The notes under the pieces: model-generated | The model's input: the letters and a program-made list of their open reading frames with translations, nothing else | What the model was told of the DNA's origin: nothing | Databases searched by the model: none | Shown here: piece after piece, positions 1 through 64,000 of the stretch | How positions within the stretch are numbered: position 1 is the first letter of the stretch | Layout of the letters: every line of letters begins with the position of its first letter | Position numbers and translations under genes: made by a program | Origin: Psychromonas sp. L1A2 | GTDB lineage: Bacteria; Pseudomonadota; Gammaproteobacteria; Enterobacterales; Psychromonadaceae | DNA length: 64,000 bases | Reading direction: 5' to 3' | NCBI RefSeq assembly: GCF_009828855.1 | Contig: NZ_WUAG01000001.1 | Coordinates: 558,001-622,000, forward strand

Positions 1-1049
1 GGCGCTTGGAAGCTTTGTAGTTCAGTCATGTTATCTGTTAATAAACCATAACGGTCAACCATGAATACTTGTTTACGAGCTTGCTCTTCAGTCAAACCTT
101 CGCGTTGCATTTGTCTAATAATATGTTCTGCAATACCACAACCCGCAGATCCTGCACCTAAAAAGGCAATATTTTGTTGGCTAAGTTTTTGCCCTTTATT
201 CAAACAAGCAGCAATTAACGTACCTACCGAAACAGCAGCCGTACCTTGAATATCATCATTAAAACAACATAATTGATCACGGTATTTATTTAATAGTGGC
301 GTTGCATTAGTTTGTGCGAAATCTTCAAATTGTAATAACACTTCAGGCCAGCGACGTTTAACAGCTTGAATAAATAAATCGACAAATTCATTGTATTCTT
401 CACCAGTAATACGTGGATTACGCCATCCCATGTACATAGGATCATTCAGTAGTTGGCTATTGTTTGTACCTACATCTAACAAAATAGGAAGACAATGCGC
501 GGGACTGATACCACCACAAGCCGTGTATAAAGCTAGTTTACCAATCGGAATACCCATGCCGCCGATACCTTGGTCGCCTAATCCTAAAATACGTTCGCCA
601 TCGGTCACTACGATAACTTTTACATTTTGCTTAGTGGCATTTTGTAACATGTCATCAATTTTGTCACGCTCAGGGTAAGAGATAAATAAGCCACGTTTAC
701 GACGGTATATTTTAGAAAATTTCTCACATGCCTGACCAACGGTAGGGGTATAAATTAATGGCATTACTTCTTCGATGTGTTGCTCAATCAAATGATGAAA
801 TAATGTTTCATTAGTATCTTGAATATTACGTAAATAGATATGCTTATCTAAGTCGCTAGAGAAAGATGATAATTGTTGATAAGCACGAAGTGACTGCTCC
901 TCAATGGTTTCAATATTGTGAGGCAATAAACCCGTTAAATTAAAATTATCACGTTCTTCAGATGAGAAAGCGCTGCCTTTATTTAATAGTGGTGCTTCTA
1001 ATAATGCGGGCCCAGCAAAGGGAATATATAGAGGACGTTTGTTCGGCAT
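1..1049 (-). CDS. maeA: NAD-dependent malic enzyme, N-terminal part (runs off window)
   Basis: Oxidative decarboxylation of malate to pyruvate with NAD reduction, in the cytosol. Reading leftward from the ATG at 1049, the protein begins [20 protein letters not shown]. It then shows the malic-enzyme signature [12 protein letters not shown], the segment [20 protein letters not shown] and the nucleotide-binding [13 protein letters not shown], and is still open at base 1. About 349 codons are visible; the family is usually about 560, so roughly the last 210 residues lie outside the window. A purine-rich AGAGAAGA ribosome site precedes the ATG. The gene stands alone, convergent with nothing visible here. 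The decarboxylating SfcA/MaeA subfamily is preferred over the MaeB type because of the N-terminal region. Confidence 0.93.
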
Positions 1050-1260
1050 AATAAAATCTTCTCTGTAGATAAAGGCATCGGATAAGTTGGTTCAAAACTA
1101 ATTTTTTGTTCGTCGCTATTTGAAATCTAATTAACAATTAATTTAGTAGTCATTCATTTAACAATTTAACTAATAGGGAACAGTCATTGTATTTTAAGTT
1201 TTATCTTATAAAAATACTGTTACTTATTCATTAAATAACGTTAAAGTTTTTAAATTTTTG

Positions 1261-2169
1261 TTAGCTTAATGTAAGTTTATTTTTTTTAAAGTAATCTTTT
1301 AAGTAATCGATTAATAATCGCAGTTTTTTAGACTCCGCAGCGCCCGGAGGAAATACCGCATAAACATCAATATCGTTTAATTGATAGTCATCTAGTAATT
1401 GCACTAAGCTACCTGTTTTTATTTTAGGGGCTGCATCATAGGTAGGAATACGTCCTAAACCGTGGCCACCTTCAACAAAAGCCGTTCTAGCTGCTGCGTT
1501 ATTAGTACTAATATTACCTTTTAACTTAACGCTATAAGAACGATTACCTTTTTTAAGTTCTAATACACTAGCAGCTAATTTATAAACTACCCAATCATGA
1601 CTTGCTAATTGTGCAGGTGTATTAGGGCGACCGTATTTTAATAAGTATTCAGGTGAGGCACATAAACAGGTACTTAAAGTAGATAGTTTAGTGGCTTGTA
1701 AGCTTGAATCGGCTAAAGCAGCCCCACGAATGGCAATATCAAATCCATCTTTAATAATATTCACCACTTCATCGCTGAGGTTTATTTCTAATTGTATATT
1801 TGGATAAAGTTGACGAAATGAATTTAATGCTGGGACGATGGTGTGCAATCCGACACTGACAGGACAAGCAATTTTAATTAAACCAGTAGGGTTATTCTTA
1901 AGGTTTTCGATTTGTTGGTTAGCCGCTAATGCTTGCTCAACAATCACTTTACAACGTTCGTAGTATTGGCTACCGGCTTCAGTTAATGCAATGCTACGTG
2001 TAGAACGATTAAGTAGTTTTATGCCTAACTGTGTTTCAAGCTTTTTAATATGATAGCTGACGACAGCTCGAGATAACCCAACGTGTTTAGCCGCTGCACT
2101 CAAGTTGCCTTGTTCAATAACCTGAGCAAAAACGACCATGCTTTTTAGTTGCTCAAATGACAGCTCCAT
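1261..2169 (-). CDS. LysR-family transcriptional regulator
   Basis: DNA-binding regulator of 302 residues. Residues about 3-62 form the LysR winged helix-turn-helix (FEQLKSMVVFAQVIEQGNLS, then SRAVVSYHIKKLE). The rest is the periplasmic-binding-protein-like effector domain. It resembles the DsdA/AaeR-like class with the RSTRSIALTEAG motif that follows the HTH. It is divergent from the DJ-1/PfpI gene at 2404, with 234 bp between the two starts. LysR proteins commonly control the divergent neighbour, so that gene is the obvious candidate target. The effector is unknown. This is an ordinary complete gene. Confidence 0.92.
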   Translation of the reverse strand: MELSFEQLKSMVVFAQVIEQGNLSAAAKHVGLSRAVVSYHIKKLETQLGIKLLNRSTRSIALTEAGSQYYERCKVIVEQALAANQQIENLKNNPTGLIKIACPVSVGLHTIVPALNSFRQLYPNIQLEINLSDEVVNIIKDGFDIAIRGAALADSSLQATKLSTLSTCLCASPEYLLKYGRPNTPAQLASHDWVVYKLAASVLELKKGNRSYSVKLKGNISTNNAAARTAFVEGGHGLGRIPTYDAAPKIKTGSLVQLLDDYQLNDIDVYAVFPPGAAESKKLRLLIDYLKDYFKKNKLTLS

Positions 2170-2403
2170 TAATGCCTCTTTTAGTTTGTGTTGTCGATAT
2201 GTCCATTTAAAAGGTGAATGGGCTATTTACACTAATATAAACGGTATATTAACAGTTACTTGTACTCTTGTATTGATCATTGTATCAATAGTTAGAACAA
2301 TGAAATTCATAAAGTATGCATTGTTCAATTCTTAAGTGAGCCTATACTGTTTACATCAGCCATTAGTTGGCTATCAAACACTCTCAGTATTAAGGGCATT
2401 ATC
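2170..2403. promoter_or_regulatory. Divergent promoter region between lysR gene and DJ-1/PfpI gene
   Basis: 234 bp AT-rich spacer holding the promoters of both divergent genes. LysR regulators usually bind T-N11-A dyads in such spacers. Several AT-rich partial dyads exist, but I cannot single one out. The assignment rests on gene arrangement only. Confidence 0.45.
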
Positions 2404-3090
2404 ATGAGCAAAAAAATATTAATGGTTTTAACATCACACGATAAATTAGGCGATACAGACCATAAAACAGGTTTTTGGGTTGAAGAGTTTGCTGCACCGT
2501 ATTACGTATTTAAAGATGCGGGGTTCGATATTACATTAGCATCTCCATTAGGCGGTCAACCACCGATTGATCCAACAAGTCAATTATCTGACTTTGAAAC
2601 AGATGCAACGAAACGCTATGACCAAGATGAAGTTGTAAAAAAAGAATTAGCTAACACCGTTGTTCTATCATCGGTTAATGAAAGCGATTATGATTCAGTA
2701 TTCTACCCTGGTGGTCACGGACCATTATGGGATCTTGCATATAACGCTGATTCAATTAAATTGATTGAAAGCTTCTTAGCTGCTAATAAACCTGTTGGCG
2801 CAGTATGTCATGCAAGCGCAGTATTATTAGATATTAAAGATGCTAGCGGTGAGTTTGTTATTAAAGGTAAAGCTGTTGCTGGCTTCACTAATAGTGAAGA
2901 AGATGCAGTACAATTAACTGATATCGTACCTTTCTTAGTGGAAGACGAGTTAATTAAGCGCGGTGCGGATTACCAAAAAGTAGATGATTTTGCTGCATTT
3001 GCAGTACAAGATGGCTTGATCATCTCAGGTCAAAATCCTGCAAGTTCTGAATTAGTAGCTGAAAAATTAGTGACACATTTAAACGCTTAA
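2404..3090 (+). CDS. DJ-1/PfpI (Hsp31-like) family protein
   Basis: A 228-residue type-1 glutamine amidotransferase-like protein. The nucleophile elbow is GAVCHASAVL with Cys135 and His136, and the N-terminal WVEEF supplies the acidic residue (Glu27/28) typical of the Hsp31/DJ-1 group. Family members act as glyoxalases, deglycases, chaperones or peptidases against carbonyl stress; the exact activity here is not determinable. The start ATG follows a weak ribosome site. It is divergent from a LysR regulator that probably controls it and is followed by a hairpin terminator near 3173. Confidence 0.9.
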   Translation: MSKKILMVLTSHDKLGDTDHKTGFWVEEFAAPYYVFKDAGFDITLASPLGGQPPIDPTSQLSDFETDATKRYDQDEVVKKELANTVVLSSVNESDYDSVFYPGGHGPLWDLAYNADSIKLIESFLAANKPVGAVCHASAVLLDIKDASGEFVIKGKAVAGFTNSEEDAVQLTDIVPFLVEDELIKRGADYQKVDDFAAFAVQDGLIISGQNPASSELVAEKLVTHLNA

Positions 3091-3172
3091 TTTTTCAAGC
3101 TTCTATTTCAAAGCTTTTTTTTGAAAACTAATGAAGTATTACCTATTTAATTTAATGCTTCGTTTTTATTGA

Positions 3173-3219
3173 GAGCCACATGCAATAACTCTACTGAGTT
3201 GTTCATTGTGGCTTTTTTT
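3173..3219 (+). terminator. Rho-independent terminator after DJ-1/PfpI gene
   Basis: Imperfect long hairpin with outer arms AGCCACA and TGTGGCT, followed by a run of seven T. It lies about 85 bp after the DJ-1/PfpI stop codon. Confidence 0.7.
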
Positions 3220-3299
3220 ATGTGTAAATTTTCTCTGTTCAGAAGTGTTCGCCCTTAAAGTAAATTAATGTCGATAACTATTGCTAATAATCACCGCTG

Positions 3300-3488
3300 C
3301 TAATAATCACTACTGACGATCACTTCAAGCTCATCTAGTTCATTCGCTACCACTGAAAAGTTAATAGGTTGGCAGCAAACTTGACAGTCCTCGATGTAAT
3401 CTTGGTCAGTATCTGACGGATCAAGTAATATAGTGATTGTTTCTCCGCAATACGGACAACTTATATTCTCTTCTTGTAGAAATGCCAT
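3300..3488 (-). CDS. CPXCG-motif cysteine-rich small protein
   Basis: A 62-residue protein of the conserved CPXCG family. It carries CPYCGE near residue 11 and a second pair in DCQVCCQPI near residue 35, which together form a probable zinc ribbon. The acidic C-terminus is typical of the family. Function is unknown; members are widespread in Gammaproteobacteria. The gene stands alone, with AAAGGATAAAA upstream as ribosome site. Confidence 0.85.
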   Translation of the reverse strand: MAFLQEENISCPYCGETITILLDPSDTDQDYIEDCQVCCQPINFSVVANELDELEVIVSSDY

Positions 3489-3706
3489 TTTTATCCTTTC
3501 TTTTTATTGATATGTCTTTTGTCATAATTTATCTGAAACTTTGTACGTTGTATTTAGTTTTATAATGTAATATCAGAAACAGATATAAAAACCGAATCGA
3601 ATTAAATGTCTTCATTCACTTATTGAATGTAGGCATTAAAAATTTATAAGGCCTTTTTTCCTTACTGCCGTCACCTTACTAGCAATCCAAAAACAGGACG
3701 TTAACA

Positions 3707-4342
3707 ATGGATATTTTAAATTATTTACCTGAATTGATCTCAGTGAGTGTTATTGCTATTTTCATGGCGATTAGTCCTGGTGTTGATTTCATTATGATCT
3801 CTCGTAATAGTATGTTTCACGGAAGACAAAGTGGATTATATTCGGCATTAGGTATTGGATTAGCTATTTGGATACACGTTGCTTATTCGATTGCTGGATT
3901 GGCGATTATTATTTCAAAATCAATCGTATTGTTTTCATTGATTAAATATATGGGGGCGGCGTACTTAATTTATATTGGTTATAAAACGTTTACTTCAAAA
4001 AGTAAGTTAAGTGCAGAAGGGGTGACGAGTGAAGCTAAATTATCGCGTTTTGGTGCTGTCAAATTAGGCTTTATCACTAATGCGTTAAACCCTAAAACCA
4101 CATTGTTTTTCCTTAGTTTATTTACACAAGTGGTCAATCCGTCAACCCCTGTGTGGGTGCAATTGTTATATGGACTAATTATCTGCTTAGCACATGTTGT
4201 CTGGTTTAGTATTGTTTCTCTATTCTTTAGCCACCCTGCGTTGGTTAAGAAGTTTAATACACATAAACAAAAAATAGAGAAAGTGGTCGGTAGTGTATTA
4301 ATTGGTTTTGGTGTAAAAGTGGCGTTAACCAGCAATAGTTAA
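3707..4342 (+). CDS. LysE/RhtB family amino-acid exporter
   Basis: A 211-residue inner-membrane protein with about six hydrophobic segments. It carries the family signature SPGVDFIMISRNSMFHGRQSG close to the N-terminus and the conserved stretch TNALNPKTTLFFLSLF in the middle. LysE/RhtB proteins export amino acids such as threonine, homoserine or lysine; the substrate cannot be told. It is monocistronic, preceded by CAGGACG as ribosome site and followed by nearly 1 kb without genes. Confidence 0.9.
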   Translation: MDILNYLPELISVSVIAIFMAISPGVDFIMISRNSMFHGRQSGLYSALGIGLAIWIHVAYSIAGLAIIISKSIVLFSLIKYMGAAYLIYIGYKTFTSKSKLSAEGVTSEAKLSRFGAVKLGFITNALNPKTTLFFLSLFTQVVNPSTPVWVQLLYGLIICLAHVVWFSIVSLFFSHPALVKKFNTHKQKIEKVVGSVLIGFGVKVALTSNS

Positions 4343-5311
4343 TTTTAGTGAGTTTAAGTTATAAGTCGCCTCGTGATAAACCGATCATAGCAACAATTTA
4401 TAGCAACAATTCATTTTAATAAATCACCATTAATCTCGGCCTTGTTCCATGATTGGAATTGGGTCGATATAACCTTAACCGGGTTTTGTTAAGTCTGTAG
4501 ATAGTTTCCCCGTTTAATCAATTTGCTCACTTAATTAGTTGTTCAAATGCGTTAATATCTTATTGTTTCACTTATCTCCACCTGTACTTAGTTGTTCTCT
4601 TTACTGAATTAACAATGAAGTAATAAGTTATTTTATAAGTAAAATAGATCAGCTAATTAGTGTCATTGGCATTATTTAAAATACTCGTAATACCAATGGA
4701 ATTAAATAAGTGATCAGAGATTGCGCAGTAAAAATTAACACTAATAAGGCGTGAGTTGTAGGAGATAGTTGTTCTCACTTCAAAACTCACAACGCAGTTA
4801 GGGGTGATTTTAACCAGCAAGAATGATCTCCTTATTAATTATTTTGGTATAATAGACTCTTAGATTACATTTTATATTCCCTTTGCTCTTTATTCTTCCA
4901 ATCTTTTCCTATCTTTTTTATTTATAAAACATTGTGTTAAAAATCATGATTGAACTTTATTTGATCTTTATAGACTTAAACTTTTATATGACATTGATAA
5001 TCGTTATCAATTTTTGATGTGTAAGCTTTATACATTAAAAAGTTATATAGAAGCTTTGGTTGTTGTTAAGCCTTAGTTTTACTTTTCTCTCTGAATTTTA
5101 AAGGCAGCTATTCAAAGCGAAATTTACTGTTAAAAGTTTAATTTTACTTCTTAGTCCTATCATAGACTTTATTGATTAGGTGCTTTTAAATGATGAATTT
5201 TCGGTATTTATTGATGACAAATATGAGGAGGTTTTGGTCAAAAAAGATGAAAACTAACCTTATATGAGTTCACTTTAAAAATGGATAATAAATTAATTTA
5301 AAGGAAATATT
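4343..5311. other. 969-bp gene-free region
   Basis: No convincing coding sequence. It contains one copy of interspersed repeat A (4689-4852). The last 450 bp are very AT-rich and presumably hold the cellulase promoter and a long leader. I see no recognisable riboswitch. Confidence 0.6.
4689..4852 (-). repeat. Interspersed repeat A, copy 1 (MITE-like)
   Basis: About 164 bp bounded by imperfect inverted ends, ATACCAATGGAATTAAATAA at the left and the complement of ATACCAAAATAATTAATAAG at the right. The interior includes GGCGTGAGTTGTAGGAGATA and CTCACAACGCAGTTAGGGG. Near-identical copies in the opposite orientation lie at 8974-9131 and 61798-61959. No open reading frame. It behaves like a miniature inverted-repeat element. 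Confidence 0.9.
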
Positions 5312-6631
5312 ATGAATTACGTTTTAAATAACCAAACAAAAGGAGTATTTAAGAAAAGTTACTTGTCTTTAGCTTTGTTAGTAGGAATGACGACGATGGC
5401 CAGCGCTGCAGTTGAACCATTAACCGTTACTGGGAACCAAGTGTTAGCAGGTGGAGAGAATACTAGCTTTGCCGGCCTTAGCTTATTTTGGAGTAATACT
5501 GGTTGGGGAGGCGAAGATTTTTATACCGCTGATATTGTTAATAATGCCAAGTCAGAGTTTGGTGCCAATATCATTCGTGCTGCTATTGGTCACGGCACTG
5601 ATTACAGCGGCAGCTTGAATTATGATTGGGATGGCAATATGGAACGACTTTATACAGTTGTTGATGCTGCTATCGCGGAAGATATGTACGTTATTATTGA
5701 TTTACATAGCCATAATGCGCATACAGACCAAGCAACTGCGATTGCCTTTTTTGAGGAAGTTGCTGCTAAGTATGGGAATTACGATAATGTCATTTATGAA
5801 ATTTATAACGAGCCTTTAAGTGTTTCTTGGTCTAGTGATATTAAACCTTATGCAGAAACAGTGATCGATAAAATTCGCGAAATAGATCCTGATAATTTGA
5901 TTGTCGTCGGGACCCCAACATGGTCTCAAGATGTAGATGTTGCTTCTGAAGATCCTATCGATCGTATCAATATCGCTTATACGTTACATTTTTATGCAGG
6001 TACTCATGGGCAATCATATCGAGATAAAGCACAAACTGCTTTAGATAATGGTATTGCTTTATTTGCAACTGAATGGGGAACGGTAAACTCTGATGGTAAC
6101 GGTAGCGTCAATACATCTGAAACTAATGCTTGGATGACGTTCTTGCAAACGAATAATATCAGCCACGCTAATTGGGCACTTAATGATAAAAATGAAGGTG
6201 CATCAACCTTTACTGAAGGCGGTGATTGGGATTCTTTAACTGACTCTGGCACTAAAGTAAAAGAGATCGTTCAAGGTTGGGACAGTAGTACTCGTTCTGC
6301 AGGCAGTACAGAAACAACAGAGAATACTGACACTGCTGAGGAAACAATTGATACAACAGACAGTACAGATATAGAAAATAATACTAACACTGTAGTAGAC
6401 AGTATCGACACACTTGATAGCACTGATACAGTGACTACTGCTGATGTTGATTGCTCTAGTATCAATACTTATCCTGATTGGGTTAAAAAAGACTATTCAG
6501 AAGGTTCGTACACGCATAATGAATCAGGAGATTCGATGCAATACGGTGGTAATGCCTATACTGCTAACTGGTATACAAACAGTATTCCAGGAAGTGATGC
6601 ATCATGGACACTTACTGGTAGCTGTAGTTAG
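5312..6631 (+). CDS. Secreted GH5 endoglucanase with C-terminal CBM5/12-like module
   Basis: Secreted cellulase of 439 residues hydrolysing beta-1,4-glucan. Residues 1-33 are a Sec signal peptide (cleavage near MASA-AVEP). Residues about 38-325 form the GH5 barrel, with acid/base Glu167 in IYNEP and nucleophile Glu254 in ATEWGT. Residues about 327-378 are an acidic Thr/Asp/Ser-rich linker. Residues 381-439 form a CBM5/12-like module ([21 protein letters not shown]) with flanking cysteines. The architecture resembles the cold-active Cel5G of Pseudoalteromonas haloplanktis, where the long flexible linker is linked to cold adaptation. It is monocistronic. AAAGGAAAT precedes the ATG. Confidence 0.95.
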
Positions 6632-6706
6632 TCTTTATAAAGTAAGTTTATTCTTTATTACACTTACACTTAGGCTTTAAGTCGTTAAGTGGAAACTGAC
6701 TTTAGG

Positions 6707-6739
6707 GAAGCAGATGATAGTTAAACACTCTGCTTCTCA
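6707..6739 (+). terminator. Hairpin after cellulase gene
   Basis: Arms GAAGCAGA and TCTGCTTC separated by about 14 bases, followed by a weak T-rich stretch, about 75 bp after the cellulase stop. Weak terminator candidate. Confidence 0.4.
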
Positions 6740-6795
6740 TTAGTCGACTTATCACTTGAATTTAAGAAGTGGATTTCTGGTTATTTCACATTATT

Positions 6796-7428
6796 TTAAA
6801 TTTCAGTGACAAAACTCATATATTGCTTAATCTCACCTATTACTGCTTTTTCCATTAACTTAGCTGTTTCTATTACGTAAGGCTGACTAAAGTGAATGTC
6901 CCATAAGTCAGACTCTTTACGCCAATGTTCATATATTACTAACGTATCTTCTTGGTTTTCTACTGTATATAAATCAAAGAGTAAGTTGCCTTGTTCTTGT
7001 TGACGAGTTTGCGTTATATGCTCTTCAAACTGAGTTAATAATTCTGCTTTATAGTGTGTGTCTATTTTTAAAATACAGAACATAATAAATAATTCATCTT
7101 CAGTATTAACTGTTTTAGGATTTTTTTCGAAAAGAGGCGCTGGTGTTGTACCATTTAAGTAAAATATTTCTGGCGCTTTATTGCTGATTGTTGGCAATGC
7201 ATCAAGTAATGCTTTTGTGTATTGTTGTGTTGAGTGATGGTCTATTGCACTTTGATTATCGAATCGTTCATAGGCAAAAAATATATTAGGTAAATTCTTA
7301 TCTTGATATAAGCGCATTTCCAATAAACCGGCTTCATTTTTTGATCCTTGTTTATCATCTTCAAGCAGTGCTTTAAATAATGCGATATGAGTTGGTTTTA
7401 TATCAAACTTAATGACTTGTACGATCAT
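6796..7428 (-). CDS. Double-domain antibiotic-biosynthesis-monooxygenase (ABM) family protein
   Basis: A 210-residue protein with two ferredoxin-like ABM repeats. The first begins MIVQVIKFDIKPTHIALFKA and contains GLLEMRLYQD. The second (about residue 112 on) has FCILKIDTHYKAELLTQF and GNLLFDLYTVENQEDTLVIY. ABM proteins are small heme-, quinol- or substrate-binding oxygenases; no specific substrate is indicated. I chose the ATG at 7428 because TAGGAATTAAA lies right before it and the fold begins there. An upstream in-frame ATG at 7530 would add 34 residues unlike the family and lacks a ribosome site. Confidence 0.8.
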   Translation of the reverse strand: MIVQVIKFDIKPTHIALFKALLEDDKQGSKNEAGLLEMRLYQDKNLPNIFFAYERFDNQSAIDHHSTQQYTKALLDALPTISNKAPEIFYLNGTTPAPLFEKNPKTVNTEDELFIMFCILKIDTHYKAELLTQFEEHITQTRQQEQGNLLFDLYTVENQEDTLVIYEHWRKESDLWDIHFSQPYVIETAKLMEKAVIGEIKQYMSFVTEI

Positions 7429-7975
7429 TTTAATTCCTATTTTGGGCGAGAATACTTTATTTTTATGAAGACTGTTAAAGGGAGCTGTAGTCATAAATAG
7501 CCTATAGTCATTTTTTGTTGTATTGCTCATTCAATGAATATTTATACCAATCACACTAATTAACTTATTTCTTCGTTGTAAATTTCGTAAAGGGAACAGC
7601 CATTAATGAATTAACATGTTTTAGTTAATTCACCGACAGACGATTAACGAAGTTAATCTTCGAAAGGCCTCAATTTACGCCTTAAACTAAGTCATTTTTC
7701 CTGCACAAAATTTAGAACACTTATTTAATGTAATCGGTATTATTTTGCTTTATGTTAACGAATAGAAAAAGAGTGAATAGATCCAATTAATATGGATGAT
7801 ATTATCCATAATCAGTTTCATTTAGAGGATGAAATTGTCTAACGTTTAACTTGAAAGTGCAGATGACTCAATTTTAAAAAGTCTTAAAATGATGGTTAAT
7901 TAATAGATATAGTAAAATCATAAATAAGCTAGATTGTTATTTTTAAATTCTATTCACTTATGACAGGATATCATC
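7429..7975. other. 547-bp intergenic region with repeat B
   Basis: No gene seen, apart from the alternative upstream start of the ABM gene (7530). It holds repeat B copy 1 (7544-7742) and an AT-rich leader of the DUF1304 gene. Confidence 0.6.
7544..7742 (+). repeat. Interspersed repeat B, copy 1
   Basis: About 199 bp starting ATACCAATCACACTAATTAA and ending TTAATGTAATCGGTATT. The conserved core includes TTCGTAAAGGGAACAGCCAT and GATTAACGAAGTTAATCTTC, the latter a near-palindrome. A second copy in reverse orientation lies at 61505-61718. The outer ATACC-type ends resemble those of repeat A, so the two families may be mobilised by the same machinery. Confidence 0.85.
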
Positions 7976-8338
7976 ATGGAAACCTTATCAATTATACTGG
8001 TCACTTTAGTCGCAGTTGAACACCTATACATTTTAATATTAGAGATGTTTTTATGGGAAAAGCCCCGTACTCAAAAAGTGTTTGGTATTAAAAAAGAAGA
8101 TATTGAAGCGACTAAAGTGATGGCAGCCAACCAAGGCCTTTATAACGGTTTTTTATCTGCAGGTTTATTATGGGGATTACTACACCCTGATTCACTCATA
8201 GGCAGTCAAATTCAAATCTTCTTTGTCTTATGCGTTATTGTTGCTGCCTTATACGGTGCGTTTACCGTTAAAAAATCTATTCTTTTAGTGCAGGGCTTAC
8301 CTGCCTTATTAGCTTGCACTGCGTTAATGTTAGTTTAA
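7976..8338 (+). CDS. DUF1304 membrane protein
   Basis: A 120-residue integral membrane protein with four hydrophobic helices. It carries the DUF1304 hallmark sequence VAVEHLYILILEMFLWEKP at the N-terminus and NQGLYNGFLSAGLLWG in the middle. Function is unknown. The start ATG follows GACAGGATATC. It probably has its own transcript; the next gene begins 95 bp downstream on the same strand. Confidence 0.9.
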   Translation: METLSIILVTLVAVEHLYILILEMFLWEKPRTQKVFGIKKEDIEATKVMAANQGLYNGFLSAGLLWGLLHPDSLIGSQIQIFFVLCVIVAALYGAFTVKKSILLVQGLPALLACTALMLV

Positions 8339-8433
8339 TTTCTCGCTGGTGGATTAAGCATAAAATGTTTTTAATGAACCGTTTTTAATGAACTGCTTTT
8401 AATGATTTTTTTTAAAAAGAATGAGAGTTTAAA

Positions 8434-8907
8434 ATGAAAAAGATATTAGTTTTTACTGTTATTGGAATCATTATTGGAATTGTATTTTATCAATGGTCAT
8501 TTAATCACAGTAATGTGTCCGTTTTTGTTAAAAATTCAAATGTGGTCACTGAGAATAATGTTACTACTAATTCAGTTAGCGAAAGTGCAGAAAGTGCTTA
8601 TCAAGATAGACGTAGTGATGTTCAAGTCAATGGAACAGGCACTGTTACTAAGTTATTAAAGGATGATAATAAAGGTTCTCGCCATCAAAAGTTTATTTTA
8701 CGTCTAGGCTCTGGGCAAACCATTTTAATTGCACATAATATTGATTTAGCACCTCGTCTCAATTCAATATCACAGGGTGACCGAGTTGAGTTTTATGGTG
8801 AGTATGAATGGAATAAGCGAGGGGGTGTGGTTCATTGGACACACAAGGATCCTAATGGCTATCATATTGGGGGGTGGTTAAAGCATCAAGGTCGAACTTA
8901 TCAATAA
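8434..8907 (+). CDS. DUF3465 family protein, membrane-anchored
   Basis: A 157-residue protein. The N-terminal 25 residues form a single membrane anchor or signal (MKKILVFTVIGIIIGIVFYQ). A low-complexity Asn/Val/Ser stretch to about residue 55 follows. The C-terminal domain contains VNGTGTVTKLLKDD, RHQKFILRL, HNIDLAPRL and VVHWTHKDP, matching the OB-fold-like DUF3465 family. Orientation suggests a periplasmic domain. Function is unknown. It may be co-transcribed with the DUF1304 gene, but a 95-bp gap separates them. Confidence 0.82.
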   Translation: MKKILVFTVIGIIIGIVFYQWSFNHSNVSVFVKNSNVVTENNVTTNSVSESAESAYQDRRSDVQVNGTGTVTKLLKDDNKGSRHQKFILRLGSGQTILIAHNIDLAPRLNSISQGDRVEFYGEYEWNKRGGVVHWTHKDPNGYHIGGWLKHQGRTYQ

Positions 8908-8973
8908 TGTAAAGTCATAAAGATAAGGGCTAGAAATAACAATGTCGATTTATGTTGTTTTCTTCTATTATTA

Positions 8974-9131
8974 ATAGCAAAAGAATTAATAAGGTGATCA
9001 TTCTTGCTGGTTAAAATCCCCCCTAACTGCGTTGTGAGTTTTGAAGTGAGAACAACTATCTCCTACAACTCACGCCTTATTAGTGTTAATTTTTCCTGTA
9101 CGATCTCTGATCACTTATTTAATTCCATTCC
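8974..9131 (+). repeat. Interspersed repeat A, copy 2
   Basis: About 158 bp, from ATAGCAAAAGAATTAATAAG to TTATTTAATTCCATTCC. The shared interior includes GATCATTCTTGCTGGTTAAA and ACTGCGTTGTGAGTTTTG. It is in the orientation opposite to the 4689 copy and the same as the 61798 copy. Both outer ATACC/GGTAT ends are slightly decayed here. Confidence 0.88.
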
Positions 9132-9167
9132 TAAATTCGCATAATAAGTGCAATTTCTATTGCTGAC

Positions 9168-9258
9168 TTTTATTATTCAGTTTTATTATTCAGTTTTATT
9201 ATTCAGTTTTATTATTCAGTTTTATTATTCAGTTTTATTACTCAACTTTATTATTCAA
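9168..9258 (+). repeat. 13-bp tandem repeat, seven units
   Basis: Five exact units of TTTTATTATTCAG (9168-9232) followed by two diverged ones (TTTTATTACTCAA, CTTTATTATTCAA). It lies just beyond repeat A copy 2 and about 85 bp upstream of the VOC gene. Probably a slippage-prone microsatellite. Confidence 0.92.
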
Positions 9259-9342
9259 CCTTAATATCAAATTCTATTGTTTTTTGGTAATGGAAGCTTT
9301 TAATTCACTTCTTTTAGCGTAATTTAACCAGTAAGGACTTAA

Positions 9343-9735
9343 GTGGATACTCAACGTTATGGTATTATTTTAAATGTTGAAAACTATAATGAGTGTGTCG
9401 CTTTCTATCGCGATGTTCTAGATCTCAGGATTATGTTTTCCAAAATTGAAGGTGACTTTAAACTCACTTGTGTAGAATTTGGCGCTGGATATTTAATGAT
9501 AGAAACAGAGGGCTTTGCAGAGCCAAATGGGAAGTCAATAAAGTCTTGCCCATCTAAATTGCGTTTTAATGTGGCGGATATTAATGCCGCAATGAAAAGA
9601 ATGAAGCGTTTTGGAATACCTACTGAATTGATAGAAAGTGAGTGGGGTTCAACAATTAATATTTACGATCCAGATGGTAACCGTATAGGTATTAGAGATG
9701 AAGCTAGTTTCAACCGTCAAATTAACGTTCAATAA
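9343..9735 (+). CDS. VOC-superfamily (glyoxalase/bleomycin-resistance fold) protein
   Basis: A 130-residue single-unit vicinal-oxygen-chelate protein. It shows NVENYNECVAFYRDVLDLRI at the N-terminus, KLRFNVADINAAMKRM in the middle and the typical ending NIYDPDGNRIGIRDE. Substrate is unknown; members include glyoxalases, dioxygenases and antibiotic-binding proteins. Start is GTG, preceded by AAGGACTTAA at good spacing. It is followed after 30 bp by a GFA-family gene on the same strand, so the two are probably co-transcribed. Confidence 0.88.
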   Translation: MDTQRYGIILNVENYNECVAFYRDVLDLRIMFSKIEGDFKLTCVEFGAGYLMIETEGFAEPNGKSIKSCPSKLRFNVADINAAMKRMKRFGIPTELIESEWGSTINIYDPDGNRIGIRDEASFNRQINVQ

Positions 9736-9765
9736 ATATTAAATATAAAACTTAAGGTTACTAAT

Positions 9766-10170
9766 ATGTCTACAATCTCAGGTAGTTGTTTATGTGGAAA
9801 AGTGTCATTTGAAAGTGAAGATGACTTTAAAAAATTTCACCTTTGTCATTGTATTCAATGTCAAAAAGCAACGGGATCAGCTCATGCGTCTAACTTATTT
9901 ACAACACCAAATAATATTACATGGTTAAGTGGTTTAGACTCAGTAAAACGCTTTGATGTACCTGGTCGTGCAATCTCTAGTGCTTTTTGTAATAACTGTG
10001 GTAGTAATGTGCCATATATCTCGCGTACTGGGAAAGCGTTGGTTGTCCCTGCGGGGAGTTTAAATGGATCTCCTAATATAGAACCAGATAGTCATATTTT
10101 CTGTTCAGAGAAAGCAACTTGGTATGACAAAGCAATTAACGCCAAAACATTCGATAAATTTCCTAAATAA
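9766..10170 (+). CDS. GFA-family (glutathione-dependent formaldehyde-activating enzyme-like) protein
   Basis: A 134-residue zinc-binding protein of the GFA/CENP-V fold. Cysteines are arranged as GSCLCGKVSFE, then CHCIQCQKATGSAHA, then FCNNCGSNVPYI, the two-zinc pattern of the family. Despite the name, most members have unproven catalytic function. The start ATG follows TAAGGTTACTAAT. It lies directly after the VOC gene, suggesting a small detoxification operon. Confidence 0.9.
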   Translation: MSTISGSCLCGKVSFESEDDFKKFHLCHCIQCQKATGSAHASNLFTTPNNITWLSGLDSVKRFDVPGRAISSAFCNNCGSNVPYISRTGKALVVPAGSLNGSPNIEPDSHIFCSEKATWYDKAINAKTFDKFPK

Positions 10171-10409
10171 ACCATCTTCAAATTTAAATAGAAAGAATTT
10201 CATGATAGAGGTTCTTTTTAATAGCACGGTTCAATTCAAAGCGCATCTTCTAATCGATAGTTTAATGTTCATAAAATAATGGCTAATCTTACTGCTCTTT
10301 TCATATCTTTTTTTAATTATCAATCCACCATTACTCCACTTTCATTTATCTCTTTAAATTTAAAGCAACCGACAAACATTCAAATAATTACTCAACCAGT
10401 CGCGCATTT

Positions 10410-10430
10410 AATGATAATAATTATCAAATA
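10410..10430. promoter_or_regulatory. Fur-box-like site 1 upstream of Ni-SOD operon
   Basis: The sequence AATGATAATAATTATCAAAT is a near-palindrome resembling the Fur consensus GATAATGATAATCATTATC. It lies about 75 bp before the first gene of the Ni-SOD cluster. By pattern this suggests iron-responsive control. Confidence 0.6.
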
Positions 10431-10452
10431 GAGTGGATTTATCTTTTCAATT

Positions 10453-10473
10453 AAATGATAATGATTCCTATTA
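10453..10473. promoter_or_regulatory. Fur-box-like site 2 upstream of Ni-SOD operon
   Basis: The sequence AAATGATAATGATTCCTATT has an exact left half (GATAATGAT) and a weaker right half of the Fur consensus. It lies 30 bp upstream of the first ORF of the cluster. With site 1 it forms a tandem arrangement about 43 bp apart. Confidence 0.55.
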
Positions 10474-10503
10474 CTTTGGTGTTTGGTTAAAATAGGGAAA
10501 ATC

Positions 10504-10953
10504 ATGCTGAATCACAATTGGGAATGCTTAACGAAAGAAGCGATTGCTGCTTATTCAAACCATGCTTTTGACGATGCCGTTAATTTAAATAAACAAGCAT
10601 TATCACTATTAGAGATTTCATTTGACGATGATTTTAATCGTGATGTTGAATCAACTATTACAGCTGCCACTGTTAGCTTTTTAAATCTTGCTGAATCTTA
10701 TACGGTATTAGGGGAGTTTGTATTAGCAAATGCCCAGTATGAAAATGCAATTAACTTTCTTCAAGTTGCGATGACGCGATCAGATGTAAGCGACCAACAA
10801 TACAGTATTATTATACGTACTCTCACTCGCATTCGTTGCGAGTGGCAACTGTTTAGCCAAAGTCATTTCTCAGAATTACCTTCGCAAAGTCACCCCTTAA
10901 TGGAAACATTTTCAAATGTTGTTTCTGCTCCTAAAAAAGTAATTCATCATTAA
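10504..10953 (+). CDS. TPR-like helical protein, first gene of Ni-SOD cluster
   Basis: A 149-residue soluble protein with no signal peptide. Helical pairs AYSNHAFDDAVNLNKQALSL and AESYTVLGEFVLANAQYENA look like two tetratricopeptide repeats. I do not recognise a specific family. The ATG at 10504 is preferred over an upstream TTG at 10483 because AGGGAAAATC precedes it. Placement right after two Fur-like sites and before the His-rich peptide and sodN suggests an accessory role in Ni-SOD production, but this is inference from context only. Confidence 0.75.
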   Translation: MLNHNWECLTKEAIAAYSNHAFDDAVNLNKQALSLLEISFDDDFNRDVESTITAATVSFLNLAESYTVLGEFVLANAQYENAINFLQVAMTRSDVSDQQYSIIIRTLTRIRCEWQLFSQSHFSELPSQSHPLMETFSNVVSAPKKVIHH

Positions 10954-11046
10954 TGGCCTATCTATTTAAAAGTTTTGTAAAAATATAAATGATTTTTATC
11001 ACTGCCTTCAAAGAAGGTGTTTTACGTTAAAACCAAGGAAGAAAAT

Positions 11047-11268
11047 ATGAAAAAAATATTTAATCATTCAATTATCTTAAGCTTAATGTTGGCTTTCAGC
11101 CAAGTGGCTCAAGCACACCCAGGTCATGACCATGCACATTGGGCAAGTAATTCTATCCATCTCCTTACTGTTGCCGCTATTGCTTCAGTGATTGTCGCTG
11201 GACTCGTTTATAAACAAGTTATTCGTCGTCGTAAAAATGTTTCTACTATTTCTACTAAAGGGGAATAA
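11047..11268 (+). CDS. Small His-rich exported membrane peptide (Ni-SOD operon)
   Basis: A 73-residue protein. Residues 1-21 are a signal peptide ending AQVAQA or similar. The predicted mature N-terminus reads HPGHDHAHW, a cluster of four histidines well suited to nickel. One membrane helix (LLTVAAIASVIVAGLVY) and a basic tail KQVIRRRKN follow. The N-terminal HPGHDH motif recalls HupE/UreJ-type nickel permeases, but the rest of that fold is absent. It ends 2 bp before sodN, so translation is probably coupled. A role as nickel-binding helper for SodN is inferred. The start follows CAAGGAAGAAAAT. Confidence 0.8.
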   Translation: MKKIFNHSIILSLMLAFSQVAQAHPGHDHAHWASNSIHLLTVAAIASVIVAGLVYKQVIRRRKNVSTISTKGE

Positions 11269-11270
11269 CC

Positions 11271-11774
11271 ATGTTACATAACCTGATTAAAAACCTCGAT
11301 AAAATGCTTAACTTTAAAACAGCACAAGCACATTGTGATATTCCATGTAAAATTTATGATCCATCAACAGCGCAGCTTGCTGCCTTAAGTTGTGTTCGTT
11401 TAATGGACTTAATAAAAGAAGTTGAAGATAAAGGCATATTGAATGTCGCAGACTATGCGCAGGTTGCTCGTTTAGTGAATGAGAAAGAATCTGCTAGTAC
11501 AGAAGTAAAAGAAGCGATTCGTATTATTTGGGGCGACTACTTTAAAACACCACAATTTGAACAGTTACCTAATGCACATCAGCTTACTCATAGCATTATG
11601 TTACAAGCATCAAAATGTAAGCAAAGCATTGATAGAGAAGAAGGTGAGAAGCTAGTCAGTTTAGTCAATGAATTTGCAGCTGCTTTTTGGTTAACTAAAG
11701 GTGTAGCAACTTATAGCGCTGCTTGTCCTTACCCTCCAATGTTGGAAACTGTTTACCCTGACTTAAAAGGTTAA
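11271..11774 (+). CDS. sodN: Nickel superoxide dismutase precursor
   Basis: Dismutates superoxide to peroxide and oxygen with a nickel centre. The 167-residue precursor has a 20-residue leader (MLHNLIKNLDKMLNFKTAQA), then HCDIPCKIYDP. After cleavage this exposes His1, Cys2 and Cys6, the nickel hook of the Ni-SOD family (usual motif HCDLPCGVYDP). A Lys replaces the usual Gly at hook position 7. The remainder is the expected four-helix bundle; the mature length is about 147. It is followed by its maturation protease sodX and preceded by a His-rich peptide. Upstream Fur boxes suggest expression when iron is scarce, replacing an iron SOD. Confidence 0.95.
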   Translation: MLHNLIKNLDKMLNFKTAQAHCDIPCKIYDPSTAQLAALSCVRLMDLIKEVEDKGILNVADYAQVARLVNEKESASTEVKEAIRIIWGDYFKTPQFEQLPNAHQLTHSIMLQASKCKQSIDREEGEKLVSLVNEFAAAFWLTKGVATYSAACPYPPMLETVYPDLKG

Positions 11775-11882
11775 ATTAAGAGGGGTTTAACCGTATTAAG
11801 GACTGTAAGTCTTTTTACTTTATCTAGGCTCCTTATTACTTATGTAATGCAATTGGGATTATTTAAGTTCACTGGAGTTGTT

Positions 11883-12218
11883 ATGTTTAGCATGATTAAA
11901 GTACAAGGAACAAGTATGGTTCCTCGTTTACAACATGGAGATTTTGTTTTTATTAGTCATTGGCAGCGCTCCTTAAAAGTGGGCGATCTCGTTGTTGTTG
12001 ATCATGCTTTATATCGATTCATTATTAAGAGAGTTCTCGAGATTGATTGTAATGGATTACTTTGGATTGGTGGCGAAAATGAAAGTAGCTTAAAACCAGA
12101 GGAGTTGGGATGGATCACACCCAATAAATTAGTAGGTAAAGTCCTTTTTTGTATTTGTGCGAATAAAAAATTTAGGCCTTTATTGAGAGAGGATAAAACC
12201 GATACTAAACCTCGTTAA
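11883..12218 (+). CDS. sodX: Ni-type superoxide dismutase maturation protease
   Basis: A 111-residue S26 (signal-peptidase-like) serine protease that removes the SodN leader to free the nickel-binding His1. The catalytic Ser lies in VQGTSMVPRLQHGD and the catalytic Lys in RFIIKRVLEID, followed by the S26 box WIGGENESSLKPE. It lacks an N-terminal membrane helix, as is usual for SodX. The ATG at 11883 is chosen because GGAGTTGTT precedes it; an in-frame ATG at 11847 would add 12 hydrophobic residues. It lies 108 bp after sodN. Confidence 0.9.
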   Translation: MFSMIKVQGTSMVPRLQHGDFVFISHWQRSLKVGDLVVVDHALYRFIIKRVLEIDCNGLLWIGGENESSLKPEELGWITPNKLVGKVLFCICANKKFRPLLREDKTDTKPR

Positions 12219-12527
12219 TATTAGACCATTGTAAATGGTTCTTTTAACCATCACTTTTAACTGCTGCTATTTGCTATTTGCTATTTTTTATTATCGATTA
12301 ATTTTAATTATATATTTTCCTATCATGATATTTTTATCTACAAGTAAACTTTTTTTAATAAAAACACTCTATCAGTTCATTCAGGGCGACTTAAATAGAT
12401 CTTTAGATTGCTCATGTAAAAGTAATCTATCACAATGCACACCTATGAACTTTTAACGAAAACTGATCATATTCATATCGGTTGAGTGTTCGATACTCTT
12501 TTCAATAACTATAAAATGGATGACATA
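12219..12527. other. 309-bp spacer before thiB
   Basis: AT-rich, no gene. I looked for a TPP (THI-box) riboswitch in front of thiB and do not see its conserved CTGAGA and ACCCTTTGAACCTGA elements. A promoter for thiBPQ must lie here, but no site can be singled out. Confidence 0.5.
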
Positions 12528-13532
12528 GTGAAAAAGAAAATAACTGCTTTAATGACATTGGCTGCAGCAATCGCAATGCCTGCTTTAGCCGCTTCGACCA
12601 CACCTGAGAAATTAACTATTTATACCTATAGTTCATTTGCATCGGAGTGGGGACCTGGTCCTAAAATTGAGGCTGCATTCGAGAAGTCTTGCCAATGTGA
12701 CCTTGAGTTCATTGCTTTAGATGACGGTGTCACTATATTGAATCGCTTACGCTTAGAAGGTAAAAGTAGTGAAGCGGATATTCTACTTGGGTTGGATGAT
12801 AGCTTGATGGCAACGGCTAGTAACACCGGATTACTTGATAAACATAATCTCGATTTAAGCGCGGTTAATGTAGAGAATGGTTGGAAAGATAAAACATTTG
12901 TTCCTTTTGATTATGGTTATTTCGCTTTTATTTATAATAGTGAAAAATTAAAGAATCCACCTAAAAGTCTTAAAGAGTTAGTTGAACAACGCGATGATCT
13001 TAAGGTTATTTATCAAGACCCACGTACATCAACACCGGGTTTAGGTTTAATGTTATGGATGAAGTCAGTCTATGGTGAAAAAGCCAATGAAGCTTGGAAA
13101 AAGTTAGCAGCCAAAACTGTTACGGTAACTAAAGGCTGGTCTGAAGCATATAGCATGTTTTTAAATGGAGAGGCGGATATGGTGTTGTCATATACTACGT
13201 CTCCTGCTTATCACATCATTGCTGAAGGCAAAGAACAGTATGTTGCTGCAAGTTTTAGTGAAGGACATTACAGACAAACAGAAGTCGCGGCGATAGTTAA
13301 AAGCAGTCAACATAAAAAACTAGCAACACAGTTTATGAATTTTATGTTGAGTGATAGTTTCCAATCTCAAATCGCAACAGGTAACTGGATGTATCCTGTG
13401 ACTGATGTGTTACTGCCTACTGAGTTTGATCAATTAACCTTACCTGTTAAAACGCTTTCATTTCCAAGTAAAGAAGTCGCTAAAAATCGTAAAGCATGGA
13501 CGAGAGAATGGTTAATTTCATTAACGGATTAA
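12528..13532 (+). CDS. thiB: Thiamine ABC transporter, periplasmic binding protein
   Basis: Binds thiamine and its phosphates in the periplasm and delivers them to ThiPQ. The protein has about 334 residues with a signal peptide ending MPALA. The mature part begins with the family's KLTIYTYSSFASEWGPGPKI and contains GDDGV-like ALDDGVTILNRL, DYGYFAFIYNSEK and GNWMYPVTD, closely following Escherichia coli ThiB (TbpA). I prefer the GTG at 12528 (GGATGACATA before it). ATGs at 12516 and 12486 are in frame but lack ribosome sites and would lengthen the leader. First gene of thiBPQ. Confidence 0.92.
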   Translation: MKKKITALMTLAAAIAMPALAASTTPEKLTIYTYSSFASEWGPGPKIEAAFEKSCQCDLEFIALDDGVTILNRLRLEGKSSEADILLGLDDSLMATASNTGLLDKHNLDLSAVNVENGWKDKTFVPFDYGYFAFIYNSEKLKNPPKSLKELVEQRDDLKVIYQDPRTSTPGLGLMLWMKSVYGEKANEAWKKLAAKTVTVTKGWSEAYSMFLNGEADMVLSYTTSPAYHIIAEGKEQYVAASFSEGHYRQTEVAAIVKSSQHKKLATQFMNFMLSDSFQSQIATGNWMYPVTDVLLPTEFDQLTLPVKTLSFPSKEVAKNRKAWTREWLISLTD

Positions 13533-13556
13533 CCATTATCATTATATAGAGAGACT

Positions 13557-15173
13557 TTGAGTGTGGTAATAAAACAGATAAAACGTGTCCAGATTCCTGG
13601 CATTTTACTGTCGATCGGTATTTTTACTTTTGTATTGATGGCAGTGACTGCATTATTAACACACTCTTCTAGTTTAGATATCAAAGATATATGGTCCGAT
13701 GCTTATTATCGACACATCACCTTATTTAGTTTTTATCAGGCTTTTTTATCGACGCTATTAAGCGTTGTATTAGCAATCCCCATTAGCCATGCGTTATCTC
13801 GACGCGAGTTTTGGGGGAAAACATTATTACTGAAATTATTTGCTACTACCTTAGTCTTGCCCATTTTAGTTGCTGTATTTGGGTTACTTGCTATTTACGG
13901 TAACAGTGGCTTATTAGCCTCTGTTTTTGCTTATTTTGATCTTAAATTACCTTTTTCTATTTTTGGGCTAAACGGCATCTTGTTAGCGCATGTCTTTTTT
14001 AATTTACCTTTTGCTTGTCGTTTATTTTTACAAGCACTAGGCTCCATTCCAGATAAACAACATCAGTTAGCGATTCATTTAGGATTAAAAAATTGGTATA
14101 AATTTCGTTTCGTAGAATGGCCTTATATTCGTGGGCAATTACCACATATTGCAGGATTGATTTTTATGCTCTGTTTTACCAGTTTTGCGACGGTAATGGC
14201 ATTGGGCGGCGGTCCTAAATCCACCACCATTGAGCTCGCTATCTATCAGGCCATAAAGTTTGATTTTGACCTTCAAGTTGGGGCCTTACTGGCACTCTGG
14301 CAAATCTGTTTATGTGCCGTATTAGCCGTATTTATTCAGAAAATATCAGGCTCTGTATTATTAAGTAGTAACTTCCATGGTACTAAAAATACATTTATAC
14401 ATGACTCACTATTCTCTCGTTGTTGGGACTTTAGCTGGATAAGTTTAACTGGATTGTTAGTGCTACCACCGTTATTCATGGTGTTAATATCGGGTATTAA
14501 TTTCAAATTTTTTGTTGTGTTAAGTGATATTAACTTTTGGTACGCATTTAAAAATTCATTATTGATTGCTTTTTTTGCAGGGCTCATTGCTGTGTGTTGT
14601 GCTTTTTTTATTTTATTAGCCAGTCGCCAATGGCGTTTAATAGGGCTTAACGGGCGAGCTGACAAAATTGAAATGTTAGCGACCATTATATTAGTGACGC
14701 CCGGGCTTGTGATCAGCACGGGCTTATTTTTGTTGCTACGTGAATTTGGTAGTCTTTCTTCAATGTCGCTGTATATTGTGATTGCTGTAAATGCCTTGAT
14801 GGCATTACCCTTTGCTTTAAAAAGTCTAGCGCAACCTATGTTACAAAATGCTCAAAAATATGAGTTATTGTGTGCTAGCTTAGGTATCTTTTCATTAAAT
14901 CGATTTTATTGGGTTGAGTGGAAGTCATTGAGAAAACCAATATTACAAGCGCTATGCTTAAGCTTTGTGCTTTCAATAGGGGACTTGAGCGCCATTGCTT
15001 TATTTGGTAGTCATTCCTTTAGTACTTTGCCACTATATCTTTTTCAGCTTTTAGGCAGCTATCAAATGGAATCGGCAGCCGTTGTTGCGTTGGTTTTGTT
15101 AGTATTAAGTGTTGGTGTTTTCATGGTGGTTGAAAGTGTCTTTAAAGAAAAAGTCGTTAAGGTAAAAGAGTAG
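13557..15173 (+). CDS. thiP: Thiamine ABC transporter, permease
   Basis: A 538-residue inner-membrane permease with two homologous halves of about six helices each. Each half carries an EAA loop that contacts the ATPase, LAIHLGLKNWYKFRFVEWPY and LLCASLGIFSLNRFYWVEWK. This fused, ThiP/FbpB-like layout is typical of thiamine and iron(III) importers; the ThiB and ThiQ neighbours decide for thiamine. The start is either TTG at 13557 or, with better spacing from AGAGAGAC, GTG at 13563. It begins 24 bp after thiB and ends 3 bp before thiQ. Confidence 0.92.
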   Translation: MSVVIKQIKRVQIPGILLSIGIFTFVLMAVTALLTHSSSLDIKDIWSDAYYRHITLFSFYQAFLSTLLSVVLAIPISHALSRREFWGKTLLLKLFATTLVLPILVAVFGLLAIYGNSGLLASVFAYFDLKLPFSIFGLNGILLAHVFFNLPFACRLFLQALGSIPDKQHQLAIHLGLKNWYKFRFVEWPYIRGQLPHIAGLIFMLCFTSFATVMALGGGPKSTTIELAIYQAIKFDFDLQVGALLALWQICLCAVLAVFIQKISGSVLLSSNFHGTKNTFIHDSLFSRCWDFSWISLTGLLVLPPLFMVLISGINFKFFVVLSDINFWYAFKNSLLIAFFAGLIAVCCAFFILLASRQWRLIGLNGRADKIEMLATIILVTPGLVISTGLFLLLREFGSLSSMSLYIVIAVNALMALPFALKSLAQPMLQNAQKYELLCASLGIFSLNRFYWVEWKSLRKPILQALCLSFVLSIGDLSAIALFGSHSFSTLPLYLFQLLGSYQMESAAVVALVLLVLSVGVFMVVESVFKEKVVKVKE

Positions 15174-15176
15174 ACC

Positions 15177-15902
15177 ATGATTGAATTTTCGAAGGTAAAT
15201 TATAATTACCAACAGCAGCAATTTCATTTTAATTTGCAAATCAAGCAAGGTAGCCTAGTTGCTATTTTAGGGCCTAGTGGGACCGGTAAAAGTACCTTAT
15301 TGAATTTATTAGCGGGGTTTATTTCGCCTATTGAAGGAGATATTAAAATAAATGAACAGTCCATTTTAAAGCAAGTACCTTATCAACGCCCGCTCTCTAT
15401 TTTATTTCAAGATAATAACTTATTCACTCACCTGTCTGCTTATGACAATATCGGTTTAGGCTTACACCCAGGCTTAAAGTTAACAGGACAACAAAATGAG
15501 TATGTACAAACTGTCGCCTTACAAGTTGGAGTAGAGGACTTGTTGGCACGTTTTCCTGCTGAACTTTCTGGTGGAGAGCAACAACGCGTTGCACTAGCTC
15601 GATGTTTTGTACAAGATAAACCTATTTTATTACTCGATGAACCTTTTTCTGCATTAGATCCCATATTAAGAGTGGCAATGTTGGAAAGAGTCCAGTCTTT
15701 AGCAAAGTTAGAAAATGTCACCGTACTAATGGTAACGCATCATATTGAAGATGCATTAGCAGTGGCTTCTGACTTTATTTTTGTTGATCATGGAAAAGCA
15801 CTCACTGTTGAAACAATAGATCAACTTAAAGTGTCTCATCCAAACAAACATTTAGCTCATTTTCTAAGTGCACAAGTAGGTAAAGCAAAGCGCATTAAAT
15901 AA
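15177..15902 (+). CDS. thiQ: Thiamine ABC transporter, ATP-binding protein
   Basis: A 241-residue ABC ATPase. Walker A is GPSGTGKST, the Q-loop is LFQDNNLFTHLSAYDNIGLG, the signature is LSGGEQQRVALARC, Walker B is ILLLDEP, and the switch His lies in MVTHHIEDA. The sequence follows E. coli ThiQ closely, including the short Q-loop region. It powers thiamine import with ThiP and ThiB and is the last gene of the operon. No clear terminator follows. Confidence 0.94.
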   Translation: MIEFSKVNYNYQQQQFHFNLQIKQGSLVAILGPSGTGKSTLLNLLAGFISPIEGDIKINEQSILKQVPYQRPLSILFQDNNLFTHLSAYDNIGLGLHPGLKLTGQQNEYVQTVALQVGVEDLLARFPAELSGGEQQRVALARCFVQDKPILLLDEPFSALDPILRVAMLERVQSLAKLENVTVLMVTHHIEDALAVASDFIFVDHGKALTVETIDQLKVSHPNKHLAHFLSAQVGKAKRIK

Positions 15903-16158
15903 TATAGCCGTTTTATAAGGGGGTAATGCTAGTTATGAATACTTATACGTATGAAAGATAATGGTACATTAATTTTATTAACGAGTTTTATCGTCGGGTT
16001 ATTTTACAATAAAAACACCACTAATTAAATGTAATTTTACATCTTGTTGATATCTCTGTGATCTTTGTTGTTGGAATAGTTATTGCTCTTTCATATTAAG
16101 GCCCATTAAAAAATTGGTTTTTATAGGTACCTTAAAATAAATGTAAAGGAGTACTAAT

Positions 16159-16770
16159 ATGAAATATAAAATAATGAGACGTGTCTTTTTAGGCGGCGCA
16201 CTATCAATAGTGAGCTTACTTAGTGTTGTAAATGCAAGTGTGCTGACAGGGAATGTAACGGTTGATAATGAATATAATGTTTATTTAAGCACAAATGATA
16301 ATGCTCAAGGCATTTTAGTATCTTCAGATAATAGTTGGTATGAGTCTGAGGTTTTTACTGCGACTTTAGCTGCTGGAACGGATTATTTTTTGCATGTTGA
16401 AGGAGTTGACACCGGTGGGTTTGAAGGTTTTTTAGGTAACTTTAGTTTAGATAGTGCTGACCATTTATTTAGCAATAATATTGCTCAATTGTTAACTAAT
16501 ACGATTGATTGGAGTGTAAGTACAACAGGGTGGGGGAATTACGGTAATACAAGTTCATACGGAGATAATACTGCTTATCCTTGGTATGCAAATACAAGAC
16601 CTGCTATAGATGTTACTTCTGCCGCTGAATGGATTTGGTCTGAAGATGACACTGCGACACATGTTTATTTTTCAACAGCAATCACTGCAGTCCCTGCACC
16701 TTCTACAATGGCTATTTTCGGCTTAGCGTTAGCTGGATTTGCTTATAGTCGTTCTAAAAAACAAGCTTAA
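16159..16770 (+). CDS. PEP-CTERM sorting-domain protein, secreted
   Basis: A 203-residue exported protein of unknown function. It has an N-terminal signal (RRVFLGGALSIVSLLSVVNA). The middle is beta-rich, with aromatic Trp/Tyr repeats and no known catalytic motif. The C-terminal sorting tail is VPAPSTMAIFGLALAGFAYS followed by RSKKQA. The tail is a PAP variant of the PEP-CTERM signal, which is recognised by exosortase EpsH/XrtA; no exosortase gene is in this window. Such proteins are usually linked to extracellular polysaccharide or biofilm. It is monocistronic, with AAAGGAGTACTAAT before the ATG and a strong terminator after it. Confidence 0.85.
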   Translation: MKYKIMRRVFLGGALSIVSLLSVVNASVLTGNVTVDNEYNVYLSTNDNAQGILVSSDNSWYESEVFTATLAAGTDYFLHVEGVDTGGFEGFLGNFSLDSADHLFSNNIAQLLTNTIDWSVSTTGWGNYGNTSSYGDNTAYPWYANTRPAIDVTSAAEWIWSEDDTATHVYFSTAITAVPAPSTMAIFGLALAGFAYSRSKKQA

Positions 16771-16788
16771 TACCGTACTGTGAAATTT

Positions 16789-16820
16789 AAAAAGCACTAT
16801 CTATCAATATAGTGCTTTTT
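16789..16820 (+). terminator. Terminator after PEP-CTERM gene
   Basis: Perfect hairpin AAAAGCACTAT / ATAGTGCTTTT with an 8-base loop and a T tail. The A-rich left side makes it bidirectional, so it could also stop cra transcription. Confidence 0.88.
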
Positions 16821-16859
16821 ATTGCTTAGTTTTTAGCTATTTAATATTCTGTGAATACT

Positions 16860-17846
16860 TTACTTCCTAATCACAATTTTTCTTGGTATTAGCTCTAATC
16901 CAGCTTGATAGCGTTTAGCAGACGCATTCAAACCCAATGCTAATGCACTATCCGCAATCAGTTCGAATTGCTGTGCTAATGAGTTAATTTTAATCGGTAA
17001 GAAGTCTAATAAACGGTTATCACCAAAGGTACCTAGTTTGACCGTTTTCATCAGTTCAGGTTGCTCAATAAGCACATCTAAAATACCTTCTAACATAGTA
17101 TAAGACGTGACAATAATGGCATCGGGTATCTTGTCTTCTTTTAGCCATTGTTTAAAAACAGCTTTTCCGGATTCACTATTAAAGTGCTCTCCATAAATGG
17201 AAGTACAAGTTATCCCTTGTTTTTTAGCTTGAGCTTCAAATCCTGCATGACGTTGGCGAGAGATATTTAATGTAGGTAAAGCACCAATCAAACCAATCGA
17301 TTTAATATTCTCTGTAATGACCGAGCCAGTTAACTCGTAAGCACCATCAAAATCTTCACTAATAACACATCCAAAATGCTCATCATCTAATGCACGGTCG
17401 AGTGCGATAATAGGCGTACCTTGTTGTTGTATTTTTAGATAATAATCGCTGCCATCAGGTAAAGCGCTGGCTACAAAAAGTGCATCGATACGACGACTTA
17501 ATAATGCTTTTACTAAGTTTTTCTCTGTTTCAGGATCGTCATCAGAACAACCAATAAGAATTTGATATCCGGCTTTACGGGAATTACATTCCAATAATTT
17601 AGCAAGTTTTGTATAACTGCTATTTTCAAGATCTGGAATGATCAATCCAAAGGACCGGCTGCTACCAGCACGTAGTGCAGAAGCTGCATGGTCAGGGCTG
17701 TAGTTATGTTCATTAACCACCGCCATTACCTTCAGTTGGGTTTTTTCACTGATTCTATATTTCTTAGCTTTACCATTAATGACATAGCTTGCAGTGGTTT
17801 TTGATACGCCTGCTAATTTGGCAATGTTATCTAATGTCACGGTCAA
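16860..17846 (-). CDS. cra: Catabolite repressor/activator Cra (FruR), LacI family
   Basis: Repressor of the fructose operon and regulator of central carbon flux, relieved by fructose 1-phosphate. It has 328 residues. The N-terminal HTH is LDNIAKLAGVSKTTASYVIN with the Cra-specific GKAKKYRISEKT. The ligand domain includes RAGSSRSFGLIIPDLENSSY and IALDRALDDEHF. It is divergent from fruBKA, with three Cra-type operators in the shared spacer, so autoregulation together with fruBKA repression is expected. Confidence 0.94.
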   Translation of the reverse strand: MTVTLDNIAKLAGVSKTTASYVINGKAKKYRISEKTQLKVMAVVNEHNYSPDHAASALRAGSSRSFGLIIPDLENSSYTKLAKLLECNSRKAGYQILIGCSDDDPETEKNLVKALLSRRIDALFVASALPDGSDYYLKIQQQGTPIIALDRALDDEHFGCVISEDFDGAYELTGSVITENIKSIGLIGALPTLNISRQRHAGFEAQAKKQGITCTSIYGEHFNSESGKAVFKQWLKEDKIPDAIIVTSYTMLEGILDVLIEQPELMKTVKLGTFGDNRLLDFLPIKINSLAQQFELIADSALALGLNASAKRYQAGLELIPRKIVIRK

Positions 17847-17912
17847 GATCCTTATTTATGTCGACAAGATCAAATTAATGGAAGTCTATTTTGTTTAGTA
17901 TTTGCATTGTAT

Positions 17913-17926
17913 GCTGAATCGATTCA
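17913..17926. promoter_or_regulatory. Cra operator 1
   Basis: GCTGAATCGATTCA, matching the Cra palindrome GCTGAAACGTTTCA. It lies 67 bp from the cra start. Confidence 0.82.
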
Positions 17927-17934
17927 CTATAAAA

Positions 17935-17948
17935 GCTGAAACGATTCA
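17935..17948. promoter_or_regulatory. Cra operator 2
   Basis: GCTGAAACGATTCA, the copy with the consensus left half-site. Its centre is 22 bp, about two helical turns, from operator 1. Confidence 0.85.
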
Positions 17949-18047
17949 GTAACACTTAAAGTTTATAATAATTGAGAGCAATATAACCTATCAATTATTG
18001 GTTTATAAATTTAATGAGTACTTGCTGAACTTTTTTTTGAATGATTT

Positions 18048-18061
18048 GCTGAATCGATTCA
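18048..18061. promoter_or_regulatory. Cra operator 3
   Basis: GCTGAATCGATTCA, the same core as operator 1. It sits 52 bp before the fruB start, placed to overlap the fruBKA promoter. Confidence 0.85.
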
Positions 18062-18113
18062 GTAAAACATTAAGTAATTGATAACTCATTAATATAGCGA
18101 GAGGTTAAGACCG

Positions 18114-19244
18114 ATGCTGAGACTAACTAATAACGATATAACCTTACAACAAAGTGCTGCTGATAAAACCACTGCAATTAAAGCGATTGCTAGGCAACTG
18201 ACTGATAATGGTTTAGTAGCTGATCAATATGTCACAGGTATGCTTAACCGAGAAAAACAAAATTCAACGTTTTTAGGTAATGGCATTGCGATTCCACATG
18301 GCACAACAGATACACGAGATTTGGTGAATAAGACCGGTGTTGTTGTACATCATTTCCCTGAAGGTGTGAATTGGGGTGATGGGAATATAGCTTATGTTGC
18401 GATTGGTATTGCTGCTAAGTCTGACGAGCACCTAGGCATCTTAAAACAATTAACTAAAGTGTTATCTGCTGATGATGTAGAAGACAAATTAAAACAAGCT
18501 CGAACCAAAGAAGACATTATTAAGTTATTGAATGGTGAAGTGCAGTTCGAAGCTGATTTTTCACCAGCATTAATACAATTAAACTTCCCTGCGACTGACA
18601 TGATCCAAATGAGCGCGGTTGCTGGTGGGTTATTAAAAAATCGTGGCAATGTTGAAAATCAATTTGTTGCTGAATTAGTGACTAAAGAAGCCACACACTT
18701 AGGCAGTGGCTTATGGTTAGTCAGTGGAAATAAAGGCGTTAAACGTTCTGCAATGTCTATTTTAACGACTAACGAAACCTGTGAGTTTAAAGGTTTGCCT
18801 GTAAAAGGTCTGATTGCTATTGCGGCATGTAATAGTACACACAGCTCATTGTTAAGCACCATTAGTCAGTTAGTCTTTGGGCAACAACAAACAAAAATAT
18901 TGACTTCAACTACGGCGGAATTAGTTGAGTTGTTTACAAGTTCAACTCAACAAATGGTTGGTGATGAAGATAACGTAGCGACATTTAAAATTAACAATAC
19001 GCATGGTTTACATGCTCGTCCAAGTGCGATGTTGGTAGCTGCCGTGAAGAAATATAAATCCACAATTAAAGTTTCAAATATTGATGGCGAAAATAAATTT
19101 GTTGATGCTAAAAGTTTAATGAAGGTCATTGGTTTAGGGGTTAAACATGGCGACTCATTACAATTTAGTGCTGACGGACCTGATGCTAAAGAAGCATTAG
19201 TGGGCATTGGCGAAGCGATTGCTTCTGGCTTGAGTGAGGGATAA
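18114..19244 (+). CDS. fruB: Fructose PTS diphosphoryl transfer protein (EIIA-FPr)
   Basis: Passes phosphate from EI to FruA for fructose uptake. It has 376 residues in three parts. Residues 1-142 are EIIA-Fru with active His in GIAIPHGTTDTRD. The middle region, about 155-275, is a degenerate linker of the M-domain kind. The C-terminal FPr/HPr domain, about 285-376, has NNTHGLHARPSAMLV, the phospho-His motif. It is the first gene of fruBKA, 3 bp before fruK, repressed by Cra. Confidence 0.95.
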   Translation: MLRLTNNDITLQQSAADKTTAIKAIARQLTDNGLVADQYVTGMLNREKQNSTFLGNGIAIPHGTTDTRDLVNKTGVVVHHFPEGVNWGDGNIAYVAIGIAAKSDEHLGILKQLTKVLSADDVEDKLKQARTKEDIIKLLNGEVQFEADFSPALIQLNFPATDMIQMSAVAGGLLKNRGNVENQFVAELVTKEATHLGSGLWLVSGNKGVKRSAMSILTTNETCEFKGLPVKGLIAIAACNSTHSSLLSTISQLVFGQQQTKILTSTTAELVELFTSSTQQMVGDEDNVATFKINNTHGLHARPSAMLVAAVKKYKSTIKVSNIDGENKFVDAKSLMKVIGLGVKHGDSLQFSADGPDAKEALVGIGEAIASGLSEG

Positions 19245-19247
19245 ACA

Positions 19248-20255
19248 ATGAGCGACCAACAGACTATTATTCATAATCAAGATGCCACTGTTCATAATAA
19301 AGTGGTCACTATTACATTAAACCCAGCATTAGATTTAACAGGGAGTTTAGATTCCTTAAATGTTGGTTCAGTAAGTTTAGTGAATACAGGTTCACTACAT
19401 GCTGCAGGCAAAGGCGTTAACGTTGCAAAAGTACTTTCTGATTTAGGTGCTGAAGTCACGGTCACAGGGTTTTTAGGGCGAGATAATGATGCGTTATTTT
19501 GTGCATTATTTAGTGAGATGAATGCTCAAGATGAGTTTATCCGCGTTGACGGTTCAACCCGAATTAATGTCAAATTAGTCGAAAAAGATGGGCAAGTTAG
19601 TGATATTAATTTCCCTGGTGTTGAAGTGTCTGAACAAGCGATCACTGACTTTGAAAGGTGTTTATTTACGTTAGCTGAAACGCATCACTTTTTTGTACTG
19701 GCGGGAAGTTTACCTAAAGGCATTTCACCTGAATTGTGTGCAAGTTGGATAGAAAAACTGCATCAATTGGGTAAAAAAGTTATTTTTGATAGTAGCCGAG
19801 CAGCCTTGGCAGCTGGCTTAGATGCTCATCCATGGTTAATTAAACCCAATGATGAAGAGTTGTCTGAATTTGTTGGGCGTGAACTCGATACACCAGAAGC
19901 TTGCCAACAAGCCGCGCAGGATCTAGCAAGTAAAGGTATTGAAAATATCGTTGTTTCATTGGGCTCTAAAGGTGTGATGTGGTTAGGTAAAAATAAACAA
20001 AATGACTCGTTATGGCGCTACGCTCAGCCACCAAAAATGAATGTGGTGAGTACTGTAGGTGCTGGCGATACCTTAGTGGCAGGTTTTTGTTGGGGACACA
20101 TGAAACAGTGGCAAGCAGAACAGACACTATCTTTTGCGACATCACTCTCCGCTTTAGCTGTGTCGCAAGTTGGTGTCGGTGTGCCCAATGTTCAAGTAGT
20201 AACTGATTTACAAAAACAGATCACTCACAGTAACCCTATTTCAACAAACGTGTAA
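19248..20255 (+). CDS. fruK: 1-phosphofructokinase
   Basis: Phosphorylates fructose 1-phosphate to fructose 1,6-bisphosphate. A PfkB/ribokinase-family protein of 335 residues with TITLNPALDLTGSL, the substrate motif GKGVNVAKVLSDLG, and the anion-hole and catalytic segment VSTVGAGDTLVAGF. It has about 18 extra N-terminal residues before the conserved start compared with E. coli FruK. It lies between fruB and fruA in the operon. Confidence 0.95.
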   Translation: MSDQQTIIHNQDATVHNKVVTITLNPALDLTGSLDSLNVGSVSLVNTGSLHAAGKGVNVAKVLSDLGAEVTVTGFLGRDNDALFCALFSEMNAQDEFIRVDGSTRINVKLVEKDGQVSDINFPGVEVSEQAITDFERCLFTLAETHHFFVLAGSLPKGISPELCASWIEKLHQLGKKVIFDSSRAALAAGLDAHPWLIKPNDEELSEFVGRELDTPEACQQAAQDLASKGIENIVVSLGSKGVMWLGKNKQNDSLWRYAQPPKMNVVSTVGAGDTLVAGFCWGHMKQWQAEQTLSFATSLSALAVSQVGVGVPNVQVVTDLQKQITHSNPISTNV

Positions 20256-20285
20256 ACGCGTGAATAACTTATTTAAGGACTGAAT

Positions 20286-22046
20286 ATGAAAAATATAGCG
20301 ATTGTAACTGCATGTCCAAGTGGCGTTGCAAACAGCATCATTGCTGCTGGTTTATTAAAGCAAGCAAGTGAAAAGTTAAACATTAATGCATCAATAGAGT
20401 GTCAATCAACGGTATTACCTGTTGAAGTCTTAAGCGCTGCTGATATTGCTGCTGCCGATGCTATTATTATTGCAACAAATAGCGATATTGATACGACCCG
20501 TTTTGTTGGTAAAAAAGTGTATCAAGGTGCGATTTCTGATTGCACTGAAAACCCACAAGCCTGGTTAGACAGTGCAATTAATAGTGCTCATGAACTAACG
20601 GCTGATAAAGCAAGTAAAGGCACTGTGGTCAATGTAAGTACAGTTAATAGTGTTACTAACGAGTCTAGTGCTAAGAAAATTGTTGCTATCACGGCTTGTC
20701 CAACTGGTGTTGCTCATACTTTCATGGCTGCTGAAGCGTTAGAAAGCGAGGCTAAGCGTCAAGGGCATCGCATTAAAGTTGAAACTCGTGGTTCGGTCGG
20801 TGCAAAAAATCAATTAACTGATCAAGATATTGCTGATGCAGATTTAGTGATTATTGCCGCTGATATTGAAGTGTCATTAGATCGTTTTAACGGCAAGCGT
20901 CTGTATAAAACCAGTACTGGATTAGCACTTAAGAAAACCGAACAAGAGGTGACAAAAGCATTGGCACAAGCGACAGTTTTTCAAGCAACTGGCAATGCTA
21001 GCTCATCTCAAAATGAAGAGAAGAAGGGGGTATATAAACACCTTATGACGGGCGTATCACATATGCTGCCTGTGGTTATTGCTGGTGGTTTATTGATTGC
21101 ACTGTCTTTTGTATTTGGTATAGAAGCCTTTAAAGAAAAAGGCACCTTCGCAGCAGCGTTAATGGACATCGGTGGTGGTGCTGCGTTTGCACTAATGATT
21201 CCGGTATTAGCTGGTTTTATTGCATTCTCGATTGCTGACCGTCCTGGTTTAGCCCCTGGTTTAATTGGTGGTATGTTAGCAAGTCAATTGGGCGCTGGTT
21301 TCTTAGGGGGCATCGCAGCGGGTTTCATTGCAGGTTACGCGGCGAAATTTATTGCGGATAAAGTCTCACTGCCACAATCAATGGAAGCTCTTAAACCTAT
21401 TCTGATTATTCCTTTTGTGGCGAGTTTATTTACTGGTTTGGTGATGATCTATGTTGTTGGCGGTCCCGTCGCAAGTATTATGGCAGCATTAACTGAATTC
21501 TTAACTAATATGGGGTCAACCAATGCTGTTCTGTTAGGTATCGTATTAGGTTGTATGATGTGTTTCGACTTAGGTGGCCCAGTAAATAAAGCGGCATATA
21601 CTTTTGGTGTAGGTCTATTAGCTTCTCAATCATATGGTCCGATGGCTGCGATTATGGCAGCGGGTATGGTACCTGCGCTAGGTATGGGATTGGCGACGTT
21701 CCTTGCGAAGAAAAAATTCATTGATAGTGAACGTGAAGCCGGTAAAGCCTCATTTGTGTTAGGTTTATGTTTTATTTCTGAAGGTGCCATTCCATTTGCA
21801 GCAAAAGATCCAATGCGTGTTATCCCTAGTTGTATGGCAGGTGGGGCATTAACAGGGGGACTTTCAATGTTGTTTGGTGCCCAATTACTTGCGCCGCACG
21901 GTGGTTTATTTGTATTGTTGATTCCTAATGCTATCTCACCGGTCTTACTATACTTAGTGGCAATTGCTGCTGGCACCGCGGTGACTGGTTTTACTTATGC
22001 TTTCTTGAAAAATAAAGAAGAAATGAAAGAAGCTGTTGTTGCTTAA
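20286..22046 (+). CDS. fruA: Fructose PTS permease EIIBC
   Basis: Imports fructose and phosphorylates it to fructose 1-phosphate. It has 586 residues. Residues 1-110 are a degenerate IIB-like domain (VTACPSGVANS). Residues about 135-235 are the active IIB, with phospho-Cys in ITACPTGVAHTFMAA. Residues about 250-575 are the multi-helix IIC domain, including SHMLPVVIAGGLLIALSF, CFDLGGPVNKAAY and FISEGAIPFAAKDPMRVIP. The IIB'-IIB-IIC layout matches E. coli FruA. Last gene of fruBKA, followed by a strong terminator. Confidence 0.96.
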   Translation: MKNIAIVTACPSGVANSIIAAGLLKQASEKLNINASIECQSTVLPVEVLSAADIAAADAIIIATNSDIDTTRFVGKKVYQGAISDCTENPQAWLDSAINSAHELTADKASKGTVVNVSTVNSVTNESSAKKIVAITACPTGVAHTFMAAEALESEAKRQGHRIKVETRGSVGAKNQLTDQDIADADLVIIAADIEVSLDRFNGKRLYKTSTGLALKKTEQEVTKALAQATVFQATGNASSSQNEEKKGVYKHLMTGVSHMLPVVIAGGLLIALSFVFGIEAFKEKGTFAAALMDIGGGAAFALMIPVLAGFIAFSIADRPGLAPGLIGGMLASQLGAGFLGGIAAGFIAGYAAKFIADKVSLPQSMEALKPILIIPFVASLFTGLVMIYVVGGPVASIMAALTEFLTNMGSTNAVLLGIVLGCMMCFDLGGPVNKAAYTFGVGLLASQSYGPMAAIMAAGMVPALGMGLATFLAKKKFIDSEREAGKASFVLGLCFISEGAIPFAAKDPMRVIPSCMAGGALTGGLSMLFGAQLLAPHGGLFVLLIPNAISPVLLYLVAIAAGTAVTGFTYAFLKNKEEMKEAVVA

Positions 22047-22120
22047 TCCGTATTTAAGCAAACTTGATGATAATAGATTTAGCTTTGATAAGCCTAGTTA
22101 AAAGTTAAAGGCTAAATAAT

Positions 22121-22162
22121 AAAAAGGGAGTTTACGATATTAATCGTAAACTCCCTTTTTTA
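22121..22162. terminator. Bidirectional terminator between fruA and proB
   Basis: Perfect stem GGGAGTTTACGAT / ATCGTAAACTCCC flanked by A-run and T-run. It therefore terminates fruBKA rightward and proB leftward, as the genes converge. Confidence 0.93.
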
Positions 22163-22218
22163 TAACGTTACTTTTAGTTTATAGCGTTATTTTGAGGTTA
22201 TAACTTGATGCTAAAATG

Positions 22219-23331
22219 TTACTTATCTTCTTGGTCTAAAACAGCAATATTTTTATCAGATACTAATGGACCTGTCTGATGTAGGAATTCATTATCATCA
22301 TCATTGTTATCGTGATCTGAAATAAAGTTGAGCAGACAACTACTGTAATTTGCTTCAGCTTTAGCGAGATGTTTACCATCATCACTGCGTATTAAAATAG
22401 TATCACCAGCAGAGAATTCGCCTAATACTTCAACTATTTCATTACTGGTTAATTGATCACTGTTTTCATCAAGAGGATATTCAAATCCATCTCCAATAAC
22501 CACTTCACCTTGTGCTCTCGACGTATGTGTCATCCAATGTAAATCTTCTTCCATTGGTTTTGCATAAGGGGCAAATACAGTACCTGGGTTATTGCCAAGT
22601 ATTAACTGTTCAAATGAACTTTCTTTAAAGCCATTGATAATATAAGTTGTAAGGCCATGCGATGTCGCTTTCTCAGCAGCTTCTATTTTAGTTTGCATGC
22701 CACCAGTACCAACACTACTATGTGCGCCACCCGCCATATCGTAAATACTTTGATCGATAGTATTAACGTTTTTAATCATCACTGCATCGTCATTAGTATG
22801 TGGGTTTTTATTATATAAACCATCAATATCTGAACAAATGATCAACGCATCAGCATCTGCTGCCGCTGCTACCATTGCTGATAAATTATCATTGTCGCCT
22901 ACTTTTAACGCATCTGTTGTCACTACATCATTTTCATTAACAACAGGTAAAATACCATGGTCAAGTAATGCAAAGATAGTTTCACGCACACTGTCGTATC
23001 TTTCTCTATCTTGGAAATCACCATGTGTTAATAGAATTTGTGCTGATGGGAAATCAAAGAATCGATCCCATGCGGCCATCATCTCATTTTGTCCGGCTGC
23101 CGCCATTGCTTTTTTAATTGGGAGAGTGGGATTTTCGATATTACCAAAAAAGTGTGCACCTGCCGCAACTGAACCTGAAGAAACAAGAATAACTTCTATT
23201 CCCATATCTCTGCACTGTAATATAAATTTGGCGATATGTAATAAGTAGCGTGAACTACAACCTTTTCTTTCTGGTGCAATTAGGGCGCTACCGACTTTAA
23301 GTACAATTCGATTCCATTTATGATTTTTCAT
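22219..23331 (-). CDS. proB: Glutamate 5-kinase
   Basis: First step of proline synthesis, ATP-dependent phosphorylation of glutamate. The 370-residue length fits the family (E. coli 367). The amino-acid-kinase domain shows RIVLKVGSALIAP, VSSGSVAAG, PVVNENDVVTTDALKVGDND and GTGGMQTKIEAA. A C-terminal PUA-like domain spans about 270-340. The last 35 residues carry an unusual acidic insert (DHDNNDDDNE). proA is not adjacent, unlike the usual proBA operon, so the partner must be elsewhere. Confidence 0.92.
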   Translation of the reverse strand: MKNHKWNRIVLKVGSALIAPERKGCSSRYLLHIAKFILQCRDMGIEVILVSSGSVAAGAHFFGNIENPTLPIKKAMAAAGQNEMMAAWDRFFDFPSAQILLTHGDFQDRERYDSVRETIFALLDHGILPVVNENDVVTTDALKVGDNDNLSAMVAAAADADALIICSDIDGLYNKNPHTNDDAVMIKNVNTIDQSIYDMAGGAHSSVGTGGMQTKIEAAEKATSHGLTTYIINGFKESSFEQLILGNNPGTVFAPYAKPMEEDLHWMTHTSRAQGEVVIGDGFEYPLDENSDQLTSNEIVEVLGEFSAGDTILIRSDDGKHLAKAEANYSSCLLNFISDHDNNDDDNEFLHQTGPLVSDKNIAVLDQEDK

Positions 23332-24145
23332 ATTTTCTCTTTTAACTTTACTGCATTACTCTTTTTTTTATGCACAACACTAACCGCAAGAGTAAAAAGC
23401 GATTTGCTGTATAAATAACTGTTTTTATTAATTAAGTGTGGGAACTGGTCGATCTAGGAGGGGGAAGGTTTGTTGATATATGATAATTTCTCATGAGAGC
23501 CATTACTCTACGTCCTGCCTTACTAAGTTGGTTTAAAGATGGTTGATTTAAAGATGAATCACATAAATAAATACAATTATTTATCAAGTGATTAACATAG
23601 TGTAACATAATTACATTTTTATTTTGATTGTTTTTTGCTCTAATAAAATAGACTGTTTTGATTTGTAAAAGTTCAGTCATTATTAAAGAGGCATTAAGTG
23701 CTTTATTTTAATGCAATCTATGCTTTATTCTTACTCATATTAGTTTGAATATAAACTTATTTAAAGTGACATATTCTTTATAGATGGTGTTCAATAAATA
23801 CGGTAATATCAATTTACGTTATTCAATGATCAAAATTATTAACGACTTAAAACAAGTTAACACCATTTCAAGTCTTAATCATTAGCATAATGAATTGTTA
23901 AAATTAGTCGCATTACTATTACTATCACTATCTCTACAATACCTTACTTAAATTGGCAGCTGCCTTCAGCGGTGATCTCTATATCATTAATTAATCACCT
24001 ACACACCTCTATCTATAGTATTTAGCTATTGATTCAATCGAAACTAACAATTTCACCTATTAAGTTATTTGTTACATAATGCTTTCCATGGACTCGCAGA
24101 GAGTCTCAATAGTAATTATTTAACTCACTTATTAGGAATAAAAAA
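23332..24145. other. 814-bp gene-poor region before ahpC
   Basis: It contains the divergent promoters of proB and ahpC. An 82-codon ORF on the minus strand (23432-23680) has no ribosome site and no recognised family, so I do not call it. The last 250 bp presumably carry the peroxide-inducible promoter of ahpC; no OxyR site can be assigned by eye. Confidence 0.5.
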
Positions 24146-24703
24146 ATGATCAATTCTAAACTTAAACCATTCAACGCAACTGCATTTAAAGCTGGTGAAT
24201 TCGTAGAGATTTCTGAAAAAGACGTACTAGGTAAATGGTCTATCTTCTTCTTCTACCCAGCTGACTTTACATTTGTTTGTCCTACTGAATTAGGCGATGT
24301 TGCTGATCATTATGAAGAGCTACAAAAACGTGGCGTTGAAGTTTTCTCAGTTTCTACTGATACTCACTTCACTCATAAAGCATGGCACGATAGTTCAGAC
24401 ACAATTGGTAAAATCAACTACTTCATGGTTGGTGACCAATCAGGCGCTATCACAAACAACTTCGGTATGATGCGTGAAGGTCAAGGCCTTGCAAACCGTG
24501 GTACATTCTTGATGGATCCAGAAGGTGTTGTACAAGCACTAGAAGTAACTGCTGAAGGTGTTGGCCGTGACGCTGAAGACCTAATGCGTAAAGTTAAAGC
24601 TGCACAATATGTTGCTGCTCACCCAGGTGAAGTATGTCCTGCTAAATGGAAAGAAGGCGAAGAAACACTAGCTCCTTCACTAGACCTAGTAGGTAAAATC
24701 TAA
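24146..24703 (+). CDS. ahpC: Alkyl hydroperoxide reductase subunit C (typical 2-Cys peroxiredoxin)
   Basis: Reduces hydrogen peroxide and organic peroxides. It has 185 residues. Peroxidatic Cys45 lies in [12 protein letters not shown] and resolving Cys164 in [13 protein letters not shown]. Codon use differs from neighbours (favoured CTA, GGT and ACA codons), a sign of high expression. The reductase ahpF follows after 201 bp. ATTAGGAATAAAAAA precedes the ATG. Confidence 0.96.
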
Positions 24704-24904
24704 GTCTAAAAAAACTAAGCAGCTTAATTATTTAACTGTTTAGTCATAAATAGACCTTGGCCATGTAGCCGAGGTCATTTAAAAATAGATTTTTATAAAG
24801 CCTTATTGACGAGAGAGTCGATTTTTAAATTAACCCAAATTGCTCATTACGTTTTTAACTAAGCGTAAATAAACACAGCTAAAAAATATTATAAAGGTAC
24901 CGTT

Positions 24905-26500
24905 ATGTTAGACCAAAATATGAAAGCCCAATTAAAAGCATACTTAGAAAACTTAAAAACAGAAGTACAGCTTGTTCTTAGCTTAGACGATAGTGAAACC
25001 GCTAAAAAATTACAGGCTTTAGCAACTGATATTGCTTCATTACACGATAAAGTGACAGTGATTGAAGACCCATCAGCAAGTGCACGTCAGCCTATTATGC
25101 AAGTAGTTAATCCAACTAAAAATACTGCTATTGGATTTGCTGGTTTACCTATGGGACACGAATTCACATCATTAGTATTAGCGTTACTTCATAGTGGTGG
25201 ACACCCTATGAAGATTGATGCTGAAGTTATTGAACAAGTCAGAAACTTAGAAGGTGAATTTAACTTTGAAGTGTTCATCTCTTTAAGTTGTCAAAATTGC
25301 CCTGATGTAGTGCAAGCGTTGAACATGATGGCGGCGATTAACCCTAACATTAAAGCAACGATGATTGACGGTGGCGCATTCCAAGCTGAAGTCGCTGAAC
25401 GTAACATCATGGCAGTACCAAGTGTTTACTTAAATGGTGAAGTGTTTACGCAAGGCCGTATTACACTAACTGAAATCTTAAGCAAAGTTGATACTGGCGC
25501 AGCGAAAAAACAAGCGGCTGCATTAAATGAAAAAGAACCGTATGAAGTATTAGTTGTTGGTGGAGGCCCTGCTGGTGCATCAGCTGCAATCTACGCTGCA
25601 CGTAAAGGTATTCGTACTGGTGTGGTTGCTGAACGTTTTGGTGGACAAGTAATGGATACCATGGCGATTGAAAACTTTATTTCGGTAAAAGAAACACAAG
25701 GTCCTAAATTAGCTGCTGCACTTGAAGAACACGTTAAAGAATACGACGTTGATATCATGAACGAGCAACGTGCTGGCGCAGTGGTTGCCGCTGAAAAAAC
25801 AGAAGATGGGTACATCCATGTTGAGCTTGAAAGTGGCGCAATATTAAAAAGTCGCAGTGTTATTCTTTCAACGGGCGCTCGTTGGAGAAAAATGAACGTA
25901 CCAGGTGAAGAGCAATACAGCAACAAAGGTGTTGCTTACTGTCCTCACTGTGACGGACCATTATTTAAAGGCAAAAAAGTAGCGGTTATTGGTGGCGGTA
26001 ACTCAGGTATTGAAGCTGCGATAGACTTAGCAGGGTTAGTTGAGCACGTTACAGTATTAGAGTTTGCAGATACATTACGTGCTGACCAAGTACTAGTAAA
26101 TAAAGCAAACAGCCTAGGTAACGTAACTATTATCAAAAGTGCGCAAACAACTGAAGTGATTGGTGATGGTACGCGTGTTACTTCGCTTAAATACCTTGAC
26201 CGTGTCAGTAATGAAGAAAATGAAGTTGAGCTTGCAGGTATTTTTGTTCAAATTGGTTTAGTACCAAACAGTGATTTCTTAAAAGACAGTGGTGTTGCTT
26301 TATCACCACGTGGTGAAATCGAAGTGAATGCAAAAGGTGAAACTTCATTACCAGGTGTATTTGCCGCAGGTGACGTAACAACGGTACCTTACAAGCAAAT
26401 CATCATTGCAATGGGTGAAGGTTCAAAAGCAAGTCTAAGTGCCTTTGACCACTTGATCAGAACACCTGCTCCTGTCGCTAAAATTGCAGAAGTAGCTTAG
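24905..26500 (+). CDS. ahpF: Alkyl hydroperoxide reductase subunit F
   Basis: NADH-dependent flavoprotein that re-reduces AhpC. It has 531 residues. The N-terminal thioredoxin-like double domain has Cys129 and Cys132 in SCQNCPD. FAD-binding [19 protein letters not shown] starts near residue 217. The thioredoxin-reductase-type redox centre is Cys346/Cys349 in AYCPHCDGP. An NADH-binding [17 protein letters not shown] follows, and the FAD C-terminal motif is [16 protein letters not shown]. Its last 42 codons and terminator are duplicated at 37773-37968. Confidence 0.96.
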
Positions 26501-26588
26501 TTTATATAGGTTGCTTAGTTTATAAAAATAAACAAGCATAACAATTTTGTTATCGTTACTAAGTTAATAAGTAACGAATATTAACAGC

Positions 26589-26618
26589 AGGCCAACTACA
26601 TATGTAGTTGGCCTTTTT
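26589..26618 (+). terminator. ahpF terminator
   Basis: Perfect hairpin AGGCCAACTACAT / ATGTAGTTGGCCT followed by six T. A diverged copy lies at 37939. Confidence 0.93.
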
Positions 26619-26711
26619 TGTGTTTGTTAATAAGTATTTGAAATCTTTATATACATACTTCAATTTATTTGTGCTTTACTCATTATCATTACTTTTAAAT
26701 AGGAGAATGTT

Positions 26712-26870
26712 TTGAGTCAATTAATCAATATTATTATCTGTATTTTTTTACCACCACTAGCGGTATTTTTAAAATTTGGATTAGGAAAGGATTTCCTCAT
26801 TAACTTAGTATTGAGTATTTTCTTTTGGGTTCCGGGGATTATCCATGCGCTGTGGGTTACTACTAAATAG
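26712..26870 (+). CDS. YqaE/Pmp3-family small membrane protein
   Basis: A 52-residue protein starting with TTG, preceded by AGGAGAATGTT at ideal spacing. The translation starts MSQLINIIICIFLPPLAVFL, then KFGLGKDFLINLVLSIFFW, then VPGIIHALWV. The ICIFLPPLAVFL and WVPGIIHALWV motifs are diagnostic of the two-helix Pmp3/YqaE/UPF0057 family, linked to cold, salt and membrane-potential stress. It is monocistronic, with its own terminator. Confidence 0.9.
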   Translation: MSQLINIIICIFLPPLAVFLKFGLGKDFLINLVLSIFFWVPGIIHALWVTTK

Positions 26871-26898
26871 TACTCTCGCTGACAATATTGGATCTATT

Positions 26899-26937
26899 AA
26901 AAAGCCCATTCACTTTTAAGTTGAATGGGCTTTTTTG
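26899..26937 (+). terminator. Terminator after Pmp3-like gene
   Basis: Hairpin AAAAGCCCATTCA / TGAATGGGCTTTTTT, 30 bp after the stop codon. Confidence 0.9.
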
Positions 26938-27023
26938 TATTGATAAGCTACTTAACTCTTAACTCTTAACTATTAATTATTGTCATCATTAATCATCACA
27001 ATTATTATTAATTAATACACAAA

Positions 27024-28247
27024 TCACATTTCATTATTTTCTAAGATAAACATTTGATTATAGACTTTCTGGACATCTTTACCTTGGAATTGGGTTGCAA
27101 TTTGTAGCTCTTCAACATAGTTATTGTCGGGGTTAAATTGGTTATATTTCACTAACGCTGGAATACAATCTTCAAATTTTAACGCTTGGTTTGGATAGTC
27201 CCACTCTGCACCATGTATCACAGGCTTTAGGAAATCAAATCCCGCCTTAATGCCTTTACCTTTACTTGGTTGGTATTGCCAAATAGGATCTCCTAGTTTA
27301 TCGGCCACAATCGCAACACGGCCGAGTGCATCTAAGTTGAAACAGCTATAAAAGAAGGCACGTGTTCGAGCTAATTCTTCAGGTTGAGAACCATCTTCTG
27401 CAAACTGGCTGTTCATGCTGTCTTTGGTTGCGTTAATACTTTCTTGAGCTATCGTTTTATCACCTAAATAATAAGCAATAGAGCTCACTTGGAATCGGTA
27501 CCAGGTGCCATGGTTATTTTCTTGTGTTGCGCCATCAATACCTATTTTACTTTTTGTTAACCATTCTAAATGAGCTGCTAACCATTCATCCATTTGTTTG
27601 TCATCATCACTGCTCCACGCCTTTGACTTTTCAAGCATTTTTACAGCATCTAGTACCATTGTTTGTACGAATCGACCATCCAAAATACCTGCTCGACGAC
27701 CTTTATTATTACCTGGGACACTTTGTGCATAATTTAAATTTGGGTTCATTTTTGTTTCTGGATCTAAAAACCAAGTTTTTATCATGCTTGCTGATTTTTC
27801 AGCATATTTATCATCACCTGATAGGTAATAAGCAAGAGCAAGTCCATAAACAGCATTACCCATAACACTTATTCTAGGGCGATCGACATCATCAGTTTGT
27901 GTTTTAGGATTGGTTTGACCGTCTTTACGGATCCAAGGAAGACCATCTTCTTTAGTTGGATCAGGCCACCAGTAACGGCTCAAGCTTAAATAATCATGCT
28001 TATCTTTACTGGGTGGTATGAACGTTTTATCCATTACCGTTGGATTTTTCATATTTAAATCAGTGTCTGCTTGTTTTATTACCTGTTGATATTTTTTAGT
28101 TGTTTCTTCAGAGGCTTTTTTTTGGCTGAGTTCTGTTTTTAACTGGTCTAATGAGGCTGGATCTATTTGAACAAATTCACTGGCGATGACTTGGCTTGAT
28201 AAAGCAATTGCAACACTAGCAACTAATATTTTAATGTTAACCTTCAT
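27024..28247 (-). CDS. Secreted alginate-lyase-fold polysaccharide lyase
   Basis: A 407-residue protein with an N-terminal signal peptide (ILVASVAIALSSQVIAS). The rest is an all-helical (alpha/alpha toroid) alginate-lyase domain of the PF05426 type. Characteristic segments are DYLSLSRYWWPDP, NAVYGLALAYYLSGDDKYA, GRFVQTMVLDA, ENNHGTWYRFQVSSIAYYL and DGSQPEELARTRAF. The ENNHGTWY plus ELARTRAF combination recalls PL5/PL38-like lyases acting on alginate or glucuronan. Predicted to act in the periplasm on brown-algal polysaccharide. Single gene, no polysaccharide-utilisation neighbours. Confidence 0.85.
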   Translation of the reverse strand: MKVNIKILVASVAIALSSQVIASEFVQIDPASLDQLKTELSQKKASEETTKKYQQVIKQADTDLNMKNPTVMDKTFIPPSKDKHDYLSLSRYWWPDPTKEDGLPWIRKDGQTNPKTQTDDVDRPRISVMGNAVYGLALAYYLSGDDKYAEKSASMIKTWFLDPETKMNPNLNYAQSVPGNNKGRRAGILDGRFVQTMVLDAVKMLEKSKAWSSDDDKQMDEWLAAHLEWLTKSKIGIDGATQENNHGTWYRFQVSSIAYYLGDKTIAQESINATKDSMNSQFAEDGSQPEELARTRAFFYSCFNLDALGRVAIVADKLGDPIWQYQPSKGKGIKAGFDFLKPVIHGAEWDYPNQALKFEDCIPALVKYNQFNPDNNYVEELQIATQFQGKDVQKVYNQMFILENNEM

Positions 28248-28470
28248 GGTGACTGCCTTCTTGTTTGAGTTAGTTATGGCTCAATAAGATATAGTCATAC
28301 AAATAAATTAAAGTATGTTTAGATCACAAAAAATCTACCTAATGAATGTTTTACCTCACAAAATTGCAACCTGACAAAATGACGACTTATAAATTTTTAT
28401 TTTATAAAATAGCATCTTATAAAAATAAAAATGAAATAATATTATTTTTATAAGATTAATTTTCATCAAA

Positions 28471-28510
28471 TAGAGAAATAGAGAAATAGAGAAATAGAGA
28501 AATAGAGAAA
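28471..28510 (+). repeat. 8-bp tandem repeat
   Basis: Five exact units of TAGAGAAA followed by one diverged unit (TAAAGAAG). Not inside a gene. Confidence 0.93.
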
Positions 28511-28570
28511 TAAAGAAGTAGATAACTAGAAGATTATAAAATAGGAAGCTTGAGAATAGTGACAGAAGTA

Positions 28571-28597
28571 AAACCCAGCTTATTATCACTGGGTTAA
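28571..28597 (-). terminator. Terminator of second DoxX-like gene
   Basis: On the minus strand, AACCCAGTGATAATAAGCTGGGTTTT forms a short stem followed by T residues just after the stop codon at 28604. Confidence 0.75.
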
Positions 28598-28603
28598 ATA
28601 ACA

Positions 28604-29017
28604 CTATTTTATTGTAAATTTAACGTCAGCATCACGTAATAAATAAAGTGCAAAACATGCTGCCCACATTGGCCAAGCGGCAAAAAATAATAGGCTGTTA
28701 AATGGGTCTGCATATTTTGCAAATGCAGATAATGTTGAACCACCGTGCATTAAAAAGATAAGACCGTAGGTAAAACGTTTTTTAATACCGGCTACAAAAG
28801 CAAGTACTAATAATAGCTGTAATGCACCTAGTAAGTAGGTGATCATGTGGCTAGAGCCACCAATACCATAGAATTTATCAAGTACGCCAATTGAATGAGC
28901 AGGGTTAACAAACTTATCCATGGTCCAAATAAACATAACAATAAAAACACCTAGGCGAAGTGCGAGTAAACTATTTTGTAGACGATCTGTTAAAGCTGGT
29001 GAAATAGACTGAGACAT
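28604..29017 (-). CDS. DoxX-like integral membrane protein, copy 2
   Basis: A 137-residue protein with four hydrophobic helices: ALRLGVFIVMFIWTMDKFVN, LLGALQLLLVLAFVAGI, YGLIFLMHGGSTLSAF and LLFFAAWPMWAACFALYLL. It is very similar to the upstream gene at 29117-29527, so the pair is a tandem duplication. Helix layout and the WTMDKFVNP motif recall the DoxX/MauE group of small redox-linked membrane proteins, but family assignment is tentative and function is unknown. AAAAGGAAAATTCA precedes the ATG. Confidence 0.8.
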   Translation of the reverse strand: MSQSISPALTDRLQNSLLALRLGVFIVMFIWTMDKFVNPAHSIGVLDKFYGIGGSSHMITYLLGALQLLLVLAFVAGIKKRFTYGLIFLMHGGSTLSAFAKYADPFNSLLFFAAWPMWAACFALYLLRDADVKFTIK

Positions 29018-29080
29018 TGAATTTTCCTTTTAGGTTTTTTTATAGAGGGATTAAAAAAATTAGTTTTATTAATACAAATA

Positions 29081-29106
29081 AAAAAACCCAGCTAAAAAGC
29101 TGGGTA
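29081..29106 (-). terminator. Terminator of first DoxX-like gene
   Basis: Minus-strand hairpin ACCCAGCTTTTTAGCTGGGTTTTTTTA, immediately after the stop at 29117. It implies that the two paralogues are separately terminated. Confidence 0.88.
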
Positions 29107-29116
29107 TCATGATTAA

Positions 29117-29527
29117 CTATTTGATAGTGAATTTCACATCTTCATCACGTAATAGATAAAGTGCAAAACATGCTGCTAACATTGGCCAAGCAGCAAAGAA
29201 TAGTAGGTTGTTAAAACCATCCATATATTGATTGTAAGCAGAGAATGTTGATGCGGCATGCATTAGTAATATAATGCCGTAAGTGATGCGTTTTTTAATG
29301 CCTGCCAAAAATGAAAGTACTAGGATTAGCTGTAAAGCGCCGAGAATGTAGACAATCGTTGTACTACTTCCTATACCATAAAATATTTCAAACACTTTAG
29401 CGGTATGACCTGGATTAACAAACTTATCCATAGTCCACATAAACATAACGATAAAAACACCTAAGCGCAGTGCAACAAGAGCACACTGAAGACGATTCTT
29501 TGTATCTGTTGATAAAGCTTGTGACAT
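29117..29527 (-). CDS. DoxX-like integral membrane protein, copy 1
   Basis: A 136-residue four-helix protein, the paralogue of 28604-29017. They share ALRLGVFIVMF, WTMDKFVNP, GALQL, AGIKKR and the C-terminal ALYLLRDxDVKFTIK. The ending KFTIK is identical in both. Separate ribosome sites (AAGGAAAAACC here) and terminators flank each copy. Function is unknown. Confidence 0.8.
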   Translation of the reverse strand: MSQALSTDTKNRLQCALVALRLGVFIVMFMWTMDKFVNPGHTAKVFEIFYGIGSSTTIVYILGALQLILVLSFLAGIKKRITYGIILLMHAASTFSAYNQYMDGFNNLLFFAAWPMLAACFALYLLRDEDVKFTIK

Positions 29528-29798
29528 GGTTTTTCCTTAAATAAAATATAATGGTTTTAGTACAGAGATAACAAAGACCGTCATTAAATTCATTTTATTT
29601 CACATTTTTAAAAAATATTTCAATTATTTTTTAATAAATCACGGGCTACCGATAAACTAAGCTACTTAAAACTGCTAAGAGAGCATTTGAAGTTGATAAT
29701 AGTTGAGATGATGTTGAATGTGCTTAAACCATTGCAATTAGATTAATAATGGCTAATAACGTCAAATAATGAAAAGACATTAATAAAACAAGGCTAAA

Positions 29799-30239
29799 AT
29801 GAGAAAAATACTAATAATCTGTATCGTGCTAGCAGCTGGTTGGTATGGCAATGAACTGTATAAAAATAATCAATTACCTTTTATACAAACATCTTCATCA
29901 AGTGTCTCGATTGACGACAAGATTAAATGCATTACTAAAGAAGGGCGTATTTTATATGGGAAGGTACCTGACGACGTCGTATGTGAAAGGCGAGAATCAG
30001 TTAAAGCCTCAATCGTTATACTTTCAAGTGATAAGAAAACCAGTAATAAAACATCTAACCAAAAAAGTGACAATATTAATTCAGGGTTTCAATATTCAGA
30101 ATTTCAATGTGACGGGCGAATGTATTGCAGTCAAATGACATCAAGATCTGAAGCTGAATTCTTTATTAATAACTGTCCAAACACCAAAATGGATGGGGAT
30201 TATGATGGCATTCCTTGTGAAGGGGATTCACGTTTCTGA
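29799..30239 (+). CDS. Excalibur calcium-binding domain protein, exported
   Basis: A 146-residue protein with an N-terminal signal or anchor (MRKILIICIVLAAGWYGNEL). A middle region with a Ser/Asn/Lys-rich linker follows. The C-terminal Excalibur domain has FQCDGRMYCSQMTSRSEAEF and the calcium-loop motif DGDYDGIPCEGDSRF, with the family's paired cysteines. Such domains sit on surface nucleases and adhesins; here there is no catalytic partner domain. Function is unknown. Confidence 0.85.
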   Translation: MRKILIICIVLAAGWYGNELYKNNQLPFIQTSSSSVSIDDKIKCITKEGRILYGKVPDDVVCERRESVKASIVILSSDKKTSNKTSNQKSDNINSGFQYSEFQCDGRMYCSQMTSRSEAEFFINNCPNTKMDGDYDGIPCEGDSRF

Positions 30240-30325
30240 TATTTTTAAATGGATGTTTGAAATTACTTTTCAATTGAGCTGTTTGAATTTATAGACGTTA
30301 AACTTGAAAGCTTGAAACGAAGGGA

Positions 30326-30343
30326 ACCCAGTAAATACTGGGC
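30326..30343. terminator. Hairpin between Excalibur gene and rhlE (convergent)
   Basis: ACCCAGTA / TACTGGGCT palindrome lying between two convergent genes. T runs are short on both sides, so terminator activity is uncertain. Confidence 0.45.
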
Positions 30344-30383
30344 TCGCTTTATCTATTAAATGACTAAACTAATGCTTATTGAT

Positions 30384-31595
30384 TTAACGTTTGTTAGATT
30401 GGCGACGACGGCCTTTTTGTGCCGTTTTAGGTGCATGCGCTGCATTTGAATCAGGTACAACTAACTTTGGCTCAAAACCTTCAACAACATCTCGTTTAAT
30501 GAAATAACCTAAATGGCGTTCGATAGCACATAGGTTTCTGAAGTCATCACGTGAAACTAATGAAATCGCTTCACCTGCAGCACCAGCTCGGCCAGTACGA
30601 CCAATACGGTGAACGTAATCTTCAGCTTCATCAGGTAAATCATAGTTAACAACACGTTCTAGATCGTCAATATCAATACCACGTGCCGCGATACCTGTTG
30701 CTACTAAGAACTGAATTTTACCTTCTTTAAAGTCTGCCATTAATTGTTCACGTACTGCTTGGCTTCGTCCACTATGGAAAGATTCCGCTGCTATTTCACG
30801 CTTCTCTAATTGGCTTACTAATTTAGCGGCGCCACGTTTAGTTTCAATGAAAATTAACGCTTGTTGCCATTTATTCTCATGAATTAAATGACTTAATAAT
30901 GCCGATTTAAATTCTTTATCTACCGTGATCAAGTGTTGCTCAATCTTTGGTACGGTAACATTTTCAGGTGTAATTGAAATCTCAACGGCATCCGTTACCG
31001 CTGTTCTTGCTAAAAAGCGTACTTGCTTAGAAAGTGTTGCTGAGAATAATAAATTTTGACGCTCTAACGGCAACTTCTCAACGATTTTATTGATGTCGCT
31101 GATGAAGCCCATGTCCAACATACGGTCAGCTTCATCGATCACTAGGATGCTAGTTTCATCGAAGTGAATAGAGCGGCTAGTGTACATATCTAATAAACGA
31201 CCTGGTGTTGCGACTAAAATATCAACCCCTTCAATAAGACGTTGTTTTTGTGGTTCAGCATCGATACCACCATACATTGCCATTGAGGTAATACTCAGGT
31301 GCTTAGCATAATGTTGAATATTCTCTTCAACTTGAATGGCTAGCTCTCGTGTTGGCGTTAAAATCATGGCATGAACACGTTTAGGGCGAACTAAAGGCGC
31401 ATCAATTAATTTTTGTAAGATAGGTAATACAAAACTCGCGGTTTTACCTGTCCCTGTTTGCGCAGCGGCAATCAGGTTTTTGCCTTTTAATACAACAGGA
31501 ATCGCTTTTTCTTGGATCGGCGTTGGTGCTTCGTAACCTTGTTCTGTTACAGCTTGTACAATTGGATCACTTAAACCAAGGGATGAAAATGTCAT
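30384..31595 (-). CDS. rhlE: DEAD-box RNA helicase, RhlE-like
   Basis: ATP-dependent RNA helicase of 403 residues. It has the Q motif (GYEAPTPIQEKAIP), motif I AQTGTGKT, Ia PTRELAIQ, II DEAD, III SAT, and VI HRIGRTGRAG. The C-terminal tail is short and basic (TAQKGRRRQSNKR), as in RhlE-type helicases involved in ribosome assembly and cold-shock RNA remodelling. Other DEAD-box subfamilies cannot be fully excluded. Monocistronic. Confidence 0.9.
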   Translation of the reverse strand: MTFSSLGLSDPIVQAVTEQGYEAPTPIQEKAIPVVLKGKNLIAAAQTGTGKTASFVLPILQKLIDAPLVRPKRVHAMILTPTRELAIQVEENIQHYAKHLSITSMAMYGGIDAEPQKQRLIEGVDILVATPGRLLDMYTSRSIHFDETSILVIDEADRMLDMGFISDINKIVEKLPLERQNLLFSATLSKQVRFLARTAVTDAVEISITPENVTVPKIEQHLITVDKEFKSALLSHLIHENKWQQALIFIETKRGAAKLVSQLEKREIAAESFHSGRSQAVREQLMADFKEGKIQFLVATGIAARGIDIDDLERVVNYDLPDEAEDYVHRIGRTGRAGAAGEAISLVSRDDFRNLCAIERHLGYFIKRDVVEGFEPKLVVPDSNAAHAPKTAQKGRRRQSNKR

Positions 31596-31953
31596 TTTTT
31601 GTCTCTACTTATCAAGTTAAAATGGTATAAAACGGCCACATTTTTACATAAGTAAAGTATCAAACGTATTTCACTGCTTTTGAAAATCAACGGTGAGATG
31701 TATGACAGAAATGGAAAAGTGACAGGTTTTATGGGTTTGTTATTAATTACATTACTGGTTTAATAGTTAGTTTAATAGTTAGTTTAATAGTTAGTTAAAT
31801 AGTTAGTTAAATCATTCGTTAATTATACGTTGCTTAATATTCTATTTAATTTTTTATTTTTAAAAATACTGTTTATGTATTTTAAACTTTCCTCTATCAG
31901 CGTCTATATTTTTATACACTGATAGAGGCGTTACACATTTGACTCTGTAGAAG
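31596..31953. other. 358-bp spacer with 12-bp tandem repeat
   Basis: It contains the rhlE promoter, a tandem repeat (31758-31817) and, close to the ybiT stop, an inverted repeat CCTCTATCAG / CTGATAGAGG (31891-31928) without a good T run. Confidence 0.6.
31758..31817 (+). repeat. 12-bp tandem repeat
   Basis: Three exact units of GTTTAATAGTTA, one GTTAAATAGTTA and one decayed unit. Non-coding. Confidence 0.88.
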
Positions 31954-33558
31954 TTACGCTAATTTTTTAGCTTCTTCCTGACTTGATAGGTACTCGTTAT
32001 AAGTACCTTGAAAATCAATTACTTTTTTATCTTTAATATCAACAATACGCGTTGCTAATGAAGAGACAAACTCACGGTCATGACTCACAAAGATTAACGT
32101 ACCTTTGAATTCTTTTAATGCATTGTTTAATGCATCAATCGCTTCTAAGTCCATGTGGTTGGTTGGTTCATCCATGACTAATACGTTAATATCTTGCATC
32201 ATTAACTTACCAAATAATAGACGGTTTTTCTCACCACCCGAACAGTTACGTGCTTTTTTGTTTGCATCGTCATCGGTAAATAATAAACGACCTAACATAC
32301 CACGAACGATTAAATCACTGTGCTTGCTAGTACGCCATTGACCCATCCAGTCCATCAAGGTTAAATCGTTGTCAAAATCATCGGTGCTGTCTTGCGGGCA
32401 GTAACCGATAGATGCATTTTCAGACCATTTAACAACACCTTCATTGTGAGCAAGGTCATTCACTAAACAACGCATGAAGGTCGTTTTACCAACACCATTT
32501 TCACCAATAATAGCCAGTTTAGCGCCTGCTTCTAAAATGATGTCACCACCACTAAATAATGGGCCGTCTTCAAAACCGTGGCCTAGGCCTTCTAACACCA
32601 ATGCTTGACGGTGCATCTTCTTGCCTTCATCAAAAGCTAAAGAAGGGTGCATACGACTGGTCGATTTAACTTCATCCAGTTTTATTTTATCCATTTTCTT
32701 AGCGCGTGAACTTGCTTGTTTCGCTTTAGAGGCATTAGCACCAAAACGGTTTACAAAGTCTTGTAGTTCATCGATTTCAGCACTTTTCTTTGCATTTTCT
32801 GCTAATAGTTGTTCACGAATGAGTGAAGATGCTTCAAGGAAATATTCGTAGTTACCAGGGTAAATACGTAATTCACCGTAATCAATGTCTGCCATGTGCG
32901 TACAAACAGAGTTTAAGAAGTGACGGTCATGCGAGATAATAACCATAGTACAACGACGTTTGTTTAGCTCATCAGATAACCAGTTGATAGTATTAATATC
33001 CAAGTTATTGGTTGGCTCATCGAGTAATAATAAGTCAGGGTTTGCGAATAACGCTTGTGCTAATAGCACTCGTAACTTCCAACCCGGTGCAACTTGTTTC
33101 ATCAAACCAAAGTGAAACTCTTCTTCGATGCCTGCATCTAATAAGATGTCACCAGCACGACTTTCAGCAGTGTAACCATCCATTTCAGCAAACTCACTTT
33201 CAAGCTCACCAACTTTCATGCCGTCTTCTTCAGTCATTTCTGGTAAGCCGTAAATACGGTCACGCTCTTTTTTGATTTCCCATAATGCTTTGTCGCCCAT
33301 GATAACCGCGTCAATAACAGTGAACTCTTCAAAAGCAAACTGGTCTTGGCTTAATGTACCGACTTTAACACCTGGGTCTAATGATACGTTACCTGAGCTT
33401 GGCTCTTGTGCACCAGTCAAAATCTTCATGAACGTTGATTTTCCACAACCATTAGCACCAATTAACCCGTAGCGGTTAAAGTTACCAAATTTAGCAGAGA
33501 TATTTTCAAATAAAGGCTCTGCGCCAAATTGCATCGTAATGTTTGCGGTAGATATCAA
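31954..33558 (-). CDS. ybiT: ABC-F family ATPase YbiT
   Basis: A soluble, ribosome-associated ABC-F protein of 534 residues with two nucleotide-binding domains. The first has Walker [10 protein letters not shown] and Walker [13 protein letters not shown]. The second has GENGVGKTT, signature CSGGEKNRL and [12 protein letters not shown]. The charged linker [20 protein letters not shown] lies between them. Sequence and length match YbiT of E. coli. It has no membrane domain, which separates it from transporters. ABC-F proteins act on translation. Monocistronic. Confidence 0.93.
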
Positions 33559-34089
33559 AGTAAAGATTCCATCAGTTTAGAGCAAGCGGTCATTTGCCAA
33601 TTGGCTGTCAACAACGTTGCAGAAATAATAAGGTCGCGAAGTATACAGATTAAGCAATTAAAATGTCGAATTATGTGAGTAAAAGCAGATTATTTTTTGT
33701 TTTATTTTTGTACAGGGAGGTTAGGTTGCTCTTTTGTGTTTTAGGTTCGTCTGCGCTTACCTTTTCATTTTTATATTGTTTAGCAGTGTTTTCGCCCTGT
33801 TGGTGACTTTACTTGTCCTTGGTCACAAGAAACTTCTTGCCCACAACTGTTAAAAAGACTGACACCGAATCACTTTCTGCTGTTGCTGGAAGTTATCAAT
33901 TGCTTGGGAAAGCTTAACGGTGACCTTATTGTAGCCACGCTGAGTAAGTTTTTATATTTTTTATTTAATCGTTTGATTTAATGTTTTATTACACTAAAGT
34001 AACACCTAATTTATCAAATTAAACTATTCCGCCTTTCCACCGTAAATACGGAATAAATTGGGTTAGTTGCGCTGTTAGGAATATATGAG
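33559..34089. other. 531-bp spacer, left boundary of accessory island
   Basis: No gene. The last 80 bp (from TAACACCTAATTTATC near 34000 to GCGCTGTTAGGA at 34068-34079) contain an inverted repeat ATTCCG / CGGAAT and end in a GTTAGGA core. This resembles an integron attC site directly before the cassette-like gene at 34090. Confidence 0.45.
34000..34079 (+). other. Candidate attC-like recombination site 1
   Basis: It begins TAACACCTAATTTATC, has a central hairpin ATTCCG...CGGAAT and ends GGGTTAGTTGCGCTGTTAGGA, whose last bases fit the R' core GTTRRRY except at the final base. The pairing of outer arms is imperfect, so this is tentative. Confidence 0.35.
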
Positions 34090-34917
34090 ATGACATCAAT
34101 AGCAAGTTGGTTCCATAATGAAGGGCATGATTCAATATGGGTCGTTGGTGACTCAAAAATTACAAATACTAGTTCTATGTTAATAGATATTGGTGCAAAA
34201 ATTTTTAGTATTCCACTAATTTGTAAGGGGGTTGGTAAGTCAGGTTTTCTTGATTCAACTTTTTTAGAAACTAAAATTGGTTTGGCATACGCAGGTAGTT
34301 CTTTAGTTGGATTAAATGTTCAAGCTGCTTTAACGACAGTATTTGCGAATTTGGGTGGGACTGGGATAGCTCCAAGTATGGATTCTATTGTTGAGTTCTC
34401 AAAAAACATTATTAAAAGCTATATAAGTACATTAGCCGTAAGTGCAGATAGAGGGGCATTGTGCGAGTTCTCGATGTTCGGCTATTGTCATGTAGATAAT
34501 GAATTAAAAATGTATCACTTAAAACCAGATTTGAGCAGTGGTATGTTTGATATAGAAATAATTACATACCTAGAAAGCGAAGTTGATAATGACTTCGTAT
34601 TATTACTAGGAGACAAAAAGCATGAAATTAACGAAGAAATAAACAATAAGCGCACAAGTTACTCTTCGGATCATATTTTATGGCAAAGAGCGCCACAGAC
34701 TGTACTAAAAGAAATTGTGCAAACAGATAAATATGAAACAGTAGGCGGTCATATACAAATGGGTATTTGTGACTCTTCAGGCTTTCATCCTTATTCAACT
34801 CTAAATTATGTGAAAGGTGAAGAACCTAAAGCATACCTTAGCTATTTAGGGTTTCACACGTCAGGGGACTCCGGTCAGATAGGGAATTGTTTCGTAAACA
34901 TCAATGGAATGGCCTGA
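34090..34917 (+). CDS. Predicted proteasome/HslV-like N-terminal-threonine (Ntn) hydrolase
   Basis: A 275-residue protein, not recognised as a named family. The start MTSIASWF puts Thr at position 2, as in HslV. Asp21 in WVVGDSKIT and Lys37 in DIGAKIFSI are separated by 16 residues, exactly as Asp17 and Lys33 of proteasome beta/HslV. AKIFSIP and GLAYAGSSLVGLNVQA then match the following strand and the AGG/AGS turn of HslV. I therefore infer an Ntn hydrolase that would use Thr2 after Met removal. No HslU-like ATPase is nearby. It lies alone between attC-like sequences. Codon use and lack of a strong ribosome site suggest transfer. Confidence 0.65.
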   Translation: MTSIASWFHNEGHDSIWVVGDSKITNTSSMLIDIGAKIFSIPLICKGVGKSGFLDSTFLETKIGLAYAGSSLVGLNVQAALTTVFANLGGTGIAPSMDSIVEFSKNIIKSYISTLAVSADRGALCEFSMFGYCHVDNELKMYHLKPDLSSGMFDIEIITYLESEVDNDFVLLLGDKKHEINEEINNKRTSYSSDHILWQRAPQTVLKEIVQTDKYETVGGHIQMGICDSSGFHPYSTLNYVKGEEPKAYLSYLGFHTSGDSGQIGNCFVNINGMA

Positions 34918-34921
34918 AAAC

Positions 34922-35016
34922 TCCTAACAAGGGCGTTAAACGTAACAAAAACAGTGGTTTAGGTTTCTCTATACGTTATAACCCACTATTTTAGTCCGCT
35001 TAATGCGGAGTTAACT
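34922..35016 (+). other. Candidate attC-like recombination site 2
   Basis: It follows the Ntn-hydrolase gene by 5 bp. It starts CCTAACAAGGGCGTTAAACG (R''-like core with AA after it) and ends AGTCCGCTTAATGCGGAGTTA, very like the L'-R' half of known attC sites (typically GTCxGCTTAA...GCGTTA). Length is about 95 bp. It separates two single-gene units. Confidence 0.5.
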
Positions 35017-35041
35017 ATCTAACCTAATCTAAGGATTTATT

Positions 35042-35755
35042 GTGTTACTTGAACCAATCTCGATAGCAACAGATCTAATTGAAAGCTGGCTAAAAGGTAG
35101 TAAGTCTTTAAGGGTAGTTTTGGGGCTTGCCATAGCATCGCTAGGCATTGCAGTTATTACTCTTAGTTTAGGCGGTTTAATAGACTTAGAAAAACAATTC
35201 AAAGATGTAGTTGCTGGAACTTTCTTTGCAATTTCAATAATTCTTACCTTCGGAGTTATTGGTTATCAAAACGCTTTAGAAAGAACAAGAACGGCTGAAA
35301 AGATTGAAGCTGTAGAAGAGCGGTTTAGAGATAATCCCAAAGAAACACAAGCTGCTTGGGAGTTGGCACAAACCAAACTCGAAACATATATAAACCGAAA
35401 TTTGAGTCAAGTACGTTCAATTTTTTGGTTAACTGTTTTCGTTATGTTATTTGGGTTCGCATTAATTAGTTACGGTGTGTTTAAAGCTTTTGAAACCCCT
35501 GATTTGTTAGCACCATCAATTTTAACAGCATGTAGCGGATTGATTGTGAATTTTATCGGAGCAACATTTCTCGTAGTGTTTAAATCTACAATGTCCCAAG
35601 CCCAAGAGTATATGGGAATAATCGAAAGAATTAATGCTGTTGGTATGTCAGTACAAATTCTAGAAACATTAGATGACTCTAAACATGAATTAAAAGACAA
35701 AACCACTTCTGACATTGCGCAAAAGCTATTAGATTTATATGGTGGGAAACGATAG
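35042..35755 (+). CDS. Four-helix membrane protein, TRADD-N-associated-membrane-domain-like
   Basis: A 237-residue inner-membrane protein starting with GTG (CTAAGGATTTATT before it). Helices lie at about 21-46 (VVLGLAIASLGIAVITLSLG) and 57-77 (VVAGTFFAISIILTFGVIGY). A charged cytosolic helix follows (about 80-118), then helices at about 120-142 (SIFWLTVFVMLFGFALISYG) and 158-180 (TACSGLIVNFIGATFLVVF), and a helical tail. The last helix pair and tail (SQAQEYMGIIERINAV) resemble the membrane domain found with TRADD-N domains in predicted bacterial conflict systems. This is a tentative, pattern-based reading. It may work with the Ntn-hydrolase gene upstream. Confidence 0.6.
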   Translation: MLLEPISIATDLIESWLKGSKSLRVVLGLAIASLGIAVITLSLGGLIDLEKQFKDVVAGTFFAISIILTFGVIGYQNALERTRTAEKIEAVEERFRDNPKETQAAWELAQTKLETYINRNLSQVRSIFWLTVFVMLFGFALISYGVFKAFETPDLLAPSILTACSGLIVNFIGATFLVVFKSTMSQAQEYMGIIERINAVGMSVQILETLDDSKHELKDKTTSDIAQKLLDLYGGKR

Positions 35756-35838
35756 TTAACAAACAAGATGTATGGACTCCCTAACCTTATCTACTAAGAT
35801 TTAAGTGATCTGATTTGTAGCAATTAAAGGAGTCTTAT
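35756..35838 (+). other. attC-like start interrupted by IS110/IS1111 left end
   Basis: Right after the membrane-protein stop comes TTAACAAACAAG, an attC R''-like start. The sequence then changes to ATGTATGGACTCCCTAACC, leading into the transposase gene, with GGACTCC at 35774 and GGAGTC at 35830 as candidate subterminal repeats. IS1111-attC elements are known to insert into attC sites at this position. Confidence 0.45.
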
Positions 35839-36108
35839 ATGAATAAGTATGGTGTTCTCGCGATCGATTTAGCTAAAACAGTTTTTCAAGTTTGTAAAAC
35901 AGATAGTTTTGGAAATGTTATTTACAATAAAGCTGTTAATCGTAAAAGATTAAAAGAAATTTTAACTCTAGAAAAAAAATCTCTTGTTGCAATGGAGTCA
36001 TGTGGTGGTACACATTACTGGGCTCGTTTTGCGAAAGCTCAGGGGCATGAAGTAAAGGCAATACCAGCAAGGCTTGTGTTAAAATTCTGGACAGCCATAA
36101 ACTTTTGA
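35839..36108 (+). pseudogene. IS110/IS1111-family transposase, 5' fragment
   Basis: The first 84 codons or so of a DEDD transposase. YGVLAIDLAKTVFQVC carries the first catalytic Asp, and SLVAMESCGGTHYWAR the Glu. It continues to KAIPARLV, where the normal ORF should read on into (K)PFVxxNKNDxxDA. The reading is cut near 36090 by the left end of the HUH-transposase element and runs to a chance stop. A good ribosome site (AAAGGAGTCTTAT) remains. It differs in sequence from the 3' fragment at 46950-47757, so the two are not halves of one copy. Confidence 0.85.
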
Positions 36109-36213
36109 CTGATGTAACTGCTCAAACTATCTTTTATAGATGCTTATTTTGCATCTAGGAGTTAGTTTTTATGACTCAATCTCGTCGCTCTCAAGTTTCC
36201 CTTTCAGATAGCC
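36094..36213 (+). repeat. Left-end fragment of HUH-transposase element (copy a)
   Basis: Starts TGGACAGCCATAAACTTTTG and continues through the ribosome site and about 14 codons of the transposase (MTQSRRSQVSLSDS), then jumps into U32-peptidase-tail sequence. A similar fragment joined to the genuine U32 gene tail lies at 51353-51480. Confidence 0.85.
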
Positions 36214-36300
36214 CTCAACAGAAGCAAGTATGAAGTTAATCGACTTATTATCGATTAACTTCATTAGATTGTTTAGCACGCTGATATTATTAAGCTTAGC

Positions 36301-36437
36301 TTACAAACCTTGCTGATATTGCGCATTAGTCGAGACTGTAACCATGCCAGTCACCGTTGCTGCTGCTTGCTGATCTCCCGCTAAGAAATCTTCAAAGTGC
36401 TTAATTAATTGCACTTTATCTTGCTTCTCTTTTGAAC
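36301..36437 (-). pseudogene. Duplicated 3' tail of U32 peptidase gene
   Basis: About 45 codons, from the stop TTA at 36301, closely matching the C-terminus of the U32 gene at 51568-53811 (GDQQAAATVTGMVTVSTN region). The 13-bp palindrome downstream (36231-36263) is copied too. A handful of substitutions show it is an old duplicate. Truncated at 36437, where the intact HUH-transposase element begins. Confidence 0.88.
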
Positions 36438-36452
36438 CTGAAACAAAAGTTC

Positions 36453-37742
36453 TGGACAGCCATAAACTTTTGACTAATGTAACTTCTCAAACTATCTTTT
36501 ATAGATGCTTATTTTGCATCTAGGAGGTAGTTTTATGACTCAATCTCGCAGCTCTCAAGTTTCCCTTTCAGATACCCCTTACTATCACTGTATTTCACGC
36601 TGTGTTCGTCGTGCTTATTTATGCGGAGAAGATAAATACACCGAAAAATCATTTGAACATAGGCGGCAGTGGGTTGTTGAGCGAATGCATTGCCTTGCCT
36701 CACTCTTTAATATTGATATTTGTGCTTACGCTATTATGTCGAATCACTATCATCTTGTATTGCATGTTGATGAAATACTTAATGAAAATTTAAGTCATGA
36801 AGATGTGTGTGAACGTTGGTGTCAGCTGTATTCAAAGCCCGTTTTAATTGAACGTTGGCAAAATGCGTTAACGGTGTCAGAAGCAGAAAATAAAGCCGCA
36901 CTTGAGGTTATTAATGGGTGGAGAGGGCGGTTAGCTGATATTTCATGGTTTATGCGTTGTTTAAATGAATTTGTTGCGCGCAAAGCGAATAAAGAAGATG
37001 CATGCTCAGGTCGATTTTGGGAAGGAAGGTTTAAGTCTCAAGCACTCCTTGATGAAGATGCTTTGTTAGCTTGTATGGCTTATGTCGATTTAAACCCTGT
37101 CCGCGCCAAAATGAGTGATAGTGTCGAAACGTCAGAATATACATCCGCTTATGAGCGCCTATTACCTTGCAAAAAAGTTGGTGTTGCTCAGCAACAAGAA
37201 GAACTATTAAGCTACCATGTTAAGAAAAAGCCACTATTTGGTTTTGTTGGTGATGAACATGAGGATAACCCACAAGGTATGCCATTTTCATTATTGGATT
37301 ATATTGAATTAGTTGATTGGAGTGGACGAATTATCAGAGAAGATAAACGGGGGGCAATTTCAAGCCAGCATCCCCGATTATTAACCAAACTCGGTTTAGA
37401 TGGTGACACCTGGATATCACTCGCGAGCAGCTTTGGTAAGGAATACCAAGGTGCCGTGGGCTCTTTGGAAGCATTAGCTTTATTTGCTAGCCATACAGGT
37501 AAACGTTGGATAGCCAGTAAAAACCAATTGCGACGAACACATTAACCAATCGCCTCGGTAATCTCTCAATTATTTGTTATTGGCAACGGCCAATGTTTTC
37601 CATGCCTGAAAAATCAATATTACTCCCACCCCTTATTTAATTTTAAGTTTTACCGCTAAAGTGCCAACTATTTTAGTTAGTATTTTGATTTGCTAGCAAT
37701 GAAAATAGCATTATGAGGCGAGTGAAAGTTTATGGATGTCCA
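36453..37742 (+). mobile_element. HUH (Y1) transposase element with terminal inverted repeats
   Basis: About 1.29 kb. The left end TGGACAGCCATAAACTTT and the complement of the right end, TGGACATCCATAAACTTT, match at 17 of 18 bases. It encloses one transposase gene (36535-37545) plus about 200 bp of 3' non-coding DNA. Right-half and left-end fragments of relatives occur at 36094, 47763 and 51353, and a short stretch at 49267. It sits between duplicated tails of U32 (left) and ahpF (right). Confidence 0.82.
36535..37545 (+). CDS. Y1-transposase (IS200/REP-associated type)
   Basis: A 336-residue HUH single-strand endonuclease. The HUH motif is His71-Tyr-His73 in IMSNHYHLVLHVDE. The family's segments GRFWEGRFKSQALLDE and CMAYVDLNPVRAKM follow, with the catalytic Tyr probably in the latter. 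A C-terminal extension of about 120 residues lies beyond the Y1 domain. The ATG at 36535 is chosen because TAGGAGGTAGTTTT precedes it. The gene appears intact. The inverted ends of the element are unusual for classical IS200 elements, which have subterminal hairpins. Confidence 0.9.
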   Translation: MTQSRSSQVSLSDTPYYHCISRCVRRAYLCGEDKYTEKSFEHRRQWVVERMHCLASLFNIDICAYAIMSNHYHLVLHVDEILNENLSHEDVCERWCQLYSKPVLIERWQNALTVSEAENKAALEVINGWRGRLADISWFMRCLNEFVARKANKEDACSGRFWEGRFKSQALLDEDALLACMAYVDLNPVRAKMSDSVETSEYTSAYERLLPCKKVGVAQQQEELLSYHVKKKPLFGFVGDEHEDNPQGMPFSLLDYIELVDWSGRIIREDKRGAISSQHPRLLTKLGLDGDTWISLASSFGKEYQGAVGSLEALALFASHTGKRWIASKNQLRRTH

Positions 37743-37772
37743 TTTTTTCTATGTCCAGCTATTTTTGGTTAC

Positions 37773-37898
37773 TTAACAACGGTACCTTACAAGCAAATCA
37801 TTATTGCAATGGGCGAAGGTTCAAAAGCAAGTCTAAGTGCCTTTGAACACTTGATCAGAACACCTGCTCCTGTCGCTAAAATTGCAGAAGTAGCTTAG
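37773..37898 (+). pseudogene. Duplicated 3' tail of ahpF
   Basis: Forty-one codons plus stop, nearly identical to the end of ahpF ([20 protein letters not shown], then [18 protein letters not shown]; a Glu replaces Asp). A degraded copy of the ahpF terminator follows at 37939-37968. It starts just beyond the right end of the HUH element. No start codon or upstream part. Confidence 0.92.
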
Positions 37899-37938
37899 TT
37901 TATAGTTACTGAGTTAATAAGTAACTAATATTAACAAC

Positions 37939-37968
37939 AGGCCAACTACTTCGTACTTGGCCTTTTTT
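37939..37968 (+). terminator. Degenerate copy of ahpF terminator
   Basis: AGGCCAACTACTTCGTACTTGGCCTTTTTT: the stem is kept only at its base compared with the perfect hairpin at 26589. Confidence 0.65.
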
Positions 37969-38105
37969 ATTTTAATTTTTTAGTGACTCACGTCACTTTT
38001 TTACGGCTCTTTGTCTTTTTTTTATATGTTTTATTTATATTTCTTGCACATTTCTTGCATATTTGTAATATTCTAGAAAATCTAATAATAATAAGGATAT
38101 TGTTG

Positions 38106-38474
38106 ATGAAATTTAAAGTATTAGCGTTAATTACAATGACTTTCAGTGCATTTAGCTCATTGAGTCACTCAGCAGAAACAGTTGGCACTATAGATGAAAT
38201 TATATTGTGTGAATTGGGAGGAGATAAGTGGGTAAAAACATTACAATTTAAAGTGAATAATCAATGGTTTGGTATCTATGCTGATTATTTTAAAACAGGG
38301 AATTCTTATGATAATAATATTGCCACTTCATTGATCTATATGGCTTATTCGCAAGAGAGTGTTATTAAAATCAAAGCTTCAGGCAACTGGGATAATGCAT
38401 TTACTGTTTGTGGTGTAGCTAAAGGTTCAATTATATATCGTATCGATGGTGATTATATCCGTTTATCTCGATAA
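38106..38474 (+). CDS. Small secreted protein preceding the giant YD-repeat protein
   Basis: A 122-residue protein with a signal peptide (ALITMTFSAFSSLSHSAE). The mature part has two cysteines (ILCELGG and FTVCGVAKG), probably a disulfide, and a compact beta-rich sequence WVKTLQFKVNNQWFGIYAD. Family not recognised. The ATG at 38106 follows AAGGATATTGTTG; a longer frame starts at 37983 but lacks a site. It lies 38 bp before the next small gene and may belong to the toxin operon. Confidence 0.75.
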   Translation: MKFKVLALITMTFSAFSSLSHSAETVGTIDEIILCELGGDKWVKTLQFKVNNQWFGIYADYFKTGNSYDNNIATSLIYMAYSQESVIKIKASGNWDNAFTVCGVAKGSIIYRIDGDYIRLSR

Positions 38475-38512
38475 TATTTAAAGCTTTAATTAATTAATAT
38501 TTTAGGCTCTAT

Positions 38513-38902
38513 ATGCAAATAAATAAACATATACGTTATATATTTATTGTCGCTATTATTATTTCTTTCGGAGTAGTTTGTTTTCTATATTCAAATACAG
38601 TTGTAAGGGAAGAAATAGTGCCACTTAATGAAAGTAAAGAGCTTAAAATAGAAAAATTAAAAGAACTAAGCGATGAAGCGAATTATCCGTCGCCAGTTAT
38701 AAAGTTACAACAATTAATGGCACAGTCTTTTTCTATCCTAGAACCAATTGAAGAGCCGAAAGATAATATTTCACATGAAACTTTTATTACTTCTCTAGAA
38801 CGTCAAGAATTTACCAATACAAATGAAGATGAAAAGCTACAGCAACTTTTATTTGAAATAAAAAAATTAGAAAAAAATATTTCGAATACTGCTTTTAAAT
38901 AG
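38513..38902 (+). CDS. Small membrane-anchored protein preceding the YD-repeat protein
   Basis: A 129-residue protein with one N-terminal membrane helix (IFIVAIIISFGVVCFLYSN). The rest is an acidic, largely helical domain with LKELSDEANYPSPVIKLQQL and a C-terminal coiled-coil-like LQQLLFEIKKLEKNI. Family not recognised. It ends 19 bp before the giant toxin ORF on the same strand, so an accessory role in its export or folding is possible but unproven. Confidence 0.7.
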   Translation: MQINKHIRYIFIVAIIISFGVVCFLYSNTVVREEIVPLNESKELKIEKLKELSDEANYPSPVIKLQQLMAQSFSILEPIEEPKDNISHETFITSLERQEFTNTNEDEKLQQLLFEIKKLEKNISNTAFK

Positions 38903-38921
38903 CACTTCAATATCATAAACA

Positions 38922-41900
38922 ATGGATTGTATTATGTTTAATTTTAATAAACAGATGTTACCTTTTAGCTCTAATTATTTGGGGAGCTTTATTGGGAAAA
39001 TTTTATTATTAAGAGTTGTCTCTCTCTGTGCTGTAGTATTTTTTATCTCAAGTGCAAATGCAGTTAATTATACTTCTTCGGGAAGTGCTCAATTTGAACT
39101 GTCAGGAAATTTGATGGTGGAAGGAGGAAAGGCAATATATGAATTACCTATAGAAATAATTCCTGGAAGAGCAGGGCACACACCTCATATTAGTTTGGTT
39201 TATAATAGTGATATGAGCAACGGTTACTTAGGCATGGGATGGCAATTACAAGCTAGTTCTGTAATCACTCATTGTGGACAAAATTTAGAAAAAGATGGCG
39301 TGTGGGGTGGAGTTAACTTCGATGCAGAAGATAGATACTGTTTAGACGGGCAGCGCTTAATTGCAATTACAGGTTACAATGGTGCCAACTCAACAGAATA
39401 TCGAGTAGAAAAGAATGGCTATGCAAAAATTGTTTCTTATGGTAATTCGGGTAGTGGTCCTAGCTATTTTAAAATATGGCCTAAAACAGGGGGGGTTTTA
39501 GAATATGGCGTTACATCAGATGCTAAAGTAGAGCTCCCTACAACGAAAAATATTTATAAATGGGCACTTAATAAAAGTACCGATATTAGTGGCGAAAATC
39601 ATATTTTTTATCATTATGACGAGAGCTTTAATAATATAACTGTAGGTAAAAGCCATCATTTAGATCTCATCACCTATGAAGGTGGGGAGATTAAGTTTAA
39701 CTATGAAACACGCGCAGACAAGGTTACTCAATACTTGGCAGGGCAGAAATTAACTCGTAATAAACGAATCAAAAGTATTGTTAGTAGAGATCAAAATAAT
39801 GAATTAGTTAAAAGTTATAATATTAAATATATCTATTCAGATGCTACCAATCGAAGTTTAATAAGTGCGATTGACTTGTGTGTTTCTGATGGTTGTAGTT
39901 CAGAGATTAGTTTCGATTGGAAAACAAAAAAAGCAGGCTCTTTCATCAATGAAGAAAAATCGTTTTTTGAACCTCATTTTATTGATAGGAATGGTGATGG
40001 TTTTTTCTCAATATACGGAATTATTAATCGTGAATCACGAAATAATGATGTAATTATGAACTTAATTGCCCCTAATAGATCTAGAACGCGTAAAACTGCT
40101 ACTCGCAATCATGCATTATCAGGAGTAATGAATAACCCTTCTTACAAAACCTTTAGACACGGTTGTCAAGCGAAATATTATCGTAAATATAATGATGGAA
40201 TTCTGACTGCTGTTTGTGATTTACATGCCTATGCTGACTTTAATGGTGATGGTAAAGAAACAGCAACATCAGCTTCAAATACTGTTGTTGACTTTAATGG
40301 TGATGGGCGGGCTGATATATTAACTATTAAAAATGGTCAGATTAATCTTAAATTAGCGGGTACTAACCGCCTTATAATATCTCCGAATATCAATAAGGAC
40401 TTGGATTTTATTGATATTAATAACGATGGCTATCTAGATGTTATAACTAATAACCCTCTTGCAAAAGTTATTTATTTATTTAATGGTAAACAATTCGTAA
40501 AACATCAAAGTTTCGCATTCAAAAAAATGAACGCTTCTGAAAAAATTAATTCATATTTTGCAGATATGAATAATGATGGTTACCCAGAACTTTATTATAA
40601 CGGCCAATTCTATCTGAATAAATTCGGTACTATAAATGGAAGAGAAGCTTGGAGTGGTTTAAATTATTCTGCAGGTAAAACAGGTGCAATGCAATTTTCA
40701 GACATCAACAGTGATGGTTGGTTAGATATTATTCGTACGTTTAACGGTAAAACAGTATTACGTAAATCTATCGCGAGTGTGCAAGACAAAATAATTACTA
40801 TTAGTGAATATAGTAAGCATTACAACATTAATTACAAACCGTTAGTCGATCAGACTGTGCATAAACAAGTTAAGTATTATAAATTTCCTTTTGTGAATAG
40901 CACTCCTCAAAAATATGTTGTTTCCAATGTTGTTAAAACACCGAAAGGCTATAGTAACATTATTTATGATTATCAATACACGGGGGCAAAAAGTCATTTA
41001 AAAGGTGGTGGTTTTTTAGGTTTTTCTAGCATTGTTGAAACTGAGAAAGCTGAGATGACAACGGTGACAACACGTGAATTCGAACAATTAGATCTAGCAA
41101 AAATAGGGGAACTGTCTAAAGTAAGTATTAGACGAAATAATAAGTTAATTTCAAGACAAAACATTGGCTACCGAGTTCTTAGAAAAAAAGGTGTTAATGC
41201 AAATTATTATCAAGTTTACCCTAATAAAGTTGGCACAGAATTTTTTGCTTTAAATGGAGCTATTGAAAAAAAAATAACAGAAGAAATATTAATGGATATT
41301 TTTGGTAATAAAACTGAAAATACTATGACAATAGTAGGTGGTAAATCTGATGCTCCTTATATTAAAAAAATAATTAATACTTTCGAGTCAAAAGGAGAAA
41401 ATACATATCATCAAATTTTAAAATTATCCCCAACATCTGTAATTAATTTTAAAACCATTCCACAATCTGAAGCAGGCATTGAAAAGTTTTGTTCAGATAG
41501 TGGCAATATTTATTTAAAAGCTAAAGATAAAGTCAATATTATAGCTGGCATCATCAATATACCGATAGTTGTTAAGCGTTACCCTCAATACTACCAATTT
41601 AAGAAAATATCTTCTAATAACACTTTTCCCGAAAATACCATCATTTCAGGCGATTTACAAAAATCTAATCTAAATGATGCCCTACATGATAATGTTTATC
41701 CATGCGGTAATTTTAATTTACAAAATGATTCATCAAAACAATTAGAGTCAACTCAAAACTCCTTCATCACTCAAGAGCTAATCACAGAGTCTTCGAATGA
41801 TTTTTGGAAATTAGGTGCACTAAAAAGTAGTATTGTGTCAATTAATAGTGGTGAAGGAAATATTACCTTTAAGAACACTATGGAATACCTAAAAAATGGG

Positions 41901-44900
41901 CTTTTATCCTCTGTTTATAACCATGGTGGTAGTTATGGGGGAAGTAACGGGAAATATGCTAAAAGCAGTTATGGCTATGATGAATATGGTAATGTTATTT
42001 CAGAAACCTTTAGTGGTACTGGTTTAACACCTCGGACAATATCTACCCTTTATGCTGGATCTGGTGTTAATCCTCGAGCAAGTATTAACGCGTTAGGGCA
42101 TAAAACGTTATTAGAATACGAACAACGTAATGGTCAACTCGTCAAACAAGTCAGTCCTAGTGGTAAAAAAGTAAGTACTTGGAAGTATGATAAATTTGAT
42201 AGGGTTATTGAAGAGAGTAAACAGGGCTTTGGTAATACACTTACATACACTTATAAATTAGGTGCCAATTGCCCTAATGTACATAAACAAACGGTTAGCT
42301 GTATTATTGCAAAATCTGCTAGCCAAGGTGATATGGTTACTCAGTTTGATTATGAAGGTAAAGAAATAAGAAATGCCCACCAAGGATTTAATGGTCGTTG
42401 GATTTATCAAGATACCCAATGGGATAGAAATGGTCGCAAGTTAAGTACAACAAGACCTAGCTTCAAAAAAAATAGTATCGAAGCGACTGTTTATTTTGAA
42501 TATGATGAACGTAATAGGGAAATAAAAAAAACGGAACCTGCGGCTAATGGCGGAAGTGCAACCTATACAACAAATTACGATAGGTTAAAAACCGTAATAA
42601 CTGATGCACGTGGTTACAAACATACAACGATTAAAAACGTTTTAGGCTATATTTTAACAAAGATTGAACCACACGGCGCATCTCAAACCTATTCTTATTA
42701 TCCAGATGGAAAACTTAAAACAAGTACTGATTCAAGTAACAACAAAACACAAATCAAATACGATAATTTAGGACATCGAAGTCAATTGATTGATCCTGAT
42801 ATGGGGAATTGGACTTATAAATATAATGCTGCAGGGGAGTTGTTATATAAAAAGGATGCTAACGGTAAAGTAACTAATATTGTCTATGATAAACTTGGAC
42901 GTAAAACTGCGCAAAATGAAGACAAGCAAACATCTCATTGGAGTTATGATAAACCGATTCTCGGTACATTAAGTTCGCATAGTGGTCATGGTAATTTAAC
43001 TAAATATACCTATGGGAAATTTGAACTTGTTAATAAAGTCAGCATGACTAGTTCTAGTGAAACCCTTTCAACTGAATACCAATATGATAACTATGGTCGC
43101 CTGAGAAGTGAACTTCGTCCAAATGGTGATAGTGACGATGACCAACTTAATTTGCAATATACATATAACTCAATGGGGTATATGACACGGGTACGTAGTC
43201 CCAAAACAGCGGCTGATAACACATTTGCGAGTGCAAAATATCGCAATAGTATTAAGCAGTTAATGGATGATGCGTTAATTGTTGCAAAAGAGTATGTTGG
43301 TAAAGCAACCTATTATAAAAATGAAGAAAATTTTTTAAAGAATAAAGCGAAAGAATACAACGTTGATAAAATAGAGGTACATAGGTTAGATGAAACAGGT
43401 CAACAGCTCTTGGCTAACAATGAACAATATCAAAAATGGTGTTCGGATGATGGTGTTTGTTATTTAAGGCCATCAGTTTGGTTATCGCTTCATGGGCCTA
43501 TCTCTGTTCCTGTGAAAATGCTGGTTGGTGATGAAGTATATCGGCTTGAAACCCAATATAATAGCAGTACACCAGGTAAACGTTTATATGATGCAGAAAT
43601 CGATGCCGTTTCTTTAGACATTTTTAATAATGCTAATTTGACGAAAGCTGATGATACACTGTTTATTGATAGTGATAACAACGGACAAAAAGAACTAATA
43701 ACTAACAATCAGTTATTTGCAGCAAAGGCAGATAAAACAACTCGAACATCGTTATTATCACTTGCGACAGAAGTAAGTAATGCGACTGCTATTGCTAATG
43801 AACGTTATAAGTATTATGCCGATTTAGCTGAGCAGATCACTTCGTTATTGGTTGAAATAAGCAAGGTTAGTGGCTTATATTGCGAACAAGCTGATCGTCT
43901 TGTTGGGGATGAATTGAATTCTTCACAACAAGAAGGGTGCACAAATAAGAAAGAAAATAGTCAATGGCAGCATTTGGATAATCTACTTAACGAATCTAAA
44001 AATGCTGAAAAAAGCAATGCCGCTTATATCACTTATTGGCAACGCCAAGATACCGATGCTTATGACCATACATTATCCGAAACATTAGGGAACGGGTTAG
44101 TAAATACCTACCAACATAACCAAAAAACAGGGCGTCCTGACTATATTGCAACACATAAAGGTAGCCAAGTTTTTGATCATCGGATTAAAGAAACAACAAA
44201 TAAAGGCAGTAACATTCGCTTGTTACAATATCGTTATGATAACCATAATAATGTAACGTATCGTTATGACAGCGAGTTAGGGATTCAAGATACTTTTTAT
44301 TATGATGGGCTTGACAGGCTTACCAATAATAAAATTGTGTTAGATAGTCCTAATTTACACGGGATTAGCAATCCTGACTTTAATGTTAATAATAAAATTA
44401 GTTACGATAAACTAGGTAATATCACGAACAAAAGTAATGTTGGTGCTTACCAGTATCGTGGAACGGCGCCTCATGCAGTTAGTAATGCCAATAACCTAGA
44501 TTATCATTACGATAAAGTAGGTAACTTATTATCTGCAACAAAAGAAAAGCAAGGTACCGAGTCAATTGCTGATATTGAGCGTGAATTAGAATGGAGTGAT
44601 TTTAATAAACCGCTAAAAATAACTCGTAATGACAACACGGTTGAATTCAAATACGATGCCAATCACGATCGTTATTATAAAAAGAGTGTGACAGAAGGTG
44701 AAACGATTGAAACTCTCTACTTTAAAAAACTGTATGAGCGTAATACCAATCTCACTAACGGTGAAGTAGAACATAAGCATTTTATTTATGCCGATGGTAA
44801 ATTAATTGCACTTAATACACAGGTACGTGATAAGGCGAATAAACTTAAAGATAAGCAAGTTCGTTATTTACATTACGATGCACTTGGGTCAGTTGATTTA

Positions 44901-45971
44901 ATCACAGATGGTTATGGTGCCGTAGTAGAGCGGCGTAGCTTTGACCCATGGGGTAAAAAACGTTCAATACGTTGGGATGACAAAGGAGCATTGGATCTAC
45001 GTTTAATTACCAACCGTGGTTTTACAGGGCATGAACACATTGAAGAGGTTGGGTTGATCCACATGAATGGGCGTATTTACGACCAAACTTTAGGGCGGTT
45101 CATGAGCGCCGATCCAGAAATCCAAGCACCGTTTATGACGAACAGCTTTAATCGCTATTCTTATGTGATGAACAATCCCTTGAAATATACCGACCCGACA
45201 GGGTTCAGTTGGGAGTCTTTTTCTAACGCTGTTACTAGCGCTGTTTCTCGCGCTTGGAGTTCATTCAAAAATAGCTTTGGTGGTACAAGTACGTCAGCAA
45301 GTGACAATACAGGCTCAAAAAATAATCAGGCTGGTGGCGCTAATGGTAATTTAGGTGCTAGTGAACAAACTGATAGTGCAAATATAACTGATGATCTTAC
45401 AGGTTATTCAAAAGCTCTTTTTAATGATTTTTTGAAAAGTATTTTGGGGGATGACCCGTACGGAAAGTATATAAATGAAAAATATGGTATACCAACCCCA
45501 ACAGAGTACCCAGGACTATCAATTGCGCCAGAAGAAGAGAGAGGAGTAGCTGTATTTAAAGCTAATCCTTGGTATACTAGTAGTATAGTCATTGGATTCA
45601 TAGGAAGAAAACCCCCTAAACCAAGTGATTTTTTCGATGTTACAAAGAGTGGAGGTGTTAAGCTCATAAATGGTCGGAAACCAATTAATAGTAAGTATGT
45701 TGGTAAGACTCATCCTTCTGGCGTGAAATTTAATGAGCAAGGATTCCCAGATTTTTCACCTCATGCTAAAGCTCAAGTAGATATTAAAGGGTTGACTGGT
45801 AACTACGCTAAAGATGCGGCAATGGCTAATAAAGCCGTAGGTCTGAAAAGTACTCCAAGTGGGCACGTTTGGCACCATGTTGAAAATGCCAAGACGATGC
45901 AATTAGTATCTAAAGATATACATAACGCTGCTCGTCATACTGGGGGAGCAGCGATTTTGCGGAATCAATAG
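38922..45971 (+). CDS. Exported SpvB/VCBS/YD-repeat (TcdB-Rhs-like) polymorphic toxin with WHH nuclease tip
   Basis: A 2349-residue protein. A Sec signal lies at about 25-52 (CAVVFFISSANA). SpvB-like GSAQFELSGNLMVEGG and GYLGMGWQL follow. VCBS/FG-GAP repeats lie at about 436-600 (DFNGDGRADI, DINNDGYLDV, DINSDGWLDI). A TcdB-middle-like LKGGGFLGFSSI is near 693. YD repeats run about 1000-1425. A non-YD helical insert spans about 1430-1710, and more YD repeats follow. The Rhs core end LHYDALGSVDLITDGYG lies near 1983, with NGRIYDQTLGRFMSADP and YTDPTGFS near 2091. The variable toxin (about 2100-2349) ends in GHVWHHVENAKTMQLV and HTGGAA, the WHH branch of HNH/EndoVII nucleases (Trp2317-His-His). 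SUKH immunity follows. An ATG at 38934 is an alternative start. Confidence 0.92.
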   Translation: MDCIMFNFNKQMLPFSSNYLGSFIGKILLLRVVSLCAVVFFISSANAVNYTSSGSAQFELSGNLMVEGGKAIYELPIEIIPGRAGHTPHISLVYNSDMSNGYLGMGWQLQASSVITHCGQNLEKDGVWGGVNFDAEDRYCLDGQRLIAITGYNGANSTEYRVEKNGYAKIVSYGNSGSGPSYFKIWPKTGGVLEYGVTSDAKVELPTTKNIYKWALNKSTDISGENHIFYHYDESFNNITVGKSHHLDLITYEGGEIKFNYETRADKVTQYLAGQKLTRNKRIKSIVSRDQNNELVKSYNIKYIYSDATNRSLISAIDLCVSDGCSSEISFDWKTKKAGSFINEEKSFFEPHFIDRNGDGFFSIYGIINRESRNNDVIMNLIAPNRSRTRKTATRNHALSGVMNNPSYKTFRHGCQAKYYRKYNDGILTAVCDLHAYADFNGDGKETATSASNTVVDFNGDGRADILTIKNGQINLKLAGTNRLIISPNINKDLDFIDINNDGYLDVITNNPLAKVIYLFNGKQFVKHQSFAFKKMNASEKINSYFADMNNDGYPELYYNGQFYLNKFGTINGREAWSGLNYSAGKTGAMQFSDINSDGWLDIIRTFNGKTVLRKSIASVQDKIITISEYSKHYNINYKPLVDQTVHKQVKYYKFPFVNSTPQKYVVSNVVKTPKGYSNIIYDYQYTGAKSHLKGGGFLGFSSIVETEKAEMTTVTTREFEQLDLAKIGELSKVSIRRNNKLISRQNIGYRVLRKKGVNANYYQVYPNKVGTEFFALNGAIEKKITEEILMDIFGNKTENTMTIVGGKSDAPYIKKIINTFESKGENTYHQILKLSPTSVINFKTIPQSEAGIEKFCSDSGNIYLKAKDKVNIIAGIINIPIVVKRYPQYYQFKKISSNNTFPENTIISGDLQKSNLNDALHDNVYPCGNFNLQNDSSKQLESTQNSFITQELITESSNDFWKLGALKSSIVSINSGEGNITFKNTMEYLKNGLLSSVYNHGGSYGGSNGKYAKSSYGYDEYGNVISETFSGTGLTPRTISTLYAGSGVNPRASINALGHKTLLEYEQRNGQLVKQVSPSGKKVSTWKYDKFDRVIEESKQGFGNTLTYTYKLGANCPNVHKQTVSCIIAKSASQGDMVTQFDYEGKEIRNAHQGFNGRWIYQDTQWDRNGRKLSTTRPSFKKNSIEATVYFEYDERNREIKKTEPAANGGSATYTTNYDRLKTVITDARGYKHTTIKNVLGYILTKIEPHGASQTYSYYPDGKLKTSTDSSNNKTQIKYDNLGHRSQLIDPDMGNWTYKYNAAGELLYKKDANGKVTNIVYDKLGRKTAQNEDKQTSHWSYDKPILGTLSSHSGHGNLTKYTYGKFELVNKVSMTSSSETLSTEYQYDNYGRLRSELRPNGDSDDDQLNLQYTYNSMGYMTRVRSPKTAADNTFASAKYRNSIKQLMDDALIVAKEYVGKATYYKNEENFLKNKAKEYNVDKIEVHRLDETGQQLLANNEQYQKWCSDDGVCYLRPSVWLSLHGPISVPVKMLVGDEVYRLETQYNSSTPGKRLYDAEIDAVSLDIFNNANLTKADDTLFIDSDNNGQKELITNNQLFAAKADKTTRTSLLSLATEVSNATAIANERYKYYADLAEQITSLLVEISKVSGLYCEQADRLVGDELNSSQQEGCTNKKENSQWQHLDNLLNESKNAEKSNAAYITYWQRQDTDAYDHTLSETLGNGLVNTYQHNQKTGRPDYIATHKGSQVFDHRIKETTNKGSNIRLLQYRYDNHNNVTYRYDSELGIQDTFYYDGLDRLTNNKIVLDSPNLHGISNPDFNVNNKISYDKLGNITNKSNVGAYQYRGTAPHAVSNANNLDYHYDKVGNLLSATKEKQGTESIADIERELEWSDFNKPLKITRNDNTVEFKYDANHDRYYKKSVTEGETIETLYFKKLYERNTNLTNGEVEHKHFIYADGKLIALNTQVRDKANKLKDKQVRYLHYDALGSVDLITDGYGAVVERRSFDPWGKKRSIRWDDKGALDLRLITNRGFTGHEHIEEVGLIHMNGRIYDQTLGRFMSADPEIQAPFMTNSFNRYSYVMNNPLKYTDPTGFSWESFSNAVTSAVSRAWSSFKNSFGGTSTSASDNTGSKNNQAGGANGNLGASEQTDSANITDDLTGYSKALFNDFLKSILGDDPYGKYINEKYGIPTPTEYPGLSIAPEEERGVAVFKANPWYTSSIVIGFIGRKPPKPSDFFDVTKSGGVKLINGRKPINSKYVGKTHPSGVKFNEQGFPDFSPHAKAQVDIKGLTGNYAKDAAMANKAVGLKSTPSGHVWHHVENAKTMQLVSKDIHNAARHTGGAAILRNQ

Positions 45972-45987
45972 GGTTGGAGTGTGATTT

Positions 45988-46461
45988 ATGAGTGTTAATT
46001 TTTCGAATCCAGTTGCTTTGTTGCAAGGTGAGATAGATTACTTTGTCCAAAGCACCGGTATTATTGTGCCGGAAAAATTTAAGAAGTATTTGCAAGAATT
46101 TAATGGTGCTCAGCCAGAAACGAATGTTTTTTCAATTGATGAGAAAAACGAATCAGGAGTTAATAAGTTGATTCCTATTTCTCAAATGATTGAGGAACAA
46201 AAGTACTTAGATAATGTTGGAGAAAATGTTTTTCCAATCGCATGGGCAGAAGGTGGTAACTATGTGGTTGTTGATTTTGATAAAAATGCATCTATTTATT
46301 TTTGGGATCACGAAGAGCCTGAAAATCAAACCTTTCTAGGGAGTGATGTTTATGATTTTTTATCTAAATTGAAACCTTTTGACCCTGATAGTGTAGAGCT
46401 TAAGGAAGGCCAAGTGGAATCTGCTTGGATAGATCCTGATTTCTTAAAAAGCCTTAAATAG
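45988..46461 (+). CDS. SUKH (SMI1/KNR4) immunity protein
   Basis: A 157-residue cytosolic protein that should neutralise the WHH nuclease tip of the preceding toxin. SUKH hallmarks are VPEKFKKYLQEFNGAQPE, then NVFPIAWAEGGNYVVVDFDK and IYFWDHEEPENQTFLGSDVY. It starts 16 bp after the toxin stop. WHH nucleases are commonly paired with SUKH proteins in Rhs loci. A small hairpin terminator follows. Confidence 0.9.
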   Translation: MSVNFSNPVALLQGEIDYFVQSTGIIVPEKFKKYLQEFNGAQPETNVFSIDEKNESGVNKLIPISQMIEEQKYLDNVGENVFPIAWAEGGNYVVVDFDKNASIYFWDHEEPENQTFLGSDVYDFLSKLKPFDPDSVELKEGQVESAWIDPDFLKSLK

Positions 46462-46468
46462 TATATCT

Positions 46469-46492
46469 AAGCCCGCATTAGTGGGCTTTTTA
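46469..46492 (+). terminator. Terminator after SUKH gene
   Basis: AAGCCCGCATTAGTGGGCTTTTT hairpin. A matching hairpin (51175-51198) follows the last orphan immunity gene, with homologous DNA beyond it. Confidence 0.85.
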
Positions 46493-46626
46493 ATGCGCTG
46501 CTTGTTGGATCACCGTATCTAGCATCTCCATCACAAACTGCTGCTTTGCTCTTGGCAATTGCCTTACCTGTTCGATTTGCTGTTGCAATTTCGACGCAGG
46601 CCGACGTTTATGTTATTACGCTTAAT
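46490..46626 (-). pseudogene. 3' remnant of an XRE-type regulator gene (copy 1)
   Basis: Reads KLQQQIEQVRQLPRAKQQFV, then MEMLDTVIQQAAH and stop. This is typical of the C-terminal tail of XRE-family regulators (RxxQQFVxxMLDT). No HTH part is present. The same tail recurs at 51196-51325. Confidence 0.7.
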
Positions 46627-46639
46627 TAGTTGAAAGAAA

Positions 46640-46949
46640 GTTTTGGACATATATGGACGCTCTCTCGTAGTCAAGACGAGTTAATACAGAACACGAAAAT
46701 AGTTTCATATTCGTCAGACTTTATAACCTTAAATACTTCTCATTAACTCGCTTGCGATGACTGACTCAATGGGTTTATTGAATAAACCGTTCTGACATAT
46801 ATTCGAGCTTGAGCCTTTTCTTTTCATCTTTAAACTACGGTTAGAGAAGTTAATACTTTTTAATTAAGCACTCTCTAGCGACCTAAACAGCCATTCAGGC
46901 TCATGGCCTTTGTCCACAACAGGTTTCGCTAGAGAGTAAAACGGGTGAA
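46640..46949 (-). other. IS110/IS1111 3' non-coding end, candidate bridge-RNA region
   Basis: A 310-bp non-coding stretch directly downstream of the transposase fragment. It contains a perfect 12-bp inverted repeat ACTCTCTAGCGA (46870-46881) / TCGCTAGAGAGT (46926-46937) around a 44-base loop. IS1111-group elements carry their bridge (seek) RNA in the long 3' non-coding end, so this structured region is the likely RNA-coding part. Assignment is by position and structure only. Confidence 0.45.
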
Positions 46950-47757
46950 TCATTGTGTTATTTCTTTTGCTATTTGTGGCGTGTAATAACTGTTTTTTTG
47001 AAGCAACGTCCACATAATGCGTGCTAGCTTATGTGCTGTGGCAACCGCTGTGCAATTGAAGCTTTTTCGCTCTCTTAATTGGCAAACCCATTGGTTTAAT
47101 GCATCTTGCTTTTTACCTGCATGGTTAATCATCGCACGCGCACCATGAATTAATAATGTTCGTAAATACTGGTCACCTCGTTTACTGATGCCAGTCATGA
47201 TGCTTTTATTACCAGAGGCAAATTGTTTCGGTGTAAGACCTAACCACACGGCAAAATCTTTCGCACTAGCAAAGGCTTGCCCGTTACCGATTGAGGCAAT
47301 AAAAGCAGAGGCATTGAGATAACCGATACCAGGTATACTTAGTACAATCTTACCTAAAGGATGTCGCTCTATTTCTGACTTTAATTTCTTTTCAATTGTT
47401 TTAATACGATTATTTAACAGTGGGTATTCGCTATAAACATCGTTAACTAACCATCTCAATGTCGCTGATAATGATTCATCTGAGCATAAATCAATGAGTT
47501 TTTCATTAAATCCCTTATGGCCTACTGGGAAGATAATACCAAAATCAGTGAGTACGCCGCGTAACTGATTGCTTGTTGCTATTCGAGTGCCCAATAATCT
47601 TTCACGTAAACGATGCAGTATTAATACTTCTTGTTGTGCCATGGTTTTAATAGGAACAAAACGAATAAATGGACGGCAAGAGGCTTCAAAAATAGCGAGT
47701 GTATCGTTACTGTCATTCTTATTACCGCGCACAAAAGGAGTGACATGTTGAGCCGGT
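46950..47757 (-). pseudogene. IS110/IS1111-family transposase, 3' fragment
   Basis: About 269 codons, from IPAQHVTPFVRGNKNDSND to the stop at 46950. It retains the last DEDD acidic residues (NKNDSNDT) and the complete Transposase_20 domain (KIVLSIPGIGYLNASAFIAS, FAVWLGLTPKQFASGNKS, GISKRGDQYLRTLLIHGARA). The N-terminal 95 or so residues with the first Asp and Glu are gone. An in-frame stop lies right before the junction with HUH-element DNA near 47757. It is therefore inactive. Confidence 0.9.
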
Positions 47758-47762
47758 ATTTA

Positions 47763-48085
47763 ATAAAAAGCCACTATTTGGTTTTGTTGGTGATGAACAT
47801 GAGGATAACCCACAAGGTATGCCATTTTCATTATTGGATTATATTGAATTAGTTGATTGGAGTGGACGAATTATCAGAGAAGATAAACGGGGGGCAATTT
47901 CAAGCCAGCATCCCCGATTATTAACCAAACTCGGTTTAGATGGTGACACCTGGATATCACTCGCGAGCAGCTTTGGTAAGGAATACCAAGGTGCCGTGGG
48001 CTCTTTGGAAGCATTAGCTTTATTTGCTAGCCATACAGGTAAACGTTGGATAGCCAGTAAAAACCAATTGCGACGAACGCATTAA
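47763..48085 (+). pseudogene. HUH (Y1) transposase, C-terminal fragment
   Basis: The last 106 codons of a transposase nearly identical to residues 231-336 of 36535-37545 (PLFGFVGDEHEDNPQGMPFS to NQLRRTH). The catalytic HUH half is missing. Only a few third-position changes separate the two copies over this region, so the duplication is recent. Confidence 0.92.
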
Positions 48086-48283
48086 CCCATTGCCTCGTTA
48101 ATCTCTCAATTATTTGTTATTGGCAACAGCCAATGTTTTCCATGTCTGAAAAATCAATATTACTCTCATTCCTTATTTAATTTTAAATTTTACCGCTAAA
48201 GCGCCAACTATTTTAGTTAGTATTTTGATTTGCTAGCAATGAAAATAGCATTACAAGGCGAGTGAAAGTTTATGGATGTCTAG
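47763..48283 (+). repeat. Right half of a second HUH element
   Basis: Nearly identical to 37225-37740, ending GTTTATGGATGTC like the intact element. The left part has been replaced by the IS110 fragment. Confidence 0.92.
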
Positions 48284-48513
48284 TTATTTCATATGTTATC
48301 GATTATGAGGTTCATTTAACAGATATAGCTGTCGCTTTTAAACCAAAAAGTAATGTTGGTTGTGCAAATGCAAGCAATGTCGGCGATCACCGTAAGAATA
48401 ATGGTAAAGGCCAAGTGTGTTCATGCAATCGAGATCATTACGCCTTAAAAACGCCTAAAGATCAGTTAATAGATATACAGAAAAAAAATTACAAATTGGA
48501 GCCTGGAAAATGA
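48283..48513 (+). pseudogene. Orphan toxin tail, cassette 1
   Basis: A reading frame without its own start, open from the HUH-element end. It contains FKPKSNVGCANASNVGDHRK, then KGQVCSCNRDHYALKTPKDQ, and ends KNYKLEPGK. The stop overlaps the next ATG in ATGA (48510-48513). Layout (start-less 3' toxin end overlapping an immunity gene) is that of displaced Rhs/CDI tips. The toxin family is not recognised; two Cys and HYALKT may matter. Confidence 0.6.
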
Positions 48514-49163
48514 GTAAATACGATCAAGAATACTATCTCCCGTTCGCAGCCATGGATGACAGTAAATTATTTGTTGGGATGGATAAAAAATCTGCAATGC
48601 GCCGTGGTGGACATAAAAAGCTAAACCTTGTTGATGGACCGATGTTTTTTCATAATGCCTACAAGGAAGAGGATAAAAAAGAAGGAATTAAACTGCCTAT
48701 TCCTGACATAATGTTGATTTCAAGGGAAATGATTATACCTAGTGATATGATGAAATTTTTGCGAAATTTTAATATTCCTGGTATCCAAGTGTTTCCTGCT
48801 GTTTATATTGATGATGATGATAACTGGCATGAAAATTTATCGGTGATTCATTGTTATAAAAGACTAGATTGTTTAGATTTTGATAAAAGTGTAATAGATG
48901 ATGATTTAGAATATTGGGAAGACGGCGATGATCATACTGTTGATAAACCATCTCTTTCCGAAACTGCTTTAAATGCAATACCAGAAGATGAACGGTTAAT
49001 ATTTAAAATAGATAAGCTTGATGGACTTCATATCTTTTTTCATCAACGTATTGTTGATTATATCCGTGAAATGAAATATACGGGTGTTCATTTTATTAAA
49101 GTCGCTGATTTTGAAGAAGGGATGCAAAATCACGAAGGTTTTGATGGTGTCACAACTTATTAG
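48510..49163 (+). CDS. Imm11-like (DUF1629) immunity protein, cassette 1
   Basis: A 217-residue acidic soluble protein. The C-terminal half resembles the DUF1629/Imm11 family: RLIFKIDKLDGLHIFFHQRI followed by MKYTGVHFIKVADF. The N-terminal half has GPMFFHNAY and FPAVYIDDDDNWHENLSVIH. Predicted to neutralise the orphan toxin tail whose stop overlaps this start. GAGCCTGG precedes the ATG. Confidence 0.78.
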   Translation: MSKYDQEYYLPFAAMDDSKLFVGMDKKSAMRRGGHKKLNLVDGPMFFHNAYKEEDKKEGIKLPIPDIMLISREMIIPSDMMKFLRNFNIPGIQVFPAVYIDDDDNWHENLSVIHCYKRLDCLDFDKSVIDDDLEYWEDGDDHTVDKPSLSETALNAIPEDERLIFKIDKLDGLHIFFHQRIVDYIREMKYTGVHFIKVADFEEGMQNHEGFDGVTTY

Positions 49164-49278
49164 CTTTTGTTAACGCTAATGATGTGATGTATTAATATTC
49201 GCAGTTAGTGTTGATACATCAACAACTCTGAATAAATTTTTAACTATTAACGAGTGTAATGTAAAAGTTTTGGACAGC

Positions 49279-49500
49279 CAAAACTTTTGTTTTGAAGGAG
49301 CAGGATTTAAAAAGATTTTTGATGGAAATGGAATGAAATATTTCCAGAGAGGGAAATGGAAAGTTAGGCTTGACCCACCTCATGGTAAAACCAAATTCAA
49401 CCATATGCACATTAACCGAGGTGGTAACAAAAGTACTTTTGACAAGAATTTAAATCCAGTCTCACATAAAAGTTTAGACGCGCATATATCTATCCAATGA
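49279..49500 (+). pseudogene. Orphan toxin tail, cassette 2
   Basis: A start-less 73-codon frame, EGAGFKKIFDGNGMKYFQRG to AHISIQ, with core KWKVRLDPPHGKTKFNHMHI. The RLDPPH...HMHI pattern occurs at the C-termini of polymorphic toxins. It directly follows a short HUH-element end (TTTTGGACAGCC at 49268). The family name is not recalled. Confidence 0.6.
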
Positions 49501-49516
49501 CACAAAGGTTTTTATA

Positions 49517-49808
49517 ATGGACTCTTTTACATACGATTTTTCTGACGAAGTTGCTGAATCGTTTTTGTAATGGCAAATTCGTTGAGAAGCCATGCAAGTT
49601 AGTTATAGAAAAGTGGGTTCAAGCTAAAAGCAAGCTTCATGATTCAAATACTTATAATTCATTGGAGTCAAATTTGGGCGTGATTAGTTTGATATTAAAC
49701 ATCACCAAAGATGAGGGAACTATACTTATAGTTGCAAATACGTTAGACAATAAATACATTGACTTAGCTTTTACTAGAGCTTGTATACATGTAGAAATGA
49801 TGTCTTAG
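49517..49808 (+). pseudogene. Frameshifted immunity gene, cassette 2
   Basis: The ATG at 49517 (AAAGG upstream) gives MDSFTYDFSDEVAESFL, then a stop at 49568. The sequence continues in another frame as NGKFVEKPCKLVIEKWVQAK and so on to HVEMMS (stop 49806-49808). One indel near 49560 accounts for this. It lies 16 bp after toxin tail 2. The broken immunity fits a toxin tail that is not expressed. Confidence 0.68.
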
Positions 49809-50090
49809 TCATTTGTTACAAACAAGGTAAAAATTGGAACAATCACGACCCGAACAACAAACAATACAACTCGATTAGGCGGCCAGCCAGGCGAACCTGG
49901 TGTGAAAATTACAAATAGAGATGGCACAGAGTTCGATATGACAAGAACTCGAGTTAAGGAAACGGAAGTTAATCCTTATAAGCCAGATCGTACGAGACCA
50001 AAACGGTTTGATGATGCCTTGGATAAAAAAGGTACTAAAAGAGCACCAACTCAGGAAGAACGAGATTGGTTTGATAGCATTGACTGGTGA
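49809..50090 (+). pseudogene. Orphan toxin tail, cassette 3
   Basis: Open without a start directly after the previous stop. It reads KIGTITTRTTNNTTRLGGQP, then GVKITNRDGTEFDMTRTRVK, and ends APTQEERDWFDSIDW. Pro/Arg-rich NPYKPDRTRPKRFDDALDKK lies in the middle. Position and lack of a start mark it as a displaced toxin tip. Family not recognised. Confidence 0.6.
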
Positions 50091-50094
50091 AATT

Positions 50095-50340
50095 ATGATT
50101 GATTCAAAAACAGGAGAGCGAATCGTTGTATTAATTAACGGTGAGTCAGGCCCTTACATTAGAGTGTCAACTTGGAATGATGCTGATGAGTTGGAGGATT
50201 TGTTGTCTGGAAAATATGATGTCCTCTATGAGATGAAAACTCCGGAAGAATTTAGAGCTGATGGCGGGAAAGAGTATTACTTTGGTAATGCTGCTGATCC
50301 CGATAAGCTTCAAAAAATTCTTGACGATATTACTTTGTAG
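50095..50340 (+). CDS. Small immunity protein, cassette 3
   Basis: An 81-residue acidic protein beginning MIDSKTGERIVVLINGESGP, with YIRVSTWNDADELEDLLSGK and a C-terminal ADPDKLQKILDDITL. It starts 4 bp after toxin tail 3. The ATG at 50095 is preferred over a longer frame that overlaps the toxin tail. Predicted antidote of that tail. Family not recognised. A weak hairpin follows at 50347-50370. Confidence 0.7.
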   Translation: MIDSKTGERIVVLINGESGPYIRVSTWNDADELEDLLSGKYDVLYEMKTPEEFRADGGKEYYFGNAADPDKLQKILDDITL

Positions 50341-50573
50341 TTATTGGAGTCCGCAGTCGCGGGCTTTACTTTATCTCTTAGCCGCTTGTCTTCCAGAATC
50401 CCTGCTTCTGGACTGATACTTGATTAGACGCACAAGTACGTCATTTTAAGCTAGAAGTGCACCTAGGGCTTAAAATAGATAATATAATTAAAGTACTGTG
50501 GTGTAGTGCTTTAAGATACTGATATCACTAGGGTTATGTGCTTTGTTGTCTACGATGAACGTCAGGGTGTTCT
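50341..50573. other. Spacer between orphan cassettes 3 and 4
   Basis: 233 bp. It starts with a hairpin GTCCGC / GCGGGC like the other immunity-gene terminators. The rest carries no gene I can recognise. Confidence 0.5.
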
Positions 50574-50906
50574 GATGTTACAAATAGAGGAGCCTTCAGT
50601 GCTAAACAGGGATCTAATTTAAAAGAGCATCTTCACCAAGCAAAGAAATATGGCCAAGGCGGAGTTAAGGAATTACAGAACGGAAAAATTCGCTACTCAG
50701 GGAATATATCTCCAGCTAACAAAGCTGGTGAGATGGCAGGTCGAAGGGTTGTTCGAGAATGGGAACCGTCAACAGGCAGTAAAAGAACTTGGCATGAAAC
50801 AGTAGATCATAATGGTAAAGTTCGAATTGTCAGGCCGCAAAGGGCTGATAATGTTAAGACCCATTATGAGTTTGACGCTAACGGTAATCACATAGGTAAG
50901 TTTTAG
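50574..50906 (+). pseudogene. Orphan toxin tail, cassette 4
   Basis: A start-less 110-codon frame: GAFSAKQGSNLKEHLHQAKK, ELQNGKIRYSGNISPANKAG, KRTWHETVDHNGKVRIVRPQ and the ending HYEFDANGNHIGKF. The RIVRPQ...THYxFDxxGxxxGxx ending is common in CDI/Rhs toxin tips. The stop is immediately followed by the ATG of the next gene, with no gap. Confidence 0.7.
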
Positions 50907-51170
50907 ATGAAAGTTAGTTTACTCGAAGTAATTAATGTCTTAGATAACTTGATTAGTGGAAAGCTTTCAAGAGAGGATGTTTCTGATTGGGCAAGGAAAC
51001 GGCAGGTTGCTGAAGATGTTGGCAAATTAGAATATGAGCCGGCATCAAAAGAGCAAGAGATCTGGGACGCTATTTTGTACCTTGAAGGTGTTGATTTGAA
51101 AGACGGCACAAATTCATATCTTCATGTAGTTGGTGACTTTCAAAACTATAAGTGTAAATTAAACGTTTGA
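50907..51170 (+). CDS. Immunity protein, cassette 4
   Basis: An 87-residue protein, MKVSLLEVINVLDNLISGKL then SREDVSDWARKRQVAED, WDAILYLEGVDLKDG and SYLHVVGDF. This pattern (helical N-terminus, SREEVSxWA, W..I..L.G.D, YLH..D) recurs in small immunity proteins next to Rhs/CDI tips. It starts on the base after toxin tail 4, so the original unit was tightly coupled. A terminator follows at 51175. Confidence 0.8.
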   Translation: MKVSLLEVINVLDNLISGKLSREDVSDWARKRQVAEDVGKLEYEPASKEQEIWDAILYLEGVDLKDGTNSYLHVVGDFQNYKCKLNV

Positions 51171-51174
51171 TATT

Positions 51175-51198
51175 AAAGCCCGTATTCGCGGGCTTTTT
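51175..51198 (+). terminator. Terminator after cassette-4 immunity gene
   Basis: AAAGCCCGTATTCGCGGGCTTTTT hairpin. It and the following 150 bp correspond to the DNA after the SUKH gene at 46469. Confidence 0.85.
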
Positions 51199-51325
51199 AA
51201 TACACCGCTTGTTGGGTCTCACCGTCCGTATCTAACATCTCCATCACAAACTGCTGCTTTGCCCTTTGCAGTCGCCTTATCTGTTCGATTTTCTGTTGCA
51301 ATTTCGACGTAGGCCGACGTTTATG
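51196..51325 (-). pseudogene. 3' remnant of an XRE-type regulator gene (copy 2)
   Basis: Reads KLQQKIEQIRRLQRAKQQFV, then MEMLD, then a diverged tail ending VY and stop. Homologous to 46490-46626. The region from the terminator to here is a direct repeat bounding the orphan-cassette array. Confidence 0.68.
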
Positions 51326-51352
51326 TTATTACGCTTAATTAGTTGAAAAAGT

Positions 51353-51480
51353 TTTGGGCAGCCTTAAACTTTTGGCAGATGTAACTTCTCAAACTATCTT
51401 TTATAAATGCTTATTTTGCATCTAGGAGGTAGTTTTTATGACTCAATCTCGTCGCTCTCAAGTTTCCCTTTCAGATACCC
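51353..51480 (+). repeat. Left-end fragment of HUH element (copy b)
   Basis: Begins GGGCAGCCTTAAACTTTTGG and runs through the element's ribosome site and the first codons MTQSRRSQVSLSDTP. It then joins the 3' flank of the U32 gene. Same junction as at 36094-36213, so the 36-kb block derives from this locus or the reverse. Confidence 0.85.
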
Positions 51481-51497
51481 CTCAACAGAAGCAAGTA

Positions 51498-51530
51498 TGA
51501 AGTTAATCGACTTATTATCGATTAACTTCA
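51498..51530 (-). terminator. Perfect 13-bp hairpin after U32 gene
   Basis: TGAAGTTAATCGA / TCGATTAACTTCA with a 7-base loop, 38 bp after the U32 stop. No T run on the minus strand, so it may be a processing or REP-like palindrome rather than a true terminator. Copied at 36231-36263. Confidence 0.5.
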
Positions 51531-51567
51531 TTAGATTGTTTAGCACGCTGATATTATTAAGCTTGGC

Positions 51568-53811
51568 TTACAAACCTTGTTGATATTGCGCATTAGTCGA
51601 GACAGTTACCATGCCAGTCACCGTTGCTGCTGCTTGCTGGTCGCCCGCTAAGAAATCTTCAAAATGTTTGATCAGTTGCACTTTATCTTGTTTCTCTTTT
51701 GAGCCTGAACCAATATCAGTTAGGTCGATAAAGAACTCGTCAAATAAATGAGAGAAGTCTTTTACTGCATCAAAATTCAAGAACTGCTCGTGGTTGTAAA
51801 TGCTTGGGTAACCACCTAACTGCTTATCAACGGCGAAAGAGATACCTTTAACGTTGGTAATCGTTGTCGCTTTTTGACATTTCAGCATACAACCATCTTC
51901 AATGCTTGGTTTGTTACAGCCAACGGTTTGTTGGAAGAAACACTGACGGCTAGTCATCATCAATATTGGGTGGTAAATGCTGTATAGCATTTTAAAGTTA
52001 GCAGGGCGTTTGATGTTTTTGATTTGGTTGCGGTTTATCTCGTTAGAAATAAACGCACCAGCACAATTAAGTTCTTCTTGCATGGTTAATAATGCGTAAG
52101 AGTTAGTGGTGTTTAAAAACGGGCCTGCAATCCATTCAATACCCATTTCAAAGGCTTTATAAGCGATACCCGTATTATTGGTTACGATGCGTTCTGGTTT
52201 TAGTTCTTCTAAAATACGCACGGCTTCAATGTAGTCTTTACCAATTAATACCGCAGGAAACCATGGAATAAAGCGTGGATTACGCGCTAAAATGTCACGT
52301 TGTTTGTTACAGCGTTTTTTAAAGCTTTCAGGTAGTTTGAAGTAGATATCTGCGTTCGTTACGTCACCTAAGTGTGCATCTTTTTCATCGCTAATTAATA
52401 TTGATAACGTAGGCGTTTCATTTAATTTAGGGTGCGACGTTAACGGTGGAAGTGTTACCGCTGAAATCACGTCTTTCTCACCATTAAGGTAGTAAGCCAC
52501 TTTGTTTTTAACGTCTGTTAATTCTTTAAATGGAATGGTTAAGCTGTCAGCCAGTTGTGAGAAATCAAACTCAGCAACGTTATAGCGGCTATTTTTAAAG
52601 CTTTTAAAGCGTTTAGCAATCGCGTCTGAGGTGACTGCTGATTGCTCTGAAGCAATCATTTTTGAGTTAGATTCTACAATAAAGGTTTTTTCATCAATCA
52701 CGATAGTGACGGTGAACGGTTTATCCAACTGCCCTGAGAAGCTTAATGATAAATCGCTTTTATCGATATTCAAGGTGGCGACTTTAGCGGCCACTTCATC
52801 AACAATTTTATTTTTATCGTCACGTAAGTCTTGTTGTACTTCTTGAATTTGTACGACTGAAATTGCATTATTTTTTTCATTGGCATGCGTAAAGCTGTTA
52901 TCGCGTGGATTGTCGATAAACATGTCTTTAGTTAAATTGCCTTTCAAAAATGAGTTAGTGAAATCACGGTTAAATACTTTATATAAAGCAGAGTCATCGG
53001 CTAAGAGTTTACCGGTATCAACAAACGTATTGATTTGTTGGCGCCAGCTATCGACGACGGTATGCACGTATTGTGCGCCTTTAATACGACCTTCAATTTT
53101 TAATGAGTCAACGCCTGCTTCTACTAAATCAGGTAAATCAAACCACGCGGAGTTATCTTTTAAATTAAGCGGGAATTTATTGCCTGCTGCAGTGACTTCA
53201 TATTCATCACGACAAGCTTGGCTACAGCGACCACGGTTACCTGAGTTACCAACACTTACTGAGCTTGAGTAACATTGGCCTGAAAATGCGATACATAATG
53301 CACCGTGTACAAACACTTCGGTTAATACTTCGTTATCGTGTGCTAATGCAGTGAGGATCTTGATCTCAGTGAGGTTCAATTCGCGTGATAAATTAGCGCG
53401 TGTTGCCCCAATTTTAGCAAGGAATAAAATTTGCCCTTCATTGTGTGTAGTGAGCTGTGTTGATGCGTGAATATGTAAACTTGGGAAAAACTTTTTAACC
53501 AAGTTAAAAATGCCTAAGTCCTGAACAATGATGCCATCGATACCGGTGTTCACGAGTTGGTTTAATAGTTTAGTGAGCGTTGGAATTTCATGCTCTAAAA
53601 TCACCACGTTTAGTGTGAGAAAAACCTCACATTCATATTCGTGTGCCAGCTTAATAATGCCGACTAAATCATCAAAGGAAAGATTAGCAGCACGGTTACG
53701 AGCATTAAAAATATCTAAACCACAATAAATGGCATTAGCGCCAGCAATTATCGCCGCTTTGATTGCGTCAACATCGCCACCTGGGGCTAATAATTCGATT
53801 TTTCTACTCAT
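51568..53811 (-). CDS. U32 family peptidase / RlhA-like protein
   Basis: A 747-residue protein. The N-terminal U32 domain has MSRKIELLAPGGDVDAIKAA, IYCGLDIFNARNRAANLSFD and the cysteine signature VHGALCIAFSGQCYSSS followed by GNRGRCSQACR, which in studied U32 enzymes binds an iron-sulfur cluster. SLKIEGRIKGAQYVHTVVDS follows. A second region near the C-terminus carries more cysteines (CFFQQTVGCNKPSIEDGC). Long U32 proteins such as E. coli RlhA hydroxylate 23S rRNA C2501; that role is plausible but not proven. Its 3' end is duplicated at 36301-36437. Confidence 0.85.
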   Translation of the reverse strand: MSRKIELLAPGGDVDAIKAAIIAGANAIYCGLDIFNARNRAANLSFDDLVGIIKLAHEYECEVFLTLNVVILEHEIPTLTKLLNQLVNTGIDGIIVQDLGIFNLVKKFFPSLHIHASTQLTTHNEGQILFLAKIGATRANLSRELNLTEIKILTALAHDNEVLTEVFVHGALCIAFSGQCYSSSVSVGNSGNRGRCSQACRDEYEVTAAGNKFPLNLKDNSAWFDLPDLVEAGVDSLKIEGRIKGAQYVHTVVDSWRQQINTFVDTGKLLADDSALYKVFNRDFTNSFLKGNLTKDMFIDNPRDNSFTHANEKNNAISVVQIQEVQQDLRDDKNKIVDEVAAKVATLNIDKSDLSLSFSGQLDKPFTVTIVIDEKTFIVESNSKMIASEQSAVTSDAIAKRFKSFKNSRYNVAEFDFSQLADSLTIPFKELTDVKNKVAYYLNGEKDVISAVTLPPLTSHPKLNETPTLSILISDEKDAHLGDVTNADIYFKLPESFKKRCNKQRDILARNPRFIPWFPAVLIGKDYIEAVRILEELKPERIVTNNTGIAYKAFEMGIEWIAGPFLNTTNSYALLTMQEELNCAGAFISNEINRNQIKNIKRPANFKMLYSIYHPILMMTSRQCFFQQTVGCNKPSIEDGCMLKCQKATTITNVKGISFAVDKQLGGYPSIYNHEQFLNFDAVKDFSHLFDEFFIDLTDIGSGSKEKQDKVQLIKHFEDFLAGDQQAAATVTGMVTVSTNAQYQQGL

Positions 53812-54091
53812 AACTTTTCACCATCTATTTGATTCATTTTTATTTTGAGGCGCGAGTTTACCCTTATCCTTGGCGTTTTACTATGCTATCTCTACTGTAG
53901 AATTAATAAGCGTTTATTTTAGTGATGATTTTATTGTTTGGAGCATAATAGCCTTTATTTTATTCTGTGTTTATTGAGTCACTTTAAGGATAAACTGTGA
54001 CCTATAAAGGAACAATTTCATCGTCTGTTTAATGATTATTTAAATAGATATTCTCTACTCTAATATTGTTAACACAATTAAAGGATATAAC

Positions 54092-54565
54092 ATGATCGAA
54101 TTAGGCCAAAAATTACCCGCTGCAACATTAAGCCAATTAACTGCTGATGGTATGGTTAAGCATGACGTGACAGAACTTTTTGCTGGAAAAAAAGTCGTCT
54201 TATTTGCTGTACCAGGTGCATTTACCCCCACTTGTTCTGAAGCGCATTTACCAGGTTATGTTGTCCTTGCCGATAAGTTACAAGCAAAAGGCGTTGATTT
54301 AATTGCTTGTGTTGCGGTTAATGATGCCTTTGTTATGAAAGCATGGGGTGAAGTACATAATGCCTCTGAATTGTTAATGTTAGGTGACGGTGATGCAAGC
54401 TTCACTAAAGCATTAGGATTATCAATGGACACTGAAGGTTTCGGTGGTATTCGTTCACAACGTTACGCAATGGTAATTGAAGACGGTACAGTGACGTTAT
54501 TAAATGTTGAAGCTGCTGGTGAGTTTGAAGCAAGTACTGCTGAAACGGTATTGGCTGCGCTTTAA
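54092..54565 (+). CDS. Peroxiredoxin, Prx5 (AhpE/TSA hybrid) family
   Basis: A 157-residue thiol peroxidase. Peroxidatic Cys48 lies in VPGAFTPTCSEAHLPGYV, the Prx5 signature, and a second Cys in GVDLIACVAVND. It lacks the C-terminal glutaredoxin domain found in some relatives, so an external reductant such as glutaredoxin/GSH is expected. Monocistronic. AAAGGATATAAC precedes the ATG, and a terminator follows. Confidence 0.93.
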   Translation: MIELGQKLPAATLSQLTADGMVKHDVTELFAGKKVVLFAVPGAFTPTCSEAHLPGYVVLADKLQAKGVDLIACVAVNDAFVMKAWGEVHNASELLMLGDGDASFTKALGLSMDTEGFGGIRSQRYAMVIEDGTVTLLNVEAAGEFEASTAETVLAAL

Positions 54566-54881
54566 TCGTTTAGTTAACGCTATGATTTTAACGATACTAT
54601 TTTAACTATAGTATTTTAAGTCCAGTATCGGCTCTAAAAAAGTATCTAAAAACGGACGCTGAGCTTCCGTTTTTATTGTTTTTTATTTTTTTAAAAAAAT
54701 AGAGGTAAAATAATCAGTTGGTAGGCAGGATTTTTCAGCTACTCCAATAGGTTTCCAGTCGTTGTTCTTTTAATTGTTTTCATAGCTGTTAATCACGTTG
54801 ATAATTTACCTTTAAACGGTGAATAACATCACCCTTTATAGCATCACCCTTTATAACATTGCTCTAAAACATTAATCTAAA
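54566..54881. other. 316-bp spacer, Prx5 / sfsA convergent
   Basis: It contains the Prx5 terminator (54649-54677) and short direct repeats of CACCCTTTATA (54830-54860). No gene seen. Confidence 0.5.
54649..54677 (+). terminator. Prx5 terminator
   Basis: AAAACGGA / TCCGTTTT stem with T run, about 85 bp after the stop codon. Confidence 0.8.
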
Positions 54882-55577
54882 TTAGATTAATGGATTAACA
54901 ACATCGCTTAAATCTGGGAAATAACAAATCACTTCCACGCCAGCTTCTTTAGCTTGCTCAAACAAGTCTGCATATTTTTTATCAATAAAGTCTGCTGCTT
55001 GTACTCGTTCAATACCTGAATGTAACACTGCAAATAAAAGAATACTGCGATAACCTTGTTGTTTCATTTCAATTAATTCACGTAAATGCTTTTGCCCGCG
55101 TGTGGTTACTGCATCAGGAAAGTATCCATCTCCAATTTGATTGCGCTCGTCTAATAAGGTGCAGCTCTTCACTTCCACATAACAGTTCGCTTTATGGTCA
55201 TCGGTTAATAAAAAGTCGATACGACTATTTTCTTCACCATATTTCACTTCAGCTTTACAGTGTTGGTAGTCGAGTAATTCTGGAATCTTTTTTTGTTCAA
55301 TCGCTTCTGCAACCAATGCATTGGCCTTAGCGGTGTTCACACATATCCAATGGCCAGCTTGAGTGAGTGTAAATTCCCATGTGTATTGGTATTTACGTTT
55401 TTTATTATTAGAGGTGCTGTAAAAAACACTGTCTCCTGGTTCTGCACAGCCGGTCATTGCCCCTGTATTTGCACAATAAATGGTGGTTTCAGTGCCATCT
55501 TCAAGGATTACATCAGCTAAAAACCGTTTATAGCGTTTTATTAATATTGCTTTTTTTAGAGGAGTTTCAAATATCAT
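54882..55577 (-). CDS. sfsA: DNA/RNA nuclease SfsA
   Basis: A 231-residue SfsA-family protein (E. coli 234). It has an N-terminal OB-like part with [20 protein letters not shown] and [21 protein letters not shown] nuclease-like domain follows with [23 protein letters not shown] (E-x-K motif), [20 protein letters not shown] and [20 protein letters not shown]. First described as a sugar-fermentation stimulation protein, it is now regarded as a nuclease. Monocistronic. Confidence 0.95.
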
Positions 55578-55700
55578 TTTATATTTATACCTTTATGATT
55601 TAGCTGATTATTTTTAATCTATTAACGACTTATTTTTAATAGTTTACCAGCAATTACTTAACAATTTAGTCACATTTCAATTATTCTCTCTTTACTATTT

Positions 55701-55720
55701 AAATGATAGTGATTATCATT
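55701..55720. promoter_or_regulatory. Fur box upstream of small ORF
   Basis: AAATGATAGTGATTATCATT is a strong match to the Fur consensus, about 100 bp before the 65-codon gene. Confidence 0.68.
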
Positions 55721-55821
55721 ACATGGAGTAGGGAATGACGTGTGGCGAGTTTATTTAAAGCGACGATAAGATATTTTTTCATAAGGGAGTATTAAAGCAC
55801 ATGGAAATGGAGGAGTCAGAT

Positions 55822-56019
55822 ATGACGATTCAAATTGAAATAGACGAAGAAAAGTTAATGCACTTATTCGAGCTGGGCGTGTTATGCGCTTCTGATTTTC
55901 GTTGTTTAAATAGTGAGTCAAAGCAACAAGTCTCTAAGTTATGCCTTACTAGTTGTTCTAAACGTCTAAAAACAATTACCTGTAATATCCCTATTGCTAT
56001 GTATAAACAAGCACACTAG
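55822..56019 (+). CDS. Small acidic/cysteine-containing protein, possibly Fur-regulated
   Basis: A 65-residue protein, MTIQIEIDEEKLMHLFELGV then LCASDFRCLNSESKQQVSKL. It has four or five cysteines (LCASDFRC, KLCLTSC, ITCN), so metal or iron-sulfur binding is possible. Family not recognised. The ATG at 55822 follows GGAGGAGTCAGAT at ideal spacing; an ATG at 55801 is in frame but less well placed. A Fur box upstream suggests an iron-stress role, by inference. Confidence 0.7.
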   Translation: MTIQIEIDEEKLMHLFELGVLCASDFRCLNSESKQQVSKLCLTSCSKRLKTITCNIPIAMYKQAH

Positions 56020-56296
56020 CTCTTTGCATTTATTAATGATCTTAAGGGATCTTATTTAAATGTTAGATTGCTTGTTTTAACTTACGCCCTGTATAGAGGG
56101 CTTAATATAGATGTTGGTCTTTTTTATTACTGTTGTCAGATAAAAGCCGTTAAGCAAGTCGTTGTTTAAAGGTTTCCTCAAATTTCACTAAACGAATATG
56201 ATTAAATCGCTATTTAATATGCTGGCTATTATTACATTTCCTAAACAGATCACGTAAACTACGCGCTTATTTTTTAAGCCACTTTTCAGGTGAATC

Positions 56297-57925
56297 ATGA
56301 TACGTCTCAACCAAGTTAAATTACCGCTCGACCACAATGAAGATGCGTTGCAGCAGTTTGTCTTAACAAAGCTAAATATTACAGCACAGCAATTGGTTAA
56401 TATTCATGTATTTAAACGTGGTTATGATGCCCGTAAGAAGAATCACATTACGCTTATTTATACGCTCGATATCACGTTAATTGATGTTGACGAAGCACAA
56501 TTGTTGAGTGATTTTGAAACAGATCAAAACGTACGTGTTTCTCCAGATACCGATTATAAATACGTTGCGACAGCGCCTGCCGGTTTAACTGAGCGTCCAC
56601 TTGTTATTGGTATGGGTCCTTGTGGTTTATTCGTAGCGTTAATGTTGGCACAAATGGGCTTTAAGCCGATCGTATTAGAACGCGGAAAATCTGTTCATGA
56701 ACGTGCAAAAGATACATTCCGTTTTTGGCGTACCAGTGAGTTAAATACTGAATCAAATGTACAGTTTGGTGAAGGTGGGGCGGGTACTTTCTCTGACGGT
56801 AAATTGTATAGTCAAGTTAAAGATCCTGGTTTCAAAGGCTTAAAGGTAAAACAAGAATTTGTTGCAGCGGGCGCACCTGCTGAAATTATCTATGTAAGTA
56901 AACCACATATTGGTACTTATAAGCTTGTGACCATGGTAGAAAAAATGCGTCGCCAAATCATCGAGTTGGGTGGTGAGATCCGCTTCGAAACACGTGTTGA
57001 AGAAATTAATATGGAAGAGGTTGACGGCCATAAACAAGTTACTGGTGTGACGTTAAACGGTGGCGAAGTGATTCACTCTCGTTATGTCACCGCAGCGATT
57101 GGTCATAGTGCCCGTGATACTTTCCAAATGTTACATGACAAAGGCGTACACATGGACGCACAGTCATTCTCTATTGGTTTCCGTATCGAGCATAAACAAG
57201 AGATGATTGACCAAGCTCGATTTGGTCTTAATGCAGGGCATCCCATTTTAGGCGCTGCCGATTACAAACTTGTACATCATTGTAAAAATGGCCGTAGTGT
57301 TTATAGTTTTTGTATGTGCCCTGGTGGCGTTGTTGTTGCAGCAACGTCTGAAGAACATGCTGTTGTAACGAATGGTATGAGCCAGTATTCACGTAGTGAG
57401 CGTAATGCGAATAGTGCGATTGTTGTTGGTATTTCACCTGAAGATTTTAATAACGACCCAATGCAAGGGGTTGCGCTGCAGCGTAAACTAGAACGCCATG
57501 CTTATATCATGGGTGGCAGCAATTACGATGCACCTGCTCAAATGGTGGGCGACTTTCTTGCTGCAGGTAGCGGTAAACCTTATGAGAATGTTGAACCATC
57601 TTATAAACCAAACGTAAAAATGACCGATTTAAGCGAAGCACTACCACAGTTTGCTATTGATGCCATTCGTGAAGCATTACCTGCTTTTGCTAAGAAAATT
57701 CGTGGTTTTGACAGTAAAGATGCGATGCTAACCGGTGTTGAAACACGGACTTCATCACCAATCCAAATTAAACGTGGTGATGATTTCCAAAGTATTAACA
57801 CACAAGGTTTATACCCTGGTGGTGAAGGTGCTGGTTATGCTGGTGGTATTTTATCTGCGGGTATTGATGGTATTAAAATAGCTGAAGCAGTGGCGTTAAA
57901 AATGTTGGCTGATTTAGAAGCTTAA
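56297..57925 (+). CDS. NAD(P)/FAD-dependent oxidoreductase (COG2509-type)
   Basis: A 542-residue flavoprotein. The N-terminal 95-residue domain precedes the FAD-binding VIGMGPCGLFVALMLAQMGF near residue 103. Then come VQFGEGGAGTFSDGKLYS, HIGTYKLVTMVEKMRRQI, FSIGFRIEHKQEMIDQARFG, CMCPGGVVVAATSEE and GLYPGGEGAGYAGGILSAGI, all characteristic of this uncharacterised dehydrogenase family. Substrate is unknown. Monocistronic, with a terminator. Confidence 0.9.
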   Translation: MIRLNQVKLPLDHNEDALQQFVLTKLNITAQQLVNIHVFKRGYDARKKNHITLIYTLDITLIDVDEAQLLSDFETDQNVRVSPDTDYKYVATAPAGLTERPLVIGMGPCGLFVALMLAQMGFKPIVLERGKSVHERAKDTFRFWRTSELNTESNVQFGEGGAGTFSDGKLYSQVKDPGFKGLKVKQEFVAAGAPAEIIYVSKPHIGTYKLVTMVEKMRRQIIELGGEIRFETRVEEINMEEVDGHKQVTGVTLNGGEVIHSRYVTAAIGHSARDTFQMLHDKGVHMDAQSFSIGFRIEHKQEMIDQARFGLNAGHPILGAADYKLVHHCKNGRSVYSFCMCPGGVVVAATSEEHAVVTNGMSQYSRSERNANSAIVVGISPEDFNNDPMQGVALQRKLERHAYIMGGSNYDAPAQMVGDFLAAGSGKPYENVEPSYKPNVKMTDLSEALPQFAIDAIREALPAFAKKIRGFDSKDAMLTGVETRTSSPIQIKRGDDFQSINTQGLYPGGEGAGYAGGILSAGIDGIKIAEAVALKMLADLEA

Positions 57926-57966
57926 TTTATTTACTTTTTATAAAAGACACTTAATAAATTAAAACT

Positions 57967-58005
57967 AAAAAAGGTAATCCTGCATTAAGCATGATTACCT
58001 TTTTT
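57967..58005. terminator. Terminator between FAD oxidoreductase and YkgJ-type gene
   Basis: AAAAAGGTAATC / GATTACCTTTTTT hairpin with A and T runs on both sides, serving both convergent genes. Confidence 0.88.
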
Positions 58006-58085
58006 ATTATTTAAGAATAATTAAAGCTAAACCTTCAGCCTTATGCTTTAGCTTTAATTTTAGACTTCAGTTTTAGATTTCAACG

Positions 58086-58628
58086 TTAAACTTCAAGAAT
58101 GGGAATCGGACTCGTATTTTGTGATGCGGCAAAGTCGATCAGTTCTAGTAGCTTGTCTTGGATGATAACTAAATTTCTAGACTGTACCGCTTCTTCTAAC
58201 GGTTCATTTAAAGACAGCCCATAACTACGGTATCCCGCTTTTGTTGGGATAGATAATGACATCGGAATACCCTGTGCCACACCTCCACCAATCAGTTCTA
58301 TTGCACGATCTCTAATTAAAACAACCTTAGGATCTTGTATTGGCTGAAAAATAATGCCGTTTTCATCAGAACGTAACATGATGCCTGACAGATCTGGGCG
58401 CCAACTGTCATCTAATTGCCCCATAAAGCGCCATGCACAGTACCAGTCTTGGCAAACAGAAGGGCGTTGCTGATAAATTTTGCAACCGCCAGCTTCCATT
58501 AAATTTTCGCAAGCTTGGTTAGCTGGTTTCTTGAAATTTTTATCATCAATAAGCAGTTCAACACAACAGGCTGTACATTCGCCACACTCTCGATTTTTCA
58601 CTAAATGTGATTCGTTATCTTCACTCAT
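58086..58628 (-). CDS. YkgJ-family cysteine-cluster protein
   Basis: A 180-residue soluble protein with the zinc- or iron-binding cysteine cluster of the YkgJ/UPF0153 family: RECGECTACCVELLID, then ACENLMEAGGCKIYQQRPSV and CQDWYCAWRFMGQLDDSWRP. Function is unknown. The start ATG (58628) follows a weak ribosome site. Single gene. Confidence 0.88.
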   Translation of the reverse strand: MSEDNESHLVKNRECGECTACCVELLIDDKNFKKPANQACENLMEAGGCKIYQQRPSVCQDWYCAWRFMGQLDDSWRPDLSGIMLRSDENGIIFQPIQDPKVVLIRDRAIELIGGGVAQGIPMSLSIPTKAGYRSYGLSLNEPLEEAVQSRNLVIIQDKLLELIDFAASQNTSPIPILEV

Positions 58629-59047
58629 TCTTACTACTCATTTATTCAATGTTATTACTAATCATGTGATTACTGATTATGTTAGTGATGGTATTGACTA
58701 TTGACCACGTTGTTTTGGCTTACCATGACTTATGTTAGCTTATCGTTGACATGATTTTAGAAAATATGCGCGAATAGTACAGCAATCGATGTGTTTATTC
58801 AGCGTCTGTTTTATTTGTAAGGATATAGCTAATAAATAAAGTCGATCTATAAACTTAAGCACTTAAGCACTTAAGTATTTAACTATGCGCTTATCTTTGG
58901 TTGATTTATTACTACTACGGTTAATTTTAATAATTTAATGCTCCTCTCTCTTCTGACCTTTTAATATTTACAATTTGTACTTCTACTTAAAAATCCTGTA
59001 TATCTAAGACTCTCAATTTATTAGCTTTTTTGTATTAAGGAATAGAA
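58629..59047. other. 419-bp spacer
   Basis: Promoters of the divergent YkgJ-type and dehydrogenase genes. Contains a short direct repeat AAGCACTT (58857-58880). Nothing else recognised. Confidence 0.5.
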
Positions 59048-59980
59048 ATGAATATTGTTTTATTAGATGCATTAACGTTAGGTGATAGTGATTTATCTGT
59101 TTTTGATGGGGTAGGTGAGTTAACTGTTTATGAAACAACGAGTTCAGAAGAAACATCAGAAAGACTTGCAGGGCAAGAGATAGCGATCACTAATAAAGTG
59201 GTGATTACTGCTGAGCATATGGCGAATAATCCTGATTTAAAACTAATTTGTATTTCAGCAACAGGCACTAATAATGTTGATTTAGTGGCTGCTGAAAAAG
59301 CCGGCATAGAAGTGAAAAATGTATCTGGTTATTCCACTGAAAGTGTTAGCCAGTCTACTTTCTCTTTATTATTTCAGTTAATTCACCAAAGTCGTTATTA
59401 CGATCAATATATTGCAGACAAACAATGGTGTGATAGTCCAATATTTACGCATATAGAACGTCCTTTTTATGAACTAAAAGGTAAGCGTTGGGGCATTATT
59501 GCAATGGGTACTATTGGACAACGTGTTGCTGAACTTGCTGCTGCATTTGGTTGTGATGTTTGTTATTACTCGACGTCAGGTAAAAATACACAACAAAGCA
59601 TTTCACAAGTTAGCTTAGAAACGTTATTAAGTGAGTGTGATGTTATTTCTATTCATGCCCCATTTAATGCGCAAACTGAAAACCTGATTGGTGCCAATCA
59701 GCTAAAACAGTTAAAAGCGGGGGCTGTGATCATGAATTTAGGACGAGGTGGTATTATTGATGAAGTTGCGATGGCAGAGGCGTTAGAGACTCGAGATATC
59801 TATCACGCAACAGACGTTTTAGCCGTTGAACCTATGGCAGAAAATCATCCTTATTTATCATTAAAAGCATCACACCGTTTAGTCGTAACGCCTCATACCG
59901 CTTGGGCAAGTGTAGAAGCACGTGAATGTTTACTAGGTAAAGTCGTGGATAATATTAACAGTTTCGTCGATAACCAGTAG
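59048..59980 (+). CDS. D-2-hydroxyacid dehydrogenase (glycerate/hydroxypyruvate type)
   Basis: NAD-dependent reductase of 2-oxoacids such as hydroxypyruvate or glyoxylate. It has 310 residues, with ISATGTNNVDLVAAEKAGIE, nucleotide loop WGIIAMGTIGQRVAEL near 155, catalytic-region NLGRGGIIDEVAMAEALETR and the His in VTPHTAWASVEAR. Closest in pattern to HprA/GhrB-like enzymes; the substrate is not certain. TAAGGAATAGAA precedes the ATG. Monocistronic, with a strong terminator. Confidence 0.9.
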   Translation: MNIVLLDALTLGDSDLSVFDGVGELTVYETTSSEETSERLAGQEIAITNKVVITAEHMANNPDLKLICISATGTNNVDLVAAEKAGIEVKNVSGYSTESVSQSTFSLLFQLIHQSRYYDQYIADKQWCDSPIFTHIERPFYELKGKRWGIIAMGTIGQRVAELAAAFGCDVCYYSTSGKNTQQSISQVSLETLLSECDVISIHAPFNAQTENLIGANQLKQLKAGAVIMNLGRGGIIDEVAMAEALETRDIYHATDVLAVEPMAENHPYLSLKASHRLVVTPHTAWASVEARECLLGKVVDNINSFVDNQ

Positions 59981-60050
59981 AACAGTGTTTGTAGAAGAAC
60001 AATACAGATATTTTTTGCTATCTCATCGGTTCATTGAAAAGTAAGTAAAG

Positions 60051-60087
60051 AAAAGCCCCGCTTTATAGATATAAAGCGGGGCTTTTT
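60051..60087. terminator. Terminator between dehydrogenase and purine permease
   Basis: AAAAGCCCCGCTTTAT / ATAAAGCGGGGCTTTTT, a perfect stem with A and T runs, bidirectional. Confidence 0.94.
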
Positions 60088-60149
60088 AATGTCGATTGTT
60101 AATTGTTAATTATAGATTATGAATGCTCATCAATAATCTTAGTGTTCGC

Positions 60150-61445
60150 TTAACCAGGGAAGAAAATAAGTTTAGCTAGGAATAAAATAGCTAAGAACCA
60201 AACACTGAGACTTAAGTCTTTTGACTTGCCGCTTGCAACCTTAATCGCTGCGTAAGCGATAAAACCAATTGCGATACCGTTTGCGATTGAGAATGTTAAT
60301 GGCATCATCAACGCAACAATCACTACTGGTGCAGATTCAGTAATATCATCCCAATCGATACTTTTTAGCCCACCGACCATTAATACCGCAACATATAACA
60401 GAGCACCTGCCGTAGCATAAGCGGGTACCATACCAGCCAATGGTGCAAAAAATAACGCTAATAAAAATAACACACCGACAACAACAGCAGTTAAACCAGT
60501 TCGACCACCTTCAGCAACACCAGATACGCTTTCGATGTAACTTGTTGTAGTAGAAGTACCTAACATTGAACCTGCAATCGATGCACCACTATCGGCTAAT
60601 AAAGCACGGCTTAAGCGTGGTAAATTGCCGTCTTTATCTAATAGTTTTGCTTTATCTGCTACGGCAATTAATGTGCCTGACGTATCAAATAAATCGACGA
60701 ACAAGAAGGCAAAAACAATACTAATCATGCCAACATTAAATGCACCAGCGATATCCATTTGCATGAAAGTAGGGGCAATACTTGGCGGCATAGACATAAT
60801 ACCAGTGTATTGAACGTCACCCATTAACAAGCCAATAATCGTCACACCTAAAATAGCGATCATTACACCGCCTTTAACACGGTAATGTGCTAATGCGATC
60901 GTAGCGATAAACGCTAAACAAGCTAATGCTGCTGGTAATGCGGTTAAATCACCTAAGCTCACTAATGTGGCTGGGTTAGCAACAACAATTCCTGCATTTT
61001 TAAGTGCGATAAGAGCAAGGAATAAACCGATACCTGCTGCAATACCTTTACGCATTGGTAATGGAATTGAATTGATTATCCACTCACGAATTTTAAATAA
61101 ACTTAATAAAGTAAAGCAAACACCCGATAGGAATACCGCACCTAATGCTACTTCCCAAGTGTATCCCATGTGTAAAACAACTGTGTACGAGAAGAAGGCA
61201 TTAAGCCCCATTCCAGGTGCTAATGCGACAGGGTAATTAGCGTAAAAACCCATGATAAAACAACCTAACGCGGCTGCTAAACATGTTGCTACAAATACGG
61301 CACCTGAGTCCATACCGGTTGCTGATAACATTGATGGGTTAACAAAAATGATATAAGCCATGGTTAAGAAAGTGGTAAAGCCAGCAACAATTTCTGTTTT
61401 TACATTGCTGTTGTTCGCGCTTAGTTTAAATAATTTTTCTAACAT
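60150..61445 (-). CDS. NCS2-family (AzgA type) adenine/guanine/hypoxanthine permease
   Basis: Proton-coupled purine base importer in the inner membrane. A 431-residue protein with about 12-14 helices. The AzgA-subfamily N-terminus is EIVAGFTTFLTMAYIIFVNP, followed by PVALAPGMGLNAFFSYTVV. The second conserved repeat has VDLFDTSGTLIAVADKAKLL and STTTSYIESVSGVAEGGRTG. It resembles E. coli AdeP/GhxP. Monocistronic; ribosome site GGAAAAATT. Confidence 0.93.
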   Translation of the reverse strand: MLEKLFKLSANNSNVKTEIVAGFTTFLTMAYIIFVNPSMLSATGMDSGAVFVATCLAAALGCFIMGFYANYPVALAPGMGLNAFFSYTVVLHMGYTWEVALGAVFLSGVCFTLLSLFKIREWIINSIPLPMRKGIAAGIGLFLALIALKNAGIVVANPATLVSLGDLTALPAALACLAFIATIALAHYRVKGGVMIAILGVTIIGLLMGDVQYTGIMSMPPSIAPTFMQMDIAGAFNVGMISIVFAFLFVDLFDTSGTLIAVADKAKLLDKDGNLPRLSRALLADSGASIAGSMLGTSTTTSYIESVSGVAEGGRTGLTAVVVGVLFLLALFFAPLAGMVPAYATAGALLYVAVLMVGGLKSIDWDDITESAPVVIVALMMPLTFSIANGIAIGFIAYAAIKVASGKSKDLSLSVWFLAILFLAKLIFFPG

Positions 61446-61504
61446 AATTTTTCCGTTACTAGCTGGTTTGAAGGCCTGATTCCTTGAAGCCTATGAGGTT
61501 AATA

Positions 61505-61718
61505 ATACCGATTATATTAAATTTTTTATCTATATTTTGCGCAGAGAAAACAGTTCAATTCAAGGCGAAAATTGAGCCTTTCGAAGATTAACTTCGTTAA
61601 TCGAGAATTAACCAAAAGATGTTAATACTTTAATGGCCGTTCCCTTTACGAAGTTTACAACGAGGAAGTGGGCTGTTTTAACCAGTAAAATAGATAAGCT
61701 ATTTATTGTGATTGGTAT
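61505..61718 (-). repeat. Interspersed repeat B, copy 2
   Basis: About 214 bp in reverse orientation to 7544-7742, bounded by ATACCGATTATATTAA and TTGTGATTGGTAT. The shared core GAAGATTAACTTCGTTAATC and ATGGCCGTTCCCTTTACGAA is conserved; flanks are more diverged. Confidence 0.85.
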
Positions 61719-61797
61719 AATAGAGTGTAAATTTATTAAGCGCGTAGAATAACTGATTTTAATGATCACTGTAATCATTAAATGAACAAGAGTAACT

Positions 61798-61959
61798 ATA
61801 CCAAAAGAATTAATAAAGTGATCATTCTTGCTGGTTAAAATCACCCCTAACTGCGTTGTGAATTTTGGAGTGAGAACAACTATCTCCTACAACTCACGCC
61901 TTATTAGTGTTAATTTTTCCTGCGCAATCTCTGATCACTTATTTAATTCTATTGGTATT
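61798..61959 (+). repeat. Interspersed repeat A, copy 3
   Basis: The best-preserved copy, 162 bp, with both outer ends intact: ATACCAAAAGAATTAATAAA and TTATTTAATTCTATTGGTAT. Same orientation as 8974-9131. Confidence 0.92.
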
Positions 61960-62047
61960 AGAGGTAGAAATAAAATAGTGTTAGAAAGAAAAAACTGGCC
62001 GAAGCCAGTTTTAAATAATGGAAAAGGTATTATTAAAAATACAGACT

Positions 62048-63772
62048 CTACTTTTGCGGTGATTTATTGTTAACGGTTGAGTCAAAGCGTATGCCTTGGT
62101 CGTTAATCTCTAAAGTGATATTCATACGCGCATCATAATCCATTAAGAACATTGCCTCTTCTGGGATGATTTCACCTGCTAATTTCGCTGCATCTGAAAT
62201 TGGCGTTAATATTTTCTTCGCATCAAAAGATAATTGATAAATACCATTAGCTGATAACTTCTCAAGTGCTAATTTTTCAGCTTCCTGTAAACCTTTGTTT
62301 CCATTATAAATAACTAAATGGTTACCTTTGATCGCTAATTTTGCATCTAGGTTTAACTCCGGTGGTGTAGGGAATAGCTTGTTTAACGAAACAGCTGGGC
62401 CATTATCGGTTAATTCAATTTGTTGTAATTGAGGAACAAACATTTTTAGTGAGTTAAAAGTAGCGACTGGATTATCAAGATGGATTGCTAGTAATGAATC
62501 AAAACTATCAAGTTGTGCTTGGTCATTATTTTCAGAAATACTGTAATCAAAGATTGCCGCACTGATCCCTTTAACGCCTGCCGCCATATTTGCACCCATA
62601 CCTAACATTGCCAAAGACTGTCCACTGGCTTTAATTTGATATTGAATATCTGCAAGCGGAGCGCATTGAAAGCTTGGTGTTGTTAGATCGGATAAAATAG
62701 TGGTTAGAGAGTTAGATAGTTGACTAACATCTAATCCAATTGACGTTGCGATGACGTTATTTTCAAAGTTTTGAGTATAGTTTGGAATAAAACCGCGTAA
62801 TGCTTTAAGGGCACCTAATATTGCTTGGTTTTTGCTTTCGATTATAGCTGAAAAGCCTAACGTTGATTCATCTTTACTGATATCTACTTGAGTATAACCG
62901 AAGGCAGTACGAGGCCAGTTTTGTGCAATGCTATTTAACTCATTTTTACAGACTTCTGTTTGTAGCATTTCAAATGGGTTTTGACCCTCTTCTTTACTAA
63001 GTTCAGTTAATTGTTTAGCAAGTTGGTTGCCATCTTTACTGGTTAAGCCCTTAATAATTTCAATATTATTAATGAAACCAACACTTGCATCTGAGAATTG
63101 GTGTTGTTCAATGATATCTGAAATAGTGGTTGTATCAGCTAAAGATTTACTTGGCTTTTCTAAACCGAGTGCCATTGCTAAAAGATCTTCAGATACAAAA
63201 TCACCTTCGATAGTGATGGTTAATATGCCATTTGATTGTGCAACTAGTAGGTTGATTGATTTACCATTATTGTTTTCTGTCAGCGGATAAGTACGGTAAG
63301 TCACATCCTTAAGCTTGCCTTCTTTATGTATGAAACCTGTTTCTTGTTCATTTTTATCTAATAGATCCCAGATAGCTTGTGGATTTACAACTTCAAGTTT
63401 AAAAACAGGTAATAAACCTAAAGTATAAAAGTAACCTCGTACTTGATCTGCTAAACCAAAAGTTTTAACTAATAAGTCGGCATCTTTTAAACCATCTTGA
63501 TAAGCTTTCATTAAATTAGCTAAGAAGTGCAATGATGGTGTTTCTTGATCATGTAAAGCTTCTATTTGAGCTTGATCTGACGGATCAATTAAATGTGGAG
63601 AAGAAGCAATGTAGTCTTTAATAGGAAATGGTGTTAATTGCCCTGTAAATAATGGAGTATCCGAAGGTACGTAGCTTAATACATTATTATCATCTGAGCT
63701 TTGTTGTTGTTGATATATGTAAGCAGAAGCACCAACGGCAACTACAGCGATAGGGATTAATAATTTTTTCAC
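62048..63772 (-). CDS. Large membrane-anchored protein of unknown function
   Basis: About 574 residues, with an N-terminal anchor or signal (KKLLIPIAVVAVGASAYIYQ) and a long exported domain. No catalytic motif recognised. Segments VLSYVPSDTPLFTGQLTPFP, GYFYTLGLLPVFKLEVVNPQ, GFINNIEIIKGLTSKDG and AVSLNKLFPTPPELNLDAKL read as a repeated alpha/beta layout. Two cysteines (EVCKNEL, FQCAPLADI) may pair. The GTG at 63772 is preferred, with GGAGTTTTAACC before it; an ATG at 63793 is in frame but lacks a site. Single gene at the window edge. Confidence 0.75.
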   Translation of the reverse strand: MKKLLIPIAVVAVGASAYIYQQQQSSDDNNVLSYVPSDTPLFTGQLTPFPIKDYIASSPHLIDPSDQAQIEALHDQETPSLHFLANLMKAYQDGLKDADLLVKTFGLADQVRGYFYTLGLLPVFKLEVVNPQAIWDLLDKNEQETGFIHKEGKLKDVTYRTYPLTENNNGKSINLLVAQSNGILTITIEGDFVSEDLLAMALGLEKPSKSLADTTTISDIIEQHQFSDASVGFINNIEIIKGLTSKDGNQLAKQLTELSKEEGQNPFEMLQTEVCKNELNSIAQNWPRTAFGYTQVDISKDESTLGFSAIIESKNQAILGALKALRGFIPNYTQNFENNVIATSIGLDVSQLSNSLTTILSDLTTPSFQCAPLADIQYQIKASGQSLAMLGMGANMAAGVKGISAAIFDYSISENNDQAQLDSFDSLLAIHLDNPVATFNSLKMFVPQLQQIELTDNGPAVSLNKLFPTPPELNLDAKLAIKGNHLVIYNGNKGLQEAEKLALEKLSANGIYQLSFDAKKILTPISDAAKLAGEIIPEEAMFLMDYDARMNITLEINDQGIRFDSTVNNKSPQK

Positions 63773-64000
63773 GGTTAAAACTCCATCATTCATTTATGAG
63801 TATGGTGACTAATTATTAGTCACTTTCACTTTATAAAAATATACTATCAATCCGAATAAATAGCGGATCTATTTTACTGGTTAACATAACTTACTTCGGT
63901 GATATAAGTTTAGTAAAGTGAGTAACTATTTACGGCAACCTATATCTTTAATTAAGCCATTTTCCCTTGGTGACATTAAGATCTTTTATAATCCAACTGA

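Follow-up and report, generated by a model that had tools for sequence, protein, structure and literature searches.

An integron cassette of Psychromonas sp. L1A2 encodes a solitary proteasome-like hydrolase with an N-terminal threonine, one of a real and conserved family of such proteins. We suggest that this free-standing Ntn hydrolase is used in conflict with phages or other mobile DNA, and give that reading a probability of about 0.5. The 275-residue open reading frame lies on the forward strand of the 64,000-nucleotide stretch analysed here (the window), and its product begins MTSIASW, the MTSI start reported by an earlier reading of the letters alone (the sequence-only reading). The G+C content of the gene is 35.5%, against 35.9% for the window, and the only match of the protein in its own genome is itself. 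Sequence searches of Pfam, NCBIfam, PADLOC (0 families matched) and the PDB sequences (phmmer) returned no match to the protein, and the Proteasome profile PF00227, which finds HslV in the same genome, left it unmatched at E-values up to 10. A profile search of the PDB sequences listed ten unrelated enzymes at E 0.023–0.15, which we take as chance; Rfam matched nothing within 33500–36600. Among the PHROGs there were weak matches to families of unknown function only (E 0.003 for the window protein and 0.00058 for its Acinetobacter relative), and a search with phrog_16034 gave no match anywhere (0 of 229 genomes).

The gene is an integron cassette, and a second cassette follows directly after it (Table 1). 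Complementarity of a cassette's start with its own attC is a signature of such elements, and here GTTAGGA, beginning 16 nt 5' of the ATG, and TCCTAAC (34922), 5 nt past the stop codon, are exact reverse complements that each occur once on the forward strand of the 64 kb. The second heptamer pair, GTTAACT (35010) and AGTTAAC (35754), is less telling alone because the window has 8 copies of the one and 9 of the other. The gene had earlier been placed between attC-like sequences, and this description can now be sharpened to R' and R'' heptamers bounding two cassettes in a row. It had also been placed beside IS110 and HUH elements; the former is there as an 89-residue N-terminal piece of what, by eye, we take to be an IS110-family transposase, and the HUH match (PF01797) reaches 18.6 bits, below the cut-off of 23. 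The attC of the second cassette seems to have been cut off by the IS110 fragment, and since IS110/IS1111 elements are known to target attC sites, the position of the fragment after the second cassette would thereby be explained. The domain found in the second cassette protein, CyanoTRADDas_TM, is named after its association with TRADD-N proteins; this cassette protein has no relative in the plasmid collection described below.

Table 1. Features of the two cassettes and the adjoining element, in window coordinates
Feature	Position	Strand	Evidence
R' site GTTAGGA, 5' cassette boundary	34074..34080	+	exact reverse complement of 34922-34928; single + strand copy in window
Proteasome-like Ntn hydrolase gene, 275 aa	34090..34917	+	conservation, profile alignment, structure comparison
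Thr2 codon (Thr1 once Met removed; proposed nucleophile)	34093..34095	+	invariant 17/17
Asp21 codon (= proteasome Asp17)	34150..34152	+	invariant 17/17
Lys37 codon (= proteasome Lys33)	34198..34200	+	invariant 17/17; structure alignments
Gly69 codon, AGS turn (putative oxyanion-hole glycine)	34294..34296	+	invariant 17/17; aligned with HslV AGG
Cassette attC, R'' TCCTAAC to R' GTTAACT	34922..35016	+	heptamers and predicted bottom-strand fold
Second cassette gene, 237-aa membrane protein, PF20712 CyanoTRADDas_TM	35042..35755	+	Pfam E 4.2e-18
Second-cassette R'' AGTTAAC	35754..35760	+	spans stop codon of second ORF; exact reverse complement of R' at 35010
IS110-type transposase gene (presumed), N-terminal fragment, 89 aa	35839..36108	+	ORF list

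The array looks like an integrase-less cluster, since no integron integrase was found within the 64-kb window. The host genome has such integrases elsewhere, one on contig 2 (434.5 bits, over the cut-off) and another, with its N-terminal part matched separately, at 1098510 of contig 1, a distance of about 0.5 Mb. Seven further tyrosine-recombinase genes of the host, all scoring 92.4 bits to TIGR02249, below the cut-off, stand in groups of two or three with a spacing of about 3.2–3.7 kb (C1:2362766-2370796, C2:106029-110002 and C2:249225-253243). An integron integrase (TIGR02249, 369.7 bits) is found 0.7 kb from the Halomonas copy of the hydrolase, which is preceded by an attC-like hairpin, although the script that reported the hairpin also scored 0–5 in each of 20 shuffles; that script required R'' and R' to match within one attC, and for the window it was replaced by the heptamer search. 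By eye, the leader is the same in the Vibrio copy, which also has a similar 3' palindrome and now sits amid defence genes.

We found the putative catalytic residues to be conserved without exception. In an alignment of 11 family sequences with 20–33% identity to the window protein (alignment A5), T2, D21, K37, G69 and G131 are invariant, and the first four remain so in all 17 sequences, at 13–33% identity, when six of the nine sequences of a sister family are added (the interrupted or early-ending L081, L085 and L087 were left out). These four residues correspond to Thr1, Asp17, Lys33 and the oxyanion glycine (Gly47) of the proteasome. The sequence-only reading had pointed to Thr2, Asp21 and Lys37 as the residues whose conservation should be checked and had noted hydrophobic strands and an AGS turn in the right places; its observation that Asp21 and Lys37 stand 16 residues apart, as in proteasome beta subunits and HslV, holds for the window protein, but the exact spacing is not itself diagnostic, as the distance varies from 14 to 21 among the 17 sequences. 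At the level of aligned sequences it is thus the invariance of T2, D21, K37 and G69, rather than the D–K spacing, that gives strong evidence for the predicted catalytic set. The distance from K to G is 29–37 in the 11 family sequences and 15 in the six sister sequences, so that the family carries about 16 extra residues between the lysine strand and the AG turn.

Profile comparisons connect the family to HslV and, once the sister family is included, to Anbu. HslV and Anbu sequences were picked by motif in genomes found with PF00227 (26 of 30 loci gave an HslV sequence and 14 of 16 an Anbu sequence). With hhalign, alignment A5 scored 28.6 against HslV, compared with a maximum of 19.1 among 30 column-shuffled decoys and 12.6 for the reversed alignment, and T2, D21, K37 and the AGS turn fell on Thr1, Asp17, Lys33 and AGG. 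The score of the family alone against Anbu was 24.5, a marginal link because decoys reached 20.2 in one set of 30 and 23.3 in another of 40. The family and the sister family align with each other at 99.05% probability, and together they scored 42.1 against HslV (79.9%; maximum of 40 decoys 19.1) and 39.1 against Anbu (59.4%; maximum of 40 decoys 21.8). HslV and Anbu, whose relationship is accepted, scored 16.0 when compared with each other under the same setting, so kinship to the proteasome is at least as visible here as that between HslV and Anbu at such depth. Two template-free AlphaFold models were poor (pLDDT 40.3 and 45.3, with N- and C-terminal strands poorly modelled). Three structure comparisons with such low-confidence models listed 50 matches each and all 50 were proteasome or Anbu chains, whereas a fourth (Foldseek, second model) was weak and mixed, with 26 of the 50 matches listed being proteasome or Anbu; the fold search that had been proposed for this protein therefore speaks for the proteasome fold in three comparisons and equivocally in the last. 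In 5 of the 50 matches listed for another family protein, and in 4 of 50 in another comparison, the alignment opens with residue 37 paired to residue 33 of the chain. Taken together, we consider a proteasome-like fold with its catalytic set to be very probable. Neither outcome that the sequence-only reading had named as counting against it, an unrelated predicted fold or homologues without conserved Thr2, Asp21 and Lys37, was seen.

The resemblance to known systems is nevertheless partial. The N-terminal threonine after the methionine, the aspartate, the lysine and the AG turn of HslV align with those of the window protein, and the order of strands and helices is similar to that predicted in the low-pLDDT models; however, the HslV of the host has 182 residues and is encoded next to hslU, whereas the window protein has 275, including the additional residues between the lysine and the AG turn, and is encoded alone on a cassette. 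As had been claimed, the gene is away from the hslVU locus, which is on the second contig, and no ATPase partner was seen beside it, hslU being absent by eye from the open reading frames of 20000–39000. Anbu shares the MT start, the motif (S/A)D(S/T)R and, with the sister family added, a profile score above the decoys, but the family alone is barely above them, the gene context is another one and the C-terminal half is unmatched by structure. Fuchs, Alva and Lupas (2021; PMC8665760) describe 22 novel proteasome homologs, such as GPH, DPH and RPC, with Thr1 or Ser1, Asp17, Lys33 and Gly47, for which AAA+ partners were not found and whose gene context did not suggest a specific function; some are phage-borne and several are rare in Proteobacteria. 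The recipe as given there (threonine or serine first, then aspartate, lysine and glycine, and no AAA+ partner) is that of the present protein, and the present family, which we liken to theirs by description and not by sequence, may be one of the 22; the word integron does not occur in the main text of that paper (PMC8665760). We found no literature linking an Ntn hydrolase to an integron and gene cassette, no mention of six accession numbers and, judging by titles and the starts of abstracts, no publication on the family among those listed. An orphan proteasome homolog family, be it a member of the published set or a further one, now has a context of integron cassettes and prophage-type loci, with some copies adjoining CBASS, AbiE, TIR and other defence genes, and the open question of what orphan proteasome homologs do becomes a simple, testable one.

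A tblastn search of 72,556 plasmid records found relatives in seven, from Vibrio nigripulchritudo (2), Ruegeria, Azoarcus (unannotated), Acinetobacter pittii (2) and E. coli, five of them typed as conjugative. Scans with alignment A2 added loci in four genomes, one of Halomonas salicampi, two of Psychrobacter and one of Pseudomonas fluorescens, as well as two viral contigs of the E. coli type; alignment A6 returned the same two contigs, and viral scans with single proteins and with alignment A7 returned no relative. Four queries matched nothing in phage records, of which 50,697 were searched with the window protein and the Acinetobacter protein. Two loci, L018 and L019, were dropped, since the open reading frames of the former resemble RNA-phage proteins by eye and the latter has the same match. 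Searches of genomes by taxonomic level were positive in 2 of 369 at the level of class (the host included) and in 4 of 398 at that of phylum, namely the host, a strong match (G393) and two weak ones. One of the weak matches (G597, L021) retains T, D, K and G; the other (G392, L022) belongs to the sister family, its frame of 280 residues containing MT, DSR, PK and FAG, and stands outside the 17-sequence counts. The order-level search (2 of 295 positive) found the host and G969, through which the sister family, with relatives in eight plasmid records, was first met. The 20 same-genus genomes listed in that search were without the gene, for which reason we think that the host probably acquired it recently. 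Six of 5,426 complete E. coli genomes carry it.

The gene is under purifying selection. The ratio dN/dS is 0.10 between the Vibrio and Halomonas copies (82.9% amino acid identity), 0.16 between the two Psychrobacter copies and 0.27 between two copies of the E. coli type, which differ by very few changes; the comparison of Ruegeria with G393 is saturated. Interrupted copies occur in the family (a frameshift in Vibrio strain nig3, one stop in G248) and in the sister family (L081, L085, with an IS5 at its start, and L087), and a gene that is strongly constrained yet lost in some copies fits an accessory function with a cost. The Vibrio (L003 5978-6003) and Halomonas (L012 2689-2714) copies share a leader and a Shine-Dalgarno sequence, and both read ATC at the position of the ATG of most relatives; these two may therefore start at the rare codon ATC.

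The neighbourhoods of the homologues, a survey of which had been proposed, include defence genes at a minority of loci. We considered 11 family loci (the window, Vibrio, Ruegeria, Azoarcus, Acinetobacter, the E. coli type, Halomonas, Psychrobacter, P. fluorescens, G248 and G393), and in three an immediate neighbour matches a PADLOC model; the count leaves out the small gene downstream in Ruegeria, the IS3 gene upstream in Acinetobacter and the Halomonas integrase. The Vibrio copy stands between a PDC-M27C helicase (1206 bits) and a CBASS cyclase (438 bits) with a 2TM effector, beyond which come SLATT and a UG17-type reverse transcriptase; the P. fluorescens copy adjoins PDC-S64 (134.5 bits), and that of G248 adjoins AbiEi (278.2 bits) and AbiEii (459.5 bits). 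Past the IS3 in Acinetobacter, at a distance of a few kb, come a reverse transcriptase (193.6 bits) and AbiEi (98.8 bits). An ABC-F-like neighbour in the window reaches 152 bits to the PADLOC model mad3; we judged this a generic ATPase match and did not count it, and it warns against relying on a PADLOC bit score by itself. In the sister family, the copy in G969 (L076 44-1577) adjoins a CAP12/Pycsar-type TIR protein (PF10137, 72.8 bits) truncated by the contig end, and the TIR gene with the sister gene directly behind it is possibly a two-gene defence unit. The Klebsiella sister copy adjoins LeoA/LeoBC (421 and 365 bits), and in one Agrobacterium plasmid a GajA-like gene (146 bits) and a GajB-like gene (56 bits) are one gene away; the neighbours run for the other Agrobacterium plasmid and for Rhodococcus gave no PADLOC match, for Lactiplantibacillus annotation alone was used, and two records showed none. 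As a control, none of 20 genes (out of 53 annotated in 10-kb stretches at a distance of about 48–57 kb on five of these plasmids) matched PADLOC at E 1e-5. Because this control is small and hand-picked and the neighbours were partly chosen for testing, we treat the defence neighbourhood as a lead.

We discarded the idea that there is a constant partner gene, as neighbours vary from locus to locus, with the exception of the E. coli loci that were opened (four of the six carriers; H34 and H37 were left out). Two of these are prophage-type loci beside torT, one lies beside a tRNA-Arg/intS prophage site and one is on an IncI2 plasmid, and in all four a 200-residue protein, WP_021577015.1, precedes the hydrolase, with tail-fibre genes beyond. 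Sites near tail-fibre genes are a usual spot for prophage accessory genes. The 200-residue protein (L090 5917-6519; also L007, L089 and L091) is a putative membrane protein with 15.7 bits to ZorB, and is a candidate partner of the E. coli hydrolase.

If the enzyme works as its residues predict, Met1 would be cleaved off by methionine aminopeptidase, exposing the amino group of Thr2, and Thr2 would then attack a peptide-type carbonyl, its nucleophile tuned by Asp21 and Lys37, with the AGS loop (Gly69) making the oxyanion hole. Since neither a propeptide nor a dedicated ATPase was seen, the substrate would most likely be a particular partner or an unfolded protein, handled otherwise than in an unfoldase-fed barrel. 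We think it probable that the enzyme is a protease. The same fold and threonine nucleophile could instead serve a sequence-specific peptide ligase or transamidase or a non-protein amidase acting in metabolism, stress or surface modification, a rival that we judge unlikely, if the foremost of those considered. Connectase, an archaeal monomeric ligase with an insertion between strands S3 and S4, belongs to the same fold family and forms no ring (PMC8665760), and the missing ATPase and the longer K-to-G segment of the family, an extra loop that could shape a narrow active site, would suit a ligase too; against this, several copies adjoin defence genes, and no conserved partner that would make an obvious substrate was seen, save the 200-residue protein of E. 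coli.

A role in phage defence, part of the sequence-only reading's suggestion of a defence or stress effector, is favoured only by the neighbourhoods and appears to us a real possibility at somewhat under even odds. The hydrolase would be a single-gene accessory module that hits a host or phage protein during infection. Slightly more tentative is the wider proposal of a rare class of single-gene bacterial immunity, scattered across taxa, in which a free-standing threonine hydrolase of the proteasome type moves among integrons, prophages, plasmids and defence islands and a sister family stands next to TIR and dynamin-type defence genes. Were this so, at least one orphan proteasome homolog would gain a function, and bacterial defence would include a threonine-nucleophile hydrolase akin to the core of eukaryotic protein degradation. 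The same mobile settings could mean that the enzyme serves the element, maintaining a prophage, plasmid or integron or degrading host immune proteins or repressors on its behalf; the E. coli copies in prophage-type loci, with three insertion contexts, and the conjugative plasmids would agree with this, but integron cassettes and copies beside AbiE or CBASS suit defence of the cell better, and the window and Acinetobacter queries drew no match from the phage records, so that we rate it slightly below the ligase. That the protein is a catalytically dead or binding-only relative with another function, as the inactive alpha subunits of the proteasome (PMC8665760) might suggest, is very improbable, because four positions invariant at 13–33% identity are not expected where catalysis is dispensable.

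Three further observations concern the remainder of the window. The 5' end of the IS200-like (HUH) gene has near-identical segments at 36081-36215 and 36446-36579 (89 nt at 96% followed by 49 nt at 94%, 365 nt apart), and an incomplete copy appears to stand in front of the complete one. The C-terminal 40 residues of the AhpF-like protein encoded at 24905-26500 recur, 39 of them identical, in a 61-residue open reading frame at 37713-37898, so that direct copies of the ahpF 3' end flank the intervening stretch, as if an island had inserted there or duplicated the end of ahpF. Beyond it, 38922-45971 encodes a 2349-residue protein that by eye has RHS-type repeats and is perhaps a polymorphic toxin.
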